DNA of 64,000 bases from Desulfatibacillum alkenivorans DSM 16219 (GTDB lineage Bacteria > Desulfobacterota > Desulfobacteria > Desulfobacterales > Desulfatibacillaceae), in NCBI RefSeq assembly GCF_900142135.1, contig NZ_FQZU01000003.1, positions 124,001 to 188,000 of the forward strand, written 5' to 3'. Below are positions 1-64,000 of the stretch, piece after piece. Every line of letters begins with the position of its first letter. Positions within the stretch are counted from its first letter, which is position 1. The notes below the pieces were generated by a model. It did no database searches. It was not told the DNA's origin and saw only the letters and a list, made by a program, of their open reading frames with translations. A program made the translations under genes and the position numbers.

Positions 1-610
1 TGGCCCCGTTGGGAATGACGATCATCTTTTCCGGCGGCACATTGCGTTGGAGAAGCATGTCCCGGACCGTCTCCGTGACCACCACGATTTTTTCCGCGTT
101 GCGGTAGCAGGCCTCCTCCAGCAAGGTGGCCATTTTGATCGCCATGCCTGACTGGACAAGGCCCAACTCCACCGCAGCCTGGGGCCATGGATCGCGCACC
201 TCAAAATACATGGGAATTTTTTTGACCCATTTGAGAAATATGGCGGCTCCGCCCACGAACAAAGGCGGCGAAGTGGCGTATATGCAATCGTACTTTTTCC
301 GGCGCATTAAAAGCCCGGCCAGGGCGGCCGTGAACATATAGCTCAGGTAAAAGATGATGCGTTTTTTAAAGCTCTTTTCCCGAAAAGCGGCGACCTTTAC
401 GTACCGGACGTCAATGCCTTCCAATTCGTCCTTTTTGTACCAGACGTTTTTGAACTCCGGGTGGATGATTCCCTCCGGATGATTGGGTACATTAGCGATG
501 ACCGTTACTTCGTGCCCTTGCTGGACCAGGCGGCGGGCCATTTCAAAGGACCTGACCTGGGTGGCCCCGTTTTCAGGCGGGAAATACTGGCTTAGATATA
601 ATATCCGCAT
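1..610 (-). CDS. GT4-family glycosyltransferase, N-terminal part (cut by window edge)
   Basis: The reading frame opens at ATG 610 and stays open to base 1, so only about the first 203 residues are present and the C-terminal sugar-nucleotide domain lies outside the window. The N-terminus (MRILYLSQYFPPENGATQVR) and the following segment with GHEVTVIANVPNHPEG are typical of the WbuB/WcaI-like GT4 glycosyltransferases that build surface polysaccharide at the cytoplasmic face of the membrane. A hydrophobic stretch around residues 88-100 probably gives membrane association. It starts 30 bases downstream of the polymerase/ligase-like gene on the same strand, which fits one polysaccharide operon. The family is clear; donor and acceptor sugars cannot be read. 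Confidence 0.8.
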   Translation of the reverse strand, partial: MRILYLSQYFPPENGATQVRSFEMARRLVQQGHEVTVIANVPNHPEGIIHPEFKNVWYKKDELEGIDVRYVKVAAFREKSFKKRIIFYLSYMFTAALAGLLMRRKKYDCIYATSPPLFVGGAAIFLKWVKKIPMYFEVRDPWPQAAVELGLVQSGMAIKMATLLEEACYRNAEKIVVVTETVRDMLLQRNVPPEKMIVIPNGA

Positions 611-640
611 GTTGGTTCTCCAGGGGCGCGCTCTTGAAGA

Positions 641-3600
641 TCAGGAATCGTCAGGCCGCTTTTTGATGTTTTCCACAAGTCTTTCAACGTCCCTTGCCCG
701 GGCCGGTACGCCGGCCTGCTTCCACATTTCCGCGGAACGCATGAAAAGCGAAATGGCGTATTGCTTGTTGCGCGTCAGGTGGGCGCTTCTTTCCAGAGCA
801 TAGGCCGCTTTCTTGTAATCTTTCAGTTGTTCGTAAACCCCGGCTGCCACCATCCAGTTCATGGCCTTGCGCCGTTGCTTTTTCAAGGCCTCTTCAATGC
901 ATTCGGCGGCTTTTTCAAAATCCCCCATAATGCCGTACAGCTTGGCTGCCTCGCGCCACATATTGGGGCCGGGGTCTCCTGCGTCCAAGGCCCTTTCAAT
1001 GGTCGGAACAACCTTTTCCCGCTGATCCGTTTGCAGATAAAACGCCGCGGAGGCCAGGATCGCAGCCTTTTTCCTGGGATGCTCCTTTTCTATCTTATCA
1101 AAAAGGTCCTGACCCAGGGAAATGTCATTTTCCTTTTTGCAAATAAAGACGAGCTGCTTCATAAAGTCCGCGTTCATGGGCTCGACCAAAAAGCCTTTTT
1201 CCAGGGCCTCCACGGCTTTTTTGGGCTTGCGGGCGTTGATGAAAACCCCGGCCAGCTTGATTAATCCCTCGGCGCTGTCCGGGCGGACCGTCAACGCCTT
1301 TTCCATGAGGGCCGCCACCTCGTCCAACCCCTTTTGGCACTCGGGCGAGGGCTGGATGTCTCTGCCCTGATGGAGCGTCATGGCGCTTCTTAGGGCGGGG
1401 CCGCACGTTTTCGCCAATTGGTTCATGCGGACGTCGGCCATAAGCAGATACGTGGGCAGTTTTCTGTCATCCAGTTCCAGCGAGTGTTCCAGGTATTCCC
1501 TGGCGCTGTCCAGGTCGCGCATGGTTTGATAATAAAAACGAGCGATTTCCGTTTCATAATAGGAATTGGTGGAGGCCATGCTTCTGGCCAAATTGTACCA
1601 ATCCGCCGCCAATGCCGCTTTATCCGGGTCCAGCTTTCTGGTTTTATCCGGATGCGCCCATTGAGCGTAAAGCCTTGCAAGGTTCATGGCGTTTTGCGGG
1701 TCGCTGGGATTAATGGAAAAGCAATTGGTCAGCGCCCATTTGCCCATTTCCCGGACCTCCTCCCGATTGAGTTCGGGCAACTCCCAGATCTTCAAGGAAT
1801 CGAAATCAGGCTCGCTGTCCTTGAAAAAAGACCCCGTGGTTGGGGTGTGCTGCGCCAGCATCGCTGCGTCGGAGGCCAGATCCGTGTGGTTGGATGTCAG
1901 GAATGAGGCCTCCTTGACGGCGCCAAGGGAGTGCGCCACGCCGATTAAACGCAGAAATCGCTCCGAGCCCATTTTCGTGTTCAGGGGCGGAGATGCGCCG
2001 CCGGACCCCCATTGCTGGGCGCGGGCGGTATATACGTCGGCGATGACGGGCCTTACGCAAACGTACACGACAGCCGCCGATGTAATGATAGTGACGGCCA
2101 AGGCGGCGACAATGGCGCGAGGCGGAACCAGGACCTTGGGGGCGTCCTCATCCCTTTTCTGCATCAACAGCCAGCCCAGAATAAAGGCGACGCCCAGCAT
2201 CCACAAATACTGAATCCAGATGCGCGACGCCACCCAGTGGGTTTGGTTGACCACTTCCTGGAGAACCCGGCCGGGATCTTCAGTCAGGGGAATGACGCCC
2301 TTCATCAGGCTGGAAGAATGGAGTATGATGACCAGAATGGCGGAAAACGCCGTTAGCCCGCCCGCTCCAATGAGCAAGGGCGGCCATTCGCCCCACTTGA
2401 GCTTTTCGGGATTCTCCCGGCTCCCGCAAAAAATCAGAACGAAAAACACGATCAGCGGCAAAATCATCAGCCCGCCGAATACCATGCTTTTTTGTTCGTT
2501 GTACTCAATGGGATTGGTCTTGACCGAACGCAGCAGGCCCATGCCGGGCACTGCGTCGAATTCCGGCATTTTAAGCACGGGGCCTGAACGGGTTTGCTGG
2601 ACGATGGACCATTGGTGCCCCAAAAACGAATAGGCTATGAGCGAGATGACCACCCCGCATAAAATGGCAAGCACCAGCATATTTCTGGGCGCGGCGGCGG
2701 GCTTGGGCTCCTGGCTGCTTTGCCGCCCTTTGCCGCTTTTCAACTGAGGCGCCGGCTCCTCCGCAGACGCCAACGGCTTCCGCACGCTTAGCCGGTGCAC
2801 CGCGATAGCGACCATCAGTCCGGAAAAAGTCCAGAACAACATGGCCGTGGAGGAAAAGGGGAAGGACACGGCGATTTCCGTAATGTGGGAAACCAGGGCG
2901 CAAAACAGGCCGACGGCGGTCCAGGCCACAGGGTTGGCCATGTCCGGTTTTTTACTTGCGCGCCCTTTGGTAAAAGCGCAATACGCCAACACCCCGGCCA
3001 GGACCCCCACGTGGGCGCCTACGCAGGCGTAAGCGGTCTCCGATTCCAGCCTGGCGATGTGGCCGCCTACCATTCCAAGCATTTTGGCGAGCAAAACAAG
3101 CAGATCGTACCCGAAAAACAGAAAAATCGTGGTCCCGAGCACGCCGCCTGAAACAAAAAACAAGGCGAACTTCCGCCGCTGTTTTTTCACCATGGAATAT
3201 CCGGCGGCGGACAACCCGTGAACCATAATCGCGCCCAGCAGCCATAAATAAGCGGCCAGGCCGAATAGGCCCGTGGCGGCCAGGCGGCTCATCATATCGT
3301 TATGCGCTCTGTCCGCGGTTTCGGAGGGCGGCAGCTTTTTAAGCAGACGCAACGGGTAGCGTTGGCGAAAGGCGGTTCCCACAGTTTCCTGCCCAAACCC
3401 GAAAACAGGCCGCAAATAGCCGAAAGGAATTTTTTTCGCCTCCCGGTTTTCTATGGAGGAAACCTCTAACAGGGGTTGGAACGAAAAGAAAATGTCGATG
3501 TAGCCTTCCCAGACGGCCACACGGGTTTCCATGGAGCCTTGCCGGCGCACCGTTTGCCAGACGTTGCTTTCCTCCGGCTCCGGCTCTTCGTTGTCCCGCG

Positions 3601-4720
3601 CAATCTGAGGGTGCTCCAGAGTGACAAAGTGAATGCCATGGGAGCAAAAGCCGACTCCCAAGGCCAATAAAATACAGAGAATGGCCGGATTGATTAAGGA
3701 CGACTTACTTTTTCCGGCGCTGAAAAACAACCCTGCGCAGCCTATGACCGCCGCAACCGGCCAGATCATGTACGTTGCCGCGAACACAGCGCTTTTGTCG
3801 GCCAGAAATTTCATCATAAGGGCTATAAACATGCCCACGCCCACGCCCACCAAAAGGCAGGACGCCAGCTTTAAGACGTTGTTCGCCCAGACTTTGATTC
3901 CCGGCCCCCTTAAGGTCCGCGCCCAGATAACGGCGAAAAAGATCAACCCGGCCATAAGGCCCAGAATCGGACCGCGGCTTTTTGAGTGAAACGTGGAAAG
4001 CAGTTGCAGGGAGGCGATCATGGAGTATATGGAAGCCTTCCACAAACCAGCGTTGGATTCCTCCTCCTCCCGGAGGCTGGCGAAAATCCGCGCCAGGGTC
4101 GGGAAAAAGACCATCACCTCAAAGGCCCCCAGGAAGACCGCGTTGCCAAGGGTCGACACGCATCGGACGCCCACGTTTCCTTTCCAGGGCATGGGGTCCG
4201 GGCCGTAGTGCTGGGCCAGGGCGTATAATGAAATGGGCAGGCTGGTGAAGATCAGCACCGTGACCACCCTTTCCACCTGAAGGTGCGACCTGAAAAAGGC
4301 GATGATGACCAAAAAGACGCCGATAAGGGATAATTGTGAAATCAGGCCTTCATGCCTGAAAATTTCCCCCCAGAAACTAAGGGTGTGGCCAATGGAAAAC
4401 ACGCAGGAAAGAATCAGAGCCAGGGTGTACAAGAAGACCGGTCGCATCAGCCCTTTCGGAGCCCCCAGGGTCCTCTTTCGGGCTTTTCCCCTGTCCGCCA
4501 TATAGACCATCCACAGGCCGGCCAGAACGAAAGCTCCGGCCCTGAACATGGCGTATTTGTGGTTTTCAAAAATATGCTGGGACAGCACGTTAAAATGAAG
4601 GGGGACCGCCATCGCCATCACAAGGACAAGGGCTTCCATGGCCCCTGCGCAAAAACGGCCTAAAGCCGAAAGTTGGGGGGCGGAATCGGGGGCGTCGCTT
4701 GAAGCAGTTAAGCCGGACAT
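641..4720 (-). CDS. Giant O-antigen ligase/polymerase-like membrane protein with TPR repeats
   Basis: The protein has 1359 residues; ATG 4720 is preceded by AGAGGAACT. Roughly residues 25-640 contain many hydrophobic segments. The segment with FGQETVGTAFRQRYP followed by DRAHNDMMSRLAATGLFG resembles the periplasmic loop and HN motif of Wzy_C/WaaL O-antigen ligases. A further membrane block at about 690-930 follows a basic linker, and the last 400 residues are helical TPR-like repeats (for example DFEKAAECIEEALKKQRRKA). Typical WaaL/Wzy proteins have 400-500 residues, so this is about three times longer, with a second membrane block and a TPR tail. It lies between two glycosyltransferase-type genes on the same strand, so polysaccharide polymerisation or ligation at the periplasmic face is the natural inference. 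Ligase versus polymerase cannot be decided from sequence. Confidence 0.75.
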   Translation of the reverse strand: MSGLTASSDAPDSAPQLSALGRFCAGAMEALVLVMAMAVPLHFNVLSQHIFENHKYAMFRAGAFVLAGLWMVYMADRGKARKRTLGAPKGLMRPVFLYTLALILSCVFSIGHTLSFWGEIFRHEGLISQLSLIGVFLVIIAFFRSHLQVERVVTVLIFTSLPISLYALAQHYGPDPMPWKGNVGVRCVSTLGNAVFLGAFEVMVFFPTLARIFASLREEEESNAGLWKASIYSMIASLQLLSTFHSKSRGPILGLMAGLIFFAVIWARTLRGPGIKVWANNVLKLASCLLVGVGVGMFIALMMKFLADKSAVFAATYMIWPVAAVIGCAGLFFSAGKSKSSLINPAILCILLALGVGFCSHGIHFVTLEHPQIARDNEEPEPEESNVWQTVRRQGSMETRVAVWEGYIDIFFSFQPLLEVSSIENREAKKIPFGYLRPVFGFGQETVGTAFRQRYPLRLLKKLPPSETADRAHNDMMSRLAATGLFGLAAYLWLLGAIMVHGLSAAGYSMVKKQRRKFALFFVSGGVLGTTIFLFFGYDLLVLLAKMLGMVGGHIARLESETAYACVGAHVGVLAGVLAYCAFTKGRASKKPDMANPVAWTAVGLFCALVSHITEIAVSFPFSSTAMLFWTFSGLMVAIAVHRLSVRKPLASAEEPAPQLKSGKGRQSSQEPKPAAAPRNMLVLAILCGVVISLIAYSFLGHQWSIVQQTRSGPVLKMPEFDAVPGMGLLRSVKTNPIEYNEQKSMVFGGLMILPLIVFFVLIFCGSRENPEKLKWGEWPPLLIGAGGLTAFSAILVIILHSSSLMKGVIPLTEDPGRVLQEVVNQTHWVASRIWIQYLWMLGVAFILGWLLMQKRDEDAPKVLVPPRAIVAALAVTIITSAAVVYVCVRPVIADVYTARAQQWGSGGASPPLNTKMGSERFLRLIGVAHSLGAVKEASFLTSNHTDLASDAAMLAQHTPTTGSFFKDSEPDFDSLKIWELPELNREEVREMGKWALTNCFSINPSDPQNAMNLARLYAQWAHPDKTRKLDPDKAALAADWYNLARSMASTNSYYETEIARFYYQTMRDLDSAREYLEHSLELDDRKLPTYLLMADVRMNQLAKTCGPALRSAMTLHQGRDIQPSPECQKGLDEVAALMEKALTVRPDSAEGLIKLAGVFINARKPKKAVEALEKGFLVEPMNADFMKQLVFICKKENDISLGQDLFDKIEKEHPRKKAAILASAAFYLQTDQREKVVPTIERALDAGDPGPNMWREAAKLYGIMGDFEKAAECIEEALKKQRRKAMNWMVAAGVYEQLKDYKKAAYALERSAHLTRNKQYAISLFMRSAEMWKQAGVPARARDVERLVENIKKRPDDS

Positions 4721-4794
4721 AGTTCCTCTTTGTTTTCAGTGTGCAGCCAATAGGATTAAGAACTTATCATAGTATTCAAAGATGCGGAGCAAAA

Positions 4795-6300
4795 TCAAGG
4801 GTTATCATGGCCGGAAACAGGGTCTTGTAACCTTTCACGGACCTCGGGAGGCAACTGGGAAAGCAATTTTTCGGCTTCCCCGGCGACCGGGTCGAATCTT
4901 TTGGCGTTTTTCAGCATGCGGGCCGCCATAAGGTAGTCTTCAGCTCTTATAGCGGCTTTGCCCGCCCTAATCCAGGCCGGGCCGGGCTCCCGGCTCAGCT
5001 TTGCAGCTTGCCCAAAAGACTCTGCGGCCTTTGCAAATTCGCCCAGGTCCAGCAAGGCGTTGCCTTTGGTCGTTAAAAGGGAGGCCGTGGGGTGCATGTT
5101 GGACGTAACCTCCATCCATGCCAGGTTTTTTTCCGGATTGTCTATCACCTCGCCGGAGCGGGAGATGACATGCAAAGACAGCCCTCCCATCCATAAGGTG
5201 CACAAAATCAATACTACCGGGGCGGCCAGCTTCCCCGCCTGATGGATTTGCGGCGCCGCGCCTGTCAGGCTGTCCACGAAATAAACGGCCAGAAAGACCA
5301 CGGCAAACTGCACAGGCGTCAAGTATCGGTCCGCAGTGGGGTCCAGCCAGGTGGTCAGGTAGCTGTACAGCAAAAATCCTGTGCAAACCAGGATCGTAAT
5401 GGCCATGGTTTTAGCCAGGGGCCATTCTATTTCCCCAGGGTTGGAAAACCGTTTGAAAAAGAACAGGAACGCAAGCAAAGCCGCTGCGCAAATCACCAAA
5501 CGAAGCGTTGGCGGAACAGCCTGGGGCATAATGAATCCGGTAAGGGATCCGGACAAAAATTCAATAATTTCCACAAAGCCATACGGGTTGGTTCCCCGCG
5601 GCCCCGCAAGGCTGCCGGTCTGCAAAAAGTTGCGAAGAAGCCAGGCCCCCAGAGGAAGCGAGGCGATCAGCCCGAATGCTCCGCCGCGTCCCATCACGGA
5701 TTTCCAGCGCAGTTCGTGGGACCTTAAAAAGATAATCAATCCGCCGCACAGGATGAGCGACACCCCGTAATAACGGGTCAGAGCGGCCATGCCTGTAACA
5801 AATCCCGCCCAGGCGGCCCGGTTGTATGTCTGCGTTTTTGTATAAGCATGAATGCTCATGACAAAAAAGACGGTTAACAAGGTGTATAAGGGCTCGGAAA
5901 GGACCATCATGGAGCTTTTTAGCAGAGGCTCAAAAAGGAGGACCGTCACCGCCCCTGTAAAAACCAGGTACGGAAACTTCAACTCTCTGGCGAGCAGGCG
6001 ATGGGCGAAGAAAACAATCAGGCCAAAGCAGGCGGCGTTAAAAAAGCGGGAGACGTCCATTACGTCCAAGCCCAACAACCCCAATCCTGCGAGAAAAATT
6101 GGGAACAGAGGAGGCCACCTGACATACAAGCCCCAGCCTGTTTGAAATCCCTCGCCGTCGAGCAAATGCCTGGCGCACTCCACATACGAAGTGGAGTCCG
6201 GGCTCATGCCCGGGCCGTAATCGGCGGTTCCCGCAAGCACGCCGGCGACGCCTATCAGCGCCAAGGCCAGCCCTGTATACCATTTGTTGAAGATCGTCAT
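4795..6300 (-). CDS. GT39/ArnT-like membrane glycosyltransferase with C-terminal TPR
   Basis: The 501-residue protein begins with a hydrophobic helix and then GPGMSPDSTSYVECARHLLDGEG. The acidic D-S pair after the first helix is typical of the first periplasmic loop of polyprenyl-phosphate-sugar-dependent GT39/PMT-like enzymes. About ten more hydrophobic segments follow up to residue 375. The last 100 residues (ASLLTTKGNALLDLGEFAKA onward) form two or three TPR-like helical pairs. The enzyme would transfer a sugar from a lipid-linked donor in the periplasm. Its neighbour downstream on the same strand is the O-antigen ligase-like protein, 74 bases away. The start at ATG 6300 has no strong Shine-Dalgarno sequence. 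Substrate unknown. Confidence 0.7.
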   Translation of the reverse strand: MTIFNKWYTGLALALIGVAGVLAGTADYGPGMSPDSTSYVECARHLLDGEGFQTGWGLYVRWPPLFPIFLAGLGLLGLDVMDVSRFFNAACFGLIVFFAHRLLARELKFPYLVFTGAVTVLLFEPLLKSSMMVLSEPLYTLLTVFFVMSIHAYTKTQTYNRAAWAGFVTGMAALTRYYGVSLILCGGLIIFLRSHELRWKSVMGRGGAFGLIASLPLGAWLLRNFLQTGSLAGPRGTNPYGFVEIIEFLSGSLTGFIMPQAVPPTLRLVICAAALLAFLFFFKRFSNPGEIEWPLAKTMAITILVCTGFLLYSYLTTWLDPTADRYLTPVQFAVVFLAVYFVDSLTGAAPQIHQAGKLAAPVVLILCTLWMGGLSLHVISRSGEVIDNPEKNLAWMEVTSNMHPTASLLTTKGNALLDLGEFAKAAESFGQAAKLSREPGPAWIRAGKAAIRAEDYLMAARMLKNAKRFDPVAGEAEKLLSQLPPEVRERLQDPVSGHDNP

Positions 6301-6616
6301 AAATAAAGGCCTTTATCCGTGCGGGGCAGATTACCCGAAAAAAGCATGGCATGCAATGATCCTGTTGACGAAAGGGCGCTTCTCATGAGGAAATATGGGG
6401 ACTTGCCTGTCATTGCCGCTTGATCAGGCAGGGCGCCTGTTTTCATCCGGCAAGAAAATACACGGCGCGCATCAGGCTAAAAAGGGTTCTAATCCATTGT
6501 TAATATGTTTGATTTGCCTCCTCCCCCTTGCGCCCGGCGCAAGAGCCCTTATGTTTTACTCAATACAGCGGCGACGCCGCAAAAAAGTCTACAACCACCG
6601 CAGTAACGGAGACGTC
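6301..6616. other. Divergent intergenic region between the GT39-like gene and the ClpX-like gene
   Basis: About 316 bases without a convincing gene. It must carry the promoters of both flanking genes. TTGACG at 6369-6374 is a possible -35 box for the rightward gene, but no good -10 lies 16-18 bases away. An AT-rich stretch near 6490-6515 (TTGTTAATATG) is the other candidate. The frame of the ClpX-like gene is open through most of this region, but the codons there look non-coding and have no ribosome-binding site. Confidence 0.3.
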
Positions 6617-8398
6617 ATGAGCACCAAAAATGAAAAGCAACCCCAACCCGAAGATGTGGAGCGCGAATTGTCGGATTTTTTGTCGCAGCGTTTCGGGGAT
6701 AAGGTAAAAATAATTTCCCCCCTGGCCTTGCCGGAGACCGAAGGCGAGGACGTGGACGATCCCCCCAAGGAAGGCTCCAAGCTCAATTTCAACCTCAAAC
6801 CTGAAGAATTAATCTCTTATCTGGATCAGTATATTGTCAAACAGGACAGGGCCAAGGCCGTCCTCTCCACCAAAATTTGCACCCATTACAACAGGGTGCG
6901 GCGGGCCATGGAATCGGACAGAAAAGGCCCGGATCTTATTGGCAGCATAAAGAATAACGTGCTGCTGCTTGGCCCCACCGGCGTGGGCAAGACTTACTTG
7001 ATCAAGCTCATCGCCAAAAAAATCGGGGTGCCTTTCGTCAAAGGCGACGCCACCAAGTTTTCCGAGACCGGATACGTGGGCGGCGACGTGGAGGACCTGG
7101 TCCGCGACCTGGTCCGGGAAGCCGACGACGACGTGGAACTGGCCCAGTACGGCATCATTTATATAGACGAGATCGACAAAATCGCCGCTGCACACAACAT
7201 GATGGGCGCGGACGTCTCACGCACGGGCGTGCAAAGGGCTTTGCTCAAGCCCATGGAGGAAACCGAGGTGGAACTGAAAGTCCCCCACGATCCGGTTTCC
7301 ATGATTCAGGAATTGGAGCGCTTCCGCAGGACCGGGCAGCGCGATGCGTCCCGCATTAACACCAAGAACATTCTGTTCATCATGAGCGGCGCGTTTGGAG
7401 ACCTGGGCGAGATCATCAAAAAAAGGATGAACGAAAAAGGCCTGGGATTCTCGGCCAAGATCTCCAGCCAGAAGGAGGATTTCAAGTACCTCCGCCACGT
7501 GAAGTCCGAAGACCTTATTAAATATGGGTTTGAGTCCGAATTCGTGGGCCGCCTTCCTGTCATTACGGTCCTGGAAACCCTGGCGGCCGAGGATCTTTAT
7601 ACGATTTTACGCAACCCCAACAATCCGTTGATCATCGGCAAAAAGCTGGATTTCGGCGCTTACGGCATAGACATCCGGTTTACGGACAACGCCCTGAAAG
7701 CCCTGGCTCAAAAAGCATACGAGCAGCGGACGGGCGCCCGCGGTTTGGTCAGCGCCATTGAAAACGCCCTGCTTGTCTTTGAAAAGCGCCTGCCCTCCAC
7801 GGATATCAAGGAGTTCTCCGTGACCGAAGAAGTGGTCCGGAACCCGGAAAAAGCCCTGGAGGAACGGCTTGCCCTGCGGGGCGATCCCAAATGGGCCGAG
7901 CTTTTCAGGCGGGTGGCCAACGAAGAAAAGAACGCTGTTTTCGAATATATCAGCAATAACAAATCCAGTCTGTCGGAGCGGTACAGCCTGAAGCTGACTC
8001 CCTCGCGGATTGATCTGATAGCGGCTTTTTATTGCCATTCCCCCACGGACATCAAGAGCGTTTTGGAGCAGATTTCCAGGGATTATAACCGCACCAGAAA
8101 ACTGGAATTGCGTTTTTTCCAGGAGCAGGGAATAAACATCACCCTGGACGAGGACGCCGTGGATTATGTGATTTATCACTACAGCCAGGGGAAAAACGGG
8201 GTGGACGGGGTCTTCCCGCGGCTGGTTTCCGATTTTGAACACGGCCTTAAGCTGGCCAGGGAAAAGACGGGCAGAGACCATTTTCTGCTGGGCCGGGACG
8301 CCATCGCCAATCCCGAGCCTTTCCTGGCTGATTTGATCAGGCGGTCTCTAACTCCCTCCCTGCCAGGGGAGCCTGGGGAAGCCGATCCCGCCTCCTAA
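6617..8398 (+). CDS. ClpX-like AAA+ unfoldase lacking the zinc-binding domain
   Basis: Starting at ATG 6617, with GGAG eight bases upstream, the protein has 593 residues; the open frame extends upstream, but that part has no ribosome-binding site. Motifs: Walker A GPTGVGKT (119-126), pore loop GYVG (152-155), Walker B IIYIDEIDK (180-188), the ClpP-docking-type loop KGLGF (274-278, ClpX uses IGF) and GRLP (311-314). The four-cysteine N-terminal zinc domain of ClpX is absent and replaced by about 55 acidic residues. About 170 extra residues follow the small domain, so it is much longer than ClpX (about 420). It sits alone, with no clpP beside it. A ClpX paralogue that may still dock on ClpP but uses another adaptor or substrate domain is the best reading. 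Confidence 0.85.
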   Translation: MSTKNEKQPQPEDVERELSDFLSQRFGDKVKIISPLALPETEGEDVDDPPKEGSKLNFNLKPEELISYLDQYIVKQDRAKAVLSTKICTHYNRVRRAMESDRKGPDLIGSIKNNVLLLGPTGVGKTYLIKLIAKKIGVPFVKGDATKFSETGYVGGDVEDLVRDLVREADDDVELAQYGIIYIDEIDKIAAAHNMMGADVSRTGVQRALLKPMEETEVELKVPHDPVSMIQELERFRRTGQRDASRINTKNILFIMSGAFGDLGEIIKKRMNEKGLGFSAKISSQKEDFKYLRHVKSEDLIKYGFESEFVGRLPVITVLETLAAEDLYTILRNPNNPLIIGKKLDFGAYGIDIRFTDNALKALAQKAYEQRTGARGLVSAIENALLVFEKRLPSTDIKEFSVTEEVVRNPEKALEERLALRGDPKWAELFRRVANEEKNAVFEYISNNKSSLSERYSLKLTPSRIDLIAAFYCHSPTDIKSVLEQISRDYNRTRKLELRFFQEQGINITLDEDAVDYVIYHYSQGKNGVDGVFPRLVSDFEHGLKLAREKTGRDHFLLGRDAIANPEPFLADLIRRSLTPSLPGEPGEADPAS

Positions 8399-8541
8399 TG
8401 CGGTAACGGTTTGACAGCCCCGCGCAAGGCAATCTTTGCCCTTGGCAAGTCACCCTTTCGTGAGTTATTGTATAATTTTACCGGCCGGGACGGCGCAGGC
8501 CGCTCCGGCCGGCCAATAAATTTGCGGAGAATCAATACGTC

Positions 8542-9726
8542 ATGATAGGAATTTCCAAATTATATTGCGGGACCGTAGAGCCTTCGGACACTTTGCGCTA
8601 CGCAAGGCACAGCGGCCAACTGCCTTCCCATCTGCTTCAGTTTTCCATTGATAAAAAACCCGTGGTCGTCTGGAACGCCACCCGCCGTTGCAATTTGAAG
8701 TGCGTGCACTGTTACGCCCACGCAACCGCCGGCAAGGCGCCCGTGGAAATGACCACCGAACAGGGTAAGGAGCTTATTAAGGACCTGGCCGAATTCGGCA
8801 GCCCGGTGATGCTGTTTTCCGGCGGCGAACCCCTGATGCGGGAGGACCTGCCCGAGCTGGCCGATTTTGCCGTTCAAAACGGCATGCGCGCGGTCATCTC
8901 CACCAACGGCACCCTGATTACCAAGGAAATGGCCCAAACCCTGAAAGCGGTGGGCCTTTCCTATGTGGGCGTCAGCCTGGACGGCATGGAAGCGGTGCAC
9001 GATAAGTTCCGGGGCGTCAAAGGCGCTTTCAAACAAGCCCTGGAAGGCATTGAAAACGCCCGGAACGCAGGCATCAAGGTGGGGCTCAGGTTTACCATCA
9101 ACAAAGCCAACGCCCTGGAAATCCCGGCAATTTTCGACCTTCTGGAAGAACGGCAAATTCCCAGGATATGCTTTTATCATCTGGTCTATTCGGGCCGGGG
9201 CTCCAAAATGGTGGAGGAAGACCTGACCCTGGATCAAACCCGCCAGGTGGTGGACCTCATCATGGATCGCACCAAAAGCCTGCACGACAGGGGCAAGCCT
9301 ACCGAAGTCCTGACCGTGGACAACCATGCGGACGGGCCTTACGTGTATCTGCGTATGCTCAAGGAAGACGAAAAGCGGGCCGCCGAGGTTCTGGAACTGC
9401 TTGAGATGAACGAAGGCAACAACTCGGGCCGGGGCATCGGCTGCGTAAGCTGGGACGGCCAGGTGCACGCCGATCAATTCTGGCGGCATCATACTTTCGG
9501 CAACGTGCTGGAAAAGCCGTTCTCCCAAATCTGGACCGATCCCGAGGATGAGTTCCTACAAAAGCTGAAAAAGAAAAAAGAATACGTTACGGGACGTTGC
9601 GCAAAATGCAAGTGGCTGAACATCTGCGCAGGCAATTTCCGCGTTCGCGCCGAAGCCGTGCATGACGACGTGTGGGCGCCGGACCCGGCCTGCTACCTGA
9701 CGGACGAGGAAATCGGCATCGCCTGA
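8542..9726 (+). CDS. ahbC: 12,18-didecarboxysiroheme deacetylase AhbC (radical SAM)
   Basis: In the siroheme-dependent (alternative) heme pathway of sulfate reducers and archaea, AhbC removes two acetate side chains from didecarboxysiroheme to give Fe-coproporphyrin III. The 394-residue protein starts MIGISKLYCG, a typical AhbC N-terminus. It carries the radical SAM motif C50-x3-C54-x2-C57 (RRCNLKCVHC), a GGEP SAM-binding segment (FSGGEPLMREDL) and a C-terminal cysteine set (C353, C356, C362, C384) that would bind an auxiliary [4Fe-4S] cluster in a SPASM/twitch-like domain. hemB and ahbD follow in the same direction, which supports the assignment strongly. ATG 8542 has GGAGA about 13 bases upstream, a slightly long spacing. 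Confidence 0.92.
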   Translation: MIGISKLYCGTVEPSDTLRYARHSGQLPSHLLQFSIDKKPVVVWNATRRCNLKCVHCYAHATAGKAPVEMTTEQGKELIKDLAEFGSPVMLFSGGEPLMREDLPELADFAVQNGMRAVISTNGTLITKEMAQTLKAVGLSYVGVSLDGMEAVHDKFRGVKGAFKQALEGIENARNAGIKVGLRFTINKANALEIPAIFDLLEERQIPRICFYHLVYSGRGSKMVEEDLTLDQTRQVVDLIMDRTKSLHDRGKPTEVLTVDNHADGPYVYLRMLKEDEKRAAEVLELLEMNEGNNSGRGIGCVSWDGQVHADQFWRHHTFGNVLEKPFSQIWTDPEDEFLQKLKKKKEYVTGRCAKCKWLNICAGNFRVRAEAVHDDVWAPDPACYLTDEEIGIA

Positions 9727-9792
9727 TTTGCTCCGGCGGGCTTTAAGCCGTCAAACAGCATTGAAGTTGCGTAAACAACATAAGGAGAAATC

Positions 9793-10770
9793 ATGCTTTT
9801 TCCCGACTACAGGGGACGCAGGGTGCGGGCCAGCGAAGGCCTCAGACGCATGGTGCGCGAAACGCGCCTGACAACCGATAACCTAATTTATCCTTTGTTC
9901 GCCGTTTCCGGCAAGAACGTGGCCGAGCCCATCGACGCCCTGCCAGGGGTGTATCATTACTCCGTGGACAACATGGTCAAAGCCTCCAAACAGGCTTTTG
10001 AAGCGGGCATTCCGGCGGTGATCGTGTTCGGCATTCCCGATAAAAAAGACCCCCTGGGAACCCAGGCCTACGCCAAAAACGGCATCGTGCAAAAGGCCGT
10101 GTCGGAAATCAAGAACAAGGTTCCGGAACTGGTTGTCATTACGGACGTCTGCCTGTGCCAGTACACGGACCACGGCCATTGCGGCGTGGTGGAAAAAGGA
10201 GTGATCGACAACGACTCCTCCCTGGACCTGCTGGCCCGGACCGCCCTTTCCCATGTGAAGGCCGGCGCCGACATGGTCGCCCCGTCCGACATGATGGACG
10301 GCAGGGTGGCGGAAATCCGCGGCCTTTTGGACGAGGAAGGCTTTTACGAAACGCCCATCATGAGCTATGCGGCCAAGTATTGCTCCTCCTTTTACGGGCC
10401 TTTCCGCGAAGCCGCCCATTCCGCGCCCAAGTTCGGAGACCGCCGCACCTATCAGATGGACCCGGCCAACATCCGGGAAGCCATTCGCGAAGTGACCATG
10501 GACGTGGAGGAAGGCGCGGACATCATTATGGTCAAGCCCGCCCTGCCTTACCTGGACGTCATCTCCCAGGTGGCCGGCGAGATAGATCTGCCCATCGCGG
10601 CGTACAACGTGAGCGGCGAGTATTCCATGATCAAGGCCGCCGCAAAAATGGGCTGGCTGGACGGAACCAAGGCCATGATGGAGGCTCTTACATCCATCAG
10701 AAGGGCCGGGGCCGATATGATTTTGACTTATTTCGCCATGGAAGCAGCGGAGGTTTTGAATAAAGGATGA
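9793..10770 (+). CDS. hemB: Porphobilinogen synthase (delta-aminolevulinate dehydratase)
   Basis: HemB condenses two 5-aminolevulinate molecules to porphobilinogen in the cytoplasm. The 325-residue length is standard. Visible signatures are DVCLCQYTDHGHCG, whose three cysteines form the catalytic zinc site of zinc-type enzymes, and MVKPALPYLDVI with one of the two active-site lysines; the segment with MSYAAKYCSSFYGPFREA carries the other. ATG 9793 has AAGGAG at ideal spacing. The stop overlaps the start of ahbD (ATGA), so translation is probably coupled. Placing this upstream step between the two late radical SAM steps links tetrapyrrole supply to heme output. Confidence 0.96.
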   Translation: MLFPDYRGRRVRASEGLRRMVRETRLTTDNLIYPLFAVSGKNVAEPIDALPGVYHYSVDNMVKASKQAFEAGIPAVIVFGIPDKKDPLGTQAYAKNGIVQKAVSEIKNKVPELVVITDVCLCQYTDHGHCGVVEKGVIDNDSSLDLLARTALSHVKAGADMVAPSDMMDGRVAEIRGLLDEEGFYETPIMSYAAKYCSSFYGPFREAAHSAPKFGDRRTYQMDPANIREAIREVTMDVEEGADIIMVKPALPYLDVISQVAGEIDLPIAAYNVSGEYSMIKAAAKMGWLDGTKAMMEALTSIRRAGADMILTYFAMEAAEVLNKG

Positions 10771-11876
10771 ACCATCCCCACGGAAAAGGCCATCCCCACG
10801 GCCACGGACAACCCGCCAAGGACGGCATGCCCGGCCCCCCGCGTTTGGTGGCCTGGGAAATCACCCGGAATTGCAACCTTTCCTGCGTCCATTGCCGGGC
10901 GGCTGCCGAAAAAGGCCCCTACCCCGGAGAATTGGACACCCAGGCCTGTTTTAACCTGCTGGACGGCATCGCCGAAGTGGGCCAGCCCATCGTAATCCTT
11001 ACTGGCGGCGAGCCTTTGCTTAGGCCCGACATCTTTGAAGTGGCCAAGTACGGCACGGAAAAAGGCCTGAAAATGGTCATGGCCCCCAACGGAACCCTGG
11101 TCAACGACGAGAACGCCCAAAAAATGGCTGAGGCCGGCATCAGCCGCATCAGCATCAGCCTGGACGGCGCGACCAAGGAAATCCATGACAAGTTCCGGGG
11201 CGTGGACGGCGCTTTTGACGCCGCCCTCAAAGGCATTGAATGCGCCAAACGCGCGGGCATCGACTTTCAGATCAACACCACCATTACTCAGCAGAACCTG
11301 GATCAGATTCAGGAAATCCAGCAACTGGCCGTGGACCTGGGCGCCGTGGCGCATCACATATTCTTGCTCGTGCCAACGGGCCGGGGCAAATACATCCTGG
11401 ATCAGGAGATCAACGCCGAAGAATACGAAACCACCCTGAACTGGTTTTACGATCAACGCAATAAAACCCCGCTTCAGCTAAAGGCCACCTGCGCGCCCCA
11501 TTATTACCGGATTTTGCGCCAGCGCGCCAAGGAGGACGGGGAGACGGTCACCTTCCAGACCCACGGCCTGGACGCCGTCACCCGCGGATGCCTGGCCGGA
11601 ACCGGCTTTTGCTTCATTTCCCACACGGGCATTGTCCAGCCCTGCGGCTTTCTGGCTGTGGAATGCGGGGACATCACCAAGGCGAGTTTCGCCGAGGTTT
11701 GGAAAAATTCCAAGGTTTTTAACGATTTGCGCGACTTTGACAAGTTAAAGGGCAAGTGCGGTGAGTGCCATTACCGCAAGGTTTGCGGCGGCTGCCGGGC
11801 CAGGGCCTACGAGGCCACCGGCGACTATATGGCGCCCGAACCTTTGTGCAGTTACGATCCGACCGGCGCCGGATAA
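10767..11876 (+). CDS. ahbD: AhbD-type heme synthase (Fe-coproporphyrin III decarboxylase, radical SAM)
   Basis: AhbD performs the last step of the alternative heme pathway, oxidative decarboxylation of two propionates of Fe-coproporphyrin III to vinyl groups. The 369-residue protein has the radical SAM motif C36-x3-C40-x2-C43 (RNCNLSCVHC), TGGEPLLRPD, and a cysteine-rich C-terminus (GKCGECHYRKVCGGCRARAY) for the second [4Fe-4S] cluster. The first 14 residues are strikingly rich in histidine (HPHGKGHPHGHG), possibly a metal- or heme-binding tail; this is not required in the family. It overlaps hemB by four bases, and ahbC lies upstream in the same operon. Confidence 0.9.
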   Translation: MNHPHGKGHPHGHGQPAKDGMPGPPRLVAWEITRNCNLSCVHCRAAAEKGPYPGELDTQACFNLLDGIAEVGQPIVILTGGEPLLRPDIFEVAKYGTEKGLKMVMAPNGTLVNDENAQKMAEAGISRISISLDGATKEIHDKFRGVDGAFDAALKGIECAKRAGIDFQINTTITQQNLDQIQEIQQLAVDLGAVAHHIFLLVPTGRGKYILDQEINAEEYETTLNWFYDQRNKTPLQLKATCAPHYYRILRQRAKEDGETVTFQTHGLDAVTRGCLAGTGFCFISHTGIVQPCGFLAVECGDITKASFAEVWKNSKVFNDLRDFDKLKGKCGECHYRKVCGGCRARAYEATGDYMAPEPLCSYDPTGAG

Positions 11877-11897
11877 TCAGCTAAGGAGAAAAAACAG

Positions 11898-12506
11898 ATG
11901 CGGATTGAATCCCTGATGGTCAAGAACCCTTTGTGCGTGGACGTCAACGCCTCCATTTCAGAGGCCATCAAACTGATGCAGGGGAATTCCATCCGGCATC
12001 TGCCCGTCGTGGAAAAGGGGGGCGTCCTGCGCGGGTTCGTCACCCTTTCCGACCTCAAACAAGGCTTGATACCCTCCATGCTCGGGGATCTCTCCCTGAC
12101 CGATCTCATGATTAAAAATCCCGTCACGGTCAAGCCGGACGAAGACGTGGAAGATGCAGCGCAAATTATCTATCGCAAGAAGATCGGCGGCCTGCCCGTG
12201 GTGGACGACAACAATCGCCTCCTGGGCATCATCACCGTCACGGACATCCTGCGGGCGTTCGTGGAGATGATGGGCATCCTCACCCACAGCGTGCGCCTGG
12301 ACGTCAGAGTCGGGGACGAGCCCGACGCCTTCGCCAAGGTTTCCACCATCATCCAGCAGACCGGCGGGCATGTTATCAGCGTGGGCCTGGCCCCGCACCG
12401 CACGCACGAAAACATCTATTATTTCCGCCTGTCAGCCAACGGCCAGGACGCCATCCGCCAGGCCCTGGAAAACGCCGGGTACGAAGTCCTGGGCGTGTGG
12501 CAGTAG
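11898..12506 (+). CDS. CBS-pair and ACT-like domain protein (AcuB-like)
   Basis: The 202-residue protein has two CBS motifs (residues 1-60 and 70-130, the second with KKIGGLPVVDDNNRLLGIIT). A C-terminal ACT-like fold follows (KVSTIIQQTGGHVISVG ... YYFRLSA). CBS pairs bind adenine nucleotides and ACT domains bind small ligands such as amino acids, so this is a cytoplasmic ligand sensor, commonly annotated AcuB-like. ATG 11898 has AAGGAG at good spacing. It follows ahbD by 21 bases and is probably the last gene of the heme operon. Whether it regulates heme synthesis is not shown by the sequence. Confidence 0.8.
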   Translation: MRIESLMVKNPLCVDVNASISEAIKLMQGNSIRHLPVVEKGGVLRGFVTLSDLKQGLIPSMLGDLSLTDLMIKNPVTVKPDEDVEDAAQIIYRKKIGGLPVVDDNNRLLGIITVTDILRAFVEMMGILTHSVRLDVRVGDEPDAFAKVSTIIQQTGGHVISVGLAPHRTHENIYYFRLSANGQDAIRQALENAGYEVLGVWQ

Positions 12507-12925
12507 CAGACCATTAATACAAATGCAGAAACGACGCCGGGTTCAGGCTTGCGGACGATTTTGAAAAGCGGATCGCCCTTGCGGGAATGACGATCTGATT
12601 AGGAAGAGTTAGGGGGACATGACCCTATCTCTTCCGTAAGGATGCATACCGTCTCCATAACTGCTGAAATAAGAATCGTGTCCCATCTAACTCAGACCCC
12701 CTGGAAACGGGGATCCATCGTTCTGAATTCATGCCTTATAGCAGCTTTCTTGGGCCAGCCGCAGCAGGGCAGTATTCTGCCGGGGCGCGATAGCGCACTT
12801 TTTTTGCCGTGATGACGCAGGATTCCCTCAGCGTTGGAATAACCAGCGCCCGGTCCAATGTTGATCATATTCTCGCGAGTCTGTTTTGATTCCCGAACCC
12901 GTTTGAAATCCATCAAAACTAAAAA
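12507..12925. other. Intergenic region with hairpin and degenerate repeat-like segments
   Basis: About 420 bases between the 3' ends of two convergent genes. It contains the hairpin described separately at 12602-12635. The segment GCGGGAATGACGATCTG at 12575-12591 resembles the dispersed palindromic '...GCGGGAATGACG' repeats found in many proteobacteria, and CTGGAAACGGGGATCCATCG near 12702-12721 may be a second decayed copy. GCGC-GATA-GCGC followed by seven T at about 12787-12807 could be a weak terminator for the rightward transcript. No open frame here looks like a gene. Confidence 0.3.
12602..12635. terminator. Near-perfect 13-bp hairpin after the ahb operon
   Basis: The arm GGAAGAGTTAGGG (12602-12614) pairs with CCCTATCTCTTCC (12623-12635) with one mismatch and an 8-base loop. 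It lies about 95 bases downstream of the CBS/ACT gene. There is no T-run after it, so it may be a transcript-stabilising structure or a REP-like palindrome instead of a classical intrinsic terminator. Confidence 0.4.
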
Positions 12926-14710
12926 TTAGTAATAATACCAAATAGTCTTGTAGTCGTTCAGATTCTCCCCCCAGGCTTTTAGCTTCTGCAGGTAGTCGTG
13001 GATGGAAACGTCCGTGTACACGTAGGTGTCCGCCAGGGAGAGCTTCTTCTCCCATGGGTGGAATTCGTAGACTCTGCGGCCGTTGGGGAGGATGGACAAC
13101 ACGCTGTGGTGCTGCATGGCCGTGATGTCGTTTTTGCCCAGGCCGGGCACGTTGAAAACCACACCGTCGGTGCGCACGGTTCCGGGCATGAGGCGGGCTT
13201 CCTCGGCGCGCTCCTGGAGGAGCCGGGCCAGGGGCACGCGATAATCCTTGGTTTCTTCCTTGCCCTTGGTATTGAAGGTGTAATAGGGGGATACGCCGAT
13301 GAGCGACAGCTTGTGGCGCAGGACGGCCGCCTCGAATTTACGGGAATTGAAGGTGGTGAACACCATTTGATTTTTCACGGACATGCCTAAACGGCGGATT
13401 TTTTGCACGGCCTCCATGGCGTTGGGCGTGATTTCGTAAGGATGCTCAAAATGGGTGATCACCGTGATTTCCCGCTTGCCCGGCTCATGAAAGTGCCCGA
13501 TATCCCGGGCCAGGGATTCGGTGATTCGCTGGGGCAGGGTCACGGGAGTGCGGGTTCCTATGCGGATTCTTTCGATATGCTTGATGCTGGATAATCGGAA
13601 CAGCAGGTTTTCGATCCGGGAATTGGACAACAAAAAGGGATCTCCGCCGGTCACCAGAACCTCTCGGATTTCCGGCGTGTCTGCGATCCACTGGATGGCC
13701 CGTTCCAATTTTTTCTGGGACAGGGCTGCGGTCTGGGAATAGACGTCCTCAATCTCCCAGTTGCGTTGGCAATACACGCAAATCTGCGGGCATGTGAGGA
13801 TGGGTTTTAAAATCACGATCATGGGGTAGCGCCGCGTGATTCCCTCGATGGGCGAGGTGTCGTTTTCCAGCATGAAATCCATGGAGGCCTCGGAGCGCTG
13901 CCTGGCTTCCCACAGTTTTTCGATGTAATTCAAAGGCGGTATGACCTGGGCGCGCACGGCGTAATCCCGCTTCCTGTCTTCCTTTTCATCCATGAGGGAG
14001 GCGTAATAGGGCGTAACGCCAAAGGGAATCCGCCGCTCCCTGGCCAGGGCGATAGCCCGTTTTTCCCTGTCGGTCAACCGGATCAGGTCGCCCAGGACTT
14101 TTTCGTCCCGAATGATATGCTTGACGTGCCACTTCCAATCGTCCCATTCCAAACCGGTGGCGTTGAAATAGTCCAGGATGCGCTGCTTGTTGCGGTATCG
14201 CCTGCGAACGGCGTCTTCATCCAGGCCGCAGGGATAACGCTCCATGAACTCCTCGGCCTTGGCGGCCATGCGGGAAAGGTCGGCGGAGCGCAGTCTGGCG
14301 GCGCGTTCTCCGGAGTATTTTATGAAGCTCGGGGCTTTCTCCTTATAGATTCCCGCTTTTCCGGCCACGCCTCTGAAAAGGGCCTCCACTTCCGCGTAAA
14401 AGCCCTTTTGGGGTTTCGGCTTGACTTGTTCCGGCCTGTGGATCAAATCGTCCAGGCATCCTAAAAAACTGAACCCGGAAAGGCGTTCGCTGCGGGCTGA
14501 AATAAGCGACTTAAAGGTTTTTACCGCGTCCGTGACTAAAATCCACTCCAAGGGAGGGAGTTGGCGATCGTCTTCAAAGGCGGAAATGAGCATTCTGCTC
14601 AAGTAGCTTCGGATGGCGTCTTTTTTGTTTTCAAGCGATTCTGTAGAAAGGAGTATGGTTTTAAGTTCCGGCGATATGTCGAGAATGCGTTCCACCCTTT
14701 TCGTGCTCAT
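12926..14710 (-). CDS. KamA-family radical SAM aminomutase-like protein
   Basis: Starting at ATG 14710, with GGAGGTGGC just upstream, the protein has 594 residues. The frame stays open above it, but the extra 70 residues look non-coding. The radical SAM motif CPQICVYC (C-x3-C-x2-C) is followed by VTGGDPFLLS, RIGTRTPVTLPQRI and a C-terminal GVVFNVPGLGKNDI segment, all as in the lysine 2,3-aminomutase (KamA) family. KamA proteins have about 400-470 residues; here about 180 extra residues precede the radical SAM core. Members move an amino group between C2 and C3 using SAM and PLP. Substrate not assignable: lysine, glutamate, or a non-aminomutase function are all possible. It stands alone, convergent with the ahb operon. 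Confidence 0.8.
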   Translation of the reverse strand: MSTKRVERILDISPELKTILLSTESLENKKDAIRSYLSRMLISAFEDDRQLPPLEWILVTDAVKTFKSLISARSERLSGFSFLGCLDDLIHRPEQVKPKPQKGFYAEVEALFRGVAGKAGIYKEKAPSFIKYSGERAARLRSADLSRMAAKAEEFMERYPCGLDEDAVRRRYRNKQRILDYFNATGLEWDDWKWHVKHIIRDEKVLGDLIRLTDREKRAIALARERRIPFGVTPYYASLMDEKEDRKRDYAVRAQVIPPLNYIEKLWEARQRSEASMDFMLENDTSPIEGITRRYPMIVILKPILTCPQICVYCQRNWEIEDVYSQTAALSQKKLERAIQWIADTPEIREVLVTGGDPFLLSNSRIENLLFRLSSIKHIERIRIGTRTPVTLPQRITESLARDIGHFHEPGKREITVITHFEHPYEITPNAMEAVQKIRRLGMSVKNQMVFTTFNSRKFEAAVLRHKLSLIGVSPYYTFNTKGKEETKDYRVPLARLLQERAEEARLMPGTVRTDGVVFNVPGLGKNDITAMQHHSVLSILPNGRRVYEFHPWEKKLSLADTYVYTDVSIHDYLQKLKAWGENLNDYKTIWYYY

Positions 14711-14935
14711 GATGCCACCTCCTTCTGTCGCTCCCATAGCGGCTTTCCCCGTCTGCAGGCAGACGGAATTGTTAGAAACTGATATTAGCTGGACTGAATA
14801 AATACTATACCAGGGGGCGAATTGCAACTTGCCCGAAGCCTGAGAGAGGAGCCTGAAAAAAAATGGGTCTTGTGCAAGAACCAGGGAAACGGTATAGTTC
14901 GGCCGGGTTAAAATCCACACATCAGGAGAGAAAAA

Positions 14936-15550
14936 ATGGGCCTGTTATCATCTTCCGCAGCAGTGACCAGATACCTGGTCAACGGCAAGTTAGAAGACCC
15001 GGTTTTGGAAACCATCAGGAACGGGTTGGAAAAGCGTACAATCATGGAGGCCGGCTCCGAAGCCCAGGAGAAAAACGTGGGCTGGACCAGCCTGGAGCGG
15101 CCGTATCTGCCCGATTTGTCGGGATCTTCCTTTGTGGTGGGGCCGCACATCGTGTTCAGCCTGCGCATTGACAAAAAGACCCTGCCTTCCAAGGTGGTCA
15201 AAATGCAGTGCACCATTGACATGGAAAAGCGCAAGGCGGAAACCGGCCGGGATTTTTTGTCCAAGGAGGAAAAAAAGCAGATCCGCGAGCACGTGGAGCT
15301 GGTGCTTTACTCCCGCATACCGGCCACGCCCAACGTCTACGACATTTTGTGGAACGTGGAGGAGAACATGCTTTGGCTCTTTTCCACCCAAGGCGCGGTC
15401 AAGGAGGAGTTGGAAGCCCTCTTCTTCGAGAGCTTCGGAGTCTCCCTCATCCCCCTGTTCCCGTTCACCGAAGCGGAGTTGACCTGCGGCCTCGGCGAAT
15501 CGGACCTGGACCGGCTTTCCACCGTATCCCCTGCATTATTTGTGGAGTGA
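14936..15550 (+). CDS. rdgC: RdgC-like protein, N-terminal portion (split gene)
   Basis: The 204-residue protein has landmarks shared with the N-terminal two thirds of RdgC, a ring-shaped DNA-binding protein that modulates RecA: KNVGWTSLERPYLPDL, LPSKVVKMQ (compare LPSPVIKQ in E. coli), LYSRIPATPNVYDILWNVEE and VSLIPLFPFTEAELT. ATG 14936 follows a GGAGAG-like site. The frame ends with TGA at 15548-15550, and the next gene begins one codon later in the same frame. E. coli RdgC has about 300 residues, so this piece alone is short. Either two subunits together make the RdgC fold or one ancestral gene has been cut by a stop. Confidence 0.7.
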   Translation: MGLLSSSAAVTRYLVNGKLEDPVLETIRNGLEKRTIMEAGSEAQEKNVGWTSLERPYLPDLSGSSFVVGPHIVFSLRIDKKTLPSKVVKMQCTIDMEKRKAETGRDFLSKEEKKQIREHVELVLYSRIPATPNVYDILWNVEENMLWLFSTQGAVKEELEALFFESFGVSLIPLFPFTEAELTCGLGESDLDRLSTVSPALFVE

Positions 15551-15553
15551 TCT

Positions 15554-16084
15554 ATGATAGACGTAACTGTTTCATTTAAAAGATATTCCTTTTTGGGGCT
15601 GGAGTTCCTGACCTGGCTTTGGTGGGCCACGGAAGAAGATCCCGACCAGATCGCCAAAGCCGCGGGCGAGCCCGCCGTCCTGTACGTCGGCAATCGGATC
15701 GTGCTGGAAAAGCGCCAGCGCGAAGACGTGGAGCGTGTGACCATCAAGGGCGACGCAGCCCAAATGGACGAAGGCGTGCTGGCCCTGAAAAAAGGCGCCC
15801 AGGTGAAAGACGTCAACCTGGTCATGGAAATCGGGGAGCAGAAATGGACCTTTAATCTAAACGGCGAGACCATGGCCTTCAGCACGCTCAAGACCCCGCC
15901 CACCGCGCCGGTGCGCGTGGTGGACGAAATGGAAGGGGCGATCATCGAAAAAGCCGCGCTCTTGGAAAAGCCCATAACTGTAATCCATAATATTTTTAAG
16001 CATTTTATAATAATACGCATTTCCGAAGGGTGGCGCGAAGAGTTATTGAAAGTGCGTAAATGGATTACGGAGTTCCAATCCTGA
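15554..16084 (+). CDS. RdgC-like protein, C-terminal portion
   Basis: This 176-residue frame is in phase with the preceding RdgC-like gene and separated from it only by TGA TCT. It has its own Shine-Dalgarno sequence (GGAG six bases before ATG 15554) inside the end of the upstream gene, so coupled translation is expected. The N-terminal block FLGLEFLTWLWWATEE resembles, from memory, a segment of longer RdgC-like proteins of deltaproteobacteria; the remainder (VLEKRQREDVERVTIKG onward) is not recognisable. It has no transmembrane segment and is probably a cytoplasmic partner acting on DNA with the upstream protein. Confidence 0.55.
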   Translation: MIDVTVSFKRYSFLGLEFLTWLWWATEEDPDQIAKAAGEPAVLYVGNRIVLEKRQREDVERVTIKGDAAQMDEGVLALKKGAQVKDVNLVMEIGEQKWTFNLNGETMAFSTLKTPPTAPVRVVDEMEGAIIEKAALLEKPITVIHNIFKHFIIIRISEGWREELLKVRKWITEFQS

Positions 16085-16143
16085 CGCTTTTGCTTTTTTA
16101 AGGCCTTAAGTTTTACTCAACCATATTTCCAAGAAAATCCGCT

Positions 16144-17190
16144 ATGAACACCAAGATTACCCGGATGCTGGGAATCCAATATCCCATCGTTCTATCCGGC
16201 ATGACCGGAATCAGCACCCCGGAGCTTGTCGCCGCCGTATGCAACGCCGGAGGCTTAGGCATCCTGGCCACGGGAGACTTGAGCCCGGACAGCCTGCGTG
16301 AATCGATCCGCAAAATCCGGGAACTTACAGACAAACCCTTTGGGGCAAACGTGCCCCTGCTCATACCGGGGGCGGACGAAAAGGCGCATGTGCTGTTTGA
16401 GGAAAAGGTCCCGGCGGTGAATTACTCCCTGGGAAAGGGGGACTGGATTTGCCAAAAGGTCCATGAATACGGCGGCAAAGCCATTGCCACGGTGGTGAAC
16501 CTCCGGCACGCCCAGGCGGCGGAGCGGGACGGCGCCGACGCGTTGATTGTCACCGGCCACGAGGCCGCCGCCCACGGGGGCGAAGCCGCCTCTCTGGTAT
16601 TGGTTCCCAGCATCGCCGACTCGGTAGGCATTCCGGTCATTGCGGCCGGGGGATTTGGAGACGGAAGAGGCCTTGCAGCCGCCCTGGCCCTAGGCGCCGA
16701 CGCCATCGCCATGGGCACCCGGTTCATGAACACCCTGGAAAGCCCGGTGCATAGCGCGGTCAAAGAGGTTTCCTGCGTTAAAACCGTACACGACACCCTG
16801 TACTCCGACAAGGTGGACGGCATCCCATGCCGGGTCATGCAATCCAAAGGGGCGACGCGCTTGATCAAAGGCCGGTTTATCCTTATCCGGGCTTTGTGGA
16901 CTTCCCGCGCGGCGGCCAAGTCCTACGGCCTCCCCTGGCTCAAGCTGGCTGCCGGCATTCTGCTTTTGGCCGTTGCCAAGGGAATCGGCAAAGCCGTGGC
17001 CCTGGCCCGATTGGCCAACGCCTGGGGCCCCATGCAACAGGGCATGGAATACGGCGATACGGAAAACGGCGTGTTGATGCTCGGCCAGGTGACCGGCCTG
17101 ATCGAAGACACTCCCGCCGTTGCGCAGTTGATGGAGCGCATCGTCTCCCAGGCTCGGGAGTGCTCCGCAGCCCTGGCGGAAAAGGTTTGA
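16144..17190 (+). CDS. Nitronate monooxygenase / FabK-like FMN enzyme
   Basis: The 348-residue TIM-barrel flavoprotein begins NTKITRMLGIQYPIVLSGMT and carries VTGHEAAAHGGEA, IPVIAAGGFGDGRGLAAALALGADAIAMGTRF (in two adjacent segments) and a C-terminal helical part, as in the 2-nitropropane dioxygenase family. Members either oxidise nitronates with O2 or reduce enoyl-ACP (FabK). In a strict anaerobe an NAD(P)H-dependent quinone or enoyl reductase role is at least as likely as monooxygenation. The HGG segment contains the family histidine. The Shine-Dalgarno sequence before ATG 16144 is weak. No neighbour suggests a pathway. Confidence 0.8.
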   Translation: MNTKITRMLGIQYPIVLSGMTGISTPELVAAVCNAGGLGILATGDLSPDSLRESIRKIRELTDKPFGANVPLLIPGADEKAHVLFEEKVPAVNYSLGKGDWICQKVHEYGGKAIATVVNLRHAQAAERDGADALIVTGHEAAAHGGEAASLVLVPSIADSVGIPVIAAGGFGDGRGLAAALALGADAIAMGTRFMNTLESPVHSAVKEVSCVKTVHDTLYSDKVDGIPCRVMQSKGATRLIKGRFILIRALWTSRAAAKSYGLPWLKLAAGILLLAVAKGIGKAVALARLANAWGPMQQGMEYGDTENGVLMLGQVTGLIEDTPAVAQLMERIVSQARECSAALAEKV

Positions 17191-17254
17191 TTACCGGTCT
17201 TAATTATCGGCGCCGCTTTGTTGACGGGGCCTTGCCTGCGGGGCGCATCTGAAA

Positions 17255-17746
17255 TCAGGGTTTTTTCTGCTCTTCCATCATTTTTTCATACAATTCAGGC
17301 AAGTGCTTTTTCATGCATTTGTTGCATATGCTATGGCTGAATTGAGCGGAAGAGTGATCCCCAATATAGGTTTCAATTTTCTGCCAATATCCCTTGTCAT
17401 TGCGGATATCCTTGCAATACGAGCAGATGGGCAGCAGGCCGCTTAACACCTTGACTTCCGCCAATGCCTGCTGCAATTCGGAAATCAAACGCTCCTTTTC
17501 CTTCTCCACCTTCCGCCGGTTTTCAATCTCTATTCGCAACTCCCTGTTCGCCTCTTGGAGCTCCTTCGTCCTTTTATCGACCTGTTCCTGCAGGACAAGG
17601 TTGTTTTCAAACAAGGTGTAGGCGCTGCCCGATGAGTTGATGCTTTGTTCAACCCGGTCCATGAGCACTTTTTGGATGATTTCCTTTTTTTCCAGCGTGC
17701 GCTGCATTTCCTTGATTTGTTTTTCCAACTCTTCGACCCTACTCAT
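17255..17746 (-). CDS. Coiled-coil protein with C-terminal Cys-rich signalling motif
   Basis: From ATG 17746 (a GTG at 17752 is an alternative) the protein has 163 residues. Residues 1-100 are a long coiled coil (VEELEKQIKEMQRTLEKKE and a second heptad region ending in LQQALAEVKVLSG). The tail carries LLPICSYCKDIRNDKGYW and SHSICNKCMKKHLPELY: two CxxC pairs in a motif that closes many deltaproteobacterial histidine kinases and response regulators and probably binds a metal. There is no kinase or receiver domain, so it is a stand-alone version of that output module. The start overlaps the end of the FIST gene, so the two are translationally coupled and probably work together. Confidence 0.65.
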   Translation of the reverse strand: MSRVEELEKQIKEMQRTLEKKEIIQKVLMDRVEQSINSSGSAYTLFENNLVLQEQVDKRTKELQEANRELRIEIENRRKVEKEKERLISELQQALAEVKVLSGLLPICSYCKDIRNDKGYWQKIETYIGDHSSAQFSHSICNKCMKKHLPELYEKMMEEQKKP

Positions 17747-18884
17747 CTTCACCCCCGATGACTACGCCTACCAAGGTCTGGTTGACATGGACCGAATTGA
17801 ATTGCTCGCCGTAGGTGTTAAAGCCGACAAGGCGGATATCTTTCACCAGCCCGGCAAATTGCCCGCTCAGCCCATTATCAATGATTTCAAGCCGTCTGAA
17901 GGCGCAATCAAAGGCGATGACCAATTGAGGCTCGGGGATGGTTTTCAGCAATCGCCGGATCTCATCTTTTAAATTGGCAATAATGTCAAAGCCTTTGGCC
18001 AAGGTCAAAACCAGTCCTGCGTCTATGGCGCAATGAAAGGACAGGCTTTTATCCGGATTCACCGATTTAATGGACCGGACCTGCCAGCTGTCGGCTATGC
18101 GTATCATAACCGGATTTTTGGAAAACACGGCGGGGCCCAATTCGGAGGCGGGAATTCCCAAGATCCTGGCGTATTCCTCGGCCGCGGGCTCCGCATTGAT
18201 CTCACAGACAATTCGTTTGGCGGGATCGGTCCGGGTGACGACCATTTTTTGGTCCGTGGGCTCCAAATGCTGGGTCTTGAAAACCGCAAAGGGCGCCGTG
18301 GTCTCGACAAGGATCAATACGGCCGCATCCGTCATGAATTCGCCGTCAATGCAAACCTTGGTTTCCTGAAGGCAAAAGCCGTCGGCGGCGGAGCCTCCAA
18401 TGATGGAGACAGGCTGAAAAGCAGAGTGGATATACGAAATCACCTGCTCTTCCAAAAAAGACAGCCCGTCGACCAAAAGCATTCCAAACAGGTTCTTTGA
18501 GTCAAACTCATCGGAAAGGACAAGTTCATTTCTCATGGAATCGGCGATCTCTCGAGCGTCCTGAAGAGTAAAGCCGCTAAGAGGATGAATTCCGCAAGAG
18601 TGGATTTTTAAATGAGCGCCGGAGAAACTGACGGCGACTATTCCCCCTTCAACATAACCCTGAGAGGAAACTTCGCCGGCTGTGGTGCACCCCAGCAGCT
18701 TGCACGAGAAATGCTTCTTAAGCTCGGACCCAAGGCTTTCCGCGTCGTACTTTGGCGAGCAAAAAAACAGAACCGTATGCATGCCCGGCTGCGCAATCTG
18801 ATCAAAAAGATCCGCGGCAGCCTCGTTTTCGTCATTCAACAAGGTCACGCCGGTTTTAACGCCGGCGCGTCTGCTAATAGCCAT
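17739..18884 (-). CDS. FIST-domain sensory protein
   Basis: The 381-residue protein matches the FIST_N plus FIST_C architecture. The N-terminal half includes LLGCTTAGEVSSQGYVEGGIVAVSFSG and the C-terminal half VGFNTYGEQFNSVHVNQTLVGVV, both hallmark segments. FIST modules are cytoplasmic ligand-binding sensors thought to detect small molecules such as amino acids, and are usually linked to chemotaxis or two-component genes. No signal peptide or transmembrane segment is visible. The next gene downstream overlaps it and encodes a coiled coil with the Cys-rich tail common in signalling proteins, so the pair resembles a split sensory protein. The ligand is unknown. Confidence 0.85.
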   Translation of the reverse strand: MAISRRAGVKTGVTLLNDENEAAADLFDQIAQPGMHTVLFFCSPKYDAESLGSELKKHFSCKLLGCTTAGEVSSQGYVEGGIVAVSFSGAHLKIHSCGIHPLSGFTLQDAREIADSMRNELVLSDEFDSKNLFGMLLVDGLSFLEEQVISYIHSAFQPVSIIGGSAADGFCLQETKVCIDGEFMTDAAVLILVETTAPFAVFKTQHLEPTDQKMVVTRTDPAKRIVCEINAEPAAEEYARILGIPASELGPAVFSKNPVMIRIADSWQVRSIKSVNPDKSLSFHCAIDAGLVLTLAKGFDIIANLKDEIRRLLKTIPEPQLVIAFDCAFRRLEIIDNGLSGQFAGLVKDIRLVGFNTYGEQFNSVHVNQTLVGVVIGGEDE

Positions 18885-19282
18885 TGTAGTGCAACCTCAA
18901 GCCATCTGTTCTAAACCGCCAATTAGCCGGGGCGCCTTGCCCGGCGGCCCACAAAGACGCTTGGCTTTTGAAAGAAATTACGCGGTCTCCGCCCCTCTGA
19001 AACCGTCCTCTCAACCCGTAACTATGCCAAAACCCTTTGTTTTGTGAAAGGAAATATTCTTACTTGAGGCGCTTTCCTCCCCTTTTAAGGGCATTTATTC
19101 CGCCAAGTATCAGGCTCTTGAGAGAGAATAGGCATATTTGCCGGAACAATTTTCCGTCTCCGGCTATCCCTTTTTCGCCAATGCAAGGTGGAACCCAGGT
19201 CTGGGCCGCCGAATTCTTTGGTAATGAAGGCGCTCGCATCTTTGATTCCGCTGCTCAAGTAACGCCCCGTACTGATGAGGGG

Positions 19283-19311
19283 TTGACAATAGGGCCCTGA
19301 GAGACTATCAT
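19283..19311 (+). promoter_or_regulatory. Sigma-70-type promoter of the antitoxin-toxin operon
   Basis: TTGACA (19283-19288) is a perfect -35 box, and TATCAT (19306-19311) matches five of six -10 positions with the ideal 17-base spacing. The -10 box overlaps the left arm of the palindrome at 19307-19337, so a bound repressor would block it. Transcription would start about 50 bases before the antitoxin ATG. Confidence 0.65.
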
Positions 19312-19337
19312 TTTGATGTATAATGCATCAAAATGAT
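19307..19337. promoter_or_regulatory. Palindromic operator before the antitoxin gene
   Basis: ATCATTTTGATG (19307-19318) and CATCAAAATGAT (19326-19337) form a perfect 12-bp inverted repeat around TATAATG. The position across the -10 box is the usual layout for auto-repression of a toxin-antitoxin operon by the antitoxin or the antitoxin-toxin complex. Confidence 0.65.
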
Positions 19338-19369
19338 GCTTATTACATCATGACCATTAGGAGGCGGCC

Positions 19370-19768
19370 ATGGCCACAAAATCCCTGAGACTCGACGAAA
19401 ACCTGGTGAATCAAGCTCAGCGCCACGCCAAGGTGGAGCATCGCTCCATAAACGGCCAGATGGAATATTGGGCGAAACTGGGCAAGGCCATCGCCTCAAA
19501 GATCAGCGCCTCTGACGCCTATGCCGTGGTCCAGGGGGTGAAGGGAATCCGTTTGGAAACAACGCCAAGCCGACCAATCGACTCCGGCGAGGTGTTTGCA
19601 GAGCTTGAGGCTGACAGGGCTGGCGGCTTTTTGGACAAGCCCGTCTCCTCGGCGCCCTTTTACTTTGAAGCCAGCGTCAGCCATCCCGGCTATCTGGATA
19701 AGGTGGACGCCAAGACAGGTGAACGGCAGACAGGCAAGTTTGAAAACGGCAAGTTCGAGGCCCTCTGA
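19370..19768 (+). CDS. ParD-like antitoxin
   Basis: The 132-residue protein starts MATKSLRLDENLVNQAQRHA, a beta-strand/helix start like the ribbon-helix-helix fold, and continues with HRSINGQMEYWAKLGKAI, typical of the ParD-like antitoxin family. The C-terminal half, rich in charged residues (GYLDKVDAKTGERQTGKFEN), would wrap the toxin. ATG 19370 has TAGGAGG at ideal distance. The stop TGA shares its last A with the start of the toxin gene. The upstream palindrome is the probable binding site of this protein. Confidence 0.8.
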   Translation: MATKSLRLDENLVNQAQRHAKVEHRSINGQMEYWAKLGKAIASKISASDAYAVVQGVKGIRLETTPSRPIDSGEVFAELEADRAGGFLDKPVSSAPFYFEASVSHPGYLDKVDAKTGERQTGKFENGKFEAL

Positions 19769-20343
19769 TGACCGCCGCAAAGCAGCTATGGATTTTGACA
19801 GGGGGAAACGGCGCGGGCAAATCCACTTTCTATAGTCAGTATTTGGCCAAGCGCGGCCTGGCCTTTGTCAACGCAGACTTGATAGCCAAAACAATCGACC
19901 CGGACGCCCCGGAAAAGTTGAGCTACGAGGCGGCAACCATTGCAGGCGATATCCGAGAGGATCTGATCGCCCAAGGCGTTTCCTTTTGCTTTGAAACCGT
20001 CTTCTCCCACCCATCCAAAATAGACTTCATCGCCATGGCCAAAGCCAGGGGATACACGGTCATCCTGGTTTACATCCATTTGTTCGATCCAAGCCTGAAC
20101 GAGGCCCGCGTGCATCAGCGCGTCCTGGAAGGCGGCCATGATGTGCCTGCGGACAAAATCCGCGCCCGCATCCCCAGAACCTTGGAGAACGTAAAGGCCT
20201 CCCTGCCGTTGGTGGACGAAGCCTGGATTCTGGACAATTCTTCGGCAGGCAACCGATTTGCGCAAGTCTTCACCATGAAATCCAGCCGCTTTGAAATCAA
20301 AACCGATCCCCTGCCCGATTGGGCGCAGGGTTTGCTGCCTTGA
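19768..20343 (+). CDS. Zeta-toxin-family P-loop kinase
   Basis: The 191-residue protein has Walker A GGNGAGKST at residues 12-20, NADLIAKTI after the second strand, FETVFSHPSK and a C-terminal arginine-rich lid (KIRARIPRTLENVKASL). This is the zeta-toxin/AAA_33 type of kinase, whose toxic members phosphorylate UDP-N-acetylglucosamine and stall wall synthesis. It overlaps the antitoxin gene by one base, so it is translated only after it. It is not paired with a classical epsilon antitoxin but with a ParD-like protein. Its stop lies two bases from the stop of the convergent dehydratase-like gene. Confidence 0.8.
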   Translation: MTAAKQLWILTGGNGAGKSTFYSQYLAKRGLAFVNADLIAKTIDPDAPEKLSYEAATIAGDIREDLIAQGVSFCFETVFSHPSKIDFIAMAKARGYTVILVYIHLFDPSLNEARVHQRVLEGGHDVPADKIRARIPRTLENVKASLPLVDEAWILDNSSAGNRFAQVFTMKSSRFEIKTDPLPDWAQGLLP

Positions 20344-20344
20344 G

Positions 20345-21499
20345 TCAGGCGTCGTCCTGGGTGAGGTTGGCGATTTTTTCAAAAAAGGCCTGGACCCGGG
20401 TTTGAACCTGGCCGGCGGCGCCCCCGTGCATTTCCCGCTCCAGGGTCAGGATGGGAATGCCCAGGCGCTTGGCTTCGGACTTGAGCAAAAAGGCTTCCCC
20501 GCCCCAGAGATCGCAAAACATGAGCTTGTCCGTGATGACCGCATCCACGGAAAAATCCCGGATGGTTTCCTCAAAATACTGGCTGCGGGAATAAAAGTCG
20601 TTGACCATGCGCGGGCAGGACAGGTGGGTGAGGTAGCGCCGTGCGATGGCCGGGATGGGAGGCAGGTCCTCCTCTATGGGCGTGTGCACGGACCTGGCGC
20701 CCAGGCACAGGTTGTCGGCCACGACGATCCCGCCCTGATCCTCGATCAACTGCATGTGGTCCGCCTCCTCCATGCATCCTCCGGCCATGAACAAGCGCAG
20801 GTCGCCTGGTTTGGCGACGTTCCTGTCCTGGCAGGCCTCGATCATCTTTTCCAAAAGACTGACGGCTTTTTCCACGGGAACGGCGTTCAAAGCCAAAACA
20901 AGCCGAATGCTTTCCGCGCCGGTGAGGGGAACCTGGTCCCCTTTGCGCATGGCTAAAATCTGGGCAAGCAGGCTGCGTTTTTCGTTATACAAGCAGATGG
21001 AGTTATGCAGCTTTTGATCGGTAATTTTCAGGCCGAACGACTCTTCCAGGGCGCGGACCAGCTTGGCCAGTTCGTCCGTGTACCGGTTGAGGGCGGTTTG
21101 GGAGATTTTATGCGGCGCAATCAACATGTGCAAGAAGCCAGGGCCCGCCTTTCGCTCTGCGTACAGGTCGCGCCAATTATCGTACATGCGCCGGGAATGG
21201 TCGCATCCGTTGAAAAAAATCACTCCGTCCAGAAAGTCGAAGTCCCCGCGCACGGCCTTGTCAAAGCAATGGCGCACGAACGAGCAATTCAGGGCCGAAT
21301 AATAAAGATCCCCCTTTTCCGTGCCCAGGCTTTCCACGGTTCTCAGGCGATAGGGGATGAAGCCCGCGGCATGGAGGATTTCCTCCGGAACGTAGGAGCA
21401 CAAATACCCCATGATCTTCTGGCCGCTGGCGCGCGCCTCCTTAAGATACGGGTTTTGCGTTTTTCGCCCCAAGGAGCGTATTTCTTCAAAAATATCCAT
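20345..21499 (-). CDS. BcrC/BzdN-like subunit (2-hydroxyacyl-CoA dehydratase family), set 1
   Basis: The 384-residue protein belongs to the HgdB/BcrC family, whose subunits carry a [4Fe-4S] cluster and pass single low-potential electrons to a CoA-bound substrate. Seen: YLCSYVPEEILHAAG, FFNGCDHSRRMYDNW and DKLMFCDLWGGEAFLLK, with the cluster-ligand cysteines in those contexts. It is strikingly similar along its whole length to the 382-residue protein at 27737-28885. Two activase-like genes lie directly upstream on the same strand. The partner subunit of the other set (462 residues) has no counterpart here. The start at ATG 21499 has a weak ribosome-binding site. Confidence 0.85.
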   Translation of the reverse strand: MDIFEEIRSLGRKTQNPYLKEARASGQKIMGYLCSYVPEEILHAAGFIPYRLRTVESLGTEKGDLYYSALNCSFVRHCFDKAVRGDFDFLDGVIFFNGCDHSRRMYDNWRDLYAERKAGPGFLHMLIAPHKISQTALNRYTDELAKLVRALEESFGLKITDQKLHNSICLYNEKRSLLAQILAMRKGDQVPLTGAESIRLVLALNAVPVEKAVSLLEKMIEACQDRNVAKPGDLRLFMAGGCMEEADHMQLIEDQGGIVVADNLCLGARSVHTPIEEDLPPIPAIARRYLTHLSCPRMVNDFYSRSQYFEETIRDFSVDAVITDKLMFCDLWGGEAFLLKSEAKRLGIPILTLEREMHGGAAGQVQTRVQAFFEKIANLTQDDA

Positions 21500-21575
21500 T
21501 TGTTATTCTATAGTGATAAAATTCCCGGCAGCTTGCTGCAATTTTTTTTACGCCCCATGGTTGACTAGAGGGGCT

Positions 21576-22343
21576 TCACTCCGAAGCCAACAATGCGGCC
21601 CCATAAGCAGCGGCCAGTTGAGGGGCGAAATCCGGTAAAATGGTTTGCTTTTCCAGACGCGATTCCAGGGCCTTTTGAAAAGCCGGAATGCGCGGCACGC
21701 CTCCGGTCAGAACGACGTCGCCGCCGAGGCCGACTCTTTCTATGAGCGTCGCCGCCCGGGAGGCGATGAGATTGACCGCCCCCGCCAGAATATCGTTGGG
21801 GTGGGCGCCCGCATTGACCTGGCTGACTATTTCGCTTTCCGCAAACACCGCGCAGTTGCTGGTAATGGAATAGGGCGCTTTGGCCTTTGCCGCGCAGGGG
21901 GACAAGTCCGCGATGCCCTTCCCAAGGGCCTTGCAAACCATTTCCAGAAATTTGCCTCCGCCGGCCGCACATTTTTCGTTGGAGGCGAAATTTTTAATGC
22001 GCCCCCTGTTTTCCACAACCGCGGCATGGATGAATATCCCGCCCACGTCGGCTACGGTTCGGGTTTGGCAGGCTTCTCCCTTGATTGCGGCCGCAATGCA
22101 ACGGGGTTCGGAAAAAATCCTGCCGCGGATCTTCACTAATCCTGCTCCATAGCCGGTCAGGCTGGTTTTGGCAACCTCCCGCTTGGAGATTCCGGCTTCC
22201 TTCAAGGCCTGGGAAAACAAATCGCGCATCAAAAGGCTTATCTTCCGATCCACGCCGCTCTCTGCAAAGCTGACGATTTTTCCTTCGTCCACGATGCAGA
22301 TTTTTGCAAACCGGGTTCCTATATCAACACCCGCCGTGATCAT
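21576..22343 (-). CDS. ATP-dependent activase-like subunit (BcrD-like), set 1
   Basis: The 255-residue protein is an ASKHA-fold ATPase of the BadF/BcrA/HgdC family. It has GVDIGTRFAKICIVD (phosphate-1 loop), ADVGGIF, NEKCAAGGGKFLEM with a cluster-ligand cysteine, SNCAVFAESEI with the second cysteine, and GGVPRIPAF. Such proteins form a dimer that binds one [4Fe-4S] cluster and uses ATP hydrolysis to drive electron transfer to the reductase. It overlaps the upstream activase gene by four bases (ATGA). Two different activase subunits in tandem point to a heterodimer, as in class I benzoyl-CoA reductases, and not to the homodimeric HgdC activator. Confidence 0.87.
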   Translation of the reverse strand: MITAGVDIGTRFAKICIVDEGKIVSFAESGVDRKISLLMRDLFSQALKEAGISKREVAKTSLTGYGAGLVKIRGRIFSEPRCIAAAIKGEACQTRTVADVGGIFIHAAVVENRGRIKNFASNEKCAAGGGKFLEMVCKALGKGIADLSPCAAKAKAPYSITSNCAVFAESEIVSQVNAGAHPNDILAGAVNLIASRAATLIERVGLGGDVVLTGGVPRIPAFQKALESRLEKQTILPDFAPQLAAAYGAALLASE

Positions 22344-23128
22344 GAGTCTTTCACCCCTGCTTTGACGCCTGCATGGACCGCGGCGCCCAGGGCGCCCATC
22401 AACTGAGGATCGACCTTTAAGGGCCTAAAACGAACCCCCAGGGCTTTTTCCAGGCTTTTGGCCACCCCGGCGTTTTTGGAAACCCCGCCGGTCAGAGCGA
22501 ACCCCGGCGTCATGTCCAGGCCTTGCGCCAAAAACGCCACCCGTTTGGCCACGGCATGGTTGATCCCCAGAGCGATGTCCCGGATTTTTCGTCCTCCGTA
22601 ATAATGCTGCAGAACCTCCAACTCCATGAAAATGCTGCAACGATTGGTGATCCTCACCGGATGGCGCGATTTCAACGACACCGGCCCCAGATCTTCCAGC
22701 CCCAGGTTGATGGCCCGGGCGAGGATTTCCAGGCTGCGGCCCGTGCCCGCCGCGCATTTGTCGTTCATGACAAAATCCACGGCCCGGCCCTGGCTATCCA
22801 GGCAAATGGCCTTGCAATCCTGGCCGCCCACGTCAATGACCGCGCGAATGCTTGGATCGCACCAATGCGCGCCCATGCCGTGACAGGAAATTTCGCTCAC
22901 GTTGAATTGTGCAAAAGGAATGTTTTTACGGCCGTAGCCCGTAGCGCAAACCGAGGCCAGGCCCTCCATGGTCAGACCGGCCTCTTTCAAGGCCTGCCGC
23001 ATTACCGAATACGCCGAATCTTCCGTCCTCGCCCCAACAGGCAGAATGGCCCAGGAACGCAGACGGCCGTCCTCCATGATAACGGCCTCGGCGGTCAGAG
23101 AACCGACGTCGCAACCTGCATAAAACAA
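22340..23128 (-). CDS. ATP-dependent activase-like subunit (BcrA-like), set 1
   Basis: The family is the same as for the next gene, but the subtype is different. Motifs are AGCDVGSLTAEAVI, VIDVGGQDCKAI, NDKCAAGTGRSLEI and TNRCSIFMELEV, with cysteines in place for a bridging [4Fe-4S] cluster, and TGGVSKNAGV. I chose TTG 23128 because a run of six G lies nine bases upstream and because the homologue at 31076-31867 starts just before the same AGCDVGS segment. A TTG at 23164 would add 12 residues but has no ribosome-binding site. It is probably the first gene of a three-gene operon transcribed away from the acyl-CoA ligase gene. Confidence 0.85.
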   Translation of the reverse strand: MFYAGCDVGSLTAEAVIMEDGRLRSWAILPVGARTEDSAYSVMRQALKEAGLTMEGLASVCATGYGRKNIPFAQFNVSEISCHGMGAHWCDPSIRAVIDVGGQDCKAICLDSQGRAVDFVMNDKCAAGTGRSLEILARAINLGLEDLGPVSLKSRHPVRITNRCSIFMELEVLQHYYGGRKIRDIALGINHAVAKRVAFLAQGLDMTPGFALTGGVSKNAGVAKSLEKALGVRFRPLKVDPQLMGALGAAVHAGVKAGVKDS

Positions 23129-23544
23129 AACGGACTTCCCCCCTCTATACTTTCTCCACGCCAAGCCGCAACGCGCCTTTCAGGTTCAGGCAAGCCTCCC
23201 TCAGGGTGCGTCTTCACCTGATTTTTCATAAAACAAACAGGCTTAGACAAACTAACATAACGCGCGGTTTTTCTTCAAGCCCTTGGAGAATTTTTTTACC
23301 GCTCGACGAGCTTTAGCCCTTTGTTTTAGCGGGTTTTCGAAAAATTCAACGACAGTGTGGAATTTGCTTGGCAATTATTCTAAAAAGCCCTATGCTGAAT
23401 TTGAGGGTTAATTATTCAGTTTTACACCCGTCAATTTAAACAACGGAATAACCTGGCAGGATTCAAATTATTCCGTTTCCCCACGGGCGTTATGGATAGA
23501 CGTCCTTTTATACACCCCAATTTGGTCTTGAAGGAGGAAGTGAC
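23129..23544. other. Divergent regulatory region between activase and ligase genes
   Basis: About 415 bases of AT-rich DNA between divergently transcribed genes, with no convincing gene. It contains the inverted repeat listed separately at 23442-23477. Promoters for both directions must lie here, but I could not fix -35 and -10 boxes with acceptable spacing. Confidence 0.4.
23442..23477. promoter_or_regulatory. Perfect 10-bp inverted repeat, candidate operator or attenuator
   Basis: AACGGAATAA (23442-23451) is repeated inverted as TTATTCCGTT (23468-23477) with a 16-base spacer. A further outer pair, CCCGT near 23428 and ACGGG near 23482, brackets it. It lies 68 bases upstream of the acyl-CoA ligase ATG, a sensible position for a repressor site. 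No regulator gene is adjacent. Confidence 0.4.
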
Positions 23545-25077
23545 ATGGATTTAGGCGGTTTGGTTGCAAGAAATGCGCGTATGGTGGGCGCCAAGGAAGC
23601 AGTGGTTTATAATGACCGGCGCTACACCTGGGCGCAGGTGAACCAGCGCGTCAATGCGGTGGCCAACGAGTTGATTAAGCAAGGCGTTCAAAAAGGCGAT
23701 AAGGTCGCCCTGTGGGAGCTCAATACGGATAATTTCGTATTTGCCTTTTACGGCGCCGTCAAGGCGGGCGCCGTGGCGGTTCCGGTGAATTACCGGCTGG
23801 CCCCCCGGGAGGCGGAATGGATTCTGGACAATTCAGACTCCACCTTTATATTGTTCAATGATTTTTTTGAGCCCGCCGTGGTGGAAATGAAGCCCCGGCT
23901 GCCCAAGATCAAGGGAATCTACTCCATGGGCGAGGAGCGATACGACTCCTGTCCGGCCCTGGAGGACCTTATGGCAGAAGGCGACGTAAGCGAGCCCGGC
24001 GTGGCCGTGGATGAGTATGACGACTCCATGATTCTGTATACTTCGGGAACCACCGGCAAGCCCAAGGGCGCGGTGCTGACCCATCATAACCAGATGGTGC
24101 TGACCTGCTCCATGGCAAGCATGGTGGGCATCAACCCCGACGACATCATCATGAACGCCGCTCCGCTTTTCCACGCAGCCCAGTTGAATCTGTTCCTGAA
24201 CCCCGGCACCTATATGGGGGCCACTCATATCATCAACCGGGATTTTGAACCCACCCGCATATTGCAGCTTATTGAAAAGGAAAAGGTCACCCAGTTTTTC
24301 GGCGCCCCTATTATGTACATGATGATGATGGGAGTCCCGGACTTTGAAAAATTCGACCTCTCCACCATGCGTTTTTACGGATACGGCGCCGCGCCCATGA
24401 CGGCGGAAGCGGTCAAGCAGATGATCAAAAAATTCCAATGCGAGAATTTTTTCTGCATGTGCGGCCAGACCGAGGCAGGCCCCGGCGGCGTGGCTCTCAA
24501 GCCCAGCGAACAGGTCCGCAAAGCAGGCGCCGGCGGAAAATACATCGTGAACATGGAATGCCGCCTGGCTGACGAGAATGACAATGACGTCACCGAACCC
24601 GGCGTGGTGGGCGAGCTGTGCATCAAGGGCGAAACCTGCATGCGGGAATATTACAAAAATCCGGAAGCCACGGCCGCAACCATCATTGACGGCTGGGTCC
24701 ACTCCGGCGATCTGGCCGTCATGGACGACGAGGGATACATCACTCTGGTGGACCGGGCCAAAGACATGATCATCACCGGCGGCGAAAACGTCTACTCCAA
24801 GGAAGTGGAAGACGCCATCGCCGAGCATCCCTCCATCGCGGACAACGTGATTATCGGCGTGCCCAATGAGCAATGGGGGGAAACGGTCATGGCCGTGGTG
24901 GTCCTGACCCCGGGCGCCAGCCTGACCATCGAGGAATTGCGGGAATTCCTGGAAACCCGTCTGGCCGACTACAAACGGCCCCGCCTTTTGGAAATTGTGG
25001 ACATGCTGCCCAGAAACGTCTCGGGCAAGGTGCTTAAGTTCGAGTTGCGAGACACCTACAAAGACGCCTCGGCCTAA
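23545..25077 (+). CDS. Long-chain-type acyl-CoA synthetase (AMP-forming)
   Basis: The 510-residue protein is a class I adenylate-forming enzyme. It has the P-loop YTSGTTGKPKGAVLTH, the A5-type region MCGQTEAGPGG, the hinge motif DRAKDMIITGGENVYSKEVE and the C-terminal catalytic-lysine region LPRNVSGKVLKFELR. It converts a carboxylic acid, ATP and CoA to acyl-CoA, AMP and PPi. AAGGAGG sits just before ATG 23545. It is divergent from the first activase operon and therefore may feed its substrate, but this is inference. All catalytic motifs are intact, unlike the paralogue at 52.4 kb. Acid chain length or aromaticity is not readable. Confidence 0.88.
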   Translation: MDLGGLVARNARMVGAKEAVVYNDRRYTWAQVNQRVNAVANELIKQGVQKGDKVALWELNTDNFVFAFYGAVKAGAVAVPVNYRLAPREAEWILDNSDSTFILFNDFFEPAVVEMKPRLPKIKGIYSMGEERYDSCPALEDLMAEGDVSEPGVAVDEYDDSMILYTSGTTGKPKGAVLTHHNQMVLTCSMASMVGINPDDIIMNAAPLFHAAQLNLFLNPGTYMGATHIINRDFEPTRILQLIEKEKVTQFFGAPIMYMMMMGVPDFEKFDLSTMRFYGYGAAPMTAEAVKQMIKKFQCENFFCMCGQTEAGPGGVALKPSEQVRKAGAGGKYIVNMECRLADENDNDVTEPGVVGELCIKGETCMREYYKNPEATAATIIDGWVHSGDLAVMDDEGYITLVDRAKDMIITGGENVYSKEVEDAIAEHPSIADNVIIGVPNEQWGETVMAVVVLTPGASLTIEELREFLETRLADYKRPRLLEIVDMLPRNVSGKVLKFELRDTYKDASA

Positions 25078-25080
25078 GCA

Positions 25081-25109
25081 AAAAAAGGGGAGGGCCGCTT
25101 GGCCTTCCC
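25081..25109 (-). terminator. Intrinsic terminator for the ferredoxin-rubrerythrin transcript
   Basis: The arms 25088-25096 and 25101-25109 form a 9-bp GC-rich stem (one G-U pair) with loop GCTT. Read on the minus strand the hairpin is followed directly by six T (25086-25081), a classic rho-independent terminator. It lies between convergent genes and may also slow the rightward ligase transcript. Confidence 0.7.
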
Positions 25110-25128
25110 TCAAAACATAAGAACATAA

Positions 25129-25198
25129 GGGGTCAAGTCTACGTTTGACGTTTGAAACGCTTATTTTCATGCCAAACGTCAAACGTAGACTTGACCCC
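25129..25198. repeat. REP/RAYT-type 26-bp inverted repeat
   Basis: GGGGTCAAGTCTACGTTTGA and the next six bases (25129-25154) are repeated inverted at 25173-25198 without mismatch, around an 18-base loop. The GGGGTCAAGTCT... type of end is familiar from palindromic repeats spread by REP-associated tyrosine (Y1) transposases, and perfect arms suggest a recent copy. A T-run after base 25200 would let it end the rightward ligase transcript. No transposase gene is in the window. Confidence 0.7.
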
Positions 25199-25203
25199 AT
25201 TTT

Positions 25204-25779
25204 TTACCAGTTCTGCACAAAAAGCTCGAAATACCCCGCCGGCTTGACGCAGGCCGGGCATTTGTCGGGAGCGCTTTCGCCTTCGTGAATGTAACCGCAA
25301 TTCGAGCAGCGCCATACGCATTTGTTGGGCTTGTGAATCACCTGGTCGCTCCGGATGTTTTCCGCCAGAGCCAAAAAGTTTTTTTCGTGCTGGGCTTCGG
25401 CCACGGATATGGCGTCCCAGAAGTCGGCGGCTTTGAGAAAGCCTTCCTCCCGGGCGACTTTTGCAAAGCCGGGATACAGCTCCGTATGGACGTGACGCTC
25501 CAGGTCGGCCGAGGCCAGCAGGTTTTCCTCCGTGGTTTTCACCACGCCGGTTAAAAAGGTCGCCGTCACCTCCAGTTCTCCGCCGTTGAAAAACTTGAAG
25601 AAACGCAAGGCGTGCTCGCATTCCTGATTGGCGGTTTCCTGAAAAATGCCGGCGATCTGGATGTAGCCGTCCTCCCTCGCCTTGTTGGCGAAAAAGATGT
25701 ACCGGGTCGTCGCCTGCGACTCAAAAGCATAAGAAATCAAAAGATTCTTGGCTGTTTGGCTTTCCCTGAATTTTCCCAT
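25204..25779 (-). CDS. rbr: Rubrerythrin
   Basis: The 191-residue protein joins a four-helix ferritin-like diiron domain to a C-terminal rubredoxin domain. The diiron domain has FESQATTRYIFFANKAREDG, QECEHALRFFKFFNGGELE and AEAQHEKNFLALAENI, supplying the Glu/His ligands. The rubredoxin domain has WRCSNCGYIHEGESAPDKCPACVKP, with two CxxC pairs for one iron. It reduces hydrogen peroxide to water in the cytoplasm of anaerobes. It follows the small ferredoxin gene by 20 bases in the same transcript, so the ferredoxin is a likely electron donor. Length and domain order are normal. Confidence 0.95.
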   Translation of the reverse strand: MGKFRESQTAKNLLISYAFESQATTRYIFFANKAREDGYIQIAGIFQETANQECEHALRFFKFFNGGELEVTATFLTGVVKTTEENLLASADLERHVHTELYPGFAKVAREEGFLKAADFWDAISVAEAQHEKNFLALAENIRSDQVIHKPNKCVWRCSNCGYIHEGESAPDKCPACVKPAGYFELFVQNW

Positions 25780-25799
25780 AGCGCCCCACCCTGTGAGTT

Positions 25800-25991
25800 T
25801 TATTCTTCAATAATAATGGCGTCGGCGCCGCATTCATCCGCCGCCTGACGGCAAACCGCCTTGTATTGTTCGGGAATTTCGTCGAACTTGACGATGGATT
25901 TCAGTTCGTCTTCATCGTACTCAAAAACTTCGGGGCACAGATTATTGCAGTTGCGGTCTCCCATGCATTGGCCTGTGATGGTCACTTTCAT
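25800..25991 (-). CDS. Single-cluster ferredoxin with Asp in the cluster motif
   Basis: The 63-residue protein resembles the Pyrococcus-type [4Fe-4S] ferredoxins: C9-M-G-D12-R-N-C15-N-N-L-C19-P near the start and C54 near the end. D12 replaces the second cysteine ligand, as in P. furiosus ferredoxin, where the cluster interconverts easily between [4Fe-4S] and [3Fe-4S]. C19 and C47 match the disulfide pair of that protein. The residue after C54 is Gly instead of the usual Pro. ATG 25991 is preceded by AAGGAG. It is first in an operon with rubrerythrin, so electron delivery for peroxide reduction is the likely job. Confidence 0.85.
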   Translation of the reverse strand: MKVTITGQCMGDRNCNNLCPEVFEYDEDELKSIVKFDEIPEQYKAVCRQAADECGADAIIIEE

Positions 25992-26298
25992 TGCCTTTTC
26001 TCCTTATTGAATGGTTATTATTATCAAATAGTCGGTAAGACTATGCTGTGCTTCAACTTCATGCATAAACGTTTAAACATGATCCTGAAAGTTGCCGACA
26101 GTGTATAAAAGACGCGGGTTTTATGTCAAAGTAATTTGCGACTCTTTCTTAAAATAAATATAATCATTTAATATGATAGCTTGATCCTGTTGAATTAGTA
26201 TAGATGCTTTGAACGGTTTGGGACAGGAATTCATGGCCTTGCGATATGTGAACTGTTCTGCAAAGCCGGTATTCCAGTTCGCGGAGCCCCAAAATAGG
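25992..26298. other. Leader and promoter region upstream of the ferredoxin gene
   Basis: About 300 bases, very AT-rich between 26140 and 26190. It contains the ferredoxin-rubrerythrin promoter listed separately. The leader of about 105 bases between promoter and ATG is long, but I recognise no riboswitch. No gene is visible. Confidence 0.4.
26102..26129 (-). promoter_or_regulatory. Sigma-70-type promoter for the ferredoxin-rubrerythrin operon
   Basis: Read on the minus strand, TTGACA (26129-26124) is followed after 16 bases by TATACA (26107-26102). It faces the ferredoxin gene, whose start is about 110 bases downstream. Confidence 0.6.
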
Positions 26299-26333
26299 GC
26301 AGCCCTGGCAGGACAGTAACCTGCCAGGGCTGT
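26299..26333 (-). terminator. Strong hairpin at the end of the large catabolic operon
   Basis: AGCCCTGGCAGG (26301-26312) pairs perfectly with CCTGCCAGGGCT (26320-26331) around ACAGTAA, and the stem extends by one more C-G pair. On the minus strand a short TTTT follows after a few bases. It lies 30 bases beyond the stop of the GMC flavoprotein gene, the last gene of the operon. Confidence 0.65.
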
Positions 26334-26362
26334 GAAGCAACTTGTAGTGTGACATCAAAATA

Positions 26363-27706
26363 TTAAGCCGCCGCATCTCTTTGGGGTTTTCTATCCTCCC
26401 CTTTCACCTCGCCCAACAGCATTTTGGCGAACAATCTGCCCATGCCCATGATGGTCAGGGAGGGCGGCACGCCGGGCGATTGGGGCAGCACGGACCCGTC
26501 GCAGACGTATAGGTTTTCAATTTCCGTCATAAAACTCTCGTCCACGACCTCGCCCATGGCGGCGGTGCCGCCGGGATGGCCGCCGATGCCCCGCCCCACG
26601 GCGATGGACGAGGGGGCGGCGCCCGCCTTGATCAGGATGTCCTTGGACAGATCCACGCCCCGTTTCATGCGTTTATTGTCCAGGTCGGTCAGGGGCTTGC
26701 TGATTCTTCCATCCTCGTACACCCTTCCCTGATGCTCGTCCCCCAGCTTGACGAAAAGCCCCATGCCTCGTTTGGCGTAAGGCAGCCGGGATACGTTTTT
26801 GCCCAAGACGTTCAGGGCCATGAAGCCGGTCATGATGGCGGCCAGGGCGGAGATGTTGCCTATGATAAAATGGTCGCTCTCCTTGAATTCCTCGATGGCG
26901 TGGGTAAAGGACATTTCCTTCCAGGCGCCCTGGCCCGGATCCTTGGCCTGGGCCGCCACAATATCCATGGGGTCCATGTAGAAACTGCCGCCTACGTTTT
27001 TCAGGCCGGATTTCAGCAGGATGCGAGGGGTTCCCACGCCGCCGGCGGCTACGATCACTTTTTCCCCGCGAAAAATTTCTCCGCCTTTGATCATGACCCC
27101 CTTTGCCTTGCCCCCTTCCGTAAGGATTTTCTCCACAGGCGCCGAAACCTTCAATTCCGCCCCGCTGGAAACGGCCTGATCCACCCAGGTCCGGGTGGTC
27201 CACTTGGCGCCCCGGGGGCAGCCCAGCATGCAGGAATCGCAGCCTACTTTGCATTTGGAGGGATCGATGAACTTGTCCTGCTCCCGAAAGTGGATTCCCA
27301 TGTCTTCGGCGGCCCGGAGTATGCGTTTGCCGCCGATGCAGTGGTCGTAAAAATGGGAAGGCAGGGTTTTAATGCCGATTTCATCCCGCACCTCGTGCAC
27401 TTCCTGGGAAAAATCCAGCCCCATTTGCTCGAAAACCCGTTGGGGCGGGTTGAACACATTGCCGTTATACACCATGGACGAGCCGCCCACGGTAATGCCC
27501 CGGGCGATAAACACTCCTTCCATGGACCGGCAGAACAGGCCGTGGCCCTCCAGAATTCTGGGGCCGAATGGAAAACCCAAAGCCTTTTCGTGGCGCGGCC
27601 CTCTTTCCACCATAAGAACTTTTTTGCCGGCCCTGGCCAAATCCCTGGCCACGGGCGCGCCCCCGGGCCCGGTGCCCACGATGATGTATTCGTATTCCTG
27701 AGTCAT
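26363..27706 (-). CDS. GMC-type FAD oxidoreductase with CX3CX2CX3C motif
   Basis: The 447-residue protein starts with a dinucleotide-binding motif (YIIVGTGPGGAPVARDLA), has ITVGGSSMVYNG typical of GMC flavoproteins, and ends with the second family signature around IGGHPGGTAAMG and CDGSVLPQSPGVPPSLTIMG. Residues 152-163 hold C152-x3-C156-x2-C159-x3-C163-P, which looks like a [4Fe-4S] site and recalls cysteine patterns in long-chain alcohol oxidase relatives. It is the last gene of the operon, 30 bases after the 382-residue reductase subunit. Oxidation of an alcohol intermediate or electron transfer to or from the reductase are both possible; the sequence does not decide. Confidence 0.75.
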   Translation of the reverse strand: MTQEYEYIIVGTGPGGAPVARDLARAGKKVLMVERGPRHEKALGFPFGPRILEGHGLFCRSMEGVFIARGITVGGSSMVYNGNVFNPPQRVFEQMGLDFSQEVHEVRDEIGIKTLPSHFYDHCIGGKRILRAAEDMGIHFREQDKFIDPSKCKVGCDSCMLGCPRGAKWTTRTWVDQAVSSGAELKVSAPVEKILTEGGKAKGVMIKGGEIFRGEKVIVAAGGVGTPRILLKSGLKNVGGSFYMDPMDIVAAQAKDPGQGAWKEMSFTHAIEEFKESDHFIIGNISALAAIMTGFMALNVLGKNVSRLPYAKRGMGLFVKLGDEHQGRVYEDGRISKPLTDLDNKRMKRGVDLSKDILIKAGAAPSSIAVGRGIGGHPGGTAAMGEVVDESFMTEIENLYVCDGSVLPQSPGVPPSLTIMGMGRLFAKMLLGEVKGEDRKPQRDAAA

Positions 27707-27736
27707 ATTTACCCCCTCCGGCCTGGATTCGGCCAG

Positions 27737-28885
27737 CTATGATTGCCTGTTCCGGACCATTTCAAAAAAGGCCTGCACTCTGGTGCGCATCTGGCCTTCC
27801 CCGCCGCCGTACATTTCCCGCTCCAACGAGAGCATGGGAAAACCCAGCCGTTTGGACTCCTGCTTGAGCAGAAAGTTTTCGCCTCCCCAAAGGTCGCAGA
27901 ACATGAGCTTTTCCGTGATAAGCGCGTCGGTGCGATAGTCTTTCATGATTTTTTCCAGCGAAGCGGAGCGTTTGTCGAATTCGTCGATCATGCGCGGGCA
28001 CGAGACTTCGTAAAGATAGCGTTTGGCAACGGCGGCGATGGGATCTCCGTACTCCTCCACGGATACGTCCGCGCGCCTTCCACCCGTGCACAAGTTGTCC
28101 GCAACGGCTATGGCGCCGCAGCTTTCAATCATTTGAATGTGCTCGATTTCCTCCATGGCCCCTCCGGCCAGGACAATGCGGAGCTTACCCTCGCCGTCTA
28201 TTCTTCGGTTTTGAAGCTCTATTGTCAACTGTTCCAGCAAATCCACGGCGTTTTCCACGGGAATCGAAGTCATGGCCGACTGCACCGCCAGCATTTCAGC
28301 CCCGAAAATCGGCGGCTCGGGCAGCTTGCGCATTTCGTTTAAGCCTCGAAGCAGTTCTCGGCGCTGGTTGTAGATCGCTATGGAATTTTGGAGAGCTTCC
28401 GTTGTCAGGGCCGCGTTAAAATGTTTTTCCAGGACATCCGAAAAATCCCTTAATTCGTCGAGAAAACGCTGAAAGGAAGTCTCTGAGGTCGTGTGCGGCG
28501 CCACGAACATATGGAGGAATTCCGGCCCCAGGCCCTGGGTTTGGAATGCGTTGCGCCAGTTGTCATACATTCGCCTGGCGTGATCGCAACCGTTCATGAA
28601 AACCACGCCGTTTAAAAACGCAAACTCGCTGTTCAGGGCCTTGTCGAAAATATGGCGCACCAAGCTGCAGTTGATGGCGGAATAGTACGTATCCCCCAGC
28701 CGGGTTTCCTTGCTTCCGACCGCTCTCAAACGATAAGGAACCATGCCCGCCGCGTGGATGATTTCTTCGGGGACGAAGGAGCACATATAGCCGAGTATTT
28801 TCCTCCCTTCGTCCGCGGCTTGGGTTATGTATTCGTTGACGTCTTTTTCAGCCAGTTTTTTGATGATGTCCAGAGTATCGCTCAT
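27737..28885 (-). CDS. BcrC/BzdN-like subunit, set 2
   Basis: This 382-residue [4Fe-4S] protein belongs to the 2-hydroxyacyl-CoA dehydratase/benzoyl-CoA reductase family, a close paralogue of the protein at 20345-21499. Conserved blocks are YMCSFVPEEIIHAAG, FMNGCDHARRMYDNW and EKLMFCDLWGGENFLLKQ. The length matches the smaller subunit of Azoarcus-type (Bzd) class I benzoyl-CoA reductases (about 380). Its ATG overlaps the stop of the 462-residue subunit by four bases, so the two are probably made in equal amounts and form the catalytic heterodimer. It would bind the CoA substrate together with that partner. Confidence 0.87.
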   Translation of the reverse strand: MSDTLDIIKKLAEKDVNEYITQAADEGRKILGYMCSFVPEEIIHAAGMVPYRLRAVGSKETRLGDTYYSAINCSLVRHIFDKALNSEFAFLNGVVFMNGCDHARRMYDNWRNAFQTQGLGPEFLHMFVAPHTTSETSFQRFLDELRDFSDVLEKHFNAALTTEALQNSIAIYNQRRELLRGLNEMRKLPEPPIFGAEMLAVQSAMTSIPVENAVDLLEQLTIELQNRRIDGEGKLRIVLAGGAMEEIEHIQMIESCGAIAVADNLCTGGRRADVSVEEYGDPIAAVAKRYLYEVSCPRMIDEFDKRSASLEKIMKDYRTDALITEKLMFCDLWGGENFLLKQESKRLGFPMLSLEREMYGGGEGQMRTRVQAFFEMVRNRQS

Positions 28886-30270
28886 GCCAGTCCGTTGCTC
28901 CTGAAAAAATCCTCAAATTGCCTTTTGACTTCCTCTTCCGTGACATGCCGTTTGTCGAAAATATCCGAGCTGACGAACAAGCTGGGCAGCCCGGCCTCCC
29001 GGCAAACGTCCCTGAACATCTTGCGCAACGCCCAACCTCCCTTGCATCCCTGGTGGCCCATGAAGATAAAGCAGTCGCCCGAATACTCGTCGATGATCTT
29101 CTTGAACTCCTCCAGGTAAAACTCTGCAGGGCCTCGTGTGTGGCGGACCATGGTGCAGTACAGGTGGGTTTTGGCCAGATCCCGGACCATGGTTTCCGGG
29201 GATGACGTATCAATGGGCACGGTCTGAATGCGGCCCATGAAGTCGGAAACCACCACGGCGCCAAACTTTTTTTCCAGCCAGGGAAACAACGGAGCGAATA
29301 CCAGGGGCACGTCGTACCAGATCATCCTGATCTTTTCTTTTTCGATGAAACTTCGCTTTTTCCGGAGCCGCTCCCTGGCGTTGGCGTGCACCAGTTCGGC
29401 GAATTCCATGCCGTTGGGCGACCCAAACGCCGCCATCCGCCCCAGCCAGCTAAGCAGCAAGGGCTCCACGCTGGTGGGGGAGGGCACGGCCCTGGACATC
29501 TCGGATAGTTCCTGGAGATAATGATTGGTTTGGTTGACGTTTGCGCAGATTTCCCGGAGCTTGTCCCAATCCAGTTTTTGATCCAGGTGTTTTTCCAGAA
29601 AGGCGATGAGGTCCCAGAGATTGTTTTCGTAATGCTTGAAGGATTTGTCATCGTCCCAGTAGGGCGTATCAAGCACAAACATGGGAACCTTGGTCATGTA
29701 CTGCAGGGTCTGATAGCTGGACGCCACGGAATCACAAGGATGGGAGCTGGAAATGATGACGTCCGGCTTGGGCGCCTCGTTGGCCAGCAGCGCTCCCACG
29801 GCCGTCTTGGCGGCCGAACAATGTTCGGGCGCCATGCCTTCCTCTTCAGCCCGTTCAATCATTTCCACGGCCGCGTCCGAGCCCGCCATCTGGGAGACGA
29901 TGGCAAAGGTTTCCGGCACGTACTGGCGTACGTCAAAAGCCCGTAGAATTTCATTGGACAGATTCCATTCCGACCAAACCATGGGCTTGTCGCTGGCTTC
30001 GTCCATGACATTTTCCATATAGGCGTTGAGATCCCTGGAGAGTATGCCCAGCGCCTTCAAATCCTTGGGATCGGACATGGCGCAGCCGGCCAGCAGAATG
30101 AAAAATCTGAAATGTTTATTAAACGAGTTCTCGTCTTGAATGGCAAGAGGCAGCATCAAACGCCGCACCCAGCCAAGGGCCCTGGGATAGCGCGACAGCA
30201 TGGCGCCAAACCGGGAGGCCCGAAGCGCAGCCCGGCTGATCGCAAAGTTTTCCGTAGATGGATTGTTCAC
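28882..30270 (-). CDS. BcrB/BzdO-like subunit, set 2
   Basis: The 462-residue protein is the larger HgdA/BcrB-type subunit. The C-terminal segment FIFMGHQGCKGGWALRK carries a cluster cysteine in the family's GHxGCK context, and ISSSHPCDSVASSYQ another. The length fits BcrB/BzdO (430-450). It follows the two activase genes by 12 bases and overlaps the small subunit. With them it completes a four-gene set with the composition of class I ATP-dependent benzoyl-CoA reductase (two activase-like plus two catalytic-like). A 2-hydroxyacyl-CoA dehydratase role is the main alternative, though dehydratases normally use one homodimeric activator. Confidence 0.83.
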   Translation of the reverse strand: MNNPSTENFAISRAALRASRFGAMLSRYPRALGWVRRLMLPLAIQDENSFNKHFRFFILLAGCAMSDPKDLKALGILSRDLNAYMENVMDEASDKPMVWSEWNLSNEILRAFDVRQYVPETFAIVSQMAGSDAAVEMIERAEEEGMAPEHCSAAKTAVGALLANEAPKPDVIISSSHPCDSVASSYQTLQYMTKVPMFVLDTPYWDDDKSFKHYENNLWDLIAFLEKHLDQKLDWDKLREICANVNQTNHYLQELSEMSRAVPSPTSVEPLLLSWLGRMAAFGSPNGMEFAELVHANARERLRKKRSFIEKEKIRMIWYDVPLVFAPLFPWLEKKFGAVVVSDFMGRIQTVPIDTSSPETMVRDLAKTHLYCTMVRHTRGPAEFYLEEFKKIIDEYSGDCFIFMGHQGCKGGWALRKMFRDVCREAGLPSLFVSSDIFDKRHVTEEEVKRQFEDFFRSNGLA

Positions 30271-30282
30271 AGGTCCTCCCTT

Positions 30283-31083
30283 TCATTTACGCCTAGACCC
30301 CTCCTTGAAAGGATCGCCCTGCTGAGCCATTAAGGCGGCTCCGAAAGCCCCAAAATTCTGGGGCGGCATGGGCAATGAGACCGTTTTTCTTTCCGTCATT
30401 TGTTCAAACCGGTCGGCGAAAGCGGGAACCGCCGCCAATCCTCCTCCCAAGGCCACATTGTCTTGGGCCTGAATCCTTTCAAAAAGGGTGGCGGCCCGGC
30501 CTGCGATGGAATGAAGCACTCCGGCGATGATATCCGTGTTGTTCCGGCCGTGATTGACTTGGGTGATCACCTCGCTTTCCGCGAAAACCGCACAATTGCT
30601 GGATATTACGTAAGGTTCTCTGGATAGCTCCGCATATTGGGATATGGATGAAAATGGAATTTCAATGGCCTGGGCCGACATCTCCAGAAATTTACCGCTG
30701 CCCGCCGCGCATTTGTCATTGGATAATGCTCTCTCAAAAACACCCTTCTCGTCAATGGCTGTGACTGTGAGGAACAGGCCGCCGCAATCCAGCACGGTGC
30801 GTATGGTCGGGTCCAGGGCGAAAGCGCCTTTGGCTGCACAACGATCCGACGACATGGTAAAGGACGTTTTTTTAACCAGCTTTGCACCGTAACCCGTGGA
30901 AACCAGCTTTTTCACCTGCCGTTTTTTGATTCCGGCCTGTTCCAGGGCCTTTTTATAAACTCCGGCGATCACCCGGTCTATGTCCCGGGAAACATCCTGG
31001 CCGGCCCATCCCATCACTTCGCCGTCCTTGACGATGCATGCCTTAACGAACCTCGTCCCCACGTCGATTCCCGCGCTAATCAT
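30283..31083 (-). CDS. ATP-dependent activase-like subunit (BcrD-like), set 2
   Basis: The 266-residue protein is a BadF/BcrA-family ATPase with GIDVGTRFVKACIVK, LDCGGLFLTV, NDKCAAGSGKFLEM, SNCAVFAESEVI and GGGLAAVPAFADR. The cysteines in KCAAGSG and NCAVF are placed to bind the bridging [4Fe-4S] cluster at the dimer interface. It is a paralogue of the protein at 21576-22343. It overlaps the neighbouring activase by eight bases, so the two are translated together and probably form a heterodimer that drives electron transfer at the cost of ATP. Confidence 0.87.
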   Translation of the reverse strand: MISAGIDVGTRFVKACIVKDGEVMGWAGQDVSRDIDRVIAGVYKKALEQAGIKKRQVKKLVSTGYGAKLVKKTSFTMSSDRCAAKGAFALDPTIRTVLDCGGLFLTVTAIDEKGVFERALSNDKCAAGSGKFLEMSAQAIEIPFSSISQYAELSREPYVISSNCAVFAESEVITQVNHGRNNTDIIAGVLHSIAGRAATLFERIQAQDNVALGGGLAAVPAFADRFEQMTERKTVSLPMPPQNFGAFGAALMAQQGDPFKEGSRRK

Positions 31084-31867
31084 GATTTCCGTTTTCCTTT
31101 TGGGCGAAAATGGCGGCGCCCAATGCGCCGATGATTTGAGGGTCCACAGTCAACGGCGTGAACTTGACGTCCAGCAGCTTTTCCATGCGGCTTACCACTC
31201 CCACGTTTTTGGAAACGCCCCCGGTTATGGCGAAGTTCGGCTTTAATGGAACGGACTTTGATAGGGACGCAACCCGTTTTGCCACAGCGTTGTTTATTCC
31301 GGCGGCGATGTCCCTGGCCTTCCGCTTTTTATAAACGTGCTGCATCACCTCCAGTTCCATGAATATGCTGCATTTGTTGGTCAGGTTGATTGGCTTGCGC
31401 GCTTTTTGGGAAAGCGGCCCAAGCTCGTGCAATTCCACGTCCAGGGCCTTGGCCAGCACCTCCAGGCATCGTCCCGTGCCGGCCGCGCATTTGTCGTTCA
31501 TGATGAACTCCTGCACCAAGCCGTTTTCGTCAATGGAGATGACTTTGCAGTCCTGCCCGCCGATATCCACAATGGTGCGTATGGAGTTATCCGCCCAATA
31601 AGCGCCCATGCCGTGGCACGAAATCTCGCTGATGTTCTTTTGGGAGAACGGAATGGCCTGGCGTCCGTATCCGGTGCTGTAGCAGGCGTCAATGTCGCTG
31701 TATTTCAGGCCCGCCTGGGCCAAGGCCAGATCCATGACGCATACGGCGGATTTTTCGGCAGTGGCCCGGACTCCCATGATTTTTGACGTCAATACTTGCG
31801 AGTCCTTGAGAATGACGGCTTCCGCAGTCAGGGACCCCACATCGCAACCGGCGACGATCATATACAA
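31076..31867 (-). CDS. ATP-dependent activase-like subunit (BcrA-like), set 2
   Basis: The 263-residue partner has AGCDVGSLTAEAVILKD, VDIGGQDCKVIS, NDKCAAGTGRCLEV, TNKCSIFMELEV and TGGVSKNVGV. It is similar to the set 1 protein at 22340-23128 along its whole length. It lies just downstream of a terminator-like hairpin that separates it from the acyl-CoA dehydrogenase gene, so the reductase genes may be expressed at a different level from the upstream genes. No strong Shine-Dalgarno sequence is visible; CGCGGAGCATTGT precedes the ATG. Confidence 0.87.
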   Translation of the reverse strand: MYMIVAGCDVGSLTAEAVILKDSQVLTSKIMGVRATAEKSAVCVMDLALAQAGLKYSDIDACYSTGYGRQAIPFSQKNISEISCHGMGAYWADNSIRTIVDIGGQDCKVISIDENGLVQEFIMNDKCAAGTGRCLEVLAKALDVELHELGPLSQKARKPINLTNKCSIFMELEVMQHVYKKRKARDIAAGINNAVAKRVASLSKSVPLKPNFAITGGVSKNVGVVSRMEKLLDVKFTPLTVDPQIIGALGAAIFAQKENGNHD

Positions 31868-31893
31868 TGCTCCGCGTGGGTTAATTGGCAGGG

Positions 31894-31923
31894 AAAAAGG
31901 GGGAAGGCCCTCCGCCCTCCCCC
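31894..31923 (-). terminator. Internal terminator or attenuator inside the catabolic operon
   Basis: On the minus strand GGGGGAGGG (31923-31915) pairs with CCTTCCCCC (31907-31899) with one non-canonical position and a 7-base loop, and TTTTT follows immediately (31898-31894). It lies between the first acyl-CoA dehydrogenase gene and the activase gene, so it may reduce expression of the reductase genes or end one transcription unit. Confidence 0.6.
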
Positions 31924-31941
31924 TATTGGAAAGAGCTGAAT

Positions 31942-33069
31942 TCAGCCTTTGCCAAGCAGGGAATCCATGTATTTGAGCTTTTTCATGGGAGCTATGCCCA
32001 TCAAGGCCTGGATTTGCTTGGCGTCACGGAGCCTTTTTTCCTGGCCGTGATCTTTCATGTACCCCACCCCTCCCAAAACCTGTACGCCGTCCGTTGCCGC
32101 CTCGCAGGCGAAGGCGCTCGCCTGGATGGCGGCGACCCTGGCCGCCGCCTGCCACTTGGGCTGATTGTTATCCGCAGCCTCGCACGCCCGGGAGAGCATC
32201 ATTTCCGCCGACTTGGCCTGAATGGCGATATTGGCCAACATCATTTTCACCTCGGACCAGTCCACAATCTCCCGGCCGCCCTGCTCCCGCTCTTTGCAGT
32301 AAGCCAGGGCTTCAGCAAAGCACCCTTCCATGATTCCCGAGGCCATGGCCGCCTGGGCCGCGTGCATGCGGTCCGCCGCTTTGTCGAAATATTCCTTGCC
32401 CTTGCCCTCCTTGCCCACAAGCAGGGCCGGGGCTTTATCCAGGGATATGTCCACGGCCGGACAGGCGTGGAGGCCCAGGCTGAAAATGGGCTCGCTCACG
32501 GAAACGCCCTTGCCTTTCAAGTCCACCAGATAAAAGGAAAAATCCTGTTCATTTCCCTGGCAGGCGGGCAGCAGCGCGTAGGAGCCAAGCCCGCCAAGAA
32601 CCACATAGGGAACCTCGCCGGATAGCGTTGCCTTTTGCTTGGTTTTTTTCACTTGGGCCAGATGCCGGACTTCCGACGGATTGTTGAAGGAGGGGAAGGC
32701 CAGTAAAAAGCCGAATGCGTCCTTTTGCTGGGCGATTTTATCCTCAAACAATTTTTCCGCCTTGGCGATGAGCATGATTTCCTGGGCCAGGGCGTTGGTA
32801 AAAATCATGCCGCCCAGGCTGGCGTCCTGGCTGCACAGGCTTTTCAGAATCACGCTTAATCCCGAAAGCCCCAGCCCCATGCCGTCCAGCTCCACCGGCA
32901 AGGAGGCGTGGAAAAAGCCCAGGCCAAAAGCCTTTTTTACCACCTTGTCCCAAAAAGGACCGAACGGATATTGGTCGTATTCCTCACGATTGGGCGCAAG
33001 CTCCTTGGCTGCGAAATCCGTGGCAGCGCCGTCCACCAGTTTTAGTTCTTTATCCCCCCTGCAGAGCAT
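31942..33069 (-). CDS. Acyl-CoA dehydrogenase family protein
   Basis: The 375-residue flavoprotein has the helical-sheet-helical ACAD plan: N-terminal helices (FGLGFFHASLPVELDGMGLG), a short middle domain (VPYVVLGGLGSYALLPACQG), and a C-terminal helical domain ending VQVLGGVGYMKDHGQEKRLRDAKQI. Family members remove two hydrogens from C2-C3 of an acyl-CoA and pass electrons to ETF. The canonical glutamate base cannot be placed with certainty, and the middle domain deviates from standard ACADs (no clear AxTEP), so it may be a diverged partner of the 501-residue protein next to it. ATG 33069 has AAGGAGG directly upstream. Confidence 0.8.
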   Translation of the reverse strand: MLCRGDKELKLVDGAATDFAAKELAPNREEYDQYPFGPFWDKVVKKAFGLGFFHASLPVELDGMGLGLSGLSVILKSLCSQDASLGGMIFTNALAQEIMLIAKAEKLFEDKIAQQKDAFGFLLAFPSFNNPSEVRHLAQVKKTKQKATLSGEVPYVVLGGLGSYALLPACQGNEQDFSFYLVDLKGKGVSVSEPIFSLGLHACPAVDISLDKAPALLVGKEGKGKEYFDKAADRMHAAQAAMASGIMEGCFAEALAYCKEREQGGREIVDWSEVKMMLANIAIQAKSAEMMLSRACEAADNNQPKWQAAARVAAIQASAFACEAATDGVQVLGGVGYMKDHGQEKRLRDAKQIQALMGIAPMKKLKYMDSLLGKG

Positions 33070-33114
33070 AGGACCTCCTTGCTGTATGCGCGCGGACGAA
33101 ACATCGTCCGGGTT

Positions 33115-34620
33115 TTAGGCGTCGTGAAAAACGCAGGACTGCGGACACGCCCGGCTGATCAGACATTTGAAAAGATTTAACCGGTTCAGTTGATTGGTTC
33201 CCTCGTAAATCTGCAAGAGCTTGGCGTCGCGAAAATGCTTCTCCGCCCTTTGGTCGTGGCGCAATCCCGCCTGCCCCATAAGCTCCAGGGCCATATGGCA
33301 GTTTTTCATGCCCAGGTCCGTACCCGAGAACTTGGCCAACGAGCCCCATCCCGATGTGCGGTGCAACTCTTCTTCGGGCTGACTGTCGAAGCTCTGCTTG
33401 CGCAGCCATTTGGTTGTCAGGCCGTTTCCCACAAGCGCCGGCGCGATTTTATCCAGGAAAAACTGGGGCGCGTATTTTGAAAACTGGAACATGCCCTTGG
33501 AAAGCATGGACTTGTAAATGCCGGAGCTGGCGTTATGATGGTTGGTTTCCATATAGGCCAGCCGGGCCAGGTTGACGTTCTTATACATTTCCGCCAGCAT
33601 GCATTGCGCCCATTCATGGTTGGCAAGCAGCTTGCCGTCCACCTCGGTTTCGTTGGCGAAAGCCAGGGCTTCTTCGTATGCTCCCCGGGCCGCGCCCGTG
33701 GCAAACGCGGCCACGCCCGCGCGGGTGGCGCCCAGCACATAATCCAGAACCTGCTGAAAGGTGTGCTTGGCGTCCCGCTTCAAGTCCTTGATTTGTTCAG
33801 GATCCAGGGCGACCATGTTGTCCGGGACAAAGCAGTCCTTAAAAACCAGCTCGCTGGCCGGGCACGCCCGCTGCCCCATTTTTTTCTCATGACGTCCGAA
33901 CGAAAAGCCTTTCTGGCCGGTCTGCACCAACATGCACACGGTGTTTTGCGAGGGAAGGTCCAGGTCGGAATAAGCGATGACCACGTGCCACTTGGACAAA
34001 TGGCCGTTGGAAATAAAAATCTTGGTTCCGTTGACCACATACCCGCCGTCCACCTTTTTAGCGTGGCAGGTAATATTGCCCTTGTCGATCAGGTCCGGCT
34101 CCTCCACGTCCGTGCCGGCGCCGGGCTCGGTGATAGCCAGGGAGATGATGCGGGGATCGCCCGCTTTTTCCCCGGCGGCCACGTCCCGGAAGATTTTCAT
34201 CATCAACGGCGCGTTCCAGGTGGCCGCCAGAGTGGCCATGCCCAGGTAATGCACGCCGATAAGGTTCGCCATGCCTACGCAGGCGGAACCGATTTCCTCC
34301 ACAAAGGCGCTCATGGAGTGCATGAAGTACCCCTTGCCGCCGAAAAGGCGGGGAACCCACATGGTGTAAAAGCCCCAGTCGTTGGCCTTTTTTACAAAAT
34401 CCCAAGGGAGAAAATCCGGGTCTTCGTGCACTTTGCGGTCGAGCTCCAGGACGTACGGCCTGACGACCTCCTTGTTGAATCGTCTGGCTAAATCCACCAC
34501 CTCCCGGGTTTCCTTTATCAAGGCCCTGGGCGTGGCATGGGTGGAAACCAGGCTGGCCGCCACGTCGTTCAGGTCCGGCGCGCATTGCGCGTATTCCGGC
34601 GTACAGGGTTGGTATGTCAT
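33115..34620 (-). CDS. Acyl-CoA dehydrogenase (long form)
   Basis: The 501-residue protein is a fuller ACAD. It has SLAITEPGAGTDVEEPD (flavin and substrate binding), VNGTKIFISNGHLSKWHVV, KMGQRACPASELVFKDCFVP, and the C-terminal EKHFRDAKLLQIYEGTNQLNR motif. It is about 110 residues longer than the usual 380-390. It starts at ATG 34620 with GAGG eight bases upstream, 31 bases after the ligase gene. Together with the ligase it would activate and dehydrogenate a carboxylic acid; electrons would leave via ETF, whose genes are not in the window. Confidence 0.88.
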   Translation of the reverse strand: MTYQPCTPEYAQCAPDLNDVAASLVSTHATPRALIKETREVVDLARRFNKEVVRPYVLELDRKVHEDPDFLPWDFVKKANDWGFYTMWVPRLFGGKGYFMHSMSAFVEEIGSACVGMANLIGVHYLGMATLAATWNAPLMMKIFRDVAAGEKAGDPRIISLAITEPGAGTDVEEPDLIDKGNITCHAKKVDGGYVVNGTKIFISNGHLSKWHVVIAYSDLDLPSQNTVCMLVQTGQKGFSFGRHEKKMGQRACPASELVFKDCFVPDNMVALDPEQIKDLKRDAKHTFQQVLDYVLGATRAGVAAFATGAARGAYEEALAFANETEVDGKLLANHEWAQCMLAEMYKNVNLARLAYMETNHHNASSGIYKSMLSKGMFQFSKYAPQFFLDKIAPALVGNGLTTKWLRKQSFDSQPEEELHRTSGWGSLAKFSGTDLGMKNCHMALELMGQAGLRHDQRAEKHFRDAKLLQIYEGTNQLNRLNLFKCLISRACPQSCVFHDA

Positions 34621-34651
34621 GGGTTTACCTCGCGGGCCGCCGGGCGGCTGG

Positions 34652-36376
34652 TTAAGGATTGAGTGCGTCGAATGCGTCGGGCGTTACGCCTTCCTGTTCC
34701 AGGACTCGTTTGATGATCCGGTGCGAGTTGGTCATGGGAAAATCCTCCACAACCCGTACGTACCGGGGCACGGCGAATTTGGCGATTTTGTTGGAAAGAA
34801 AATCCCGAAGATCTCCGGGGGCGAAAGGCGCGCCGTTCACCAGCTTGACTGCCGCCATGATTTCGTCCTCGGCCAGGTCCGACGGCACGGCGTAAACGGC
34901 AACGTCTTCCACGGCCGGATGCTTCATGATCACGTGCTCCACTTCGTAAGCGGAGACGTTCTCTCCGCCCTTGCGCATGGACTCCGTATTCCGGCCCACA
35001 AAATACACGTAGCCCCGTTTGTCCGTGCGGACCTTGTCGCCCGTGTACATCCAGCCGTCCCGCACCTTTTCGTTGGTGGCTTTTTCGTTTTTGTAATAGG
35101 GCACGCCCTGGCCGTCCCCCTTGACCTGAAAAATCAATTCCCCGGGCTCGCCGGGCGGGCAGTCCCGGCCCTGGTCGTCGATAATGCGGGTGACGCCCAT
35201 GCGCTTGGACAGCTTGCCCAAAGCGCCCACGGGCGCGGTGCCGAAATTCATGATGCCCTTTCCCCCGCTGTCCACGGCGCCGTAGCCTTCGTAAATGGTC
35301 ACTCCAAAGCGCTTTTCAAAGGGCTTCCACATGTCCGTGGGGCAGGCGGCGGACAGGACGAAACGCACCTTGTTCACCCGGTCGTCCGGCCTTTCGGGCT
35401 GCTTCATCAAGATGGGGATGATGGAGCCTATGGTGTTGAACACCGTGACGTCGAACCTTCGGATGTCATGCCAGAAACGGCTGGCCGAGAACCGGCGCGC
35501 CAGGGCGATGGTTCCGCCCATGGCCATGGAAAGGGTGACCGTCAAAAGCATGGCGTTGCCGTGGGCCAGGGAGAATGACGTGTAATACACGTCGTTTTTG
35601 TTCAGCAGCACCCCCGCCATGAGGGAAAGCAGCTTCACCCGGGATGTATTCACTTTGTACACCACCCCTTTGGGCCGCCCGGTGGTGCCTGAAGTGTACA
35701 TAATCATGCACTTGTCCGAGCGATCCGCATATCCGATGCGGGGATCGCGGGTGGACGCCACCGGATGCCAGGCCTTGGAAAGAAGATCCACACCCTCGGG
35801 GATGCCAAAATCCCCGGCCTCCTCCTCCACGTCGTCCACAATAATGCTTTTAAGGCTTTTCAACTGATCGCGGACCATCATGACCGGTTCGGCCAGCTCC
35901 GCGTCGCAGGCCAGAAATTTGATGTCGCTGTGGTTGATCACATATTGCAGGCCGTCGCCCCGCAATTCGCAATTGATGGGCACCACGTACATGCCCAGTT
36001 TTTGGGCTGCAAAAAACAGGTCCAGGAAGCGGGGCGAGTTGCGCATGAAAATCCCCAGCCCCGCCTTTTGCTCGGCGCCGAGCTGCAGCAGGAAATTGGC
36101 CGTGCGGTTGGCGTTCTCGTCCATTTGCCTGTAGGTGTAACATTCCTCCTTATAGCGAAGCATGATCCGGTCCGGGTGCTTTGTGGCTTTTTCCTCCAGC
36201 AGCTCCGCCCAGGACATGTCGTGCGCCATGCCTCCCTGGCGCAGCCCGGCCAGGTTGGCGGCGAGTGTTCCCCTTTTGGCTTCCGTCCCCAGGAACCTGA
36301 CGAAAGAGCCTATGCCCCGGCGGGCGAGCCGAAGCTTTTGGGCCAGAAATTTCAATTCCTGCAATTGTTCGTTCAT
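34652..36376 (-). CDS. Acyl-CoA ligase, FadD/FATP-like
   Basis: From ATG 36376 the protein has 574 residues. I chose this start for AAGGAG at a spacing of seven; ATG 36379 is nearly as good, while the longer frame from 36421 overlaps the thiolase end. Adenylation motifs are IMYTSGTTGRPKGVVYKV, YEGYGAVDSGGKGIMNFGT, YTGDKVRTDKRGYVYFVGR and the hinge NTESMRKGGENVSAYEVE. The order of motifs and the EGYGAVDSG region resemble very-long-chain/FATP-type ligases. It forms acyl-CoA from a free acid at the start of the pathway and is the second gene of the operon after the thiolase. Confidence 0.87.
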   Translation of the reverse strand: MNEQLQELKFLAQKLRLARRGIGSFVRFLGTEAKRGTLAANLAGLRQGGMAHDMSWAELLEEKATKHPDRIMLRYKEECYTYRQMDENANRTANFLLQLGAEQKAGLGIFMRNSPRFLDLFFAAQKLGMYVVPINCELRGDGLQYVINHSDIKFLACDAELAEPVMMVRDQLKSLKSIIVDDVEEEAGDFGIPEGVDLLSKAWHPVASTRDPRIGYADRSDKCMIMYTSGTTGRPKGVVYKVNTSRVKLLSLMAGVLLNKNDVYYTSFSLAHGNAMLLTVTLSMAMGGTIALARRFSASRFWHDIRRFDVTVFNTIGSIIPILMKQPERPDDRVNKVRFVLSAACPTDMWKPFEKRFGVTIYEGYGAVDSGGKGIMNFGTAPVGALGKLSKRMGVTRIIDDQGRDCPPGEPGELIFQVKGDGQGVPYYKNEKATNEKVRDGWMYTGDKVRTDKRGYVYFVGRNTESMRKGGENVSAYEVEHVIMKHPAVEDVAVYAVPSDLAEDEIMAAVKLVNGAPFAPGDLRDFLSNKIAKFAVPRYVRVVEDFPMTNSHRIIKRVLEQEGVTPDAFDALNP

Positions 36377-36387
36377 CATCCTGCTCC

Positions 36388-37803
36388 TTAGGTTGACGGC
36401 GCTTCCAATATATGGATGCACATGGCCGCCTCTTCAGCGCCCAAAGCGCCGCCCCCGTTTTCCGCAAGGCCCAGCTTGGGGTTGTTAATCTGCCGGTCTC
36501 CGGCCTGTCCGCGCAACTGAACCGTCAGTTCGTGAATTTGTGCAAGCCCGGATGCGCCGATGGGATGGCCGCGTGAAGTCAGTCCGCCGCTTGTGTTAAT
36601 GGGAATCTGTCCGTCCAGTTTGGTGGCGCCGGACTCGGCGAAAATCCCGCCCTCCCCGATCGGGCAGAAGCCCAGGTTTTCCGCCTGGCGCATTTCTCCG
36701 TAAGCCGTGGCGTCGTGAACTTCGGCCAGGCTGATTTCCTCAGGCCCCACTCCGGCTTTTTCGTAGGCGATTTTGGAAAGCCGCTCTCCGATTTCCGGCT
36801 GGTCAAACCCGTGAGGCCGATCCATGCCCGAACCCAGCACCGAAGCGCGAATCTTGACCGCTTGCTTTTGCAGGCCCAACTTGCGGACCATGGGGCCGGA
36901 GCAAACTATTGCGGAAGCCGCTCCGTCGCCGATGGGCGCACACATGGACCGGGTCAGGGGCCACGTCACCAAACGGTCGGCCAAAACCTGATCCACGCTA
37001 ACCTCAAACCGGTATTGCGCGTTGGGGTTTAATGTGGAGTTGAAATGGTTCTTGGAGGCGATCACGGCCAGTTGCTCCACCGTGCTGCCGAACTGCTTCA
37101 TGTGTTGGCGGGCGGCAAATCCGTACACGTCCATAAAGGGGGAATGATCGCCGGAATTTACCGCCGCCAATTTGCGGACCTTGTCGTACCCGATGGCCTC
37201 CCCAAGGCGGATGGCCACGGTCAGGTTATCCCAAAGGTCCTTGGCCCGGCCCTTTAAGCGGGCGGGCAATTTGGGTTTGCGTTTGGACTTTTTGTCGGAA
37301 CCGTTGGGGCCGGCGTATCTTTCCTGGAACTCCTTCATCTGGCGCAGATCGTCCGCGTTCAACTGAAAGTCGGTGAGCCCCTCCACGATGTCCGCGCAGT
37401 TTTCAATGTCGATGCCGCCCAGAAATCCGGCGAAAACAGCCGCCCGGTTCGAGTGGTACAGTTTTTCCGCGCCCAGGGCCATGGCGACGTCGTACAAGCC
37501 CGAGCCCACGCCCATCCAGGCGTTGTGCAAGGCCGTGGACGCGCTGGCGCACGCGTTTTCCACATTGGTTATGGGAATTTTGTCCAGCCCGATATGCCGC
37601 AAGGCCACCTGGCCCCGGATGCAGGCCTGGCCTTTATCGCCCCAGCCTGAATTGGAGAACCACAAAGCCTGGATGTCGTCCTTTTCCAGCCCCGCGTCCT
37701 CCAGGCAGCCCTTGAAGGTCATGGCTGCCAGGTCCTTTACGCTGTGCTCCAGATACTTGCCGAATTGTATGGTGTGCACTCCCACCACATAAACGTCTCG
37801 CAT
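36388..37803 (-). CDS. Thiolase (SCP-x-like acetyl-CoA acetyltransferase)
   Basis: From ATG 37803 (GGGGGATCC upstream; the longer frame to 37890 looks non-coding) the protein has 471 residues. It has NVENACASASTALHNAW with the nucleophilic cysteine, EVHDATAYGEMRQAENLGF and NTSGGLTSRGHPIGASGLAQ with the second active-site segment. HDAT and GHPIGA are signatures of the SCP-x/thiolase-like lipid transfer group. It would cleave a 3-ketoacyl-CoA. It is the first gene of the operon facing the GntR regulator. An insertion near residues 190-215 (GSDKKSKRKPKLPARLKGR) is unusually basic. Confidence 0.87.
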   Translation of the reverse strand: MRDVYVVGVHTIQFGKYLEHSVKDLAAMTFKGCLEDAGLEKDDIQALWFSNSGWGDKGQACIRGQVALRHIGLDKIPITNVENACASASTALHNAWMGVGSGLYDVAMALGAEKLYHSNRAAVFAGFLGGIDIENCADIVEGLTDFQLNADDLRQMKEFQERYAGPNGSDKKSKRKPKLPARLKGRAKDLWDNLTVAIRLGEAIGYDKVRKLAAVNSGDHSPFMDVYGFAARQHMKQFGSTVEQLAVIASKNHFNSTLNPNAQYRFEVSVDQVLADRLVTWPLTRSMCAPIGDGAASAIVCSGPMVRKLGLQKQAVKIRASVLGSGMDRPHGFDQPEIGERLSKIAYEKAGVGPEEISLAEVHDATAYGEMRQAENLGFCPIGEGGIFAESGATKLDGQIPINTSGGLTSRGHPIGASGLAQIHELTVQLRGQAGDRQINNPKLGLAENGGGALGAEEAAMCIHILEAPST

Positions 37804-37949
37804 GGCGGATCCCCCCGGTATGGCTTTGATTTTCCCGGAAAGATTATGTAGGCTTGAGCGCTTTCCGGAACGCGGTCTTTTCCAAGGCAAAGAATGACCG
37901 CCGAGGTTGGCTTTAGAATTTTGCTTGACTCATCTGATCAATTCTGGTT

Positions 37950-37966
37950 AATTGGTTAAACCAATT
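37950..37966. promoter_or_regulatory. GntR/PdhR-type operator AATTGGT-N3-ACCAATT
   Basis: AATTGGTTAAACCAATT is a perfect palindrome that matches the FadR-subfamily (PdhR-type) box TTGGTnnnACCAA. It lies between the divergent GntR gene and the thiolase operon, 58 bases before the regulator ATG, so the regulator probably controls both itself and the catabolic operon from this site. Confidence 0.75.
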
Positions 37967-38024
37967 TGGCGAAGTGTGTCAAGCAAAAATTTTCAGCATC
38001 AAGTAAAGAGGGGTCTAAATCAGG

Positions 38025-38810
38025 ATGCAGAAGCATGAAAAAGCTTTGAATAAATTGGCAAAAGACATTTTTACGCGCCGTTTGCAAGCAGGGGGCAAGC
38101 TGCCCAGCGAGCGGCAGCTTTCCCAGGATATGGAGATTGACAGGACCTCCCTGCGGATTGCCCTGAAGCATTTGGAATCCATGGGGGTGTTGGACATTCG
38201 CCAGGGGGACGGCATTTATGTGAAGGATTACACCCACCACGCCGGTCCGGATTTTTTGCAACTGGTGGTGGAGTCGGACGATCTGAACGCCCCGGGCTCG
38301 GTGGTGGACGATTATCTGATGGACGAAATGTGGGAGTTTTGGGGCGCCTATTTCCCGGTCTTGTTAAAGATGTCCTCCAAAAAGGCGTCTCCCCGGGACA
38401 TGCGGGATCTCATGACCCTGCTGGACGAGGAATTGGAGCATGTGCACGACCGGGATAAAATTGTGGAACTGGACCTGCTGGCCGAAGAGAGAATCGCCCG
38501 GGCCACCGGCAATATGGTGATCATGCTTTATTCCAACGCCTCCCGGACCATACGCCGCAACATGGTCAAGGCCTTTTACGACAGGGTGGACGACGACACC
38601 GTGCGGCTGCACGTGGAGATCAAGCGGGCTTTGGTTAAGGACTGGGCTTCGGGCGCCATGACCGCCGAGGAACTGGCCGACCATTACGCCCAGGTTTTGG
38701 AAGCGCATCGCGCGGCCATCAAGAAGACCAGAAGCAGCAACGGCGCCGCCGCAGCCATGCTGGAGGAGTACAAGGACGCCTTGGACAAGACGGGCTCCGC
38801 CAAAGTTTGA
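38025..38810 (+). CDS. GntR/FadR-family transcriptional regulator
   Basis: The 261-residue protein has an N-terminal winged helix-turn-helix (LPSERQLSQDMEIDRTSLRI ... GVLDIRQGDGIYV) followed by an all-helical FadR-like C-terminal domain rich in acidic residues. Such proteins repress catabolic or fatty-acid genes until an acyl-CoA or organic acid binds. It is divergent from the thiolase-ligase-dehydrogenase-reductase operon, with a FadR/PdhR-type palindrome between them, so local repression of that operon is strongly suggested. The inducer is probably a CoA ester or free acid of the pathway (inference). Confidence 0.87.
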   Translation: MQKHEKALNKLAKDIFTRRLQAGGKLPSERQLSQDMEIDRTSLRIALKHLESMGVLDIRQGDGIYVKDYTHHAGPDFLQLVVESDDLNAPGSVVDDYLMDEMWEFWGAYFPVLLKMSSKKASPRDMRDLMTLLDEELEHVHDRDKIVELDLLAEERIARATGNMVIMLYSNASRTIRRNMVKAFYDRVDDDTVRLHVEIKRALVKDWASGAMTAEELADHYAQVLEAHRAAIKKTRSSNGAAAAMLEEYKDALDKTGSAKV

Positions 38811-38820
38811 TGGGGGCGTC

Positions 38821-39105
38821 ATGGAAAATGACTGGAACGTGGAGTGGAACCTGGATCTGCCCAGGGATGAAGCCGCGATGTTGCTGAGGCAGGCGATTGA
38901 ATCGGTGGACGAAAAGACCTCTACCGAATACCGACCGTCAGCCGGGGAATATGTACTTTGGCTCGGGCCGAAACGCGTCAAAAAGTACGCTCAAGGAAAA
39001 ATAAAACTGCTTGAAACGGAAAATGGGTCGCTTTTATCGGCGGTCCTGTCAGTAAGAGCCCCTTACCGCTATGCTTCTTTTGATGTGAAAAAGATCTCAT
39101 ATTGA
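38821..39105 (+). CDS. Small soluble protein of unknown function
   Basis: The 94-residue protein lies 10 bases after the GntR gene. Its sequence (DWNVEWNLDLPRDEAAMLLR; SAGEYVLWLGPKRVKKYAQG) shows an alternating strand-helix pattern without signal peptide or membrane segment. I do not recognise the family. The stop codon shares a base with the start of the next gene, which encodes a small membrane protein, so the two are coupled and may act together at the membrane. Confidence 0.6.
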   Translation: MENDWNVEWNLDLPRDEAAMLLRQAIESVDEKTSTEYRPSAGEYVLWLGPKRVKKYAQGKIKLLETENGSLLSAVLSVRAPYRYASFDVKKISY

Positions 39106-39338
39106 TGCTGGCGGGCATAACGGCGGGAGCTTTACTGCTTTTCAATATATTTCTGTTTTTCATGCCTGTCTGGACAATCGCGCCTCTGGCTGGCGTCTTG
39201 GCTTTAATGGCTGTCTACATGCGAATCGCCAGCTATCGGGAGATGGGCATGCACGCAGGATTTGACGAGATGAAAAAGCTGTTAATGCAATCTTTTTCAG
39301 CGCACATAGTGGAAGAATCACCGCCCAACAAAACATAA
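39105..39338 (+). CDS. Small membrane protein of unknown function
   Basis: The 77-residue protein from ATG 39105 (overlapping the upstream stop as TGATG) contains two hydrophobic helices: residues 3-20 (AGITAGALLLFNIFLFF) and 24-43 (WTIAPLAGVLALMAVYM). A hydrophilic C-terminal tail of about 30 residues follows. This is a hairpin inner-membrane protein. Function unknown; it may anchor the preceding soluble protein. The nitroreductase gene follows after 22 bases. Confidence 0.55.
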   Translation: MLAGITAGALLLFNIFLFFMPVWTIAPLAGVLALMAVYMRIASYREMGMHAGFDEMKKLLMQSFSAHIVEESPPNKT

Positions 39339-39360
39339 GGCCGAAATAAAAGGAGGGACC

Positions 39361-40122
39361 ATGCCGCGCAGGAAGATGGAAATGGAGGATCTGTCTCCCT
39401 TGGGTGTGTACAAGGAGGGGATGGAATGGAACCCGCTGGAAAAAATCATATTCGAGCGCCGGAGCATCCGGGCTTTTAAAAAAGAGCCTTTGCCCGACTC
39501 CATGATTCGCCGGATTCTGGAGGCGGGCAGATTCGCGCCGTCCGCAGGCAACCAGCAGCCCTGGAAGTTCGCGGTGGTCAAGAATCCGGAAATCCTGGCC
39601 GAGATGGAGGCGGACGCCATTAAGATGGCCAAAATCATGATGTTCTTTCTGGACAGCTCCCGGAGCGAGTTCCGCAGAAAATACACGTCGTGGTACACCC
39701 GGCTCATGATCCGCATCAAACCCAACGAACTGCATCCCGTTCCATTCTCCCTGCTCAAGCTCATTGCAGACGGCAAGACGGGCGTATTCCACGGAGCGCC
39801 TACGCTGGTGCTGCTTTTTCAGGATAAACGGGGCGTGTCCTGCCCGCCTTTGGACATGGGCGTCTGCGGCGAGCACATGGTGCTGACGGCCCACTCCATG
39901 GGCGCGGGATCTTGCTGGATCGGGCTTGTCAAACTCCTGTTCTATTACCCCAAATGGCGAAAGTTTTTCGACCTCAAATGGCCTTACGAGTGCAACGAGT
40001 GCATTGCTCTTGGCTGGCCCAAGGGGGATTATGACGGCGAGGTCAAACGGGAAATGCAATTGGTGACCTGGTACGAAGGGGGCATGGACGAGCCTCCCAG
40101 GGTGGAAAGGCAGGGAGGGTGA
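39361..40122 (+). CDS. Nitroreductase-family flavoprotein
   Basis: The 253-residue FMN protein has IIFERRSIRAFKKEPLPD, ILEAGRFAPSAGNQQPWKFA and GAGSCWIGLVKLL, the signature blocks of NfsA/NfnB-type nitroreductases. A central insertion (FFLDSSRSEFRRKYTSWYTR) makes it longer than the usual 200. Family members transfer electrons from NAD(P)H or ferredoxin to nitro groups, quinones or flavins. AAGGAGGG lies before ATG 39361. The next gene, starting two bases after the stop, is a two-cluster ferredoxin, so ferredoxin-coupled reduction is likely here. The convergent tandem TetR protein may regulate it. Confidence 0.82.
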   Translation: MPRRKMEMEDLSPLGVYKEGMEWNPLEKIIFERRSIRAFKKEPLPDSMIRRILEAGRFAPSAGNQQPWKFAVVKNPEILAEMEADAIKMAKIMMFFLDSSRSEFRRKYTSWYTRLMIRIKPNELHPVPFSLLKLIADGKTGVFHGAPTLVLLFQDKRGVSCPPLDMGVCGEHMVLTAHSMGAGSCWIGLVKLLFYYPKWRKFFDLKWPYECNECIALGWPKGDYDGEVKREMQLVTWYEGGMDEPPRVERQGG

Positions 40123-40123
40123 G

Positions 40124-40474
40124 ATGAATAAATTAAGCGCGCTGGACCGGTTTAACATCCCGGATTATTTCGATCCTCAACAGCTTGTGACCGCAAACCT
40201 GGACTTTTCCGACGATAAATGCGTCCGGTGCCGGCTGTGCACCGTCATCTGCCCGGGGCGATCCATTGTCATGGATCGGGGCGCAAAAGGAAAGAAAAAG
40301 CCCCTGCCTTACCTGGAGGAAATCGTGCCGGACATCACCGGCTGCATCGGGTGCGGCTGCTGCGCTGCGGCCTGTCCGGAAGGGGCGATTTCCGTTACGT
40401 CGGCCTTTTTGCCCACCAAATTCTATTTGCACCTGCACCAGACCGCGGATATGAGCTTTCCGAAAAAATATTGA
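40124..40474 (+). CDS. 2x[4Fe-4S] ferredoxin domain protein
   Basis: The 116-residue protein has CVRCRLCTVICPGRS and CIGCGCCAAACPEGA, the two CxxCxxCxxxCP sites of bacterial-type ferredoxins, with about 35 residues between them. An N-terminal helix of 30 residues and a C-terminal tail (YLHLHQTADMSFPKKY) extend beyond the cluster core. It is coupled to the nitroreductase gene (stop TGA then one base then ATG), so it is probably the electron carrier for that enzyme. Cytoplasmic; no signal peptide. Confidence 0.88.
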   Translation: MNKLSALDRFNIPDYFDPQQLVTANLDFSDDKCVRCRLCTVICPGRSIVMDRGAKGKKKPLPYLEEIVPDITGCIGCGCCAAACPEGAISVTSAFLPTKFYLHLHQTADMSFPKKY

Positions 40475-40484
40475 GACGCGGTTT

Positions 40485-41852
40485 TTACTTTTTCGCCTCC
40501 CCCGGGAACAGCATGTCGTACAAGGTGGGGAAGAACAAAAAGACCAGGGTGTCTTTCACCCACTGGCGGTATTCCTTGGATTGGGGGTCCATGCCTGCAA
40601 TCCTGGCCGGATACGCGGGGGAGCCCACGCAGCTGTAGGTGATGGTCACCAGGCAGTGGAGCCACATTTGGATCACCTTGGGCGGGGCGTCCGGGAAAAA
40701 TCGCTCCTGGATCATGTCCATGACGCACTTATGGTAGAACATGACGAATTCAAAGCCGGGAATCTCCTCGCCCCGGTCCATTTGGGCCATGTTCTGCATA
40801 AGCACCATTTCGGCGGCCGGGTTTGCGAAGCTGTTGGACAGGATGCGTCCAAAGGCTTCGGTGAGCGCCGCCAGCGCGGGCATGGTCTCCAGGCCTTCCA
40901 TGATGTCCTGGTTGACGTCCAGGGAGCGTTCCAGCAGGTCCACGCCCACGGCTTCGAACAATTCCTTTTTGGTGGGAAAATAATGGTGGATGAGGGTGAA
41001 GTCAAACCCGCCTTTTTTGCCGATCATGCGGATGCTGGCCGTGCTGTATGGATTGGTGGAAAAAACCTCCCGGGCCGCATCCAGAATTTTCAGGCGAGTG
41101 GCCTCGCCTTTGCGAAGATGGCTGTGCAATCCTGACGGCTTTTTCTTTTTCCGGCCGTAGCCCCTGGGGGCGATGGGGCCGAAATCCTGCACCTGGGTTC
41201 CCTTCATGACTCTTTGAAGGGGCGGCAGGAACAAGAACATCATGGCCTCTTTCACCCACTTGCGGTACTCGTCCGATTCAGGGTTCAGGTCTTCCGTCTT
41301 TGCGTGGAAATGCCTGGCGCCAAGGAAGTTGTTCAAGACCAGGGCGAAGGCGAACATCCACATGTAAAGCTCCTGGCCCGTGCCCTTGGGCGAGTATGCC
41401 TCCTTAAAAAATCCCGCCACCTTTTGCAGGGCTTTGCGCATGTTTTCCGCGCCGGGCAAAGATTTATCCAGAAAGTTCATGCCTCCCACATTCAGCATCA
41501 TCACTTTCATGAAGGAGGACTGGAACCCATGCTCCAAAATGCGGTCCAGGAACAGGGACAAGCCTTCCGCGGGGCTGACTTTTTCCAGGCCCGGAAGCAT
41601 GCTGAGTACGGTGGAGATAAACTCCTCGTTAAGCCGGGTGATATATTCCTCGAACAATCGGGCTTTGGTCTTGAAATGATATTGGATCAGGGGATGCTCG
41701 AATCCGCCTTTCTGGGCGATCTTCCGGACGCTGGCCGCCCCGAAGGGATGTTGGGAAAAAACCTTGTCCGCCGCCGCCAGAATTTTTTGCCGGGTGGCTT
41801 CCCCCCGAGCCTCCCCTTTGGAATGCGTCATTTTTGAATTCTCAGTCATCAT
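40485..41852 (-). CDS. Tandem TetR-family regulator (two repeats in one chain)
   Basis: The 455-residue protein contains two complete TetR units. Unit 1 has an HTH at residues 18-66 (ASVRKIAQKGGFEHPLIQYH). Unit 2 has an HTH at 250-298 (ASIRMIGKKGGFDFTLIHHY). Each is followed by a helical ligand domain that ends in the related segments YRKWVKEAMMFLFLPPLQ and YRQWVKDTLVFLFFPTLY. The link at 228-245 is basic (GYGRKKKKPSGLHSH). A normal TetR is a dimer of about 200-residue chains; here one chain could form a pseudo-dimer. It overlaps the upstream epimerase gene by 11 bases and is convergent with the ferredoxin gene. Confidence 0.85.
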   Translation of the reverse strand: MMTENSKMTHSKGEARGEATRQKILAAADKVFSQHPFGAASVRKIAQKGGFEHPLIQYHFKTKARLFEEYITRLNEEFISTVLSMLPGLEKVSPAEGLSLFLDRILEHGFQSSFMKVMMLNVGGMNFLDKSLPGAENMRKALQKVAGFFKEAYSPKGTGQELYMWMFAFALVLNNFLGARHFHAKTEDLNPESDEYRKWVKEAMMFLFLPPLQRVMKGTQVQDFGPIAPRGYGRKKKKPSGLHSHLRKGEATRLKILDAAREVFSTNPYSTASIRMIGKKGGFDFTLIHHYFPTKKELFEAVGVDLLERSLDVNQDIMEGLETMPALAALTEAFGRILSNSFANPAAEMVLMQNMAQMDRGEEIPGFEFVMFYHKCVMDMIQERFFPDAPPKVIQMWLHCLVTITYSCVGSPAYPARIAGMDPQSKEYRQWVKDTLVFLFFPTLYDMLFPGEAKK

Positions 41853-43020
41853 GTCTTAAGTTATCCTGCCAGACTCCTTTTGGGTTATAGCCGGATTTCA
41901 ACCATCCCATCCGCCGAAACCACTCAATGGTGGACCGCATGCCCTCTTTGACGTCCGGATGCTTGTACACATAGCCGGCATCCTTGGTTTTTCGGTTCGA
42001 AATCCAATAACTGGACGCCATATAAGTCGCCGAGCCTATTTCCAAAATCCGCACTCGCGGCGCATGGAGCTTTTGCTCGAGAAAAAGCCAGCCATGGGCG
42101 GCGGCGACGGCGACGGCCCTCAAATTTTTCTGGCGCACAAAGGGAACGTCCCACATGCGCCTGCCCAGCAGCAAGGCCAGGTAATGCAGAAACTCATGAT
42201 ATGAAATGACGCTTTCGTCAACCACATTGTAGTCTTCCCCCAAAGCGAAATCCTTATCCGCGACAAAAGCGGCCAGTCCGGCCATGTCCTCCACATGCAG
42301 GGAGGTCGTCAAGTAATTCATGGAATCCGCCGGGATAAAAGGCAGCAATCCTCTGTTGATCGCCAGCACAATCCCCCCATGGCCGTAGTCGCTGCCCGGT
42401 CCGTACAAAGGCGCGGGACGCACCACGGTCAGGGGCAGGCGGCCTTCCCGAAAATATTTCCAGGCCAGTTGCTCCTGCTCCCATTTGGAGATGGAATAGT
42501 CGTTCACCAAGTGGGTGTGTTCCGGCTCCTTTTGCCCAAATGTGGAGTTTTTGGGCGACGAGTCGTCCTCCGTGAACGGCAGGTTGCTGTGATCGCCCTG
42601 GGATGCGGGCCTGGGCTTGCCGAACACGCCGCAAGTGCTCCAGTGTACGAACCGCTCCAGGCTTTTGCACGCGGCCGCCGCTTCAAACAGGTTGACCGAC
42701 CCCTCCACGTTGATTTTGCGGAGCAGATGCAACGGCGCGGAATAGTCGTACAAGGAGGCGGTGTGAAACACATGGGTTATGGAATTTTGAAACAGGGCGC
42801 TAACCCCGGCCGTATCCAGCAAATCGCAGGGAATCGCCCGGCAGGCCGGATGATTGAAATCCAGGCCGATCCCTTTGCATACCGCCTTTACCTTGGGGTG
42901 CTCAAAGGCTTTGGGCAAGTCGGCGGCTATGACGTCCTGGCCCTGCTCCAACAGCAACTTGACCAAATGAGAGCCGGAAAAGCCGCAGGCCCCGGTCACC
43001 AGGTTGAGCCGTTTCGGCAT
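41842..43020 (-). CDS. NAD-dependent epimerase / 3-beta-hydroxysteroid dehydrogenase-like protein
   Basis: From ATG 43020 (AAAGGAGG five bases upstream) the protein has 392 residues. It is an extended short-chain dehydrogenase: NAD-binding LVTGACGFSGSHLVKLLLEQ, the active-site tyrosine in NDYSISKWEQEQLAWKYF (YxxxK), and VVRPAPLYGPG. The C-terminal part, with a long helix and RRMWDVPFVRQKNLRAV, is typical of the 3-beta-HSD/isomerase branch. It probably oxidises or epimerises a hydroxyl on a lipid-like or sugar substrate. It shares a transcript with the tandem TetR gene, which overlaps its 3' end. Confidence 0.8.
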   Translation of the reverse strand: MPKRLNLVTGACGFSGSHLVKLLLEQGQDVIAADLPKAFEHPKVKAVCKGIGLDFNHPACRAIPCDLLDTAGVSALFQNSITHVFHTASLYDYSAPLHLLRKINVEGSVNLFEAAAACKSLERFVHWSTCGVFGKPRPASQGDHSNLPFTEDDSSPKNSTFGQKEPEHTHLVNDYSISKWEQEQLAWKYFREGRLPLTVVRPAPLYGPGSDYGHGGIVLAINRGLLPFIPADSMNYLTTSLHVEDMAGLAAFVADKDFALGEDYNVVDESVISYHEFLHYLALLLGRRMWDVPFVRQKNLRAVAVAAAHGWLFLEQKLHAPRVRILEIGSATYMASSYWISNRKTKDAGYVYKHPDVKEGMRSTIEWFRRMGWLKSGYNPKGVWQDNLRHDD

Positions 43021-43172
43021 GTTGCCTCCTTTCCCCAAAAAATCATGGGGCGCGAAGCCGTCAATTTTTCAGTTTCTTTTGATAGTCCAGGACTTAACAC
43101 AGATAGGGGCGATTCTGCAAGAAACAGGATCGAGATTTTAACCATTAGTTGAAATGTACAGGGCGTGACGCC

Positions 43173-43535
43173 TTACTCTTCCCGTGTGTAGCGCTTGCAG
43201 CGCCCCGGACACAGGGGGATTTTTCGCCGGCATAGGTCAAAGTGCAAATGCACGCAACTGAGGATGGTGAGATTGCCAGGCTCGAAGTGGGGGCACTCCG
43301 CCTCGGCTTTCAGGGATTCGAATCTTCGCGCCCAGATTTTCATGACCGTGTCCTGATCGATTTCAAAGCATTCCACCTGGTCCAGATAAGCGTCAAAGGC
43401 GGTCTCCCATTTTGCCAATACAGTGCACAACCACGCTTCATGAAAGCTGGGATCGGCGCTTATTTTTATCATGCAATGGCCTTCCGTATAATACATGCAG
43501 CCTGTCCCAGGGAGGGAGGACAATAGTTGCTTCAT
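43173..43535 (-). CDS. Cysteine-rich small protein of unknown function
   Basis: From ATG 43535 (AGAGGAAA at good spacing) the protein has 120 residues with eight cysteines. It includes GTGCMYYTEGHCMIKIS near the start, a central helical part, and a tail ending CRRKIPLCPGRCKRYTREE. The spacing suggests metal or disulfide bonds, but no known motif fits. No signal peptide is present, so metal binding in the cytoplasm is more likely. It is divergent from the CBS-domain gene at 43685. Function unknown. Confidence 0.55.
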   Translation of the reverse strand: MKQLLSSLPGTGCMYYTEGHCMIKISADPSFHEAWLCTVLAKWETAFDAYLDQVECFEIDQDTVMKIWARRFESLKAEAECPHFEPGNLTILSCVHLHFDLCRRKIPLCPGRCKRYTREE

Positions 43536-43684
43536 GGGCTTTCCTCTGTGGCAACGCTCCGAAATATATTGTTTTTCCTTCCGCTTGGAGAGCATGGGCC
43601 TATTGTTTGCCTTGCATTGGCTAACAGGTTTCTGGTACAAGGCATTAATGATTTCACATAAGGCTCTGCTGCAAAGGAGAACGT

Positions 43685-44239
43685 ATGAGCGACATACTTG
43701 TAAAAGACATTATGATCCCTCTGGATCAATATGCAACTGTAGAGGAAAACGCCAATCTTTACGATGCCGTTATGGCTCTGGAAGCATGTCAGGCCAGGGA
43801 GGATGTGCGGGATCCCCGGGCTGTCCTGGTTGTGGACAAAAAAAATCATGTGGTCGGTAAACTGAGCCTTTTGGATGTAATCAAGGCCTTGGAGCCCAGT
43901 TACGAAAAAATATTGGAATCCCGTCCGGGATTTGCGCGTCTTGGCTTCTCCCACCGTTTTTTAAAACTTTTAGCCGATGATTACAACCTTTGGGCCAATC
44001 CCTTGGAGCAAATCTGCCGAAAAGCAGCAGACATCAAGGTCAAGGACATCATGTACTCCCCCTCTTCCGAAGGCGAATACGTGGATGAAGACGCCACGCT
44101 GCCTGAAGCTCTGCATCAGGTGATCATGGGGCATCATCAGTCCTTGCTGGTCATGAAAAAGAAGCGCATCACCGGCATTCTCAGAGTCCGTGAGCTCTTT
44201 GAACAAGTGACGGAAGCCATGAAAGCTTGCGGTCTCTAA
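43685..44239 (+). CDS. CBS-domain pair protein
   Basis: The 184-residue protein consists of two CBS motifs. The first (DILVKDIMIPLDQYATVEEN ... AVLVVDKKNHVVGKLSLLDV) and the second (VKDIMYSPSSEGEYVDEDAT ... SLLVMKKKRITGILRVRELF) are separated by a 40-residue helical insertion. CBS pairs bind AMP, ATP or SAM and usually control a partner enzyme or channel; here the pair stands alone. AAGGAGA precedes ATG 43685. It is convergent with lptD. No partner can be named. Confidence 0.85.
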   Translation: MSDILVKDIMIPLDQYATVEENANLYDAVMALEACQAREDVRDPRAVLVVDKKNHVVGKLSLLDVIKALEPSYEKILESRPGFARLGFSHRFLKLLADDYNLWANPLEQICRKAADIKVKDIMYSPSSEGEYVDEDATLPEALHQVIMGHHQSLLVMKKKRITGILRVRELFEQVTEAMKACGL

Positions 44240-44245
44240 TAAAAA

Positions 44246-46507
44246 TTAGTCGGCTGCTGAACGGCCCAAAGCGCCAAGCCCCGTCAAAGTAAATTGAAGC
44301 GTGTATCTTTGATCTCCGGGTTCGTCCGAGTACCCCAGATCAATAGCCCAGCAGGCGGCTTCGTATATCAACCCGGTATAATTGCGGACTCGTTCGCCCG
44401 CTTCCAGGTCTCTTTCCAGGCCTCCGTAGGCGGACCAGCTTTCTCCCAGCCGAAACCGGGCTTTTCCCAAGACGGTTTCGCTGGATTCCCTCGCCTTGAT
44501 ATACTCGGCGGAAAGCTCGTTCCCGCGCCCTGAAAGCGTCAGGCCATGGGCGTTGTATACAAAATTTCCGCTATAGGGGGACCACTTGGTCGTGCTTTCC
44601 AGGGCCGCCCATTGAACCGGCTTCAACTCCAGGCGGGCGCTGACCGGGGAAAAAGGCTGCCGCCTGTGAGGCTCGGTCCATTCCGAGGAGTCCTCCTCGT
44701 TCGCCTCGTTGATGTTGTAGGACGCGGAAATTTCGAACCAGCACAGTTTTTTGTATTCATAAGGGAATATGGAATTGTCTTTCCGCCGGACGCTGCTTCT
44801 TCCGAGAAAACTGTTGGTCAAGGCCAGGGTCACATGATTTTGGGCTTCCAGCCGGTCCACATGGTCGAAAAGAGGATATTTTTCCTGATCGTCGTCGGGC
44901 CGGTATCTGTAGCTGAGGGAGGGCGTGAAAGCATGCCTGATTTTGTCGATCTTCCCTTTGCCTGGTTTTAGGTTGAAGACTTTGACCAGTTCGGACGAGA
45001 ATTCCGTTTCCAGGTCGTACATCTCCCGGGAAAAAGTGCGGTCGTCCCGCGAGGGCTCCTGGTCCCACGTGGTGACGTTATATAGCGTTTCCCGCAGCCC
45101 CACCGTGGTTTCCATGCTCATGTAACGGCCGAAGTCGATGGGCGCCACAAAGCGCGGATTCACGTCAAACCGGTTGCCGCTGATTCCTTCCTCCCTGTAA
45201 AAATGGGAGTATCCCGAGTCGAATTCCCAGGCAAGGAACGAGCCGAACAAAGACTGCCTTGTTCCGGAAAAGCCGGCAAAGGGCAGGGTTTGCAAGGTGG
45301 AGTCCGGTTCGTCGAACCGGCGTGCGATCACGTTGTCGAACCACTTGGCCTCTGCGTTGGCGCTGTAGCTGTCCCATCCTTTTTGAAGGTACAGGCTGTT
45401 TTTACGGATCGTCTCGTCATAGTCGTCCAGATCCCTTCCAAACTCCTGGGCGAATTCGCGGTTGACCGCGCTGTATCCGGTGTAGCCGTCCTTGAAATCC
45501 CGCAGGTAATCCTGATCGCTCACAAAATCGGCGTCCAGCCTGAATTTCAAGCCGTTTTTCCATTGCTGGTCGTGCTTGGCTGCAACCCAGTATCTATCCT
45601 GGTTCGGTCGAAGATAAAGGTCATTATCGTAGCCCCAGTCCAGGGAGTTGTTTCCAACGCCGTCGTCCCGGGTCCTGTCCTGGAGATAGCTGCCGAAGAT
45701 GTAGCCTTTGGACTTGGGATTGAGCACATACCGCATTTCCGCTGCAGCCTGCACTCCGCGCTTTTCCATGGGGTGGGCGTACAGGGTCATGTCCGCGCTT
45801 TCGCCCATGATCATGTAAAAGGGCTGGTTGATCCCCCAGCCCTGCCGGGAGGACTGGCTGACCTGGGGCGGCAGCAAGCCGGTCTGGCGTTCCGTTTTGG
45901 CCGGAAAGACCAGATACGGAGAGTAGAAAACCGGCGCCTTGCGCGCTTTCACCACAATATTTTTGGCGGTTCCGTACCCGCCCACCGTAACCTTGACGTT
46001 GGCGGCCTTGATAACCCAGTCCGGATCGTCCGGGTCGCAGGTGGTCAGGCTGGCGTCGTCCACGCGGTAGGATTGGGCGCCCAGCTTCTCGATGCGGCCG
46101 CCCCGGATGAAAAAATGGGTCGCCTGGATGAACAGGGTGCCGTTTTCCACCAAACCCGTTTCCGTGGCAAGATCCATATAAACCCGGTCTCCGGTGACCA
46201 CGTCGCCGCCGCCCTTGACCGTGACATTGCCGTGGGCCCACAGGCTGTTATTATTCCGGTCAAAGCCCGCCTCATCCGCTTCCATACGATATCCCGACCG
46301 CCAGATGAGCACGTTGCCGGAACCCCGATAGGTGTTGGTCATGTTATCGTACTGCAGCTTATCGGCTGTAATATTCCATGGTTCCGAAGGGTCCATATTG
46401 GAAAGATCCAGGCCCTGGCCAAAAGCCGGGGCGAACAAAAGCATGGTAAGCGCCCACCATGCCGCCCCTAGCCTAAGAAAACCGGTTTTAAGGAAAATTT
46501 GTCTCAT
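44246..46507 (-). CDS. lptD: LPS-assembly outer membrane protein LptD
   Basis: The 753-residue protein (ATG 46507; a TTG at 46525 would add six residues, neither with a strong ribosome-binding site) has a signal peptide ending near AFGQG. An OstA/LptA-like jelly-roll domain follows (DKLQYDNMTNTYRGSGNVLI onward), then a beta-barrel with many aromatic strands. LptD inserts lipopolysaccharide into the outer leaflet. The segment VFYSPYLVFPAKTERQTGLLPP is a hallmark of the junction between domains. LptD normally needs disulfide bonds; here only a few cysteines remain, as in several deltaproteobacteria. Together with the polysaccharide genes at 1-6 kb it shows an LPS-bearing cell. Confidence 0.9.
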   Translation of the reverse strand: MRQIFLKTGFLRLGAAWWALTMLLFAPAFGQGLDLSNMDPSEPWNITADKLQYDNMTNTYRGSGNVLIWRSGYRMEADEAGFDRNNNSLWAHGNVTVKGGGDVVTGDRVYMDLATETGLVENGTLFIQATHFFIRGGRIEKLGAQSYRVDDASLTTCDPDDPDWVIKAANVKVTVGGYGTAKNIVVKARKAPVFYSPYLVFPAKTERQTGLLPPQVSQSSRQGWGINQPFYMIMGESADMTLYAHPMEKRGVQAAAEMRYVLNPKSKGYIFGSYLQDRTRDDGVGNNSLDWGYDNDLYLRPNQDRYWVAAKHDQQWKNGLKFRLDADFVSDQDYLRDFKDGYTGYSAVNREFAQEFGRDLDDYDETIRKNSLYLQKGWDSYSANAEAKWFDNVIARRFDEPDSTLQTLPFAGFSGTRQSLFGSFLAWEFDSGYSHFYREEGISGNRFDVNPRFVAPIDFGRYMSMETTVGLRETLYNVTTWDQEPSRDDRTFSREMYDLETEFSSELVKVFNLKPGKGKIDKIRHAFTPSLSYRYRPDDDQEKYPLFDHVDRLEAQNHVTLALTNSFLGRSSVRRKDNSIFPYEYKKLCWFEISASYNINEANEEDSSEWTEPHRRQPFSPVSARLELKPVQWAALESTTKWSPYSGNFVYNAHGLTLSGRGNELSAEYIKARESSETVLGKARFRLGESWSAYGGLERDLEAGERVRNYTGLIYEAACWAIDLGYSDEPGDQRYTLQFTLTGLGALGRSAAD

Positions 46508-46626
46508 AACAGGGTTTTGTGACAACCGGAGAAAAAAGTCAAGGATCAGGGCTTTACTGTTTAATAAAAGAACCGGTTGGTGTATGATGCGAATTTGATA
46601 TTTTGAACATTAACGAGGACATGAGC

Positions 46627-47388
46627 ATGCACATACTAGTCACTAACGACGACGGCATTCATCACCCCGGGCTGGCCGCCTTGCGGGACGGGTTGGCCAG
46701 GGACCACAGGGTCCAGGTGGTCGCCCCGGACAGGGAGCGAAGCGCCATTGCGCACGCCATAACCCTGCTTACGCCGCTCAGGGCCTTTTCCCAGACCAAC
46801 GGAAACGGCATTCCCTCCTGGGCCGTCAACGGCACCCCTGCGGATTGCGTCAAGCTGGGGGTTCTGGAGTTGCTGGGCGAAAAGCCGGACCTGGTGGTGT
46901 CGGGCATCAACCCCGGCCCTAATGTGGGCGTCAACCTCAATTATTCCGGCACGGTGTCCGCCGCCAGAGAAGCCGCCCTGTTGGGGATTCCAGCCATTGC
47001 CGTGTCCGTCAGCAATCCCTACGGAACCCACTTTTCGGACGCCGCCCGCTTTATGCAGGATCTGGTGGCCGACGTGGCCGAGCGGGGCCTGCCCAAAGGC
47101 GTCTTTCTGAACGTCAACCTGCCCGACGCTCCCATGGAGGAAATCGCGGGCGTACGCATTTGCCGCCAGGGAATCGCCAGGCTGGAAGAGGCTTTTCATG
47201 TCCGCAGGGACCCCAGGGATCAGCCCTATTACTGGCAGGGCAGCGAAACCCAATTGTTCGGCGAATCGCCGGACGAAGACGGCGTGGCCCTGCGGGAAAA
47301 CTGCATCGCCGTGACCCCGGTCCAGTGCGACATGACGGACTACGGGTTCTTGAGCCGGCTCAAAGAATGGAAAGTGGAGAAGCCCTAA
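46627..47388 (+). CDS. surE: 5'/3'-nucleotidase SurE
   Basis: From ATG 46627 (GAGG eight bases upstream) the protein has 253 residues. It shows the SurE metal site TNDDG near the N-terminus, SGINPGPNVG, NYSGTVSAAREAALLGIP and NVNLPD. SurE removes phosphate from nucleoside monophosphates and polyphosphate in the cytoplasm, and is linked to stationary-phase survival. It is divergent from lptD and followed by the YhaM-like nuclease gene 30 bases downstream, so the next genes probably share its promoter. A longer frame starting with TTG 46603 is unlikely. Confidence 0.95.
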   Translation: MHILVTNDDGIHHPGLAALRDGLARDHRVQVVAPDRERSAIAHAITLLTPLRAFSQTNGNGIPSWAVNGTPADCVKLGVLELLGEKPDLVVSGINPGPNVGVNLNYSGTVSAAREAALLGIPAIAVSVSNPYGTHFSDAARFMQDLVADVAERGLPKGVFLNVNLPDAPMEEIAGVRICRQGIARLEEAFHVRRDPRDQPYYWQGSETQLFGESPDEDGVALRENCIAVTPVQCDMTDYGFLSRLKEWKVEKP

Positions 47389-47418
47389 TTCCTTTAACCC
47401 TTAACCTCATGGGGACCC

Positions 47419-48393
47419 ATGACCAAAACGACTTTTGTGGAAAACATACAGCCCGGCGAGAAAGTTCAGGCTGTTTTCGCCGTGACCGACAAATCCGTCT
47501 CCCATCGCAAGGACGGCGCTCCGTTTTTGAACCTCACCCTGGTGGACCGCACCGGCTCGGTCAGGGCCATCATGTGGGATCTTCTGCCCGACACCCTGGC
47601 CTCTTTTGATAACGGCGACTACGTGGCTGTCATGGCTCAGGCCGGAACCTACCGGGACCAGTTGCAGCTTACCATCAAGGCCCTGGCCAGAACGCCCGAC
47701 GATGAGGTGGATCCCAGCGATTTTCTGCCCGCGTGCCCCACGGACCCTCAAAAGCTTTTCGCCAAGCTCAAGGAGTTGACGGAAAGCATCCAAGATCCTT
47801 TCCTGAACAAGCTCATGAATGCGTTCTGGGAGGACGAGGCCTTTGTCAAAGCCTTTACCGCGGCGCCGGCCGGAAAGAAAATGCATCATGCATACATTGG
47901 CGGCCTGGCCGAGCACACCTTGTCCGTGGCTCTGCTTGTGGATCCCCTGGCCGGGCATTACATAAAAAACAAAGGCGTTAACCGGGATCTGCTCCTGGTG
48001 GGCGCCGTGCTTCACGATGTGGGCAAGGTGCAGGAATTCCAGTGGAAAGCGGCCATAGACTACTCGGACGCCGGCCGGTTGATGGGCCACGCGGTCCTGG
48101 GCGTCAGAATGCTGGACGAGAAAATTGCCGCCATCCCGGATTTTCCTAACGAAACAGCCATGATGATCAGGCATATGATAGTCAGCCACCATGGAGAAAG
48201 GGAGTTCGGCGCCATAGAGACGCCCAAGACCCTGGAGGCGATTATATTGAATAACATTGACGACCTGGACGCCAAGGTAAACGGGGTCCGCACTTTCATG
48301 GACCAGGAGGATAACGGAGAAGCCTGGACCGGATACCATCGCTTGATGGAGCGCCATTTCTATCGGGGAAGAAAGGCGGGCGGCAATGAGTAG
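47419..48393 (+). CDS. YhaM-like 3'-5' exoribonuclease (OB fold plus HD domain)
   Basis: The 324-residue protein has an N-terminal OB-fold nucleic-acid-binding domain (FLNLTLVDRTGSVRAIMWD). An HD-type hydrolase domain follows (HHAYIGGLAEHTLSVAL, GAVLHDVGKVQEFQ, IRHMIVSHHGEREFG), with the metal ligands H...HD...H...D. This architecture is that of YhaM/CBF1, a Mn2+-dependent 3'-5' exonuclease for RNA and some DNA. It overlaps the tmk gene by eight bases. The length (YhaM about 315) is normal. Confidence 0.9.
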   Translation: MTKTTFVENIQPGEKVQAVFAVTDKSVSHRKDGAPFLNLTLVDRTGSVRAIMWDLLPDTLASFDNGDYVAVMAQAGTYRDQLQLTIKALARTPDDEVDPSDFLPACPTDPQKLFAKLKELTESIQDPFLNKLMNAFWEDEAFVKAFTAAPAGKKMHHAYIGGLAEHTLSVALLVDPLAGHYIKNKGVNRDLLLVGAVLHDVGKVQEFQWKAAIDYSDAGRLMGHAVLGVRMLDEKIAAIPDFPNETAMMIRHMIVSHHGEREFGAIETPKTLEAIILNNIDDLDAKVNGVRTFMDQEDNGEAWTGYHRLMERHFYRGRKAGGNE

Positions 48394-49048
48394 GCCGGGC
48401 GTTTTCATCACGTTGGAAGGAATTGAAGGCGCCGGAAAAACCACCCAGGTCGGGCGCATTCTGGAATTCATGGAATCCCAGGGCTACGAATGCATTTCCA
48501 CCCGGGAGCCCGGCGGCACAGGCATCGGCGCAAAGATCAGGGCCATTTTGCTTAATTCGGAGCATGTCACCCTGGCCCCCCTGGCTGAGCTCTTGTTGTA
48601 CGAGGCGGACAGGGCCCAGCATCTGGCCCGTTTGATCAAGCCTGCTCTGGAAGCCGGCAAATGCGTGGTTTGCGACCGGTTTTGCGACGCCACGACCGCT
48701 TATCAGGGATACGCCCGGGAGCTTTCCCTGGATTTTATCAACCAACTCCACGCCCGGATTCTGGACGGCCTGACGCCGGATTTGACCCTGCTGTTTGACC
48801 TGCCGGCGGAAGTTGGGTTATCCAGAGCCAAGGCCAGGCTGCACGAGCAGAACAACACAAGCCGGGAAGGCCGTTTCGAGGCCGAAGATCTGGCTTTTCA
48901 CCGCAAGGTGCGGCAGGGCTACCTGGCTCTGGCAAAGGCCGAACCCGGGCGCTTCAGCATTGTAAACGCCGACGCCGCCCCGGGTCAGGTCTGGGAAGAA
49001 ACCAAGGAATTACTGGCCGAATTCACGGCTAAAAGAAACCTCGCATAA
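48386..49048 (+). CDS. tmk: Thymidylate kinase
   Basis: The 220-residue protein has P-loop LEGIEGAGKTTQ, the DRX motif CDRFCDATTAYQGYARE, and STREPGGTGIGAKIRAILL with the substrate-binding arginine. It phosphorylates dTMP to dTDP. The lid RAKARLHEQNNTSREGRFE is of the E. coli-type arginine-bearing class. Its ATG lies within the end of the YhaM-like gene (eight-base overlap), and the CysK/CysRS-like gene follows after three bases, so the genes surE to cysK form one tightly packed operon. Confidence 0.96.
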   Translation: MSRPGVFITLEGIEGAGKTTQVGRILEFMESQGYECISTREPGGTGIGAKIRAILLNSEHVTLAPLAELLLYEADRAQHLARLIKPALEAGKCVVCDRFCDATTAYQGYARELSLDFINQLHARILDGLTPDLTLLFDLPAEVGLSRAKARLHEQNNTSREGRFEAEDLAFHRKVRQGYLALAKAEPGRFSIVNADAAPGQVWEETKELLAEFTAKRNLA

Positions 49049-49051
49049 ACC

Positions 49052-51346
49052 ATGCGCATGGCTGAACAAAAGGTTATGGATAGCATACTGGACTATATAG
49101 GCAACACGCCCCTGGTGGAAATAAGGCGCTTGAATCCCAACCCTGCGGTGCGCATTTTCGCCAAGCTGGAGTATTTCAATCCCGGCGGCTCCATCAAGGA
49201 CCGCGCGGCCCTTTCCATGATCGAGGAAGGGGAGAGGACCGGAGAGCTTACCAAAGACAAGACCGTACTCGAAGCCACCAGCGGCAATACGGGAATCGGC
49301 CTGGCCCTGGTGTGTTCGGTCAAAGGGTATCGCCTGTTATTGGCCATGAGCGAGTCGGTGAGCGAAGAACGGAGGAAAATCCTGTCCGCGCGCGGCGCCG
49401 AAATCCTGTTGACTCCCGGGCGCCTGGGCACGGACGGCGCTATTGAGGAAGTCTACAGGCTGGTGCGCGAAAATCCCGACAAGTATTTCATGACCGACCA
49501 ATACAACAACGAAGCCAACTGGAAAGCCCACGTGCAGAGCACGGCGCCGGAAATCTGGGAGCAGAGCATGCACCAGATCACCCATATGGTGGCCGCCATC
49601 GGCACCACGGGCACGTGCATGGGGCTCTCCCGGGGGTTGAAAGCCTTTAACCCGAACATCCGGATGATCGGGGTGGAGCCTTATTTCGGGCATAAAATTC
49701 AAGGCCTGAAAAATCTCAAGGAGTCCTACGTTCCGGAAATTTTCGACAAGAAGGCCCTGGACGAAAAGGTGAATGTGGACGACGAAGAAGCCTTTGAAAT
49801 GGCTCGCCGTTTGGCCAAGGAAGAAGGCTTGTTTGTGGGCATGAGCTCCGGTGCGGCCATGGCCATTGCGTGCAAAAAAGCCATGGAGCTGAAGTCCGGC
49901 GTGATTGTGGCTCTTCTGCCCGACTCAGGGGAGCGCTATCTCTCCACGTCCTTGTTCGCAGTCCAGGAAAAATCCGGCCTGACCCTGTACAATACGGCGA
50001 CCCGTTCCAAGGAATCGTTCACGCCCATAAAGCCCGGCAAGGCGGGCATGTACTCCTGCGGCCCCACGGCTAACGAACCCATGGGGCTTGGGCACTGCCG
50101 GCGCTTTGTGTTTGCGGATCTGTTAAGCCGGTATCTGACTTATAAGGGCTTGGACGTCAAGCACATCATAAATATCACGGACATGGACGACAAGACCATC
50201 GAGGGCTCCCAGGATGCCGGAATGGGCCTGGAGGAGTTCACCCAGAAGCATATCGACCAGTTCATGGAGGATATCGAAACTCTGGGCGTCAAGCCCGCGG
50301 ACGCTTATCCCAGGGCGAGCAAGCATGTGGACGACATGGTGGAGATCGCTTCCAAGCTGGCCGGGACCGGTTTCGCCTATGAAAAAATGCGCTCCCTGTA
50401 TTTCGACATATCCCGCCTGGAGGGATACGGCGATTTGTCCGGCATTGACCTGGATAAAATCCGCCTGGGCGCCACCGTGGAACTGGACGACTACGAAAAG
50501 GACAATCCCCGGGATTTCACCCTGTTCAAGCGCTCCCGCTTGAATGAACTGAAACGGGGCATCTTCGTGAAAACCGAATGGGGCAACGTGCGGCCGAGCT
50601 GGCATATCCAGTGTACAGCCATGTCCATGAAATATTTGGGCGAAACATACGATATCCACACGGCCAGCCGCGACTTGGTTTTTCCCCATCATGAAAACGA
50701 GGTCGCCATCGCCAAGGCCCTTACCGGCAAACCCCTCGCCAATTACTGGCTGCACTGCGACCAGGTTATCGTGGATGAAAAGGACGCCTGGCCTGAAAAA
50801 ATCACCCTCCAGGATCTGAAGGACAAGGGCTATACCGGCCGCCAGATTCGATTCTGGCTGTTGGCGACCCATTACCGCAAGCCTTTGCATCTTACCCTGG
50901 CCAGCCTGGACAGCGCGGCGAAGGGATTGGAGCGGCTGGACCACTTTGTGGAAGCCCTGCAGAACGCAGACGGCGCCCGCACCAACGCGGACGTGGATCA
51001 ACTGCTGTACGATATCAAGCAGGGCTTCACCGCCGCCATGGATGACGACCTGTCTGTTTCGGCGGCTCTGTCCTCCCTGTTCGCCGTGGTGAAAAAGGTA
51101 AATCGCCTGGCCTCCCAAAACGCCCTGGGCTCCTCCGGCGCACATAAAATTCTTGAAGCCCTCCAAAAGACGGACCAGGTGCTTGGCGTGCTTAGTTTTG
51201 ATGCAGAGCCTCAGGATGCGGAAATATCGGCCCTTATGGAAAAACGGGAAAAAGCCCGGGCCGAGGGGGATTACGCCGCCGCGGACGCCATTCGGGATCA
51301 ACTCATCGCCCGGGGCGTGACCGTTAGGGACGGCAAGGCCAAATAA
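49052..51346 (+). CDS. Fusion of cysteine synthase and degenerate cysteinyl-tRNA-synthetase-like domain
   Basis: The 764-residue protein joins two enzymes. Residues 1-305 are a cysteine synthase: PLP lysine in GGSIKDRAA (K49), TSGNTG (77-82), GTTGTCMG (184-191). Residues 320-764 are CysRS-like and keep the zinc/cysteine ligands C336, C521, H546 and E550 at the E. coli spacings, WHIQC and the C-terminal helical EGDYAAADAIRDQL. HIGH is GLGH (345-348), and the KMSKSLGN segment is replaced by a shorter KDAWPEK (577-583). It could make cysteine and pass it to a domain that binds it, but normal aminoacylation is doubtful. If it is the only CysRS in the genome it must be active; otherwise a new ligase or carrier role is likely. 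Confidence 0.88.
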   Translation: MRMAEQKVMDSILDYIGNTPLVEIRRLNPNPAVRIFAKLEYFNPGGSIKDRAALSMIEEGERTGELTKDKTVLEATSGNTGIGLALVCSVKGYRLLLAMSESVSEERRKILSARGAEILLTPGRLGTDGAIEEVYRLVRENPDKYFMTDQYNNEANWKAHVQSTAPEIWEQSMHQITHMVAAIGTTGTCMGLSRGLKAFNPNIRMIGVEPYFGHKIQGLKNLKESYVPEIFDKKALDEKVNVDDEEAFEMARRLAKEEGLFVGMSSGAAMAIACKKAMELKSGVIVALLPDSGERYLSTSLFAVQEKSGLTLYNTATRSKESFTPIKPGKAGMYSCGPTANEPMGLGHCRRFVFADLLSRYLTYKGLDVKHIINITDMDDKTIEGSQDAGMGLEEFTQKHIDQFMEDIETLGVKPADAYPRASKHVDDMVEIASKLAGTGFAYEKMRSLYFDISRLEGYGDLSGIDLDKIRLGATVELDDYEKDNPRDFTLFKRSRLNELKRGIFVKTEWGNVRPSWHIQCTAMSMKYLGETYDIHTASRDLVFPHHENEVAIAKALTGKPLANYWLHCDQVIVDEKDAWPEKITLQDLKDKGYTGRQIRFWLLATHYRKPLHLTLASLDSAAKGLERLDHFVEALQNADGARTNADVDQLLYDIKQGFTAAMDDDLSVSAALSSLFAVVKKVNRLASQNALGSSGAHKILEALQKTDQVLGVLSFDAEPQDAEISALMEKREKARAEGDYAAADAIRDQLIARGVTVRDGKAK

Positions 51347-51381
51347 CTCCTATCCCAGGTTAAAAGAAGAGAGACGGAAAT

Positions 51382-52347
51382 ATGAACGCAATAATTTTTC
51401 CATACACCTATATCACCGACGACGAAATTCAGGCATTGAATCTGCTTTTCGGGACGCCCACGCTGTACTTAGCCTCGGATATGGAAATGCCTCCGCCCAT
51501 CATGGACGCCTATAGAAAAAAACTGGTCTCCCTGTCTCTGCCTTTGGAGGACCAGACGGACAAGAGGCTGCTTCGGTCCGTCCTGGCCGAGTGCCGCTCC
51601 TGGGCGGGCGCCATGGACTTGCGGGCTGCGGCCGTGCAAAGCTCCCAGCAGCCGTTGACCGAGGAGGCCTTTTCAGCCAATATCCGGGCCGCCATACAAA
51701 AGCAATCCTCTTCCAGCCCGGGGGGCGAAGAGTCTCCGCCTTTGGCCGACCAGGTGTTTCTTTTGCTGGCGCAGGCCTTGGATTTTCAGCACTATGACAT
51801 GGAGTCCTCCCTTAAAAAGCTCACGGGCCAGGAGAGCGCATTGTTAAAGGAATTGTCCGAGCCGGGGGAGAAAGAGGCGCGCAAAGTGGGCGTATCCTTG
51901 TCCAATGCGGACACGCCGAGGGTTCGCAACCTGAGCAGAAGGATGCATGCCTGGGCGCGCATGCTTGGCGAAGACCCGGCGGCTTCCGGCCTGTTTATCA
52001 CCTTCACCGCCGACGCCCTGGACTTATTGTTGGACAAGATGGACCCTCAACCGCTATCATTCTCCGTAAATGATTTTTCCTGGCCTCCGGCCGAAGGAGA
52101 AGCCGCCGACCCGTGGAAGGAGGCTTTTGCAGCCTGTATAAGCCGCTTTACCGCCGGCGAAGCCGACGCTTCCCAGGCTGTAAAGGCGCTGGAACAGCTT
52201 CCCGCGCTGGAAGCAGGCGAGGCGGTTTTAAGAATCGCTTTTATTGAGAAAGAGCCTTGCAAGGCCTTTTCTCAGGCTTTAGGAAAGAATTTCAAGCAGG
52301 GAGAAGCCTCGAAAGTTAAAAATACGGTCCTGGTCTGCATAGAGTAA
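51382..52347 (+). CDS. Conserved-looking protein of unknown function
   Basis: The 321-residue protein follows the CysK/CysRS-like gene by 35 bases, with GAGACGG before ATG 51382. It begins NAIIFPYTYITDDEIQALNL, which looks like a beta-strand start, followed by mostly helical, acidic sequence (EESPPLADQVFLLLAQALDF; DTPRVRNLSRRMHAWARML). I see no membrane segment, signal peptide, metal site or nucleotide-binding loop. I do not recognise the family. Its position in the surE-tmk-cysK operon gives no firm clue. Confidence 0.7.
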   Translation: MNAIIFPYTYITDDEIQALNLLFGTPTLYLASDMEMPPPIMDAYRKKLVSLSLPLEDQTDKRLLRSVLAECRSWAGAMDLRAAAVQSSQQPLTEEAFSANIRAAIQKQSSSSPGGEESPPLADQVFLLLAQALDFQHYDMESSLKKLTGQESALLKELSEPGEKEARKVGVSLSNADTPRVRNLSRRMHAWARMLGEDPAASGLFITFTADALDLLLDKMDPQPLSFSVNDFSWPPAEGEAADPWKEAFAACISRFTAGEADASQAVKALEQLPALEAGEAVLRIAFIEKEPCKAFSQALGKNFKQGEASKVKNTVLVCIE

Positions 52348-52419
52348 ATTCCAGACCGGCCCGTCAGACGCTTTCCACAAATCAACCCACAGCCATGCTT
52401 GACCAAAGGGGGGAAAGTT

Positions 52420-53913
52420 ATGAGTCTGCACAGTTTAGGGGTTTATGAAATCTACGCCAAAAACGCCTGCGCATACGCCGACGACAATGCCGTGGTTTTT
52501 GGACAGGAAAGAATCACTTTCGCCCAGTTGAAAGAGCAGGTGGACGCTCTCGCCAACGGCATGGAGGCCCTTGGCTTCGCCAAGGGGGACCGTATTGCCA
52601 TCCTGGGGCTTAACACACACAAATATTTATGGATTTTCGGCGCTGCAGCCGCTTTGGGCGTGATCGTCGTTCCCATCAATTGGCGTTTGGCCAAAGAGGA
52701 AGCGGCCTATATTCTGGAAGACACTTCCCCCAAATATCTGGTTGTGGATAAAGCCTTTGCAGACACGGGAAAGCAGCTGGAAGGCCAGACCTCCCTGTTA
52801 TGCTTTGACCCGGATGTGCAGGACATCAAATTCCTGGACAGCCTCATGGAAAACAAGGCGCCCAGGCAATGCCAGGGCTTTGGGGACGATCCGTTTTGCA
52901 TTATCCACACCGCCGCCGTGGACGGCCATCCCCGCGGCGCCGTCCTGACCCACAATAACGTCATATACAGCAATATCCAGGGCATCGCCACAATGCAGCT
53001 TGGGCGCCGGGACGCCTACCTGAACATGCTGCCCATGTTCCACATCACCGGCCTGAATCTGAGCATGTCGGTCATGCATGCAGGCGGCCGGAACATTGTC
53101 ATGGAGAAATTCGACCCGGCCGAGGCCCTGGACCTGACTCAGGACGAAAAAGTCACCGTCATCGGCAGCTTTCCGCCCATCTTAAGCAACCTGGAAGCGG
53201 AACTGGATAAAAACCCCCGGGACGTCTCTTCTTTGAGCCATGTTCTGGGAATCGACGCGCCCCAGGTCATGGCTTCCTGGCAGGAAAAAACCAACAGCAC
53301 CTTCTGGGCCTTATACGGTCAGACCGAAACGTCGGGCATGGTTTCCACGGCCAAAAGCGTGGAAGCCCCGGGCTCCGCCGGCAGAGAGTCCCTGCTTGCA
53401 ACCATCAAGATTGTGGATGAAAACGGAGATCAGGCGCCTGCCGGGGTCGCCGGGGAAATCCTGGCGCGCGGCCCTCTTGTCTTTGCCGGCTTCTGGGAAA
53501 AAGGGACAATGTCCCGCCAGAGCTTTGATAACGGCTGGCATCGCACGGGAGACCTGGGCAAGCTGGATGAACGCGGCTTCCTGTACTTCGCCGGACGCAA
53601 GCCCGAAAAGGAGCTCATCAAGCCCGGCGGAGAAAACGTGTACCCGGCGGAAGTGGAAAACGTCATTCTGCAACACCCGGACGTCAACGAAGTGTGCGTC
53701 ATAGGGGTTCCGGACCCAAAATTCGGCGAAGGCATCAAGGCGATTTGCGCTTGCCGCCCTGGAGCCGCTTTGACTCCTGAAGAAATCATGGAGTTCGTAG
53801 CCGCCCGGATCGCACGCTATAAAAAACCGCGTTATGTAACTTTTGTCGAGGCGCTGCCTAAAACAAAAGATGGCGAAATCAATCGGATCGAGATCAAGAG
53901 TCAGCACGGTTAG
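52420..53913 (+). CDS. AMP-binding CoA ligase-like protein with altered P-loop
   Basis: From ATG 52420 (six G before AAAGTT) the protein has 497 residues. It keeps much of the class I adenylate-forming fold: LYGQTETSGMVSTA, GWHRTGDLGKLDERGFLYFAGR, KELIKPGGENVYPAEVEN and the C-terminal LPKTKDGEINRIEI. The lysine of the usual LPKTxxGKxxR is replaced here by KDGEINR. The P-loop (usually YTSGTTGKPKG) reads IHTAAVDGHPRGAVLTH. Two ATP/CoA-contact regions therefore deviate, so activity is uncertain; it may use another nucleotide, adenylate without thioesterifying, or be a regulatory homologue. The intact paralogues are at 23545 and 34652. Confidence 0.8.
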   Translation: MSLHSLGVYEIYAKNACAYADDNAVVFGQERITFAQLKEQVDALANGMEALGFAKGDRIAILGLNTHKYLWIFGAAAALGVIVVPINWRLAKEEAAYILEDTSPKYLVVDKAFADTGKQLEGQTSLLCFDPDVQDIKFLDSLMENKAPRQCQGFGDDPFCIIHTAAVDGHPRGAVLTHNNVIYSNIQGIATMQLGRRDAYLNMLPMFHITGLNLSMSVMHAGGRNIVMEKFDPAEALDLTQDEKVTVIGSFPPILSNLEAELDKNPRDVSSLSHVLGIDAPQVMASWQEKTNSTFWALYGQTETSGMVSTAKSVEAPGSAGRESLLATIKIVDENGDQAPAGVAGEILARGPLVFAGFWEKGTMSRQSFDNGWHRTGDLGKLDERGFLYFAGRKPEKELIKPGGENVYPAEVENVILQHPDVNEVCVIGVPDPKFGEGIKAICACRPGAALTPEEIMEFVAARIARYKKPRYVTFVEALPKTKDGEINRIEIKSQHG

Positions 53914-53964
53914 GCTGGTAGATACCGTGCTGAGAGATCGAGAGGTCTGAATGCCTTTACAAAA

Positions 53965-54132
53965 TTAAGCGCTCTGCTCAGGGAGGCTCAGCCTTTTATC
54001 CGGCTGGCCCTTCCTGCGGCGGATGACGTTGCCGATGCCTCTGTTGACCGGCTTTTCTACTACTTTGGTCTCCTGGTTTTCAAACAAGCGAAGCAGTTTT
54101 TCTTCCAGGGCCTTTTTTTTCTCAGGATCCAC
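53965..54132 (-). CDS. Small 55-residue basic protein
   Basis: A frame of 55 codons starts at GTG 54132, with AAAAGGAG eight bases upstream, and ends at TAA 53967-53965. The product reads MDPEKKKALEEKLLRLFENQ, then ETKVVEKPVNRGIGNVIRRR, KGQPDKRLSLPEQSA. An acidic amphipathic helix is followed by a strongly basic GNVIRRRKG segment, which suggests nucleic-acid or ribosome contact. The ribosome-binding site and codon use look real. It is convergent with the ligase gene and lies just after another possible tiny frame on the same strand. Function unknown. Confidence 0.6.
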   Translation of the reverse strand: MDPEKKKALEEKLLRLFENQETKVVEKPVNRGIGNVIRRRKGQPDKRLSLPEQSA

Positions 54133-54145
54133 AGCAATACTCCTT

Positions 54146-54247
54146 TTACATTTTTAAGTGGGGATAAAGATTCCCTCTACCCTGCATTGCGTCCAGGGCT
54201 TTTAGTTCCAATTCCGGATCGTCGTTCAATGGATTCGGTTTTTTCGT
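54146..54247 (-). CDS. Possible 33-residue frame without normal start codon
   Basis: Reading the minus strand from ACG 54247 gives KKPNPLNDDPELELKALDAM and then QGRGNLYPHLKM before TAA 54148-54146. The stretch looks protein-like and ends directly before the ribosome-binding site of the 55-residue gene. No ATG, GTG or TTG lies at the expected place: the codon before KKP is ACG, one base away from ATG, so it may be a mutated or non-canonical start. A TTG six codons in is an alternative without ribosome-binding site. Confidence 0.3.
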   Translation of the reverse strand, partial: TKKPNPLNDDPELELKALDAMQGRGNLYPHLKM

Positions 54248-54248
54248 A

Positions 54249-55262
54249 GTGCAAACCGGGCGCCAAAAATATTGGCAATCCAGGTTGTTGCGTTCTGTAT
54301 TATTTGTTGAGTGTTTAAGCCCCTGTTATATATATTCGGCAAAAGTTTCTCAGAAATTAAGCCGTAAATTTATTTTACGGAGGCTTGGGCAATTTGCCTG
54401 TAAAACCGGAAACAAGGAAGAGTCGGAGACCTTTTTGCAAGCACGGTTGTCAAAAATATGGCGCAGGCGTCTGATTTATGGCGCATACGCGGTAAGGACA
54501 CAACCTGCAACGCTTTCAGGCGCTTTTTTTCAGGAATCTTACGAGGGTCCAAGTAAGTTAAATTTCAAGCATATCGAGCGTGGCGAACACACAGTTTCTT
54601 TTTAACGATCGGTAAATACTTGCAATGTTAATATACACCCCTGCGCGGAATATCCGCGCGGTCGCTTGCCTCTCGGCCTTCCATTGCGCTGCTTGATTAC
54701 AGCCTTCGTGCGGCGCAGTGTCTCCCGATGCACAACAGGGATAAGGCGGCGCAAGGAGATCGTTCTCTCCTGCTTCAATTCGCCCCTCAGCCCTTAAACA
54801 ACATTTTTTATGTACCTTGAGTAGGTTTCCGGGCGGAACTTCACCCGATCCGGCTGTGTGGGGTTTTTCACAAAAGGAGAAGGAAATCAATTCATTTCGG
54901 AAAAAAAGTTGTTTGGGCAAAAATACAAGAACAGAGGTGGTTAGGGCGTTTTTTCCCGTGGTTGTTAAGCAAAAATAAATGGAATCGCCGCCGGATTTTT
55001 AGTCTTATCAATAACCATTCGATATCAAATGAAAATTGGGGCGAAGCATAGCCTGGAAATTTTTGACCGCATGTAGGCGTTCGCCGGGTGGCGAGCTGAT
55101 TTTTTAAAGAAAACATTGTTTCTGTTTAATCTTGCGTATTTGAAGTTTTTTCAGGATTTTATTTTTACAAGCGTAGAAACCTTGATATTTCCATAACAGG
55201 GTCCGGTCCCCTCTCGCAAGTAAGCCGTTTTGGGTTTTAATGATTTCTGATATATAACGCTT
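54249..55262. other. About 1 kb without a convincing gene
   Basis: Open frames of up to 120 codons occur on both strands, but none has a ribosome-binding site, family motif or codon pattern like its neighbours. Sequence near 54830-54865 (CCGGGCGGAACTTCACCCG and then TCCGGCTGTGTGGGG) forms a small hairpin and is reminiscent of the last domains of group II introns, but no reverse transcriptase or domain V is visible. The right end holds an AT-rich TATATAAC (55251-55258) only about five bases before the metallophosphoesterase ATG, which may make a nearly leaderless transcript. Confidence 0.35.
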
Positions 55263-56534
55263 ATGGCGACTTTTTCCTTTGTACATGCGGCGGATATTCA
55301 TCTGGACAGCCCCTTTGCGGGGGTTGCCGCCTCGGCGCCCCATATTCGGGACGCCATGATTCAGGCCAGCTTTGACGCCTGGCGGAATTTGGTGGATTTC
55401 TGCATCGAAGAGCAGGCGGCTTTTTTGCTTTTGGCCGGAGATGTGTTTGACTGGGAAGACAGGAGCATAAGAGCCCAACTGGCCTTCCGGGACGGCTGCA
55501 TGCGTCTTGCCGGGCATGGCATTGGCGTTTACGCGGTGCACGGCAATCACGATCCCCTGCAGGGGCGCTACGCCGCCATAGAGTTGCCGGCGAACGTCAA
55601 AATTTTCGGGTCCGTCCGGGTGGAGTCCTGCATTGCAGAGCTCCAGGGCGCTCCCATCGCGGCGATTTCCGGAATCAGTTATCAGGCCAAGGAGGAAAAA
55701 CGAAATCTCGCCCGCATGTTTGCCTCTCATGCCATTCCCGAAGGATTGTTTTCCATCGGCCTGGTCCATGCCAATCTGGGAAGCTCCACCGGGCATGCTC
55801 CTTACGCCCCCTGCTCCATGAAGGACCTTTCGCTGGATTCGGTGGATTATTGGGCCTTGGGGCACGTGCATCAGAAGCGTATAGCCGGAGAAGAGCCCTA
55901 TATTGTCTATCCCGGCAATATCCAGGGCCGGAGCTTTACCGAGCAGGGGGAGCGGGGCGCCTATCTGGTCCGGGTTCGCGGCGGGGCGGTTGCCTCCCTG
56001 GATTTCAGGCCCTTGGACGCCGTGCGGTTTTTGGCGATCAATGCTTCCATAACCGCTCATCGGACTTTGGACAGCCTTCTACAGGATATGATCGACGCTC
56101 TGTATCAGGCCACGGAGGATAACCCAACCCTTCCCTTGATTTGCCGGTTCATCCTTTCCGGCCGGGGGGTTTTGTTTCACGAATTGATCGGGCCGGAGGC
56201 TGTGGAGCAGCTTTTGGAAAACATGCGCGAAACATTTTTGGATCGAGATCCTTTTGTATGGGTGGAGAAAATCCGCTGCCAATGCCAGCCCGAGAAAGAA
56301 CTTTCCGAATTCATGGGTTCGGACGACTTGCTCGCCCGGGTCTTGAAAGACATGGCGGACATGGAGTCCTCTCCCGAAGATCTGCTGGAGTTCGGCCGAA
56401 AAAGTCTGAAGCCTTTGTTTGGGCGCAGGCTGGTTTCCGGCGCTATGGGAAAGCTGTCCGAAAGCGACGTCCTGGAAATGCTCGCCGAAGCGCGGAATCT
56501 TTGCATCGACTTGTTGGGCAAGGAGGATGCATGA
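55263..56534 (+). CDS. Metallophosphoesterase, DNA repair exonuclease (YhaO/SbcD-like)
   Basis: The 423-residue protein has the two-metal phosphoesterase motifs FVHAADIHLDSPF, LLLAGDVFDWEDRS, VYAVHGNHDPLQ, GLVHANLGSSTGH and LGHVHQKRI. This set and order belong to the SbcD/Mre11/YhaO nucleases, which cut DNA ends together with an SbcC/Rad50-type ATPase. The next gene, overlapping by four bases (ATGA), encodes such an ATPase, so they form a complex. ATG 55263 lacks a Shine-Dalgarno sequence; a -10-like TATAAC lies five bases upstream. Confidence 0.92.
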   Translation: MATFSFVHAADIHLDSPFAGVAASAPHIRDAMIQASFDAWRNLVDFCIEEQAAFLLLAGDVFDWEDRSIRAQLAFRDGCMRLAGHGIGVYAVHGNHDPLQGRYAAIELPANVKIFGSVRVESCIAELQGAPIAAISGISYQAKEEKRNLARMFASHAIPEGLFSIGLVHANLGSSTGHAPYAPCSMKDLSLDSVDYWALGHVHQKRIAGEEPYIVYPGNIQGRSFTEQGERGAYLVRVRGGAVASLDFRPLDAVRFLAINASITAHRTLDSLLQDMIDALYQATEDNPTLPLICRFILSGRGVLFHELIGPEAVEQLLENMRETFLDRDPFVWVEKIRCQCQPEKELSEFMGSDDLLARVLKDMADMESSPEDLLEFGRKSLKPLFGRRLVSGAMGKLSESDVLEMLAEARNLCIDLLGKEDA

Positions 56535-59500
56535 TTATCCGGGGCTTTAAGATCAACGGGTTTGGCGTCTTTCATCAAACGGAGGCGCAGGGGTTTGCTT
56601 CAGGCCTGAACATCTTCCTCGGGGAGAATGAAGCAGGCAAGTCAACTCTTCTGGCCTTTATCAGGGCCGTGCTTTTTGGATTTCCCGCCAATAGGGGGGG
56701 AATCAACACCTATCCTCCTTTGAACGGCGGCGTCCATGGAGGAAGCCTTATCCTGGACGGGGAGGAGGGCCCGGTCATTATCACCCGCAGCCCCGGTTCT
56801 TACGGGGGAAACGTATCCGTATCCTATCCCGGAGGCGCAAAAGGGGGGAGGGACGACCTGCTCCACATGCTTGGGGGAACCACGGCCGCCTTATACAATA
56901 ATGTATACGCGTTCAGCCTGTCTGAGTTGGAAACCCTGCAAAGCCTGACCAGCGAGGAAGTGGCTTCGGCCCTGTACGGCGCCAGCCTGGGCGCCGGAGT
57001 GCAATCCCTTTCAAACGCCCGGAAAAAAATCGCGCAAAAAACAGGCGAGTTGTTCAAGCCTTCGGGAAAAAAGCCCCTCATCAACCAGACTATCACCGAG
57101 TTTAAGGAAAACGCCGCGCTTGTTGGGCGGGCGGCCAAAGACGCGGATGTGTATCAGGCCTCGGTGGAGGAGATTAACGGCCTGGAAGAGGCTATGAAAT
57201 CCTCCAAGGCGGCCGTCAAAAAATTTCGTGAAGATATTCTTTACTTCGAAAAAATCATTAATCTTTGGGACCATTGGATAGCACACTCCCAGGCCAAGGC
57301 CTCTTTAGACGGCCTGCCGCAGGATGCAATTCTGCTTCCCGAGGACTCCCGGTCCGGGCTGGAATCCGTCCTGGAAAAAATGGAGGAGACCGGACGGGAA
57401 ATTGTGGTTTTGAAAGAGGAGGCGGCCGCGGAAAAAATCAAGGCGGCCTCTTTGCCAGTGGAGCCCGGTTTGTTGGATTTGGGCGGGGTCATAACCTCCC
57501 TTAACGGAGAGTATGCGCGCTTCCGGGAAAATCAGGAGACCTTGCAAAGGCTGTCCAATCAATTGGATCAAAAAAACCTGGAGGTCGAAGCCCTGTGCAA
57601 ATCCTTGGGCGAAGGCTGGACCCGGGAGCGGCTGGCGAACAGACAGGGGGCTCTTTTTTCCAAACAGGATTTGGAAGCAAATGACTTGGCGCTGAGCAGC
57701 GCCGCGGAAGCGGCGGAGCGGGCCAAGGGGCGAAAATCCATGCGTAGGGAGGCTTTGGAAGAACTTCGCGCCGAAGAGGGCCGCCGCAGAGAATCCTTGG
57801 AAAAAGTCGGCGTGCCCGGTCCTGGATGGGAATCCGCCTTGCAGTCCGGCCGGGATCCCCTGGCGAAAGCCAAAGCCCAGGCCCGGGAGTTATCTGACTT
57901 GACGGCCCGGGAGCAAAGGCTGGCGCAGGAGCAAACGCACCTGGACCAGCGCATGGCTGACGCCGCCGCACTGGCCTGGAAGCGCAAGAGGGGCGCCGCG
58001 CCGGCGTTGGTATTTATAGTCTTATCCATCGGCTGCCTTGCCTTGTCCCTTGTAAAGCCTGAGCTGCATTTTTTGCTTTACTCAGGCGGCGCAGCATTTA
58101 TCATCGCCTGTTTGATTTTGATTATAAATGCAAAGACTAATGCTTCTGCAGCATTTGTGGACAACATGGCGCGTAAAGACCCGGAGTTCGGCCGAATGTC
58201 GCAGGCCGCGGAGGCGCTTGCCAGGAATCTGGAAGCAACCAAAGATAAGATCGAATCCCTGGCCGCAAGCCTGGATCTTCAAACGCCGGTCTCGCCGCAG
58301 GCGTTTTCCGAAGTTTTCGCCAATCTGGATAATGAATCAGAACGATACAGGGTATGGTCCGGCCTTTATCAAGGTTTGATGGAAACCGGACAAAAATGCG
58401 AAGCAGCCGCCTCTCGTCTCCAAGAGGCGGATAAGCTGTATAAAGAAGCGGAGGAAAAACAGACTAAAGCCAATGCCGCCTGGCGGGCCTGGCTGGAGGA
58501 GCAGGGGCTCCCCAATAGCTTGCCGCCACGATCCGCCAGGGAAGCGCTTGAAAGCATGGAAAAAGGCGCTGGAATTCTGCGGCAGGCGCTCAGCCTGGAG
58601 CGGGACATAGCCCAATGCAGCCGGACCATCCAGGAATTTGAAGATAAACTGCACCGTCTGACAGAGTCTTTGGGCGCGCCCTATCCCCAGCCCGGCATGA
58701 TCCAGGCCATGCTTCAGGATTTATCCGGCAGACTGGAAAAAACCCGGCGAAACCTTGCCGTTAAGGAGGAAATCTCCTCCGGTCTGGAAGGCCTGGAAAG
58801 GAAGATCCTGGAGAAAAACCTGGCCTTGGAGCAACTGGCGAAAAAAAGAAAAGGCTTTCTGGCCCAGGCTCGGGCTGAAAATGAAGAAGAGTTTCTGGAA
58901 AAATTTCGGATTTCCGGCGAGCGCCGAAACCTTTTGGCAAAATTGAAAACCGCCGCTGCAGCCATGGGAAATATCTCAGGGGAAAAGGACTTAAGCAGGC
59001 TTTTGAGCTTGCTGGAAGCCCTGGACCGCGACGCCTGCCGCATCAAGCTGCAAGAAGCTCAAGAGGCTTTGGCTTTGGCTGAAGAGGACTTTGAGTCTCA
59101 AACCAAACGTTTGGCCGAGCTTAATGCCGGCCTGAAGAACATGGCCTCGGACCAAAAAATCTCCCGGCTTCGGGCAAAGGAGGAGGAGCTTGCAGAAAAA
59201 ATGCGCTCCCAGGCTTTGCAATGGGGCGCTTACACCTTGGCGGGCGCCTTTCTGGAACGGGCGGTGGCGGTTTTGGAGCAGGAGCAGCAGCCCGAGGTCA
59301 TCACCCGGGCCGGGGCTATATTCCGGGAAATTACGAACGGACGCTACGAGCGGATATACGCCCCTTTGGGGGAAGGCGGCATTGAGTTGATTATGCGGGA
59401 CGGGGTTCGAAAAAGCCCGGCCCAGCTAAGCCGGGGAACGGCTGAACTCCTTTACTTGTGCCTTCGAATGGGATATATTGAATCCCGGTCAGTTCAGGGC

Positions 59501-59707
59501 GCCAACCTGCCCGTCGTCATGGACGACGTCCTGGTGAATTTCGATGCGCAACGGGCTTCCCAAGCGGCGAAAGCCATTTCCAGCCTTGCCCGGGGCCGTC
59601 AAGTATTCCTTTTTACCTGCCACAAGCGTTTTGTAGAATTGTTTAAGGGCGGGGCTTCCGATTTGCAATCCTTCACCTTGAACTGCGGTAATATTATTCC
59701 TGCTTGA
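56531..59707 (+). CDS. AAA/SMC-like ATPase (YhaN/SbcC-like)
   Basis: From ATG 56531 the protein has 1058 residues; a longer frame from 56141 overlaps the phosphoesterase and is not real. Walker A is LGENEAGKSTLLAF near the N-terminus. Long coiled-coil arms follow, interrupted by two hydrophobic helices near residues 495-535 (APALVFIVLSIGCLALSLVK and LLYSGGAAFIIACLILIINA). At the C-terminus are the signature LSRGTAELLYLCLRMGYIE and Walker B PVVMDDVLVNFD. The two membrane-like segments in the middle are typical of YhaN, not of SbcC, and suggest membrane attachment. It partners the phosphoesterase upstream. Confidence 0.9.
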   Translation: MIIRGFKINGFGVFHQTEAQGFASGLNIFLGENEAGKSTLLAFIRAVLFGFPANRGGINTYPPLNGGVHGGSLILDGEEGPVIITRSPGSYGGNVSVSYPGGAKGGRDDLLHMLGGTTAALYNNVYAFSLSELETLQSLTSEEVASALYGASLGAGVQSLSNARKKIAQKTGELFKPSGKKPLINQTITEFKENAALVGRAAKDADVYQASVEEINGLEEAMKSSKAAVKKFREDILYFEKIINLWDHWIAHSQAKASLDGLPQDAILLPEDSRSGLESVLEKMEETGREIVVLKEEAAAEKIKAASLPVEPGLLDLGGVITSLNGEYARFRENQETLQRLSNQLDQKNLEVEALCKSLGEGWTRERLANRQGALFSKQDLEANDLALSSAAEAAERAKGRKSMRREALEELRAEEGRRRESLEKVGVPGPGWESALQSGRDPLAKAKAQARELSDLTAREQRLAQEQTHLDQRMADAAALAWKRKRGAAPALVFIVLSIGCLALSLVKPELHFLLYSGGAAFIIACLILIINAKTNASAAFVDNMARKDPEFGRMSQAAEALARNLEATKDKIESLAASLDLQTPVSPQAFSEVFANLDNESERYRVWSGLYQGLMETGQKCEAAASRLQEADKLYKEAEEKQTKANAAWRAWLEEQGLPNSLPPRSAREALESMEKGAGILRQALSLERDIAQCSRTIQEFEDKLHRLTESLGAPYPQPGMIQAMLQDLSGRLEKTRRNLAVKEEISSGLEGLERKILEKNLALEQLAKKRKGFLAQARAENEEEFLEKFRISGERRNLLAKLKTAAAAMGNISGEKDLSRLLSLLEALDRDACRIKLQEAQEALALAEEDFESQTKRLAELNAGLKNMASDQKISRLRAKEEELAEKMRSQALQWGAYTLAGAFLERAVAVLEQEQQPEVITRAGAIFREITNGRYERIYAPLGEGGIELIMRDGVRKSPAQLSRGTAELLYLCLRMGYIESRSVQGANLPVVMDDVLVNFDAQRASQAAKAISSLARGRQVFLFTCHKRFVELFKGGASDLQSFTLNCGNIIPA

Positions 59708-59843
59708 GCATTTTTCGCTAAAAGGCGCTTTGCAAAAAGCAATCTCTTGATTTTTCATCAATTTTTTTGTACCTTTTTGTATCGCTGACCACCGGATCAT
59801 AGAGCCTCCCCAGGGTTGAGGGAAGGCGTTTACGGGGAATTGT

Positions 59844-60317
59844 ATGTCGCAACCCAAAACTGTGTATGTAAATTCCGATGATACGGCAGTCTTTGTCTGC
59901 CCCAATTGCGGGTCTTCGAAAACCGCTTCCGTCGCCAGATTCAAAAATCAGCGGGGCGCCATTAAAGTCCGTTGCGCCTGTAAAGAGGTGTATCGCGTCC
60001 AGTTGGAGTTCCGGAGATCCTGGCGAAAGCCTACGGAGCTTAACGGCTTGTATACCAAAGCCGGGGACGAAACCATCGGCGGGCGCATGGTGGTTAAAAA
60101 CATCTCTCAAGGGGGGGTGGGCTTTATCACCAAAAGCAAAAATCGGCTGCAGATCGGCGACGTGATCAATCTGAAATTCAACCTGGATGATGCGGAAAAA
60201 TCGCAAATAAGAAAAAGAGCCGAAGTCCGGGTGGTGGAGGACCATTACACCGGCTGCCAATTTACCGATATGGCGGGAACTTACGACAAGGCTCTCGGCT
60301 TTTACCTCAAACGCTGA
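59844..60317 (+). CDS. PilZ-domain protein with N-terminal zinc ribbon
   Basis: The 157-residue protein starts with a small Cys motif (VFVCPNCGSSKTASV ... VRCACKEVY: two CxxC-like pairs). A PilZ domain follows: EFRRSWRKPT supplies the arginine motif that binds cyclic di-GMP, and VVKNISQGGVGF matches the second (D/N)xSxxG motif. It therefore probably senses cyclic di-GMP and, through the zinc ribbon, contacts another protein or nucleic acid. It stands alone between the SbcC-like gene and the convergent DUF4384-like gene. Confidence 0.85.
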   Translation: MSQPKTVYVNSDDTAVFVCPNCGSSKTASVARFKNQRGAIKVRCACKEVYRVQLEFRRSWRKPTELNGLYTKAGDETIGGRMVVKNISQGGVGFITKSKNRLQIGDVINLKFNLDDAEKSQIRKRAEVRVVEDHYTGCQFTDMAGTYDKALGFYLKR

Positions 60318-60323
60318 TCAATC

Positions 60324-61898
60324 TTACAGATGTTTGAAATCGAACACCTGGACATGCCTGCCCTTGAAAACGCGCTCTGCGTCTTCGGGGCTGGAAATGC
60401 CTGCCAGGGCGGATTGCAGGTCGCCCTGGGGCTCATGGCCGGAAACCAGGATAATGTTTTCCAGGCCCACCTTTTTATCCAGCACAAACCAATCCTCATT
60501 CGGCAATTCCAAAACATCCCCGGCCTTTAAACGGCCGCTGTACAATTCGCTGGCGACTTTGCCGGGACCGATGTGAATGACGTGCACATAAGCGTCCCGA
60601 TCAACGGACGCCTTCACCTTTAGGGCGTCTCCGGATTCCAGCTTCCATCCAGGCTCCATGGTGAACACGTCAGGCCCGGCGGGACCCAAGGCGCTCACCC
60701 GGTTTAGCTGGCTGTCGTTTTTTCGGGCGAGCACAGCCAGGCTTCCCGTTGGAAGAATCGAAGGCCGGGATGAGACGGCCGCCAACTCCGCATCCCTGGA
60801 AACCGGTTGATCGGCATCGTTGTTGGGAATAGCCAAAAAGACGAACAAGGCCAGACAGGCCGCGGCTGCCGCGGCGGCCAGTTTGGGCGTGAAAAATGAC
60901 GCCAATCCGGTTTGCAGCGCCTCCAGCCAGGACCTTTTTTCAGGCGCGAGGCGCAAGGCCTTTTCCAAGGCCGGCAATACAGCCGGCGCCGCGTCCTGCG
61001 CCATGGCCTCGCGAGCCGAAGTCCTCACGTCATGGGCCAGATCCATGGCGGCGCAATCCAGCGCCAGCGTCTCAATTATGGCGTCTTCCTCGGCCGGGTC
61101 CAGTTCTCCCAAGCCCAGAGCGACCGCCTGCTCCGTCCTTTGGGCGTCCAACTCTTCGTCCTTTGACTCCATGAGCCGGCGGAAGCCGTTCATTAAAGGC
61201 TCGTCAAGAGCCTCATCCCCGGCTTCAGCGCCGGAGGGCGAAGTCTCCATCCATGCTAACGCCTCGTTGTATTCTCTTTCTCTAAACGCCGGCCACAGGT
61301 CCCGGATCATGTGAAAGCAGCCTATGGACTCCCTAAAACGCTCGCCGATGCGCGAAAGGCGCTCCACGAGTTCAGCGGATTCAAGACCCCGGAAAAGAGC
61401 GCCCCCCAGCTCTTCTCTCACGCGGTCCATCATGGCGAATCGCACGACAAATTCATGGGCGGCCTCCCGAACCTCCAAGGCAAGATCCGGATGGTCTTCA
61501 AACAGCCGTGCGTCTTCTTCCAGGCGCAGGACCTGTTCCAGGAATTTTTCCAAAGAACGGGCCATGGCCCCAACTTCCCCGTTCAAGACCGCCTGCATGG
61601 CATCCCTGTCGTTTTCAAGGCTTTGAGCCAGGGCTGACTTCGCCTCGTCAATCATTCCGTCCAGAACAGCGCCGTAGCCTGCATAGTTTGCAGGCGCGCG
61701 TTCCTTGATCCTTCTTTGAGCCGCACAACTCCTTGCACGATGGCAAAGAGCGAGCGATAGCACATATCCCTGGGTGTATCCGGATGGCGGCGCGAGCCAG
61801 GATTGTGCAGCCCACAGGTGGATGCTGGCGTCCTCCGTGGCTTGATCAAAAAGATCGTCCCATGAAATGACGGGGGGCGTGTTTGGCGTTGTTGGCAT
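60324..61898 (-). CDS. Membrane-anchored protein with DUF4384-like periplasmic domain
   Basis: The 524-residue protein has about 340 mostly helical, acidic residues (no clear enzyme motif), one membrane helix at about 345-365 (LAAAAAAACLALFVFLAIP), and a C-terminal domain with GDALKVKASVDRDAYVHVIH and GRLKAGDVLELPNEDWF, similar to DUF4384 domains. Orientation would place the N-terminus in the cytoplasm and the C-terminal domain outside. A one-helix protein with a cytoplasmic helical part near a sigma-factor-like gene recalls anti-sigma arrangements, but no zinc-finger anti-sigma motif is seen. The gene follows the 258-residue gene at 61920 by 21 bases on the same strand. Confidence 0.6.
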   Translation of the reverse strand: MPTTPNTPPVISWDDLFDQATEDASIHLWAAQSWLAPPSGYTQGYVLSLALCHRARSCAAQRRIKERAPANYAGYGAVLDGMIDEAKSALAQSLENDRDAMQAVLNGEVGAMARSLEKFLEQVLRLEEDARLFEDHPDLALEVREAAHEFVVRFAMMDRVREELGGALFRGLESAELVERLSRIGERFRESIGCFHMIRDLWPAFREREYNEALAWMETSPSGAEAGDEALDEPLMNGFRRLMESKDEELDAQRTEQAVALGLGELDPAEEDAIIETLALDCAAMDLAHDVRTSAREAMAQDAAPAVLPALEKALRLAPEKRSWLEALQTGLASFFTPKLAAAAAAACLALFVFLAIPNNDADQPVSRDAELAAVSSRPSILPTGSLAVLARKNDSQLNRVSALGPAGPDVFTMEPGWKLESGDALKVKASVDRDAYVHVIHIGPGKVASELYSGRLKAGDVLELPNEDWFVLDKKVGLENIILVSGHEPQGDLQSALAGISSPEDAERVFKGRHVQVFDFKHL

Positions 61899-61919
61899 AG
61901 CGGTCGTCCTGCGAGGAGG

Positions 61920-62696
61920 TTATTGGTAAAGGTCTTCGTATTCGTCGAGATACTGCTTCCAATTGCCGCCCCCGCGCTTATGGCGCTTTTTCAGACGGCG
62001 CTTCTTTTTGGCGGATTCCCGGCCCTTGGCGCGCTCCCTGGCCTGGTCTGCCCGAGCCTGTTCCAAGCCCCATCCCGCCAGGCTGCACAGGTCCGTGTTT
62101 CTGGCCCGCGCTTCGTTGCGGATTTTTTCCACCTGGATGTCCCGCATTTCCGTAAAACTGACTCCCTCGCTGCCGTAACAGGTCATCAGGTTGTACGTCT
62201 CCGTCTCTTCCGGAAGCAGGGACGCCTTTAAAACCAAAGGCGCGTCAGGCATCAGGCAGAACATGTGGGCTTGTTCGTTGTCGCAATAATAATAAGCGTA
62301 CCTGGGAACCTGGCCTCCTTCCATGAGGCACTGCACCAGGGCGTTGCAATAAGCCTGCTCCAGCTGCTTCACCGACGCCGGACACCTGTCGAAAAGACGG
62401 CAGCCTTCCCGGCCGTCGTCGCAGGGCGGATTTTCAGGGCTGAATTTAAAAAAAGGGCAGCCGGCTTTTTCCAGGTCTGTGATGCACCGGCGGATCAACT
62501 CAATGTCCACGCTGCTGATTCTCTTCCAGGTGGTCTCGTATTGGGTGAGATTGGTAAGGTGCTTGACCGCGTGGCTGCGCAGCTTGGCTGCACGGCGAAA
62601 CAGGATGATTTGCAAAGGGCCATGATCCCTGATCCTCGGCGCATCCTGAGTCTCTTCCAGGTCGATCTCAAAAAATCTGGCATGATCACGCCACAT
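61920..62696 (-). CDS. Cysteine-containing protein of unknown function
   Basis: The 258-residue protein has scattered cysteines (AGCPFFKFSPENPPCDDGRE; GCRLFDRCPASVKQLEQAYC; YYCDNEQAHMFCLMPD), a helical basic tail (ARERAKGRESAKKKRRLKKR) and an acidic end. No membrane segment is present. The basic tail may bind nucleic acid. It is the first gene of a pair with the DUF4384-like gene and divergent from the coiled-coil gene at 62827. I do not recognise the family. Confidence 0.6.
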   Translation of the reverse strand: MWRDHARFFEIDLEETQDAPRIRDHGPLQIILFRRAAKLRSHAVKHLTNLTQYETTWKRISSVDIELIRRCITDLEKAGCPFFKFSPENPPCDDGREGCRLFDRCPASVKQLEQAYCNALVQCLMEGGQVPRYAYYYCDNEQAHMFCLMPDAPLVLKASLLPEETETYNLMTCYGSEGVSFTEMRDIQVEKIRNEARARNTDLCSLAGWGLEQARADQARERAKGRESAKKKRRLKKRHKRGGGNWKQYLDEYEDLYQ

Positions 62697-62766
62697 ACGA
62701 AGGGTCTCCTATTGATTGGATCTGCCTGTTAGTCCCGCCTTGAAATGAAATGGTGACATTTTTTTC

Positions 62767-62798
62767 TTGACGAATGAGTATTGAATACTACACAATAC
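62767..62798 (+). promoter_or_regulatory. Candidate promoter with inverted repeat upstream of the coiled-coil gene
   Basis: TTGACG (62767-62772) could be a -35 box, with TACACA (62789-62794) as a weak -10 at 16 bases. GTATTG (62778-62783) and CAATAC (62793-62798) form a 6-bp inverted repeat over this region, possibly an operator. Weak evidence overall. Confidence 0.35.
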
Positions 62799-62826
62799 AC
62801 ATAAGAAGCGCGCTGCGAGGCATGCC

Positions 62827-63309
62827 ATGACCCAAGACAAGTCCCATAAATCCTCCCCCCCTACAGGGGGGACTTGCACAGTCTCCGCCAAATCCAGGGT
62901 TAGAGAGCCGGGGGAAAACTCCAATGGCGCCGTGACCCTGTCCGGGTATGAAATGGAAGTCCTGCGTTCCCGGGAGCGAGCCCTGGACGCCCAGAAAATC
63001 GCGGAAGACGCCACCAGAAAGGCCGGAGCCGCCCAGGGGCGTAAGATCGTCCAGTCCGTCCGCCTGAAAAAAGGGGCGGCCCGGGAGGTCGTCTACCTCG
63101 CCAATACGGTTGAGGAGGCTTCCGCGGAAATCCGGGAAAGCGCCCGGCAGGCGCGCCTGTGCATGTTGGAAGCCATGGAAAGCGCCTCGGTGGAGTTTTC
63201 CCGCTTATTGGATAGGGAAGTGCGCCGGTCTTTGGAGAACGCCCGGGAGGCATTGTCCCGCATGGTGGAGGAGCGGGTTCGGGATGCCGCAAAAAAAGAA
63301 GAGGAATAG
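62827..63309 (+). CDS. Coiled-coil protein of unknown function
   Basis: The 160-residue protein has a disordered N-terminus (KSSPPTGGTCTVSAKSRVRE) and then continuous charged helix from about residue 40 (EVLRSRERALDAQKIAEDAT) to the end (RRSLENAREALSRMVEERVR). It has no membrane segment and one cysteine in each half. A second small coiled-coil gene follows after 33 bases. Both may form a filament or scaffold; no family recognised. Confidence 0.6.
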   Translation: MTQDKSHKSSPPTGGTCTVSAKSRVREPGENSNGAVTLSGYEMEVLRSRERALDAQKIAEDATRKAGAAQGRKIVQSVRLKKGAAREVVYLANTVEEASAEIRESARQARLCMLEAMESASVEFSRLLDREVRRSLENAREALSRMVEERVRDAAKKEEE

Positions 63310-63342
63310 CCTTGATTAAGCCTTAAAAAAAAGGAGCCAGCT

Positions 63343-63675
63343 ATGGAAGACAACCCCCTTAAGCCCGACCAAATGGTGCGCATCATCCAGGAGTCTTTGG
63401 AGCAGACGGTGCGCAGCCTGCAAACCCTACAGGAAGGGGTGGTCTCGGACATCCGGGACGCTTGCGGCAAGATTTCCCCAGGCCGGAGCTTTAAGCCGGG
63501 TAACTTTGAGACGGTGGAAAAGGAGCTTGCCGAGCAGCAGGCGCAGATGGTGGAGCGTCTGGAGGAGATAACCAGCGGCCTGGTCAACAACGAGATTTTT
63601 ACCGGCGTCTCTCAAACCGTGGAAGCGGCCGCCAAGAGTTTTGAAGAGATTTTAAAGAAGTTTTCCGGGGAATGA
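63343..63675 (+). CDS. Small coiled-coil protein of unknown function
   Basis: The 110-residue protein has AAAAGGAG at ideal distance before ATG 63343. It is helical with regular hydrophobic spacing (QMVRIIQESLEQTVRSLQTL; EKELAEQQAQMVERLEEITS) and a Gly/Pro kink in the middle (GKISPGRSFKPGNF). It follows the 160-residue coiled-coil gene, so they probably interact. Function unknown. Confidence 0.6.
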   Translation: MEDNPLKPDQMVRIIQESLEQTVRSLQTLQEGVVSDIRDACGKISPGRSFKPGNFETVEKELAEQQAQMVERLEEITSGLVNNEIFTGVSQTVEAAAKSFEEILKKFSGE

Positions 63676-63704
63676 TAGAATGATGCGCCCAAAACCGGAA
63701 GGGG

Positions 63705-64000
63705 CTATTCAAGCAGGTCTTCCCGGGTGAGTCCGTATTTTTGCAATGCCCGGGTGAGAACTGTTTTGAACTTGGCAAGAGATCCGGTTCCGGGGCGCGA
63801 AAACTGTTTTTTCAAGGCGTTGGTCTTTTTGTGCAGTTCTTCCTGGGTGAATGTCTCCCCTTGCAATTCCCTTTCAGCCATTTGTTCATAATTTAATCCG
63901 GCTAAATGCATGCGAATCAGGCGGGCGTCCCGGGGGGAAATGTCATCCAATGCCGCCAGGGCCAATGTCAAAACCTTTTCCCTTTGGCTGCGGATCAGGG
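63705..64000 (-). CDS. Sigma-70-family-like factor, C-terminal part (cut by window edge)
   Basis: The frame is open from base 64000 down to the stop at 63705, so the N-terminal part lies outside the window. The visible part reads LIRSQREKVLTLALAALDDI, then SPRDARLIRMHLAGLNYEQM and ends QKYGLTREDLLE. The PRDARLIRMHLAGLNYEQMAE segment strongly resembles region 4 of ECF-type sigma factors, where the helix-turn-helix contacts the -35 box. The middle (ELQGETFTQEELHKKTNALK) is longer than usual between the two helices. It is convergent with the coiled-coil gene. A TTG at 63971 is probably internal, not the start. Confidence 0.6.
   Translation of the reverse strand, partial: LIRSQREKVLTLALAALDDISPRDARLIRMHLAGLNYEQMAERELQGETFTQEELHKKTNALKKQFSRPGTGSLAKFKTVLTRALQKYGLTREDLLE

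Follow-up and report, generated by a model that had tools for sequence, protein, structure and literature searches.

Class I benzoyl-CoA reductases transfer electrons beyond the redox range that is usual in biology, according to PMC11971306, in which BzdNO was produced in E. coli. In BzdNOPQ, two ATPases are combined with two subunits of the HGD-D family, the small subunit BzdN holding six cysteines of a double-cubane [8Fe-9S] cluster and the large subunit BzdO three cysteines of a [4Fe-4S] cluster together with a Glu. MbdONPQ (3-methylbenzoyl-CoA reductase; 9g87, 9gai) also has four subunits by its entry title. Other relatives include HadBC, the (R)-2-hydroxyisocaproyl-CoA dehydratase (3o3m), and DCCP/YjiM (6eno, 7yyl; NF040772). 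Here we examined a locus from a sulfate reducer whose four-gene core A-D-B-C, judged from its sequence, is of class I benzoyl-CoA-reductase-like architecture and is not a Bzd-type benzoyl-CoA reductase.

Gene organization of the locus

The gene content was obtained directly from the window, the whole stretch of 64,000 nt that was analysed. An ORF check identified nine ORFs on the minus strand at 26363-37803, all of them open. An SCP2/lipid-transfer-type thiolase (36388..37803, 471 aa; Pfam Thiolase_N/Thiolase_C_1) starts from the ATG at 37803, which matches the end of this span; the ORF as listed, with a TTG start, extends to 37890. It is followed by an AMP-forming acyl-CoA ligase (34652..36421, 589-aa ORF; AMP-binding and AMP-binding_C), a 501-aa acyl-CoA dehydrogenase recognized by Pfam (33115..34620), and a 375-aa acyl-CoA dehydrogenase-like subunit without a middle-domain Pfam match (31942..33069). 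The core consists of the activase-type ATPases A (31076..31867, 263 aa) and D (30283..31083, 266 aa), the large HGD-D subunit B (28882..30270, 462 aa) and the small HGD-D subunit C (27737..28885, 382 aa). A and D overlap by 8 nt, and B and C by 4 nt. The last gene encodes a GMC-family flavoprotein (26363..27706, 447 aa). PF06050 was matched twice (E-values of 6e-87 and 8e-65), as was PF01869 (9e-54 and 2e-39), and further Pfam matches in the operon and the divergent gene were to GMC, AMP-binding, acyl-CoA dehydrogenase, thiolase and GntR models. An earlier note on this DNA had placed the same nine genes here, with these lengths for the four core proteins, overlapping core genes, and a GntR gene accompanying the operon; all of this was reproduced, the regulator gene being divergent on the plus strand at 38025..38810 (PF00392). 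A second genome of the genus displays the same gene order at 74-93% identity, with one small extra gene, which indicates that the arrangement is not due to chance.

Two further groups of genes in the window had been omitted from that note. On the plus strand, a 253-aa nitroreductase-family flavoprotein (39361..40122, PF00881) precedes a 116-aa ferredoxin-like 4Fe-4S dicluster protein (40124..40474, Pfam Fer4 models). On the minus strand, a paralogous module at 20345-23164 comprises activases A2 (22340..23164, 274 aa) and D2 (21576..22343, 255 aa), paralogues of A and D, and a six-cysteine subunit C2 (20345..21499, 384 aa; 52% to C) with no large subunit adjoining. We also considered olefin synthesis, taking the thiolase and ligase together with an epimerase-like gene at 41842-43038. 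This reading was dropped: the thiolase is of the SCP2 type, and the 25 top-ranking families displayed for the thiolase and the ligase include no Ole model.

Cluster ligands and phylogeny of the core subunits

Concerning the ATPases, both A and D match PF01869, score above the TIGR00241 cut-off and possess the two cluster cysteines, which are retained in all 19 activase rows. They differ in that A carries the motif DIGGQD and D has GGLF instead of GGQD. Two unlike ATPase types were found in every one of the nine A/D pairs aligned: GGQD was present in eight A proteins (GAED in the ninth) and in no D protein. The BzdQ equivalog HMM gave A a score of 197 bits versus a cut-off of 380.

The positions of the cluster ligands were read directly from the alignments. 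In C, six cysteines (35/73/100/266/296/330) align with the double-cubane ligands of BzdN, numbered according to PMC11971306 (structure 8s02). All six are present in 11 of 11 rows of the C clade, C and C2 included; the HadC row has four and the MbdN row three. In B, Cys151, Cys179 and Cys409 correspond to the three BzdO cluster cysteines and would form a putative [4Fe-4S] site, and the protein also bears a GHQGCK motif. Glu120 occupies the position of BzdO Glu65, as placed via three BzdO-like rows (L113-L115), since the available BzdO stretch begins after residue 65. An equivalent of BzdO His131 was not found in any of the 16 rows of the B clade, nor do the aligned MbdO and HadB rows have a His there. 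B additionally has an N-terminal helical extension ahead of the part matching BzdO, a feature common to members of its clade.

Clade structure was taken directly from the trees, from which Bcr-type subunits were absent, these being compared through HMMs only. For C, 91 small-subunit-type ORFs of at least 330 aa, collapsed when sharing the same C-terminal end (five shorter ones left out), gave 68 rows with references. C fell in a clade apart from the BzdN rows (support 100/100); the HadC and MbdN rows lie on long branches and their own positions are unsure. For B, 121 large-subunit-type ORFs of at least 330 aa, collapsed in the same manner (four shorter ones left out), gave 87 rows with references, the BzdO-like partner L112 being among the short ORFs dropped. 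Twenty-two of the 87 (near-duplicates, cut rows and extra subunits, including L038 of the B clade) were left out of the tree. B grouped in a clade separate from the BzdO rows (support 100/99), with the DCCP row placed on the B-clade side at the end of a very long branch; this row and those of MbdO and HadB are on long branches with unsure positions of their own, HadB covering residues 6-267 only and BzdO also being partial. Neither subunit was placed inside the 2-hydroxyacyl-CoA dehydratases, of which HadB and HadC were the only characterised rows; the earlier note had proposed this phylogenetic check.

Comparison with NCBIfam models was consistent with this separation. BzdO scored B at 38 bits versus a cut-off of 449, and BzdN scored C at 126 versus 454; the best match of C was NF040772, at 199 versus 350. 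B and C missed every NCBIfam equivalog cut-off, including those for HadB and HadC, and no core protein reached the cut-offs for BzdN, BzdO, BzdQ or BcrA-D. On the structural side, the predicted fold of B resembles HadB, BzdO and MbdO (Z 33-37) as well as DCCP (Z 31-32). Its best PDB match by sequence and fold searches is HadB, slightly above BzdO. As HadB, BzdO and MbdO all lie within the same range of Z, the fold of B does not decide its function.

Partner proteins and distribution

In the alignment, the 501-aa acyl-CoA dehydrogenase retains the catalytic Glu (IYEGT), and the 375-aa protein has it replaced; the residue is absent in all five rows of the latter. Taking this into account, the 375-aa protein is probably a non-catalytic partner of the 501-aa dehydrogenase, the two forming one heteromeric enzyme. 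The GMC protein possesses the motif CxxxCxxCxxxC (Cys152/156/159/163), located at the site of the 3Fe-4S ligands in FAD-glucose dehydrogenase; two of the cysteines align with Cys218 and Cys222 of that enzyme. The Fe-S-type GMC partner announced in the earlier note is thus borne out. Relatives of the protein were present in 19 loci, in 16 of which the motif is found; the three without it are distant (25-34%). As for the catalytic residues, His377 is invariant, and the alignment does not put it on His476 of FAD-glucose dehydrogenase; Pro414 occupies the position of the catalytic Asn519 in six of six rows. Relatives of the nitroreductase (54-55%) lie within the cluster in L067, L099 and L100, and in L067 the ferredoxin-like protein is fused to the nitroreductase. 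From this shared neighbourhood, the genes at 39361-40474 belong to the gene set and travel together with the operon genes.

The gene set recurs in other families, split or reordered, and on the evidence of these neighbourhoods the operon is one arrangement of it. Relatives of the ligase (45-65%) adjoin or lie near the thiolase in other genomes, and GntR relatives (38-43%) are found beside the A-D or thiolase genes. Co-occurrence was counted directly among 395 genomes of the phylum, eight of which have a B-clade protein. The following counts ignore relatedness, three of the eight belonging to one family and three to another. Near-full-length thiolase matches were found in seven of the eight and in one of the other 387 (eight of 395 in total), GMC matches (E 1e-85) in six and four, respectively, and matches to the 501-aa dehydrogenase (E 1e-110) in all eight and in 11. 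One genome (G069) contains a diverged thiolase/ligase/dehydrogenase operon and no B-clade protein (best B match 282 bits).

The composition of the complex need not be fixed. In G006, A, B, C and the GMC gene are together and, at that locus, no D adjoins; G363 has no GMC match; and the second module of the host lacks an adjoining B. An unlinked large-subunit paralogue (52%) is present on another contig (G000:C3:40786-42123). In G001, the gene for a relative of C2 (81%) leaves no space alongside for A2 and D2.

Proposed function and alternative readings

The core is best read, in our estimation with slightly better than even confidence, as an ATP-driven, Birch-like low-potential acyl-CoA reductase that represents a separate clade and serves an undescribed pathway. 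The missing His131, the slight precedence of HadB over BzdO in the searches with B, the varying composition of the complex and the G069 operon unaccompanied by a B-clade protein speak against this reading. For the electron path and the redox reaction we infer the following scheme. Ferredoxin, perhaps the 116-aa protein with the nitroreductase, would reduce a [4Fe-4S] cluster common to an A/D heterodimer, and ATP hydrolysis would drive single electrons onto the double-cubane [8Fe-9S] cluster in C. Electrons stored by C would move on to an aqua-[4Fe-4S] cluster of B, at which the acyl-CoA would undergo a Birch-like radical reduction, Glu120 being the likely acid; His406 is a possible substitute for the missing BzdO His131. 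Among the partners, whose roles are suggested for the GMC protein and the nitroreductase by gene neighbourhood, the ligase would form the CoA ester. An alcohol or ring intermediate would be oxidised by the GMC Fe-S dehydrogenase, whose cluster would carry the electrons out, and chain or ring cleavage would be completed by the thiolase together with the two acyl-CoA dehydrogenase proteins. As to the substrate class, we infer that hydrophobic carboxylic acids of a fatty, alicyclic or aryl-alkyl kind are probable, and that benzoate is not. The more specific proposal of an undescribed anaerobic pathway, in which a double-cubane Birch-type reductase acts on a hydrophobic non-benzoyl acyl-CoA together with the Fe-S GMC dehydrogenase, and in which some genomes supply the large subunit in trans from an unlinked gene, is made tentatively and at somewhat less than even confidence. 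Carried by a sulfate reducer, the gene set probably points to a route of anaerobic degradation not described before.

The HAD dehydratases employ one kind of activase. Reading the system as a redox-neutral dehydratase of (R)-2-hydroxyacyl-CoA, or as a related radical dehydratase or eliminase whose double cubane only passes on a single starter electron, would agree with HadB being the closest PDB match of B and with the lack of the BzdO His131 in both B and the aligned HadB row. On the other hand, two unlike activase types adjoin here (in G006, one only beside B and C), C has the full set of six double-cubane cysteines where HadC has four, and B and C both stand apart from HadB and HadC in the trees and score below their cut-offs. 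We regard a dehydratase as unlikely. We judge it quite unlikely that the system is biosynthetic or lipid-modifying, altering an acyl-CoA, such as one with a branched or unsaturated fatty chain, to supply membrane lipids and not to degrade it. Pointing in this direction are an oleate-hydratase family (MCRA) gene near the module of G363 and, in the host genome, two giant ORFs with BcrAD domains, which presumably hint at reductive lipid chemistry. Against it, a ligase, acyl-CoA dehydrogenases, a thiolase and a GntR regulator, the typical contents of catabolic operons, are all present. Alkyl ether lipids, reported from a Desulfatibacillum strain, also speak for lipid modification.

The four-subunit composition and the cluster ligands would also fit a conventional class I benzoyl-CoA reductase working in the benzoyl-CoA pathway; we nevertheless consider this reading highly improbable, as B and C form clades of their own and the Bzd and Bcr cut-offs are missed. 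No Oah/BamA above cut-off was found in any of the ten clade genomes, the best score in the host being 97 of 464 bits; this is a weak control, as only one of five comparison genomes (four with BzdN over the cut-off, G189 just under) has one and the other four do not. The four-subunit class I composition claimed in the earlier note, two unlike ATPases with two HGD-D subunits, is supported by the matched ligands, whereas its 'Bzd-type' label is not supported, given the separate clades, the missed cut-offs, the missing His131 and the lack of Oah/BamA above cut-off in the host. Its wider claim, an ATP-driven reductase or dehydratase acting on a CoA ester, holds for the architecture and probably for the CoA-ester substrate. 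As a whole, that interpretation was partly supported.

Comparison with known systems

Among the matches listed from open-access sources for GMC together with benzoyl-CoA reductase, the term 'GMC oxidoreductase' does not occur, and we came across no assay of a clade member in these sources. Clusters for benzene activation (PMC13101534, PMC13416013) were considered and rejected; they contain other flavoproteins, and neither text, as far as accessible, mentions GMC. By fold, the GMC protein is closest to the catalytic subunits of FAD-glucose dehydrogenase and fructose dehydrogenase (6a2u, 7w2j), with the cluster cysteines of the predicted model in the corresponding loop, although the model is mediocre (mean pLDDT 69) and of low confidence around the motif. 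The GMC protein differs in having four cysteines versus a three-ligand 3Fe-4S site and in not keeping the full His476/Asn519 pair of FAD-glucose dehydrogenase, and, unlike in those systems, no cytochrome gene was seen in the operon.

DCCP provides the best NCBIfam match of C and has six cysteines. In E. coli, however, yjiM-yjiL pairs a single HGD-D gene with a single activase gene, and the residues around the distal cluster are G-R-gap-Y or S-K-gap-Y. C lies in a separate clade, and in place of a homodimer there are two unlike HGD-D subunits, B having three of the cluster cysteines. HadBC shares with B the fold, the aligned cluster cysteines and the lack of His131, and differs in the two double-cubane cysteines missing from HadC and in its separate clades. 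MbdONPQ resembles the core in its large-subunit fold, its subunit number and an MbdO without His131, but it occupies a separate, long-branched position in each tree, and MbdN has three cysteines to the six of C.

BzdNOPQ is matched in its two ATPases and two HGD-D subunits, the six small-subunit cysteines, and the three cysteines and Glu of the large subunit. It differs in its clades, its His131, the absence of the N-terminal extension of B, and the distal-cluster residues, R-R-x-W in C versus R-R-R-H; the partners at this locus, GMC, thiolase and nitroreductase, and the lack of Oah/BamA above cut-off in the clade genomes also set the two apart. The chemistry known for this fold would be widened by a clade of this kind, which stands apart yet shares the cluster ligands, differs in its pattern of active-site histidines and has recurring partners; the conserved gene set provides a defined target for identifying the substrate.

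Operon organization and phylogenetic position

The window lies on contig C34 of the 6.47 Mb genome of D. alkenivorans, whose genus comprises sulfate reducers that use alkanes and alkenes. The gene module reported in the earlier note does exist: ORF order and domain content were recovered on the minus strand. In transcription order, genes for a thiolase, an AMP-forming ligase and acyl-CoA dehydrogenases of 501 and 375 aa are followed by those for the activase-type ATPases A and D (263 and 266 aa), the large and small HGD-D subunits B and C (462 and 382 aa) and a 447 aa GMC flavoprotein, and a GntR gene is divergent from the operon. The A, D, B and C genes overlap or almost touch. The nearest named relative of B is from a Desulfatibacillum MAG (85% identity). 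Elsewhere in the window, a 455 aa ORF (40485-41852) encodes a tandem pair of TetR DNA-binding domains and, by eye, a HemB-like gene flanked by two radical-SAM genes (8542-11876) resembles the siroheme-dependent heme pathway.

The claim of class I architecture was correct, as two activases accompany two HGD-D subunits and the cluster ligands are kept. The two cluster cysteines were present in all 19 aligned activases. In the same alignment A and D were unlike each other in nine of nine A/D pairs, with GGQD in eight A proteins, GAED in one (locus L101), and no GGQD in any D. The pair is thus unequal, in line with a heterodimer. In genome G006, only an A-type activase adjoins B and C.

The label 'Bzd', on the other hand, proved wrong, judging from separate clades and missed family cut-offs. 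In trees without Bcr-type sequences, 11 rows of the window clade grouped at 100/100 for C (68 rows), apart from the BzdN (100/99) and DCCP (100/100) groups, themselves separate, and 15 rows grouped at 100/99 for B (65 rows), with BzdO, MbdO and HadB across a 100/97 branch and the DCCP row on the window-clade side, on a very long branch. None of A, B, C and D scored above the cut-off of any NCBIfam equivalog. C reached 199 of 350 bits with the double-cubane model, 126 of 454 with BzdN, 131 of 700 with HadC and 117 of 421 with BcrC; the best score of B was 68 of 350. The operon core has a class I architecture with a recurring, uncharacterised partner set.

Recurrence of the gene set

The complete operon is found in G001, of the same genus, at 74-93% identity with one small additional gene. 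Two genomes of another family, G088 and G399, cluster GntR, A, D, thiolase (65-66% identity), ligase (50%), nitroreductase, ferredoxin, B, C and GMC genes with one for a membrane protein of ~150 aa. They also have a second operon of thiolase, ligase, nitroreductase, both acyl-CoA dehydrogenases and its own GntR gene, parts of which are carried by G363, G003 and G214. In L067, a locus of a named Deltaproteobacterium MAG, the membrane protein and a nitroreductase-ferredoxin fusion accompany A, D, B, C, GMC, thiolase and ligase, with no GntR or acyl-CoA dehydrogenase genes within the stretch seen. Gene order varies: C-GMC-B-A-D in G021, GMC-B-C on a short contig in G125, and A-D-C-B in G214, where a separate contig carries GMC and the membrane protein. 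In G363, A-D-B-C lies close to an oleate-hydratase family gene, an SDR gene and a nitroreductase-ferredoxin, with no GMC match. Since nitroreductase and ferredoxin recur with the set elsewhere, the window nitroreductase (39361-40122) and ferredoxin (40124-40474) genes belong to it. A CooC-like P-loop ATPase, possibly a cluster maturation factor, adjoins HGD-D/activase modules at L099:2927-4470 (Pfam), L067:6797-8241 and L020:9711-11461 (both by eye); that of L099 neighbours a protein that matches CdhC weakly (Pfam).

Co-occurrence was examined in phylum samples of 395 genomes, with one common setting for all draws. B-clade proteins (>460 bits) occurred in eight, three from family f1 and three from f85. 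Near-full-length thiolase matches were also present in eight genomes, seven of them B-clade genomes (Fisher p 2e-13, relatedness ignored); in 10 more the match was confined to the C-terminal half. The exception, G069, has no B-clade protein; its diverged operon encodes ligase, a ferredoxin-like protein, thiolase and both acyl-CoA dehydrogenases. The 501 aa dehydrogenase (E 1e-110) was found in 8/8 B-clade genomes versus 11/387 others, and GMC (E 1e-85) in 6/8 versus 4/387. GMC at no less than 45% identity was present in eight of ten clade-carrying genomes and in none of five BzdN-like genomes. Across 84,980 species genomes, a pattern-limited scan found nine loci, titled Desulfatibacillum, Desulfatibacillaceae, Desulfobacterales, Deltaproteobacteria and, once, Proteobacteria.

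Second module and other HGD-D genes

A paralogous module, A2-D2-C2, comprising two activases and a six-cysteine subunit, lies at 20345-23164. No large subunit was found beside it among ORFs down to 60 aa over 18.8-20.4 kb. By eye, two short genes at 19370-20343 resemble a toxin-antitoxin pair, one encoding a small protein of putative DNA-binding function, the other a zeta-toxin-like P-loop protein. A B paralogue (52%) is located on contig C3 of the host (G000:C3:40786-42123), with no C, A or D within the 17 kb stretch read. In G001, G005 and G008, of the same family, a C gene slightly nearer C2 has no adjacent B, and a B gene is on a different contig; the B gene is on a long contig only in the host and G005, whereas in G001, G006 and G008 its contig measures 3.0-5.8 kb, and in G005 and G008 the C gene is close to a contig end. 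In the B tree, the unlinked B of the host groups with those of G005, G006 and G008 in a single clade (100/99). We infer that B may be supplied in trans to B-less modules.

The host has 15 HGD-D and 13 BcrAD matches, on contigs C3, C10, C26, C28, C34, C35 and C76. They include a class-I-like module on C10 with two activases, two large subunits and a single small one, accompanied by a GMC gene and a 516 aa protein that matched no Pfam family. Two open frames of ~1400 aa with two activase-type matches each (G000:C10:74489-76210 and C45:28912-30294) are possibly relatives of ether-lipid reductases.

Partner flavoproteins

At the alignment position that we take to be the catalytic Glu of acyl-CoA dehydrogenases, the residue was kept by the 501 aa protein (6/6 rows) and absent from the 375 aa protein (5/5 rows); the two probably form one heteromeric enzyme. 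The GMC protein carries CxxxCxxCxxxC, conserved in all ten aligned sequences, its own and those of nine relatives (34-88% identity), and at 16 of 19 loci in a wider set. Its predicted fold (mean pLDDT 69) best matched fructose dehydrogenase and FAD-glucose dehydrogenase. PMC6719666 gives Cys212, Cys218 and Cys222 as 3Fe-4S ligands of the latter; in a profile alignment Cys218 and Cys222 correspond to GMC Cys159 and Cys163, whereas the catalytic Asn519 corresponds to Pro414. In the host and G001, a GMC relative (34-35%) adjoins another, distant class-I-like module, so the pairing recurs.

Proposed function and comparison with known enzymes

We read A-D-B-C as a putative ATP-driven acyl-CoA reductase operating as BzdNOPQ does. 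Electrons would pass from ferredoxin through A/D and C to B, the reduction step, partner roles and substrate all being putative. Action on benzoyl-CoA is unlikely, because Oah/BamA was above cut-off in none of the ten clade genomes (host best 97 of 464 bits), although four of five comparison genomes likewise had none. The main rival to the reductase reading is a dehydratase role. According to PMC11971306, the BzdN double-cubane ligands are Cys36/73/100/263/293/327, and BzdO has Cys95/128/380 with Glu65 and His131. All six BzdN-type cysteines were present in 11/11 window-clade rows of the 68-row small-subunit alignment, including C and C2, whereas HadC has four and MbdN three.

In B, Cys151 and Cys179 were conserved in 16/16 clade rows and Cys409 in 15/15, the 16th row ending early; His406 was conserved in 15/15 and Lys410 in 14/15. 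Glu occupies the Glu65 place in 16/16 rows, a place taken from three BzdO-like rows because the available BzdO stretch begins past residue 65. At the His131 position 0/16 rows had His, with V, S, N, T or M in its stead. This His is likewise missing from the HadB and MbdO rows, so its loss does not exclude aryl reduction; for HadB the same paper (PMC11971306) gives Ala and our alignment Val. Around the distal sub-cluster, the window clade has R-R-x-W, in contrast to R-R-R-H in BzdN and G-R-gap-Y in the DCCP row.
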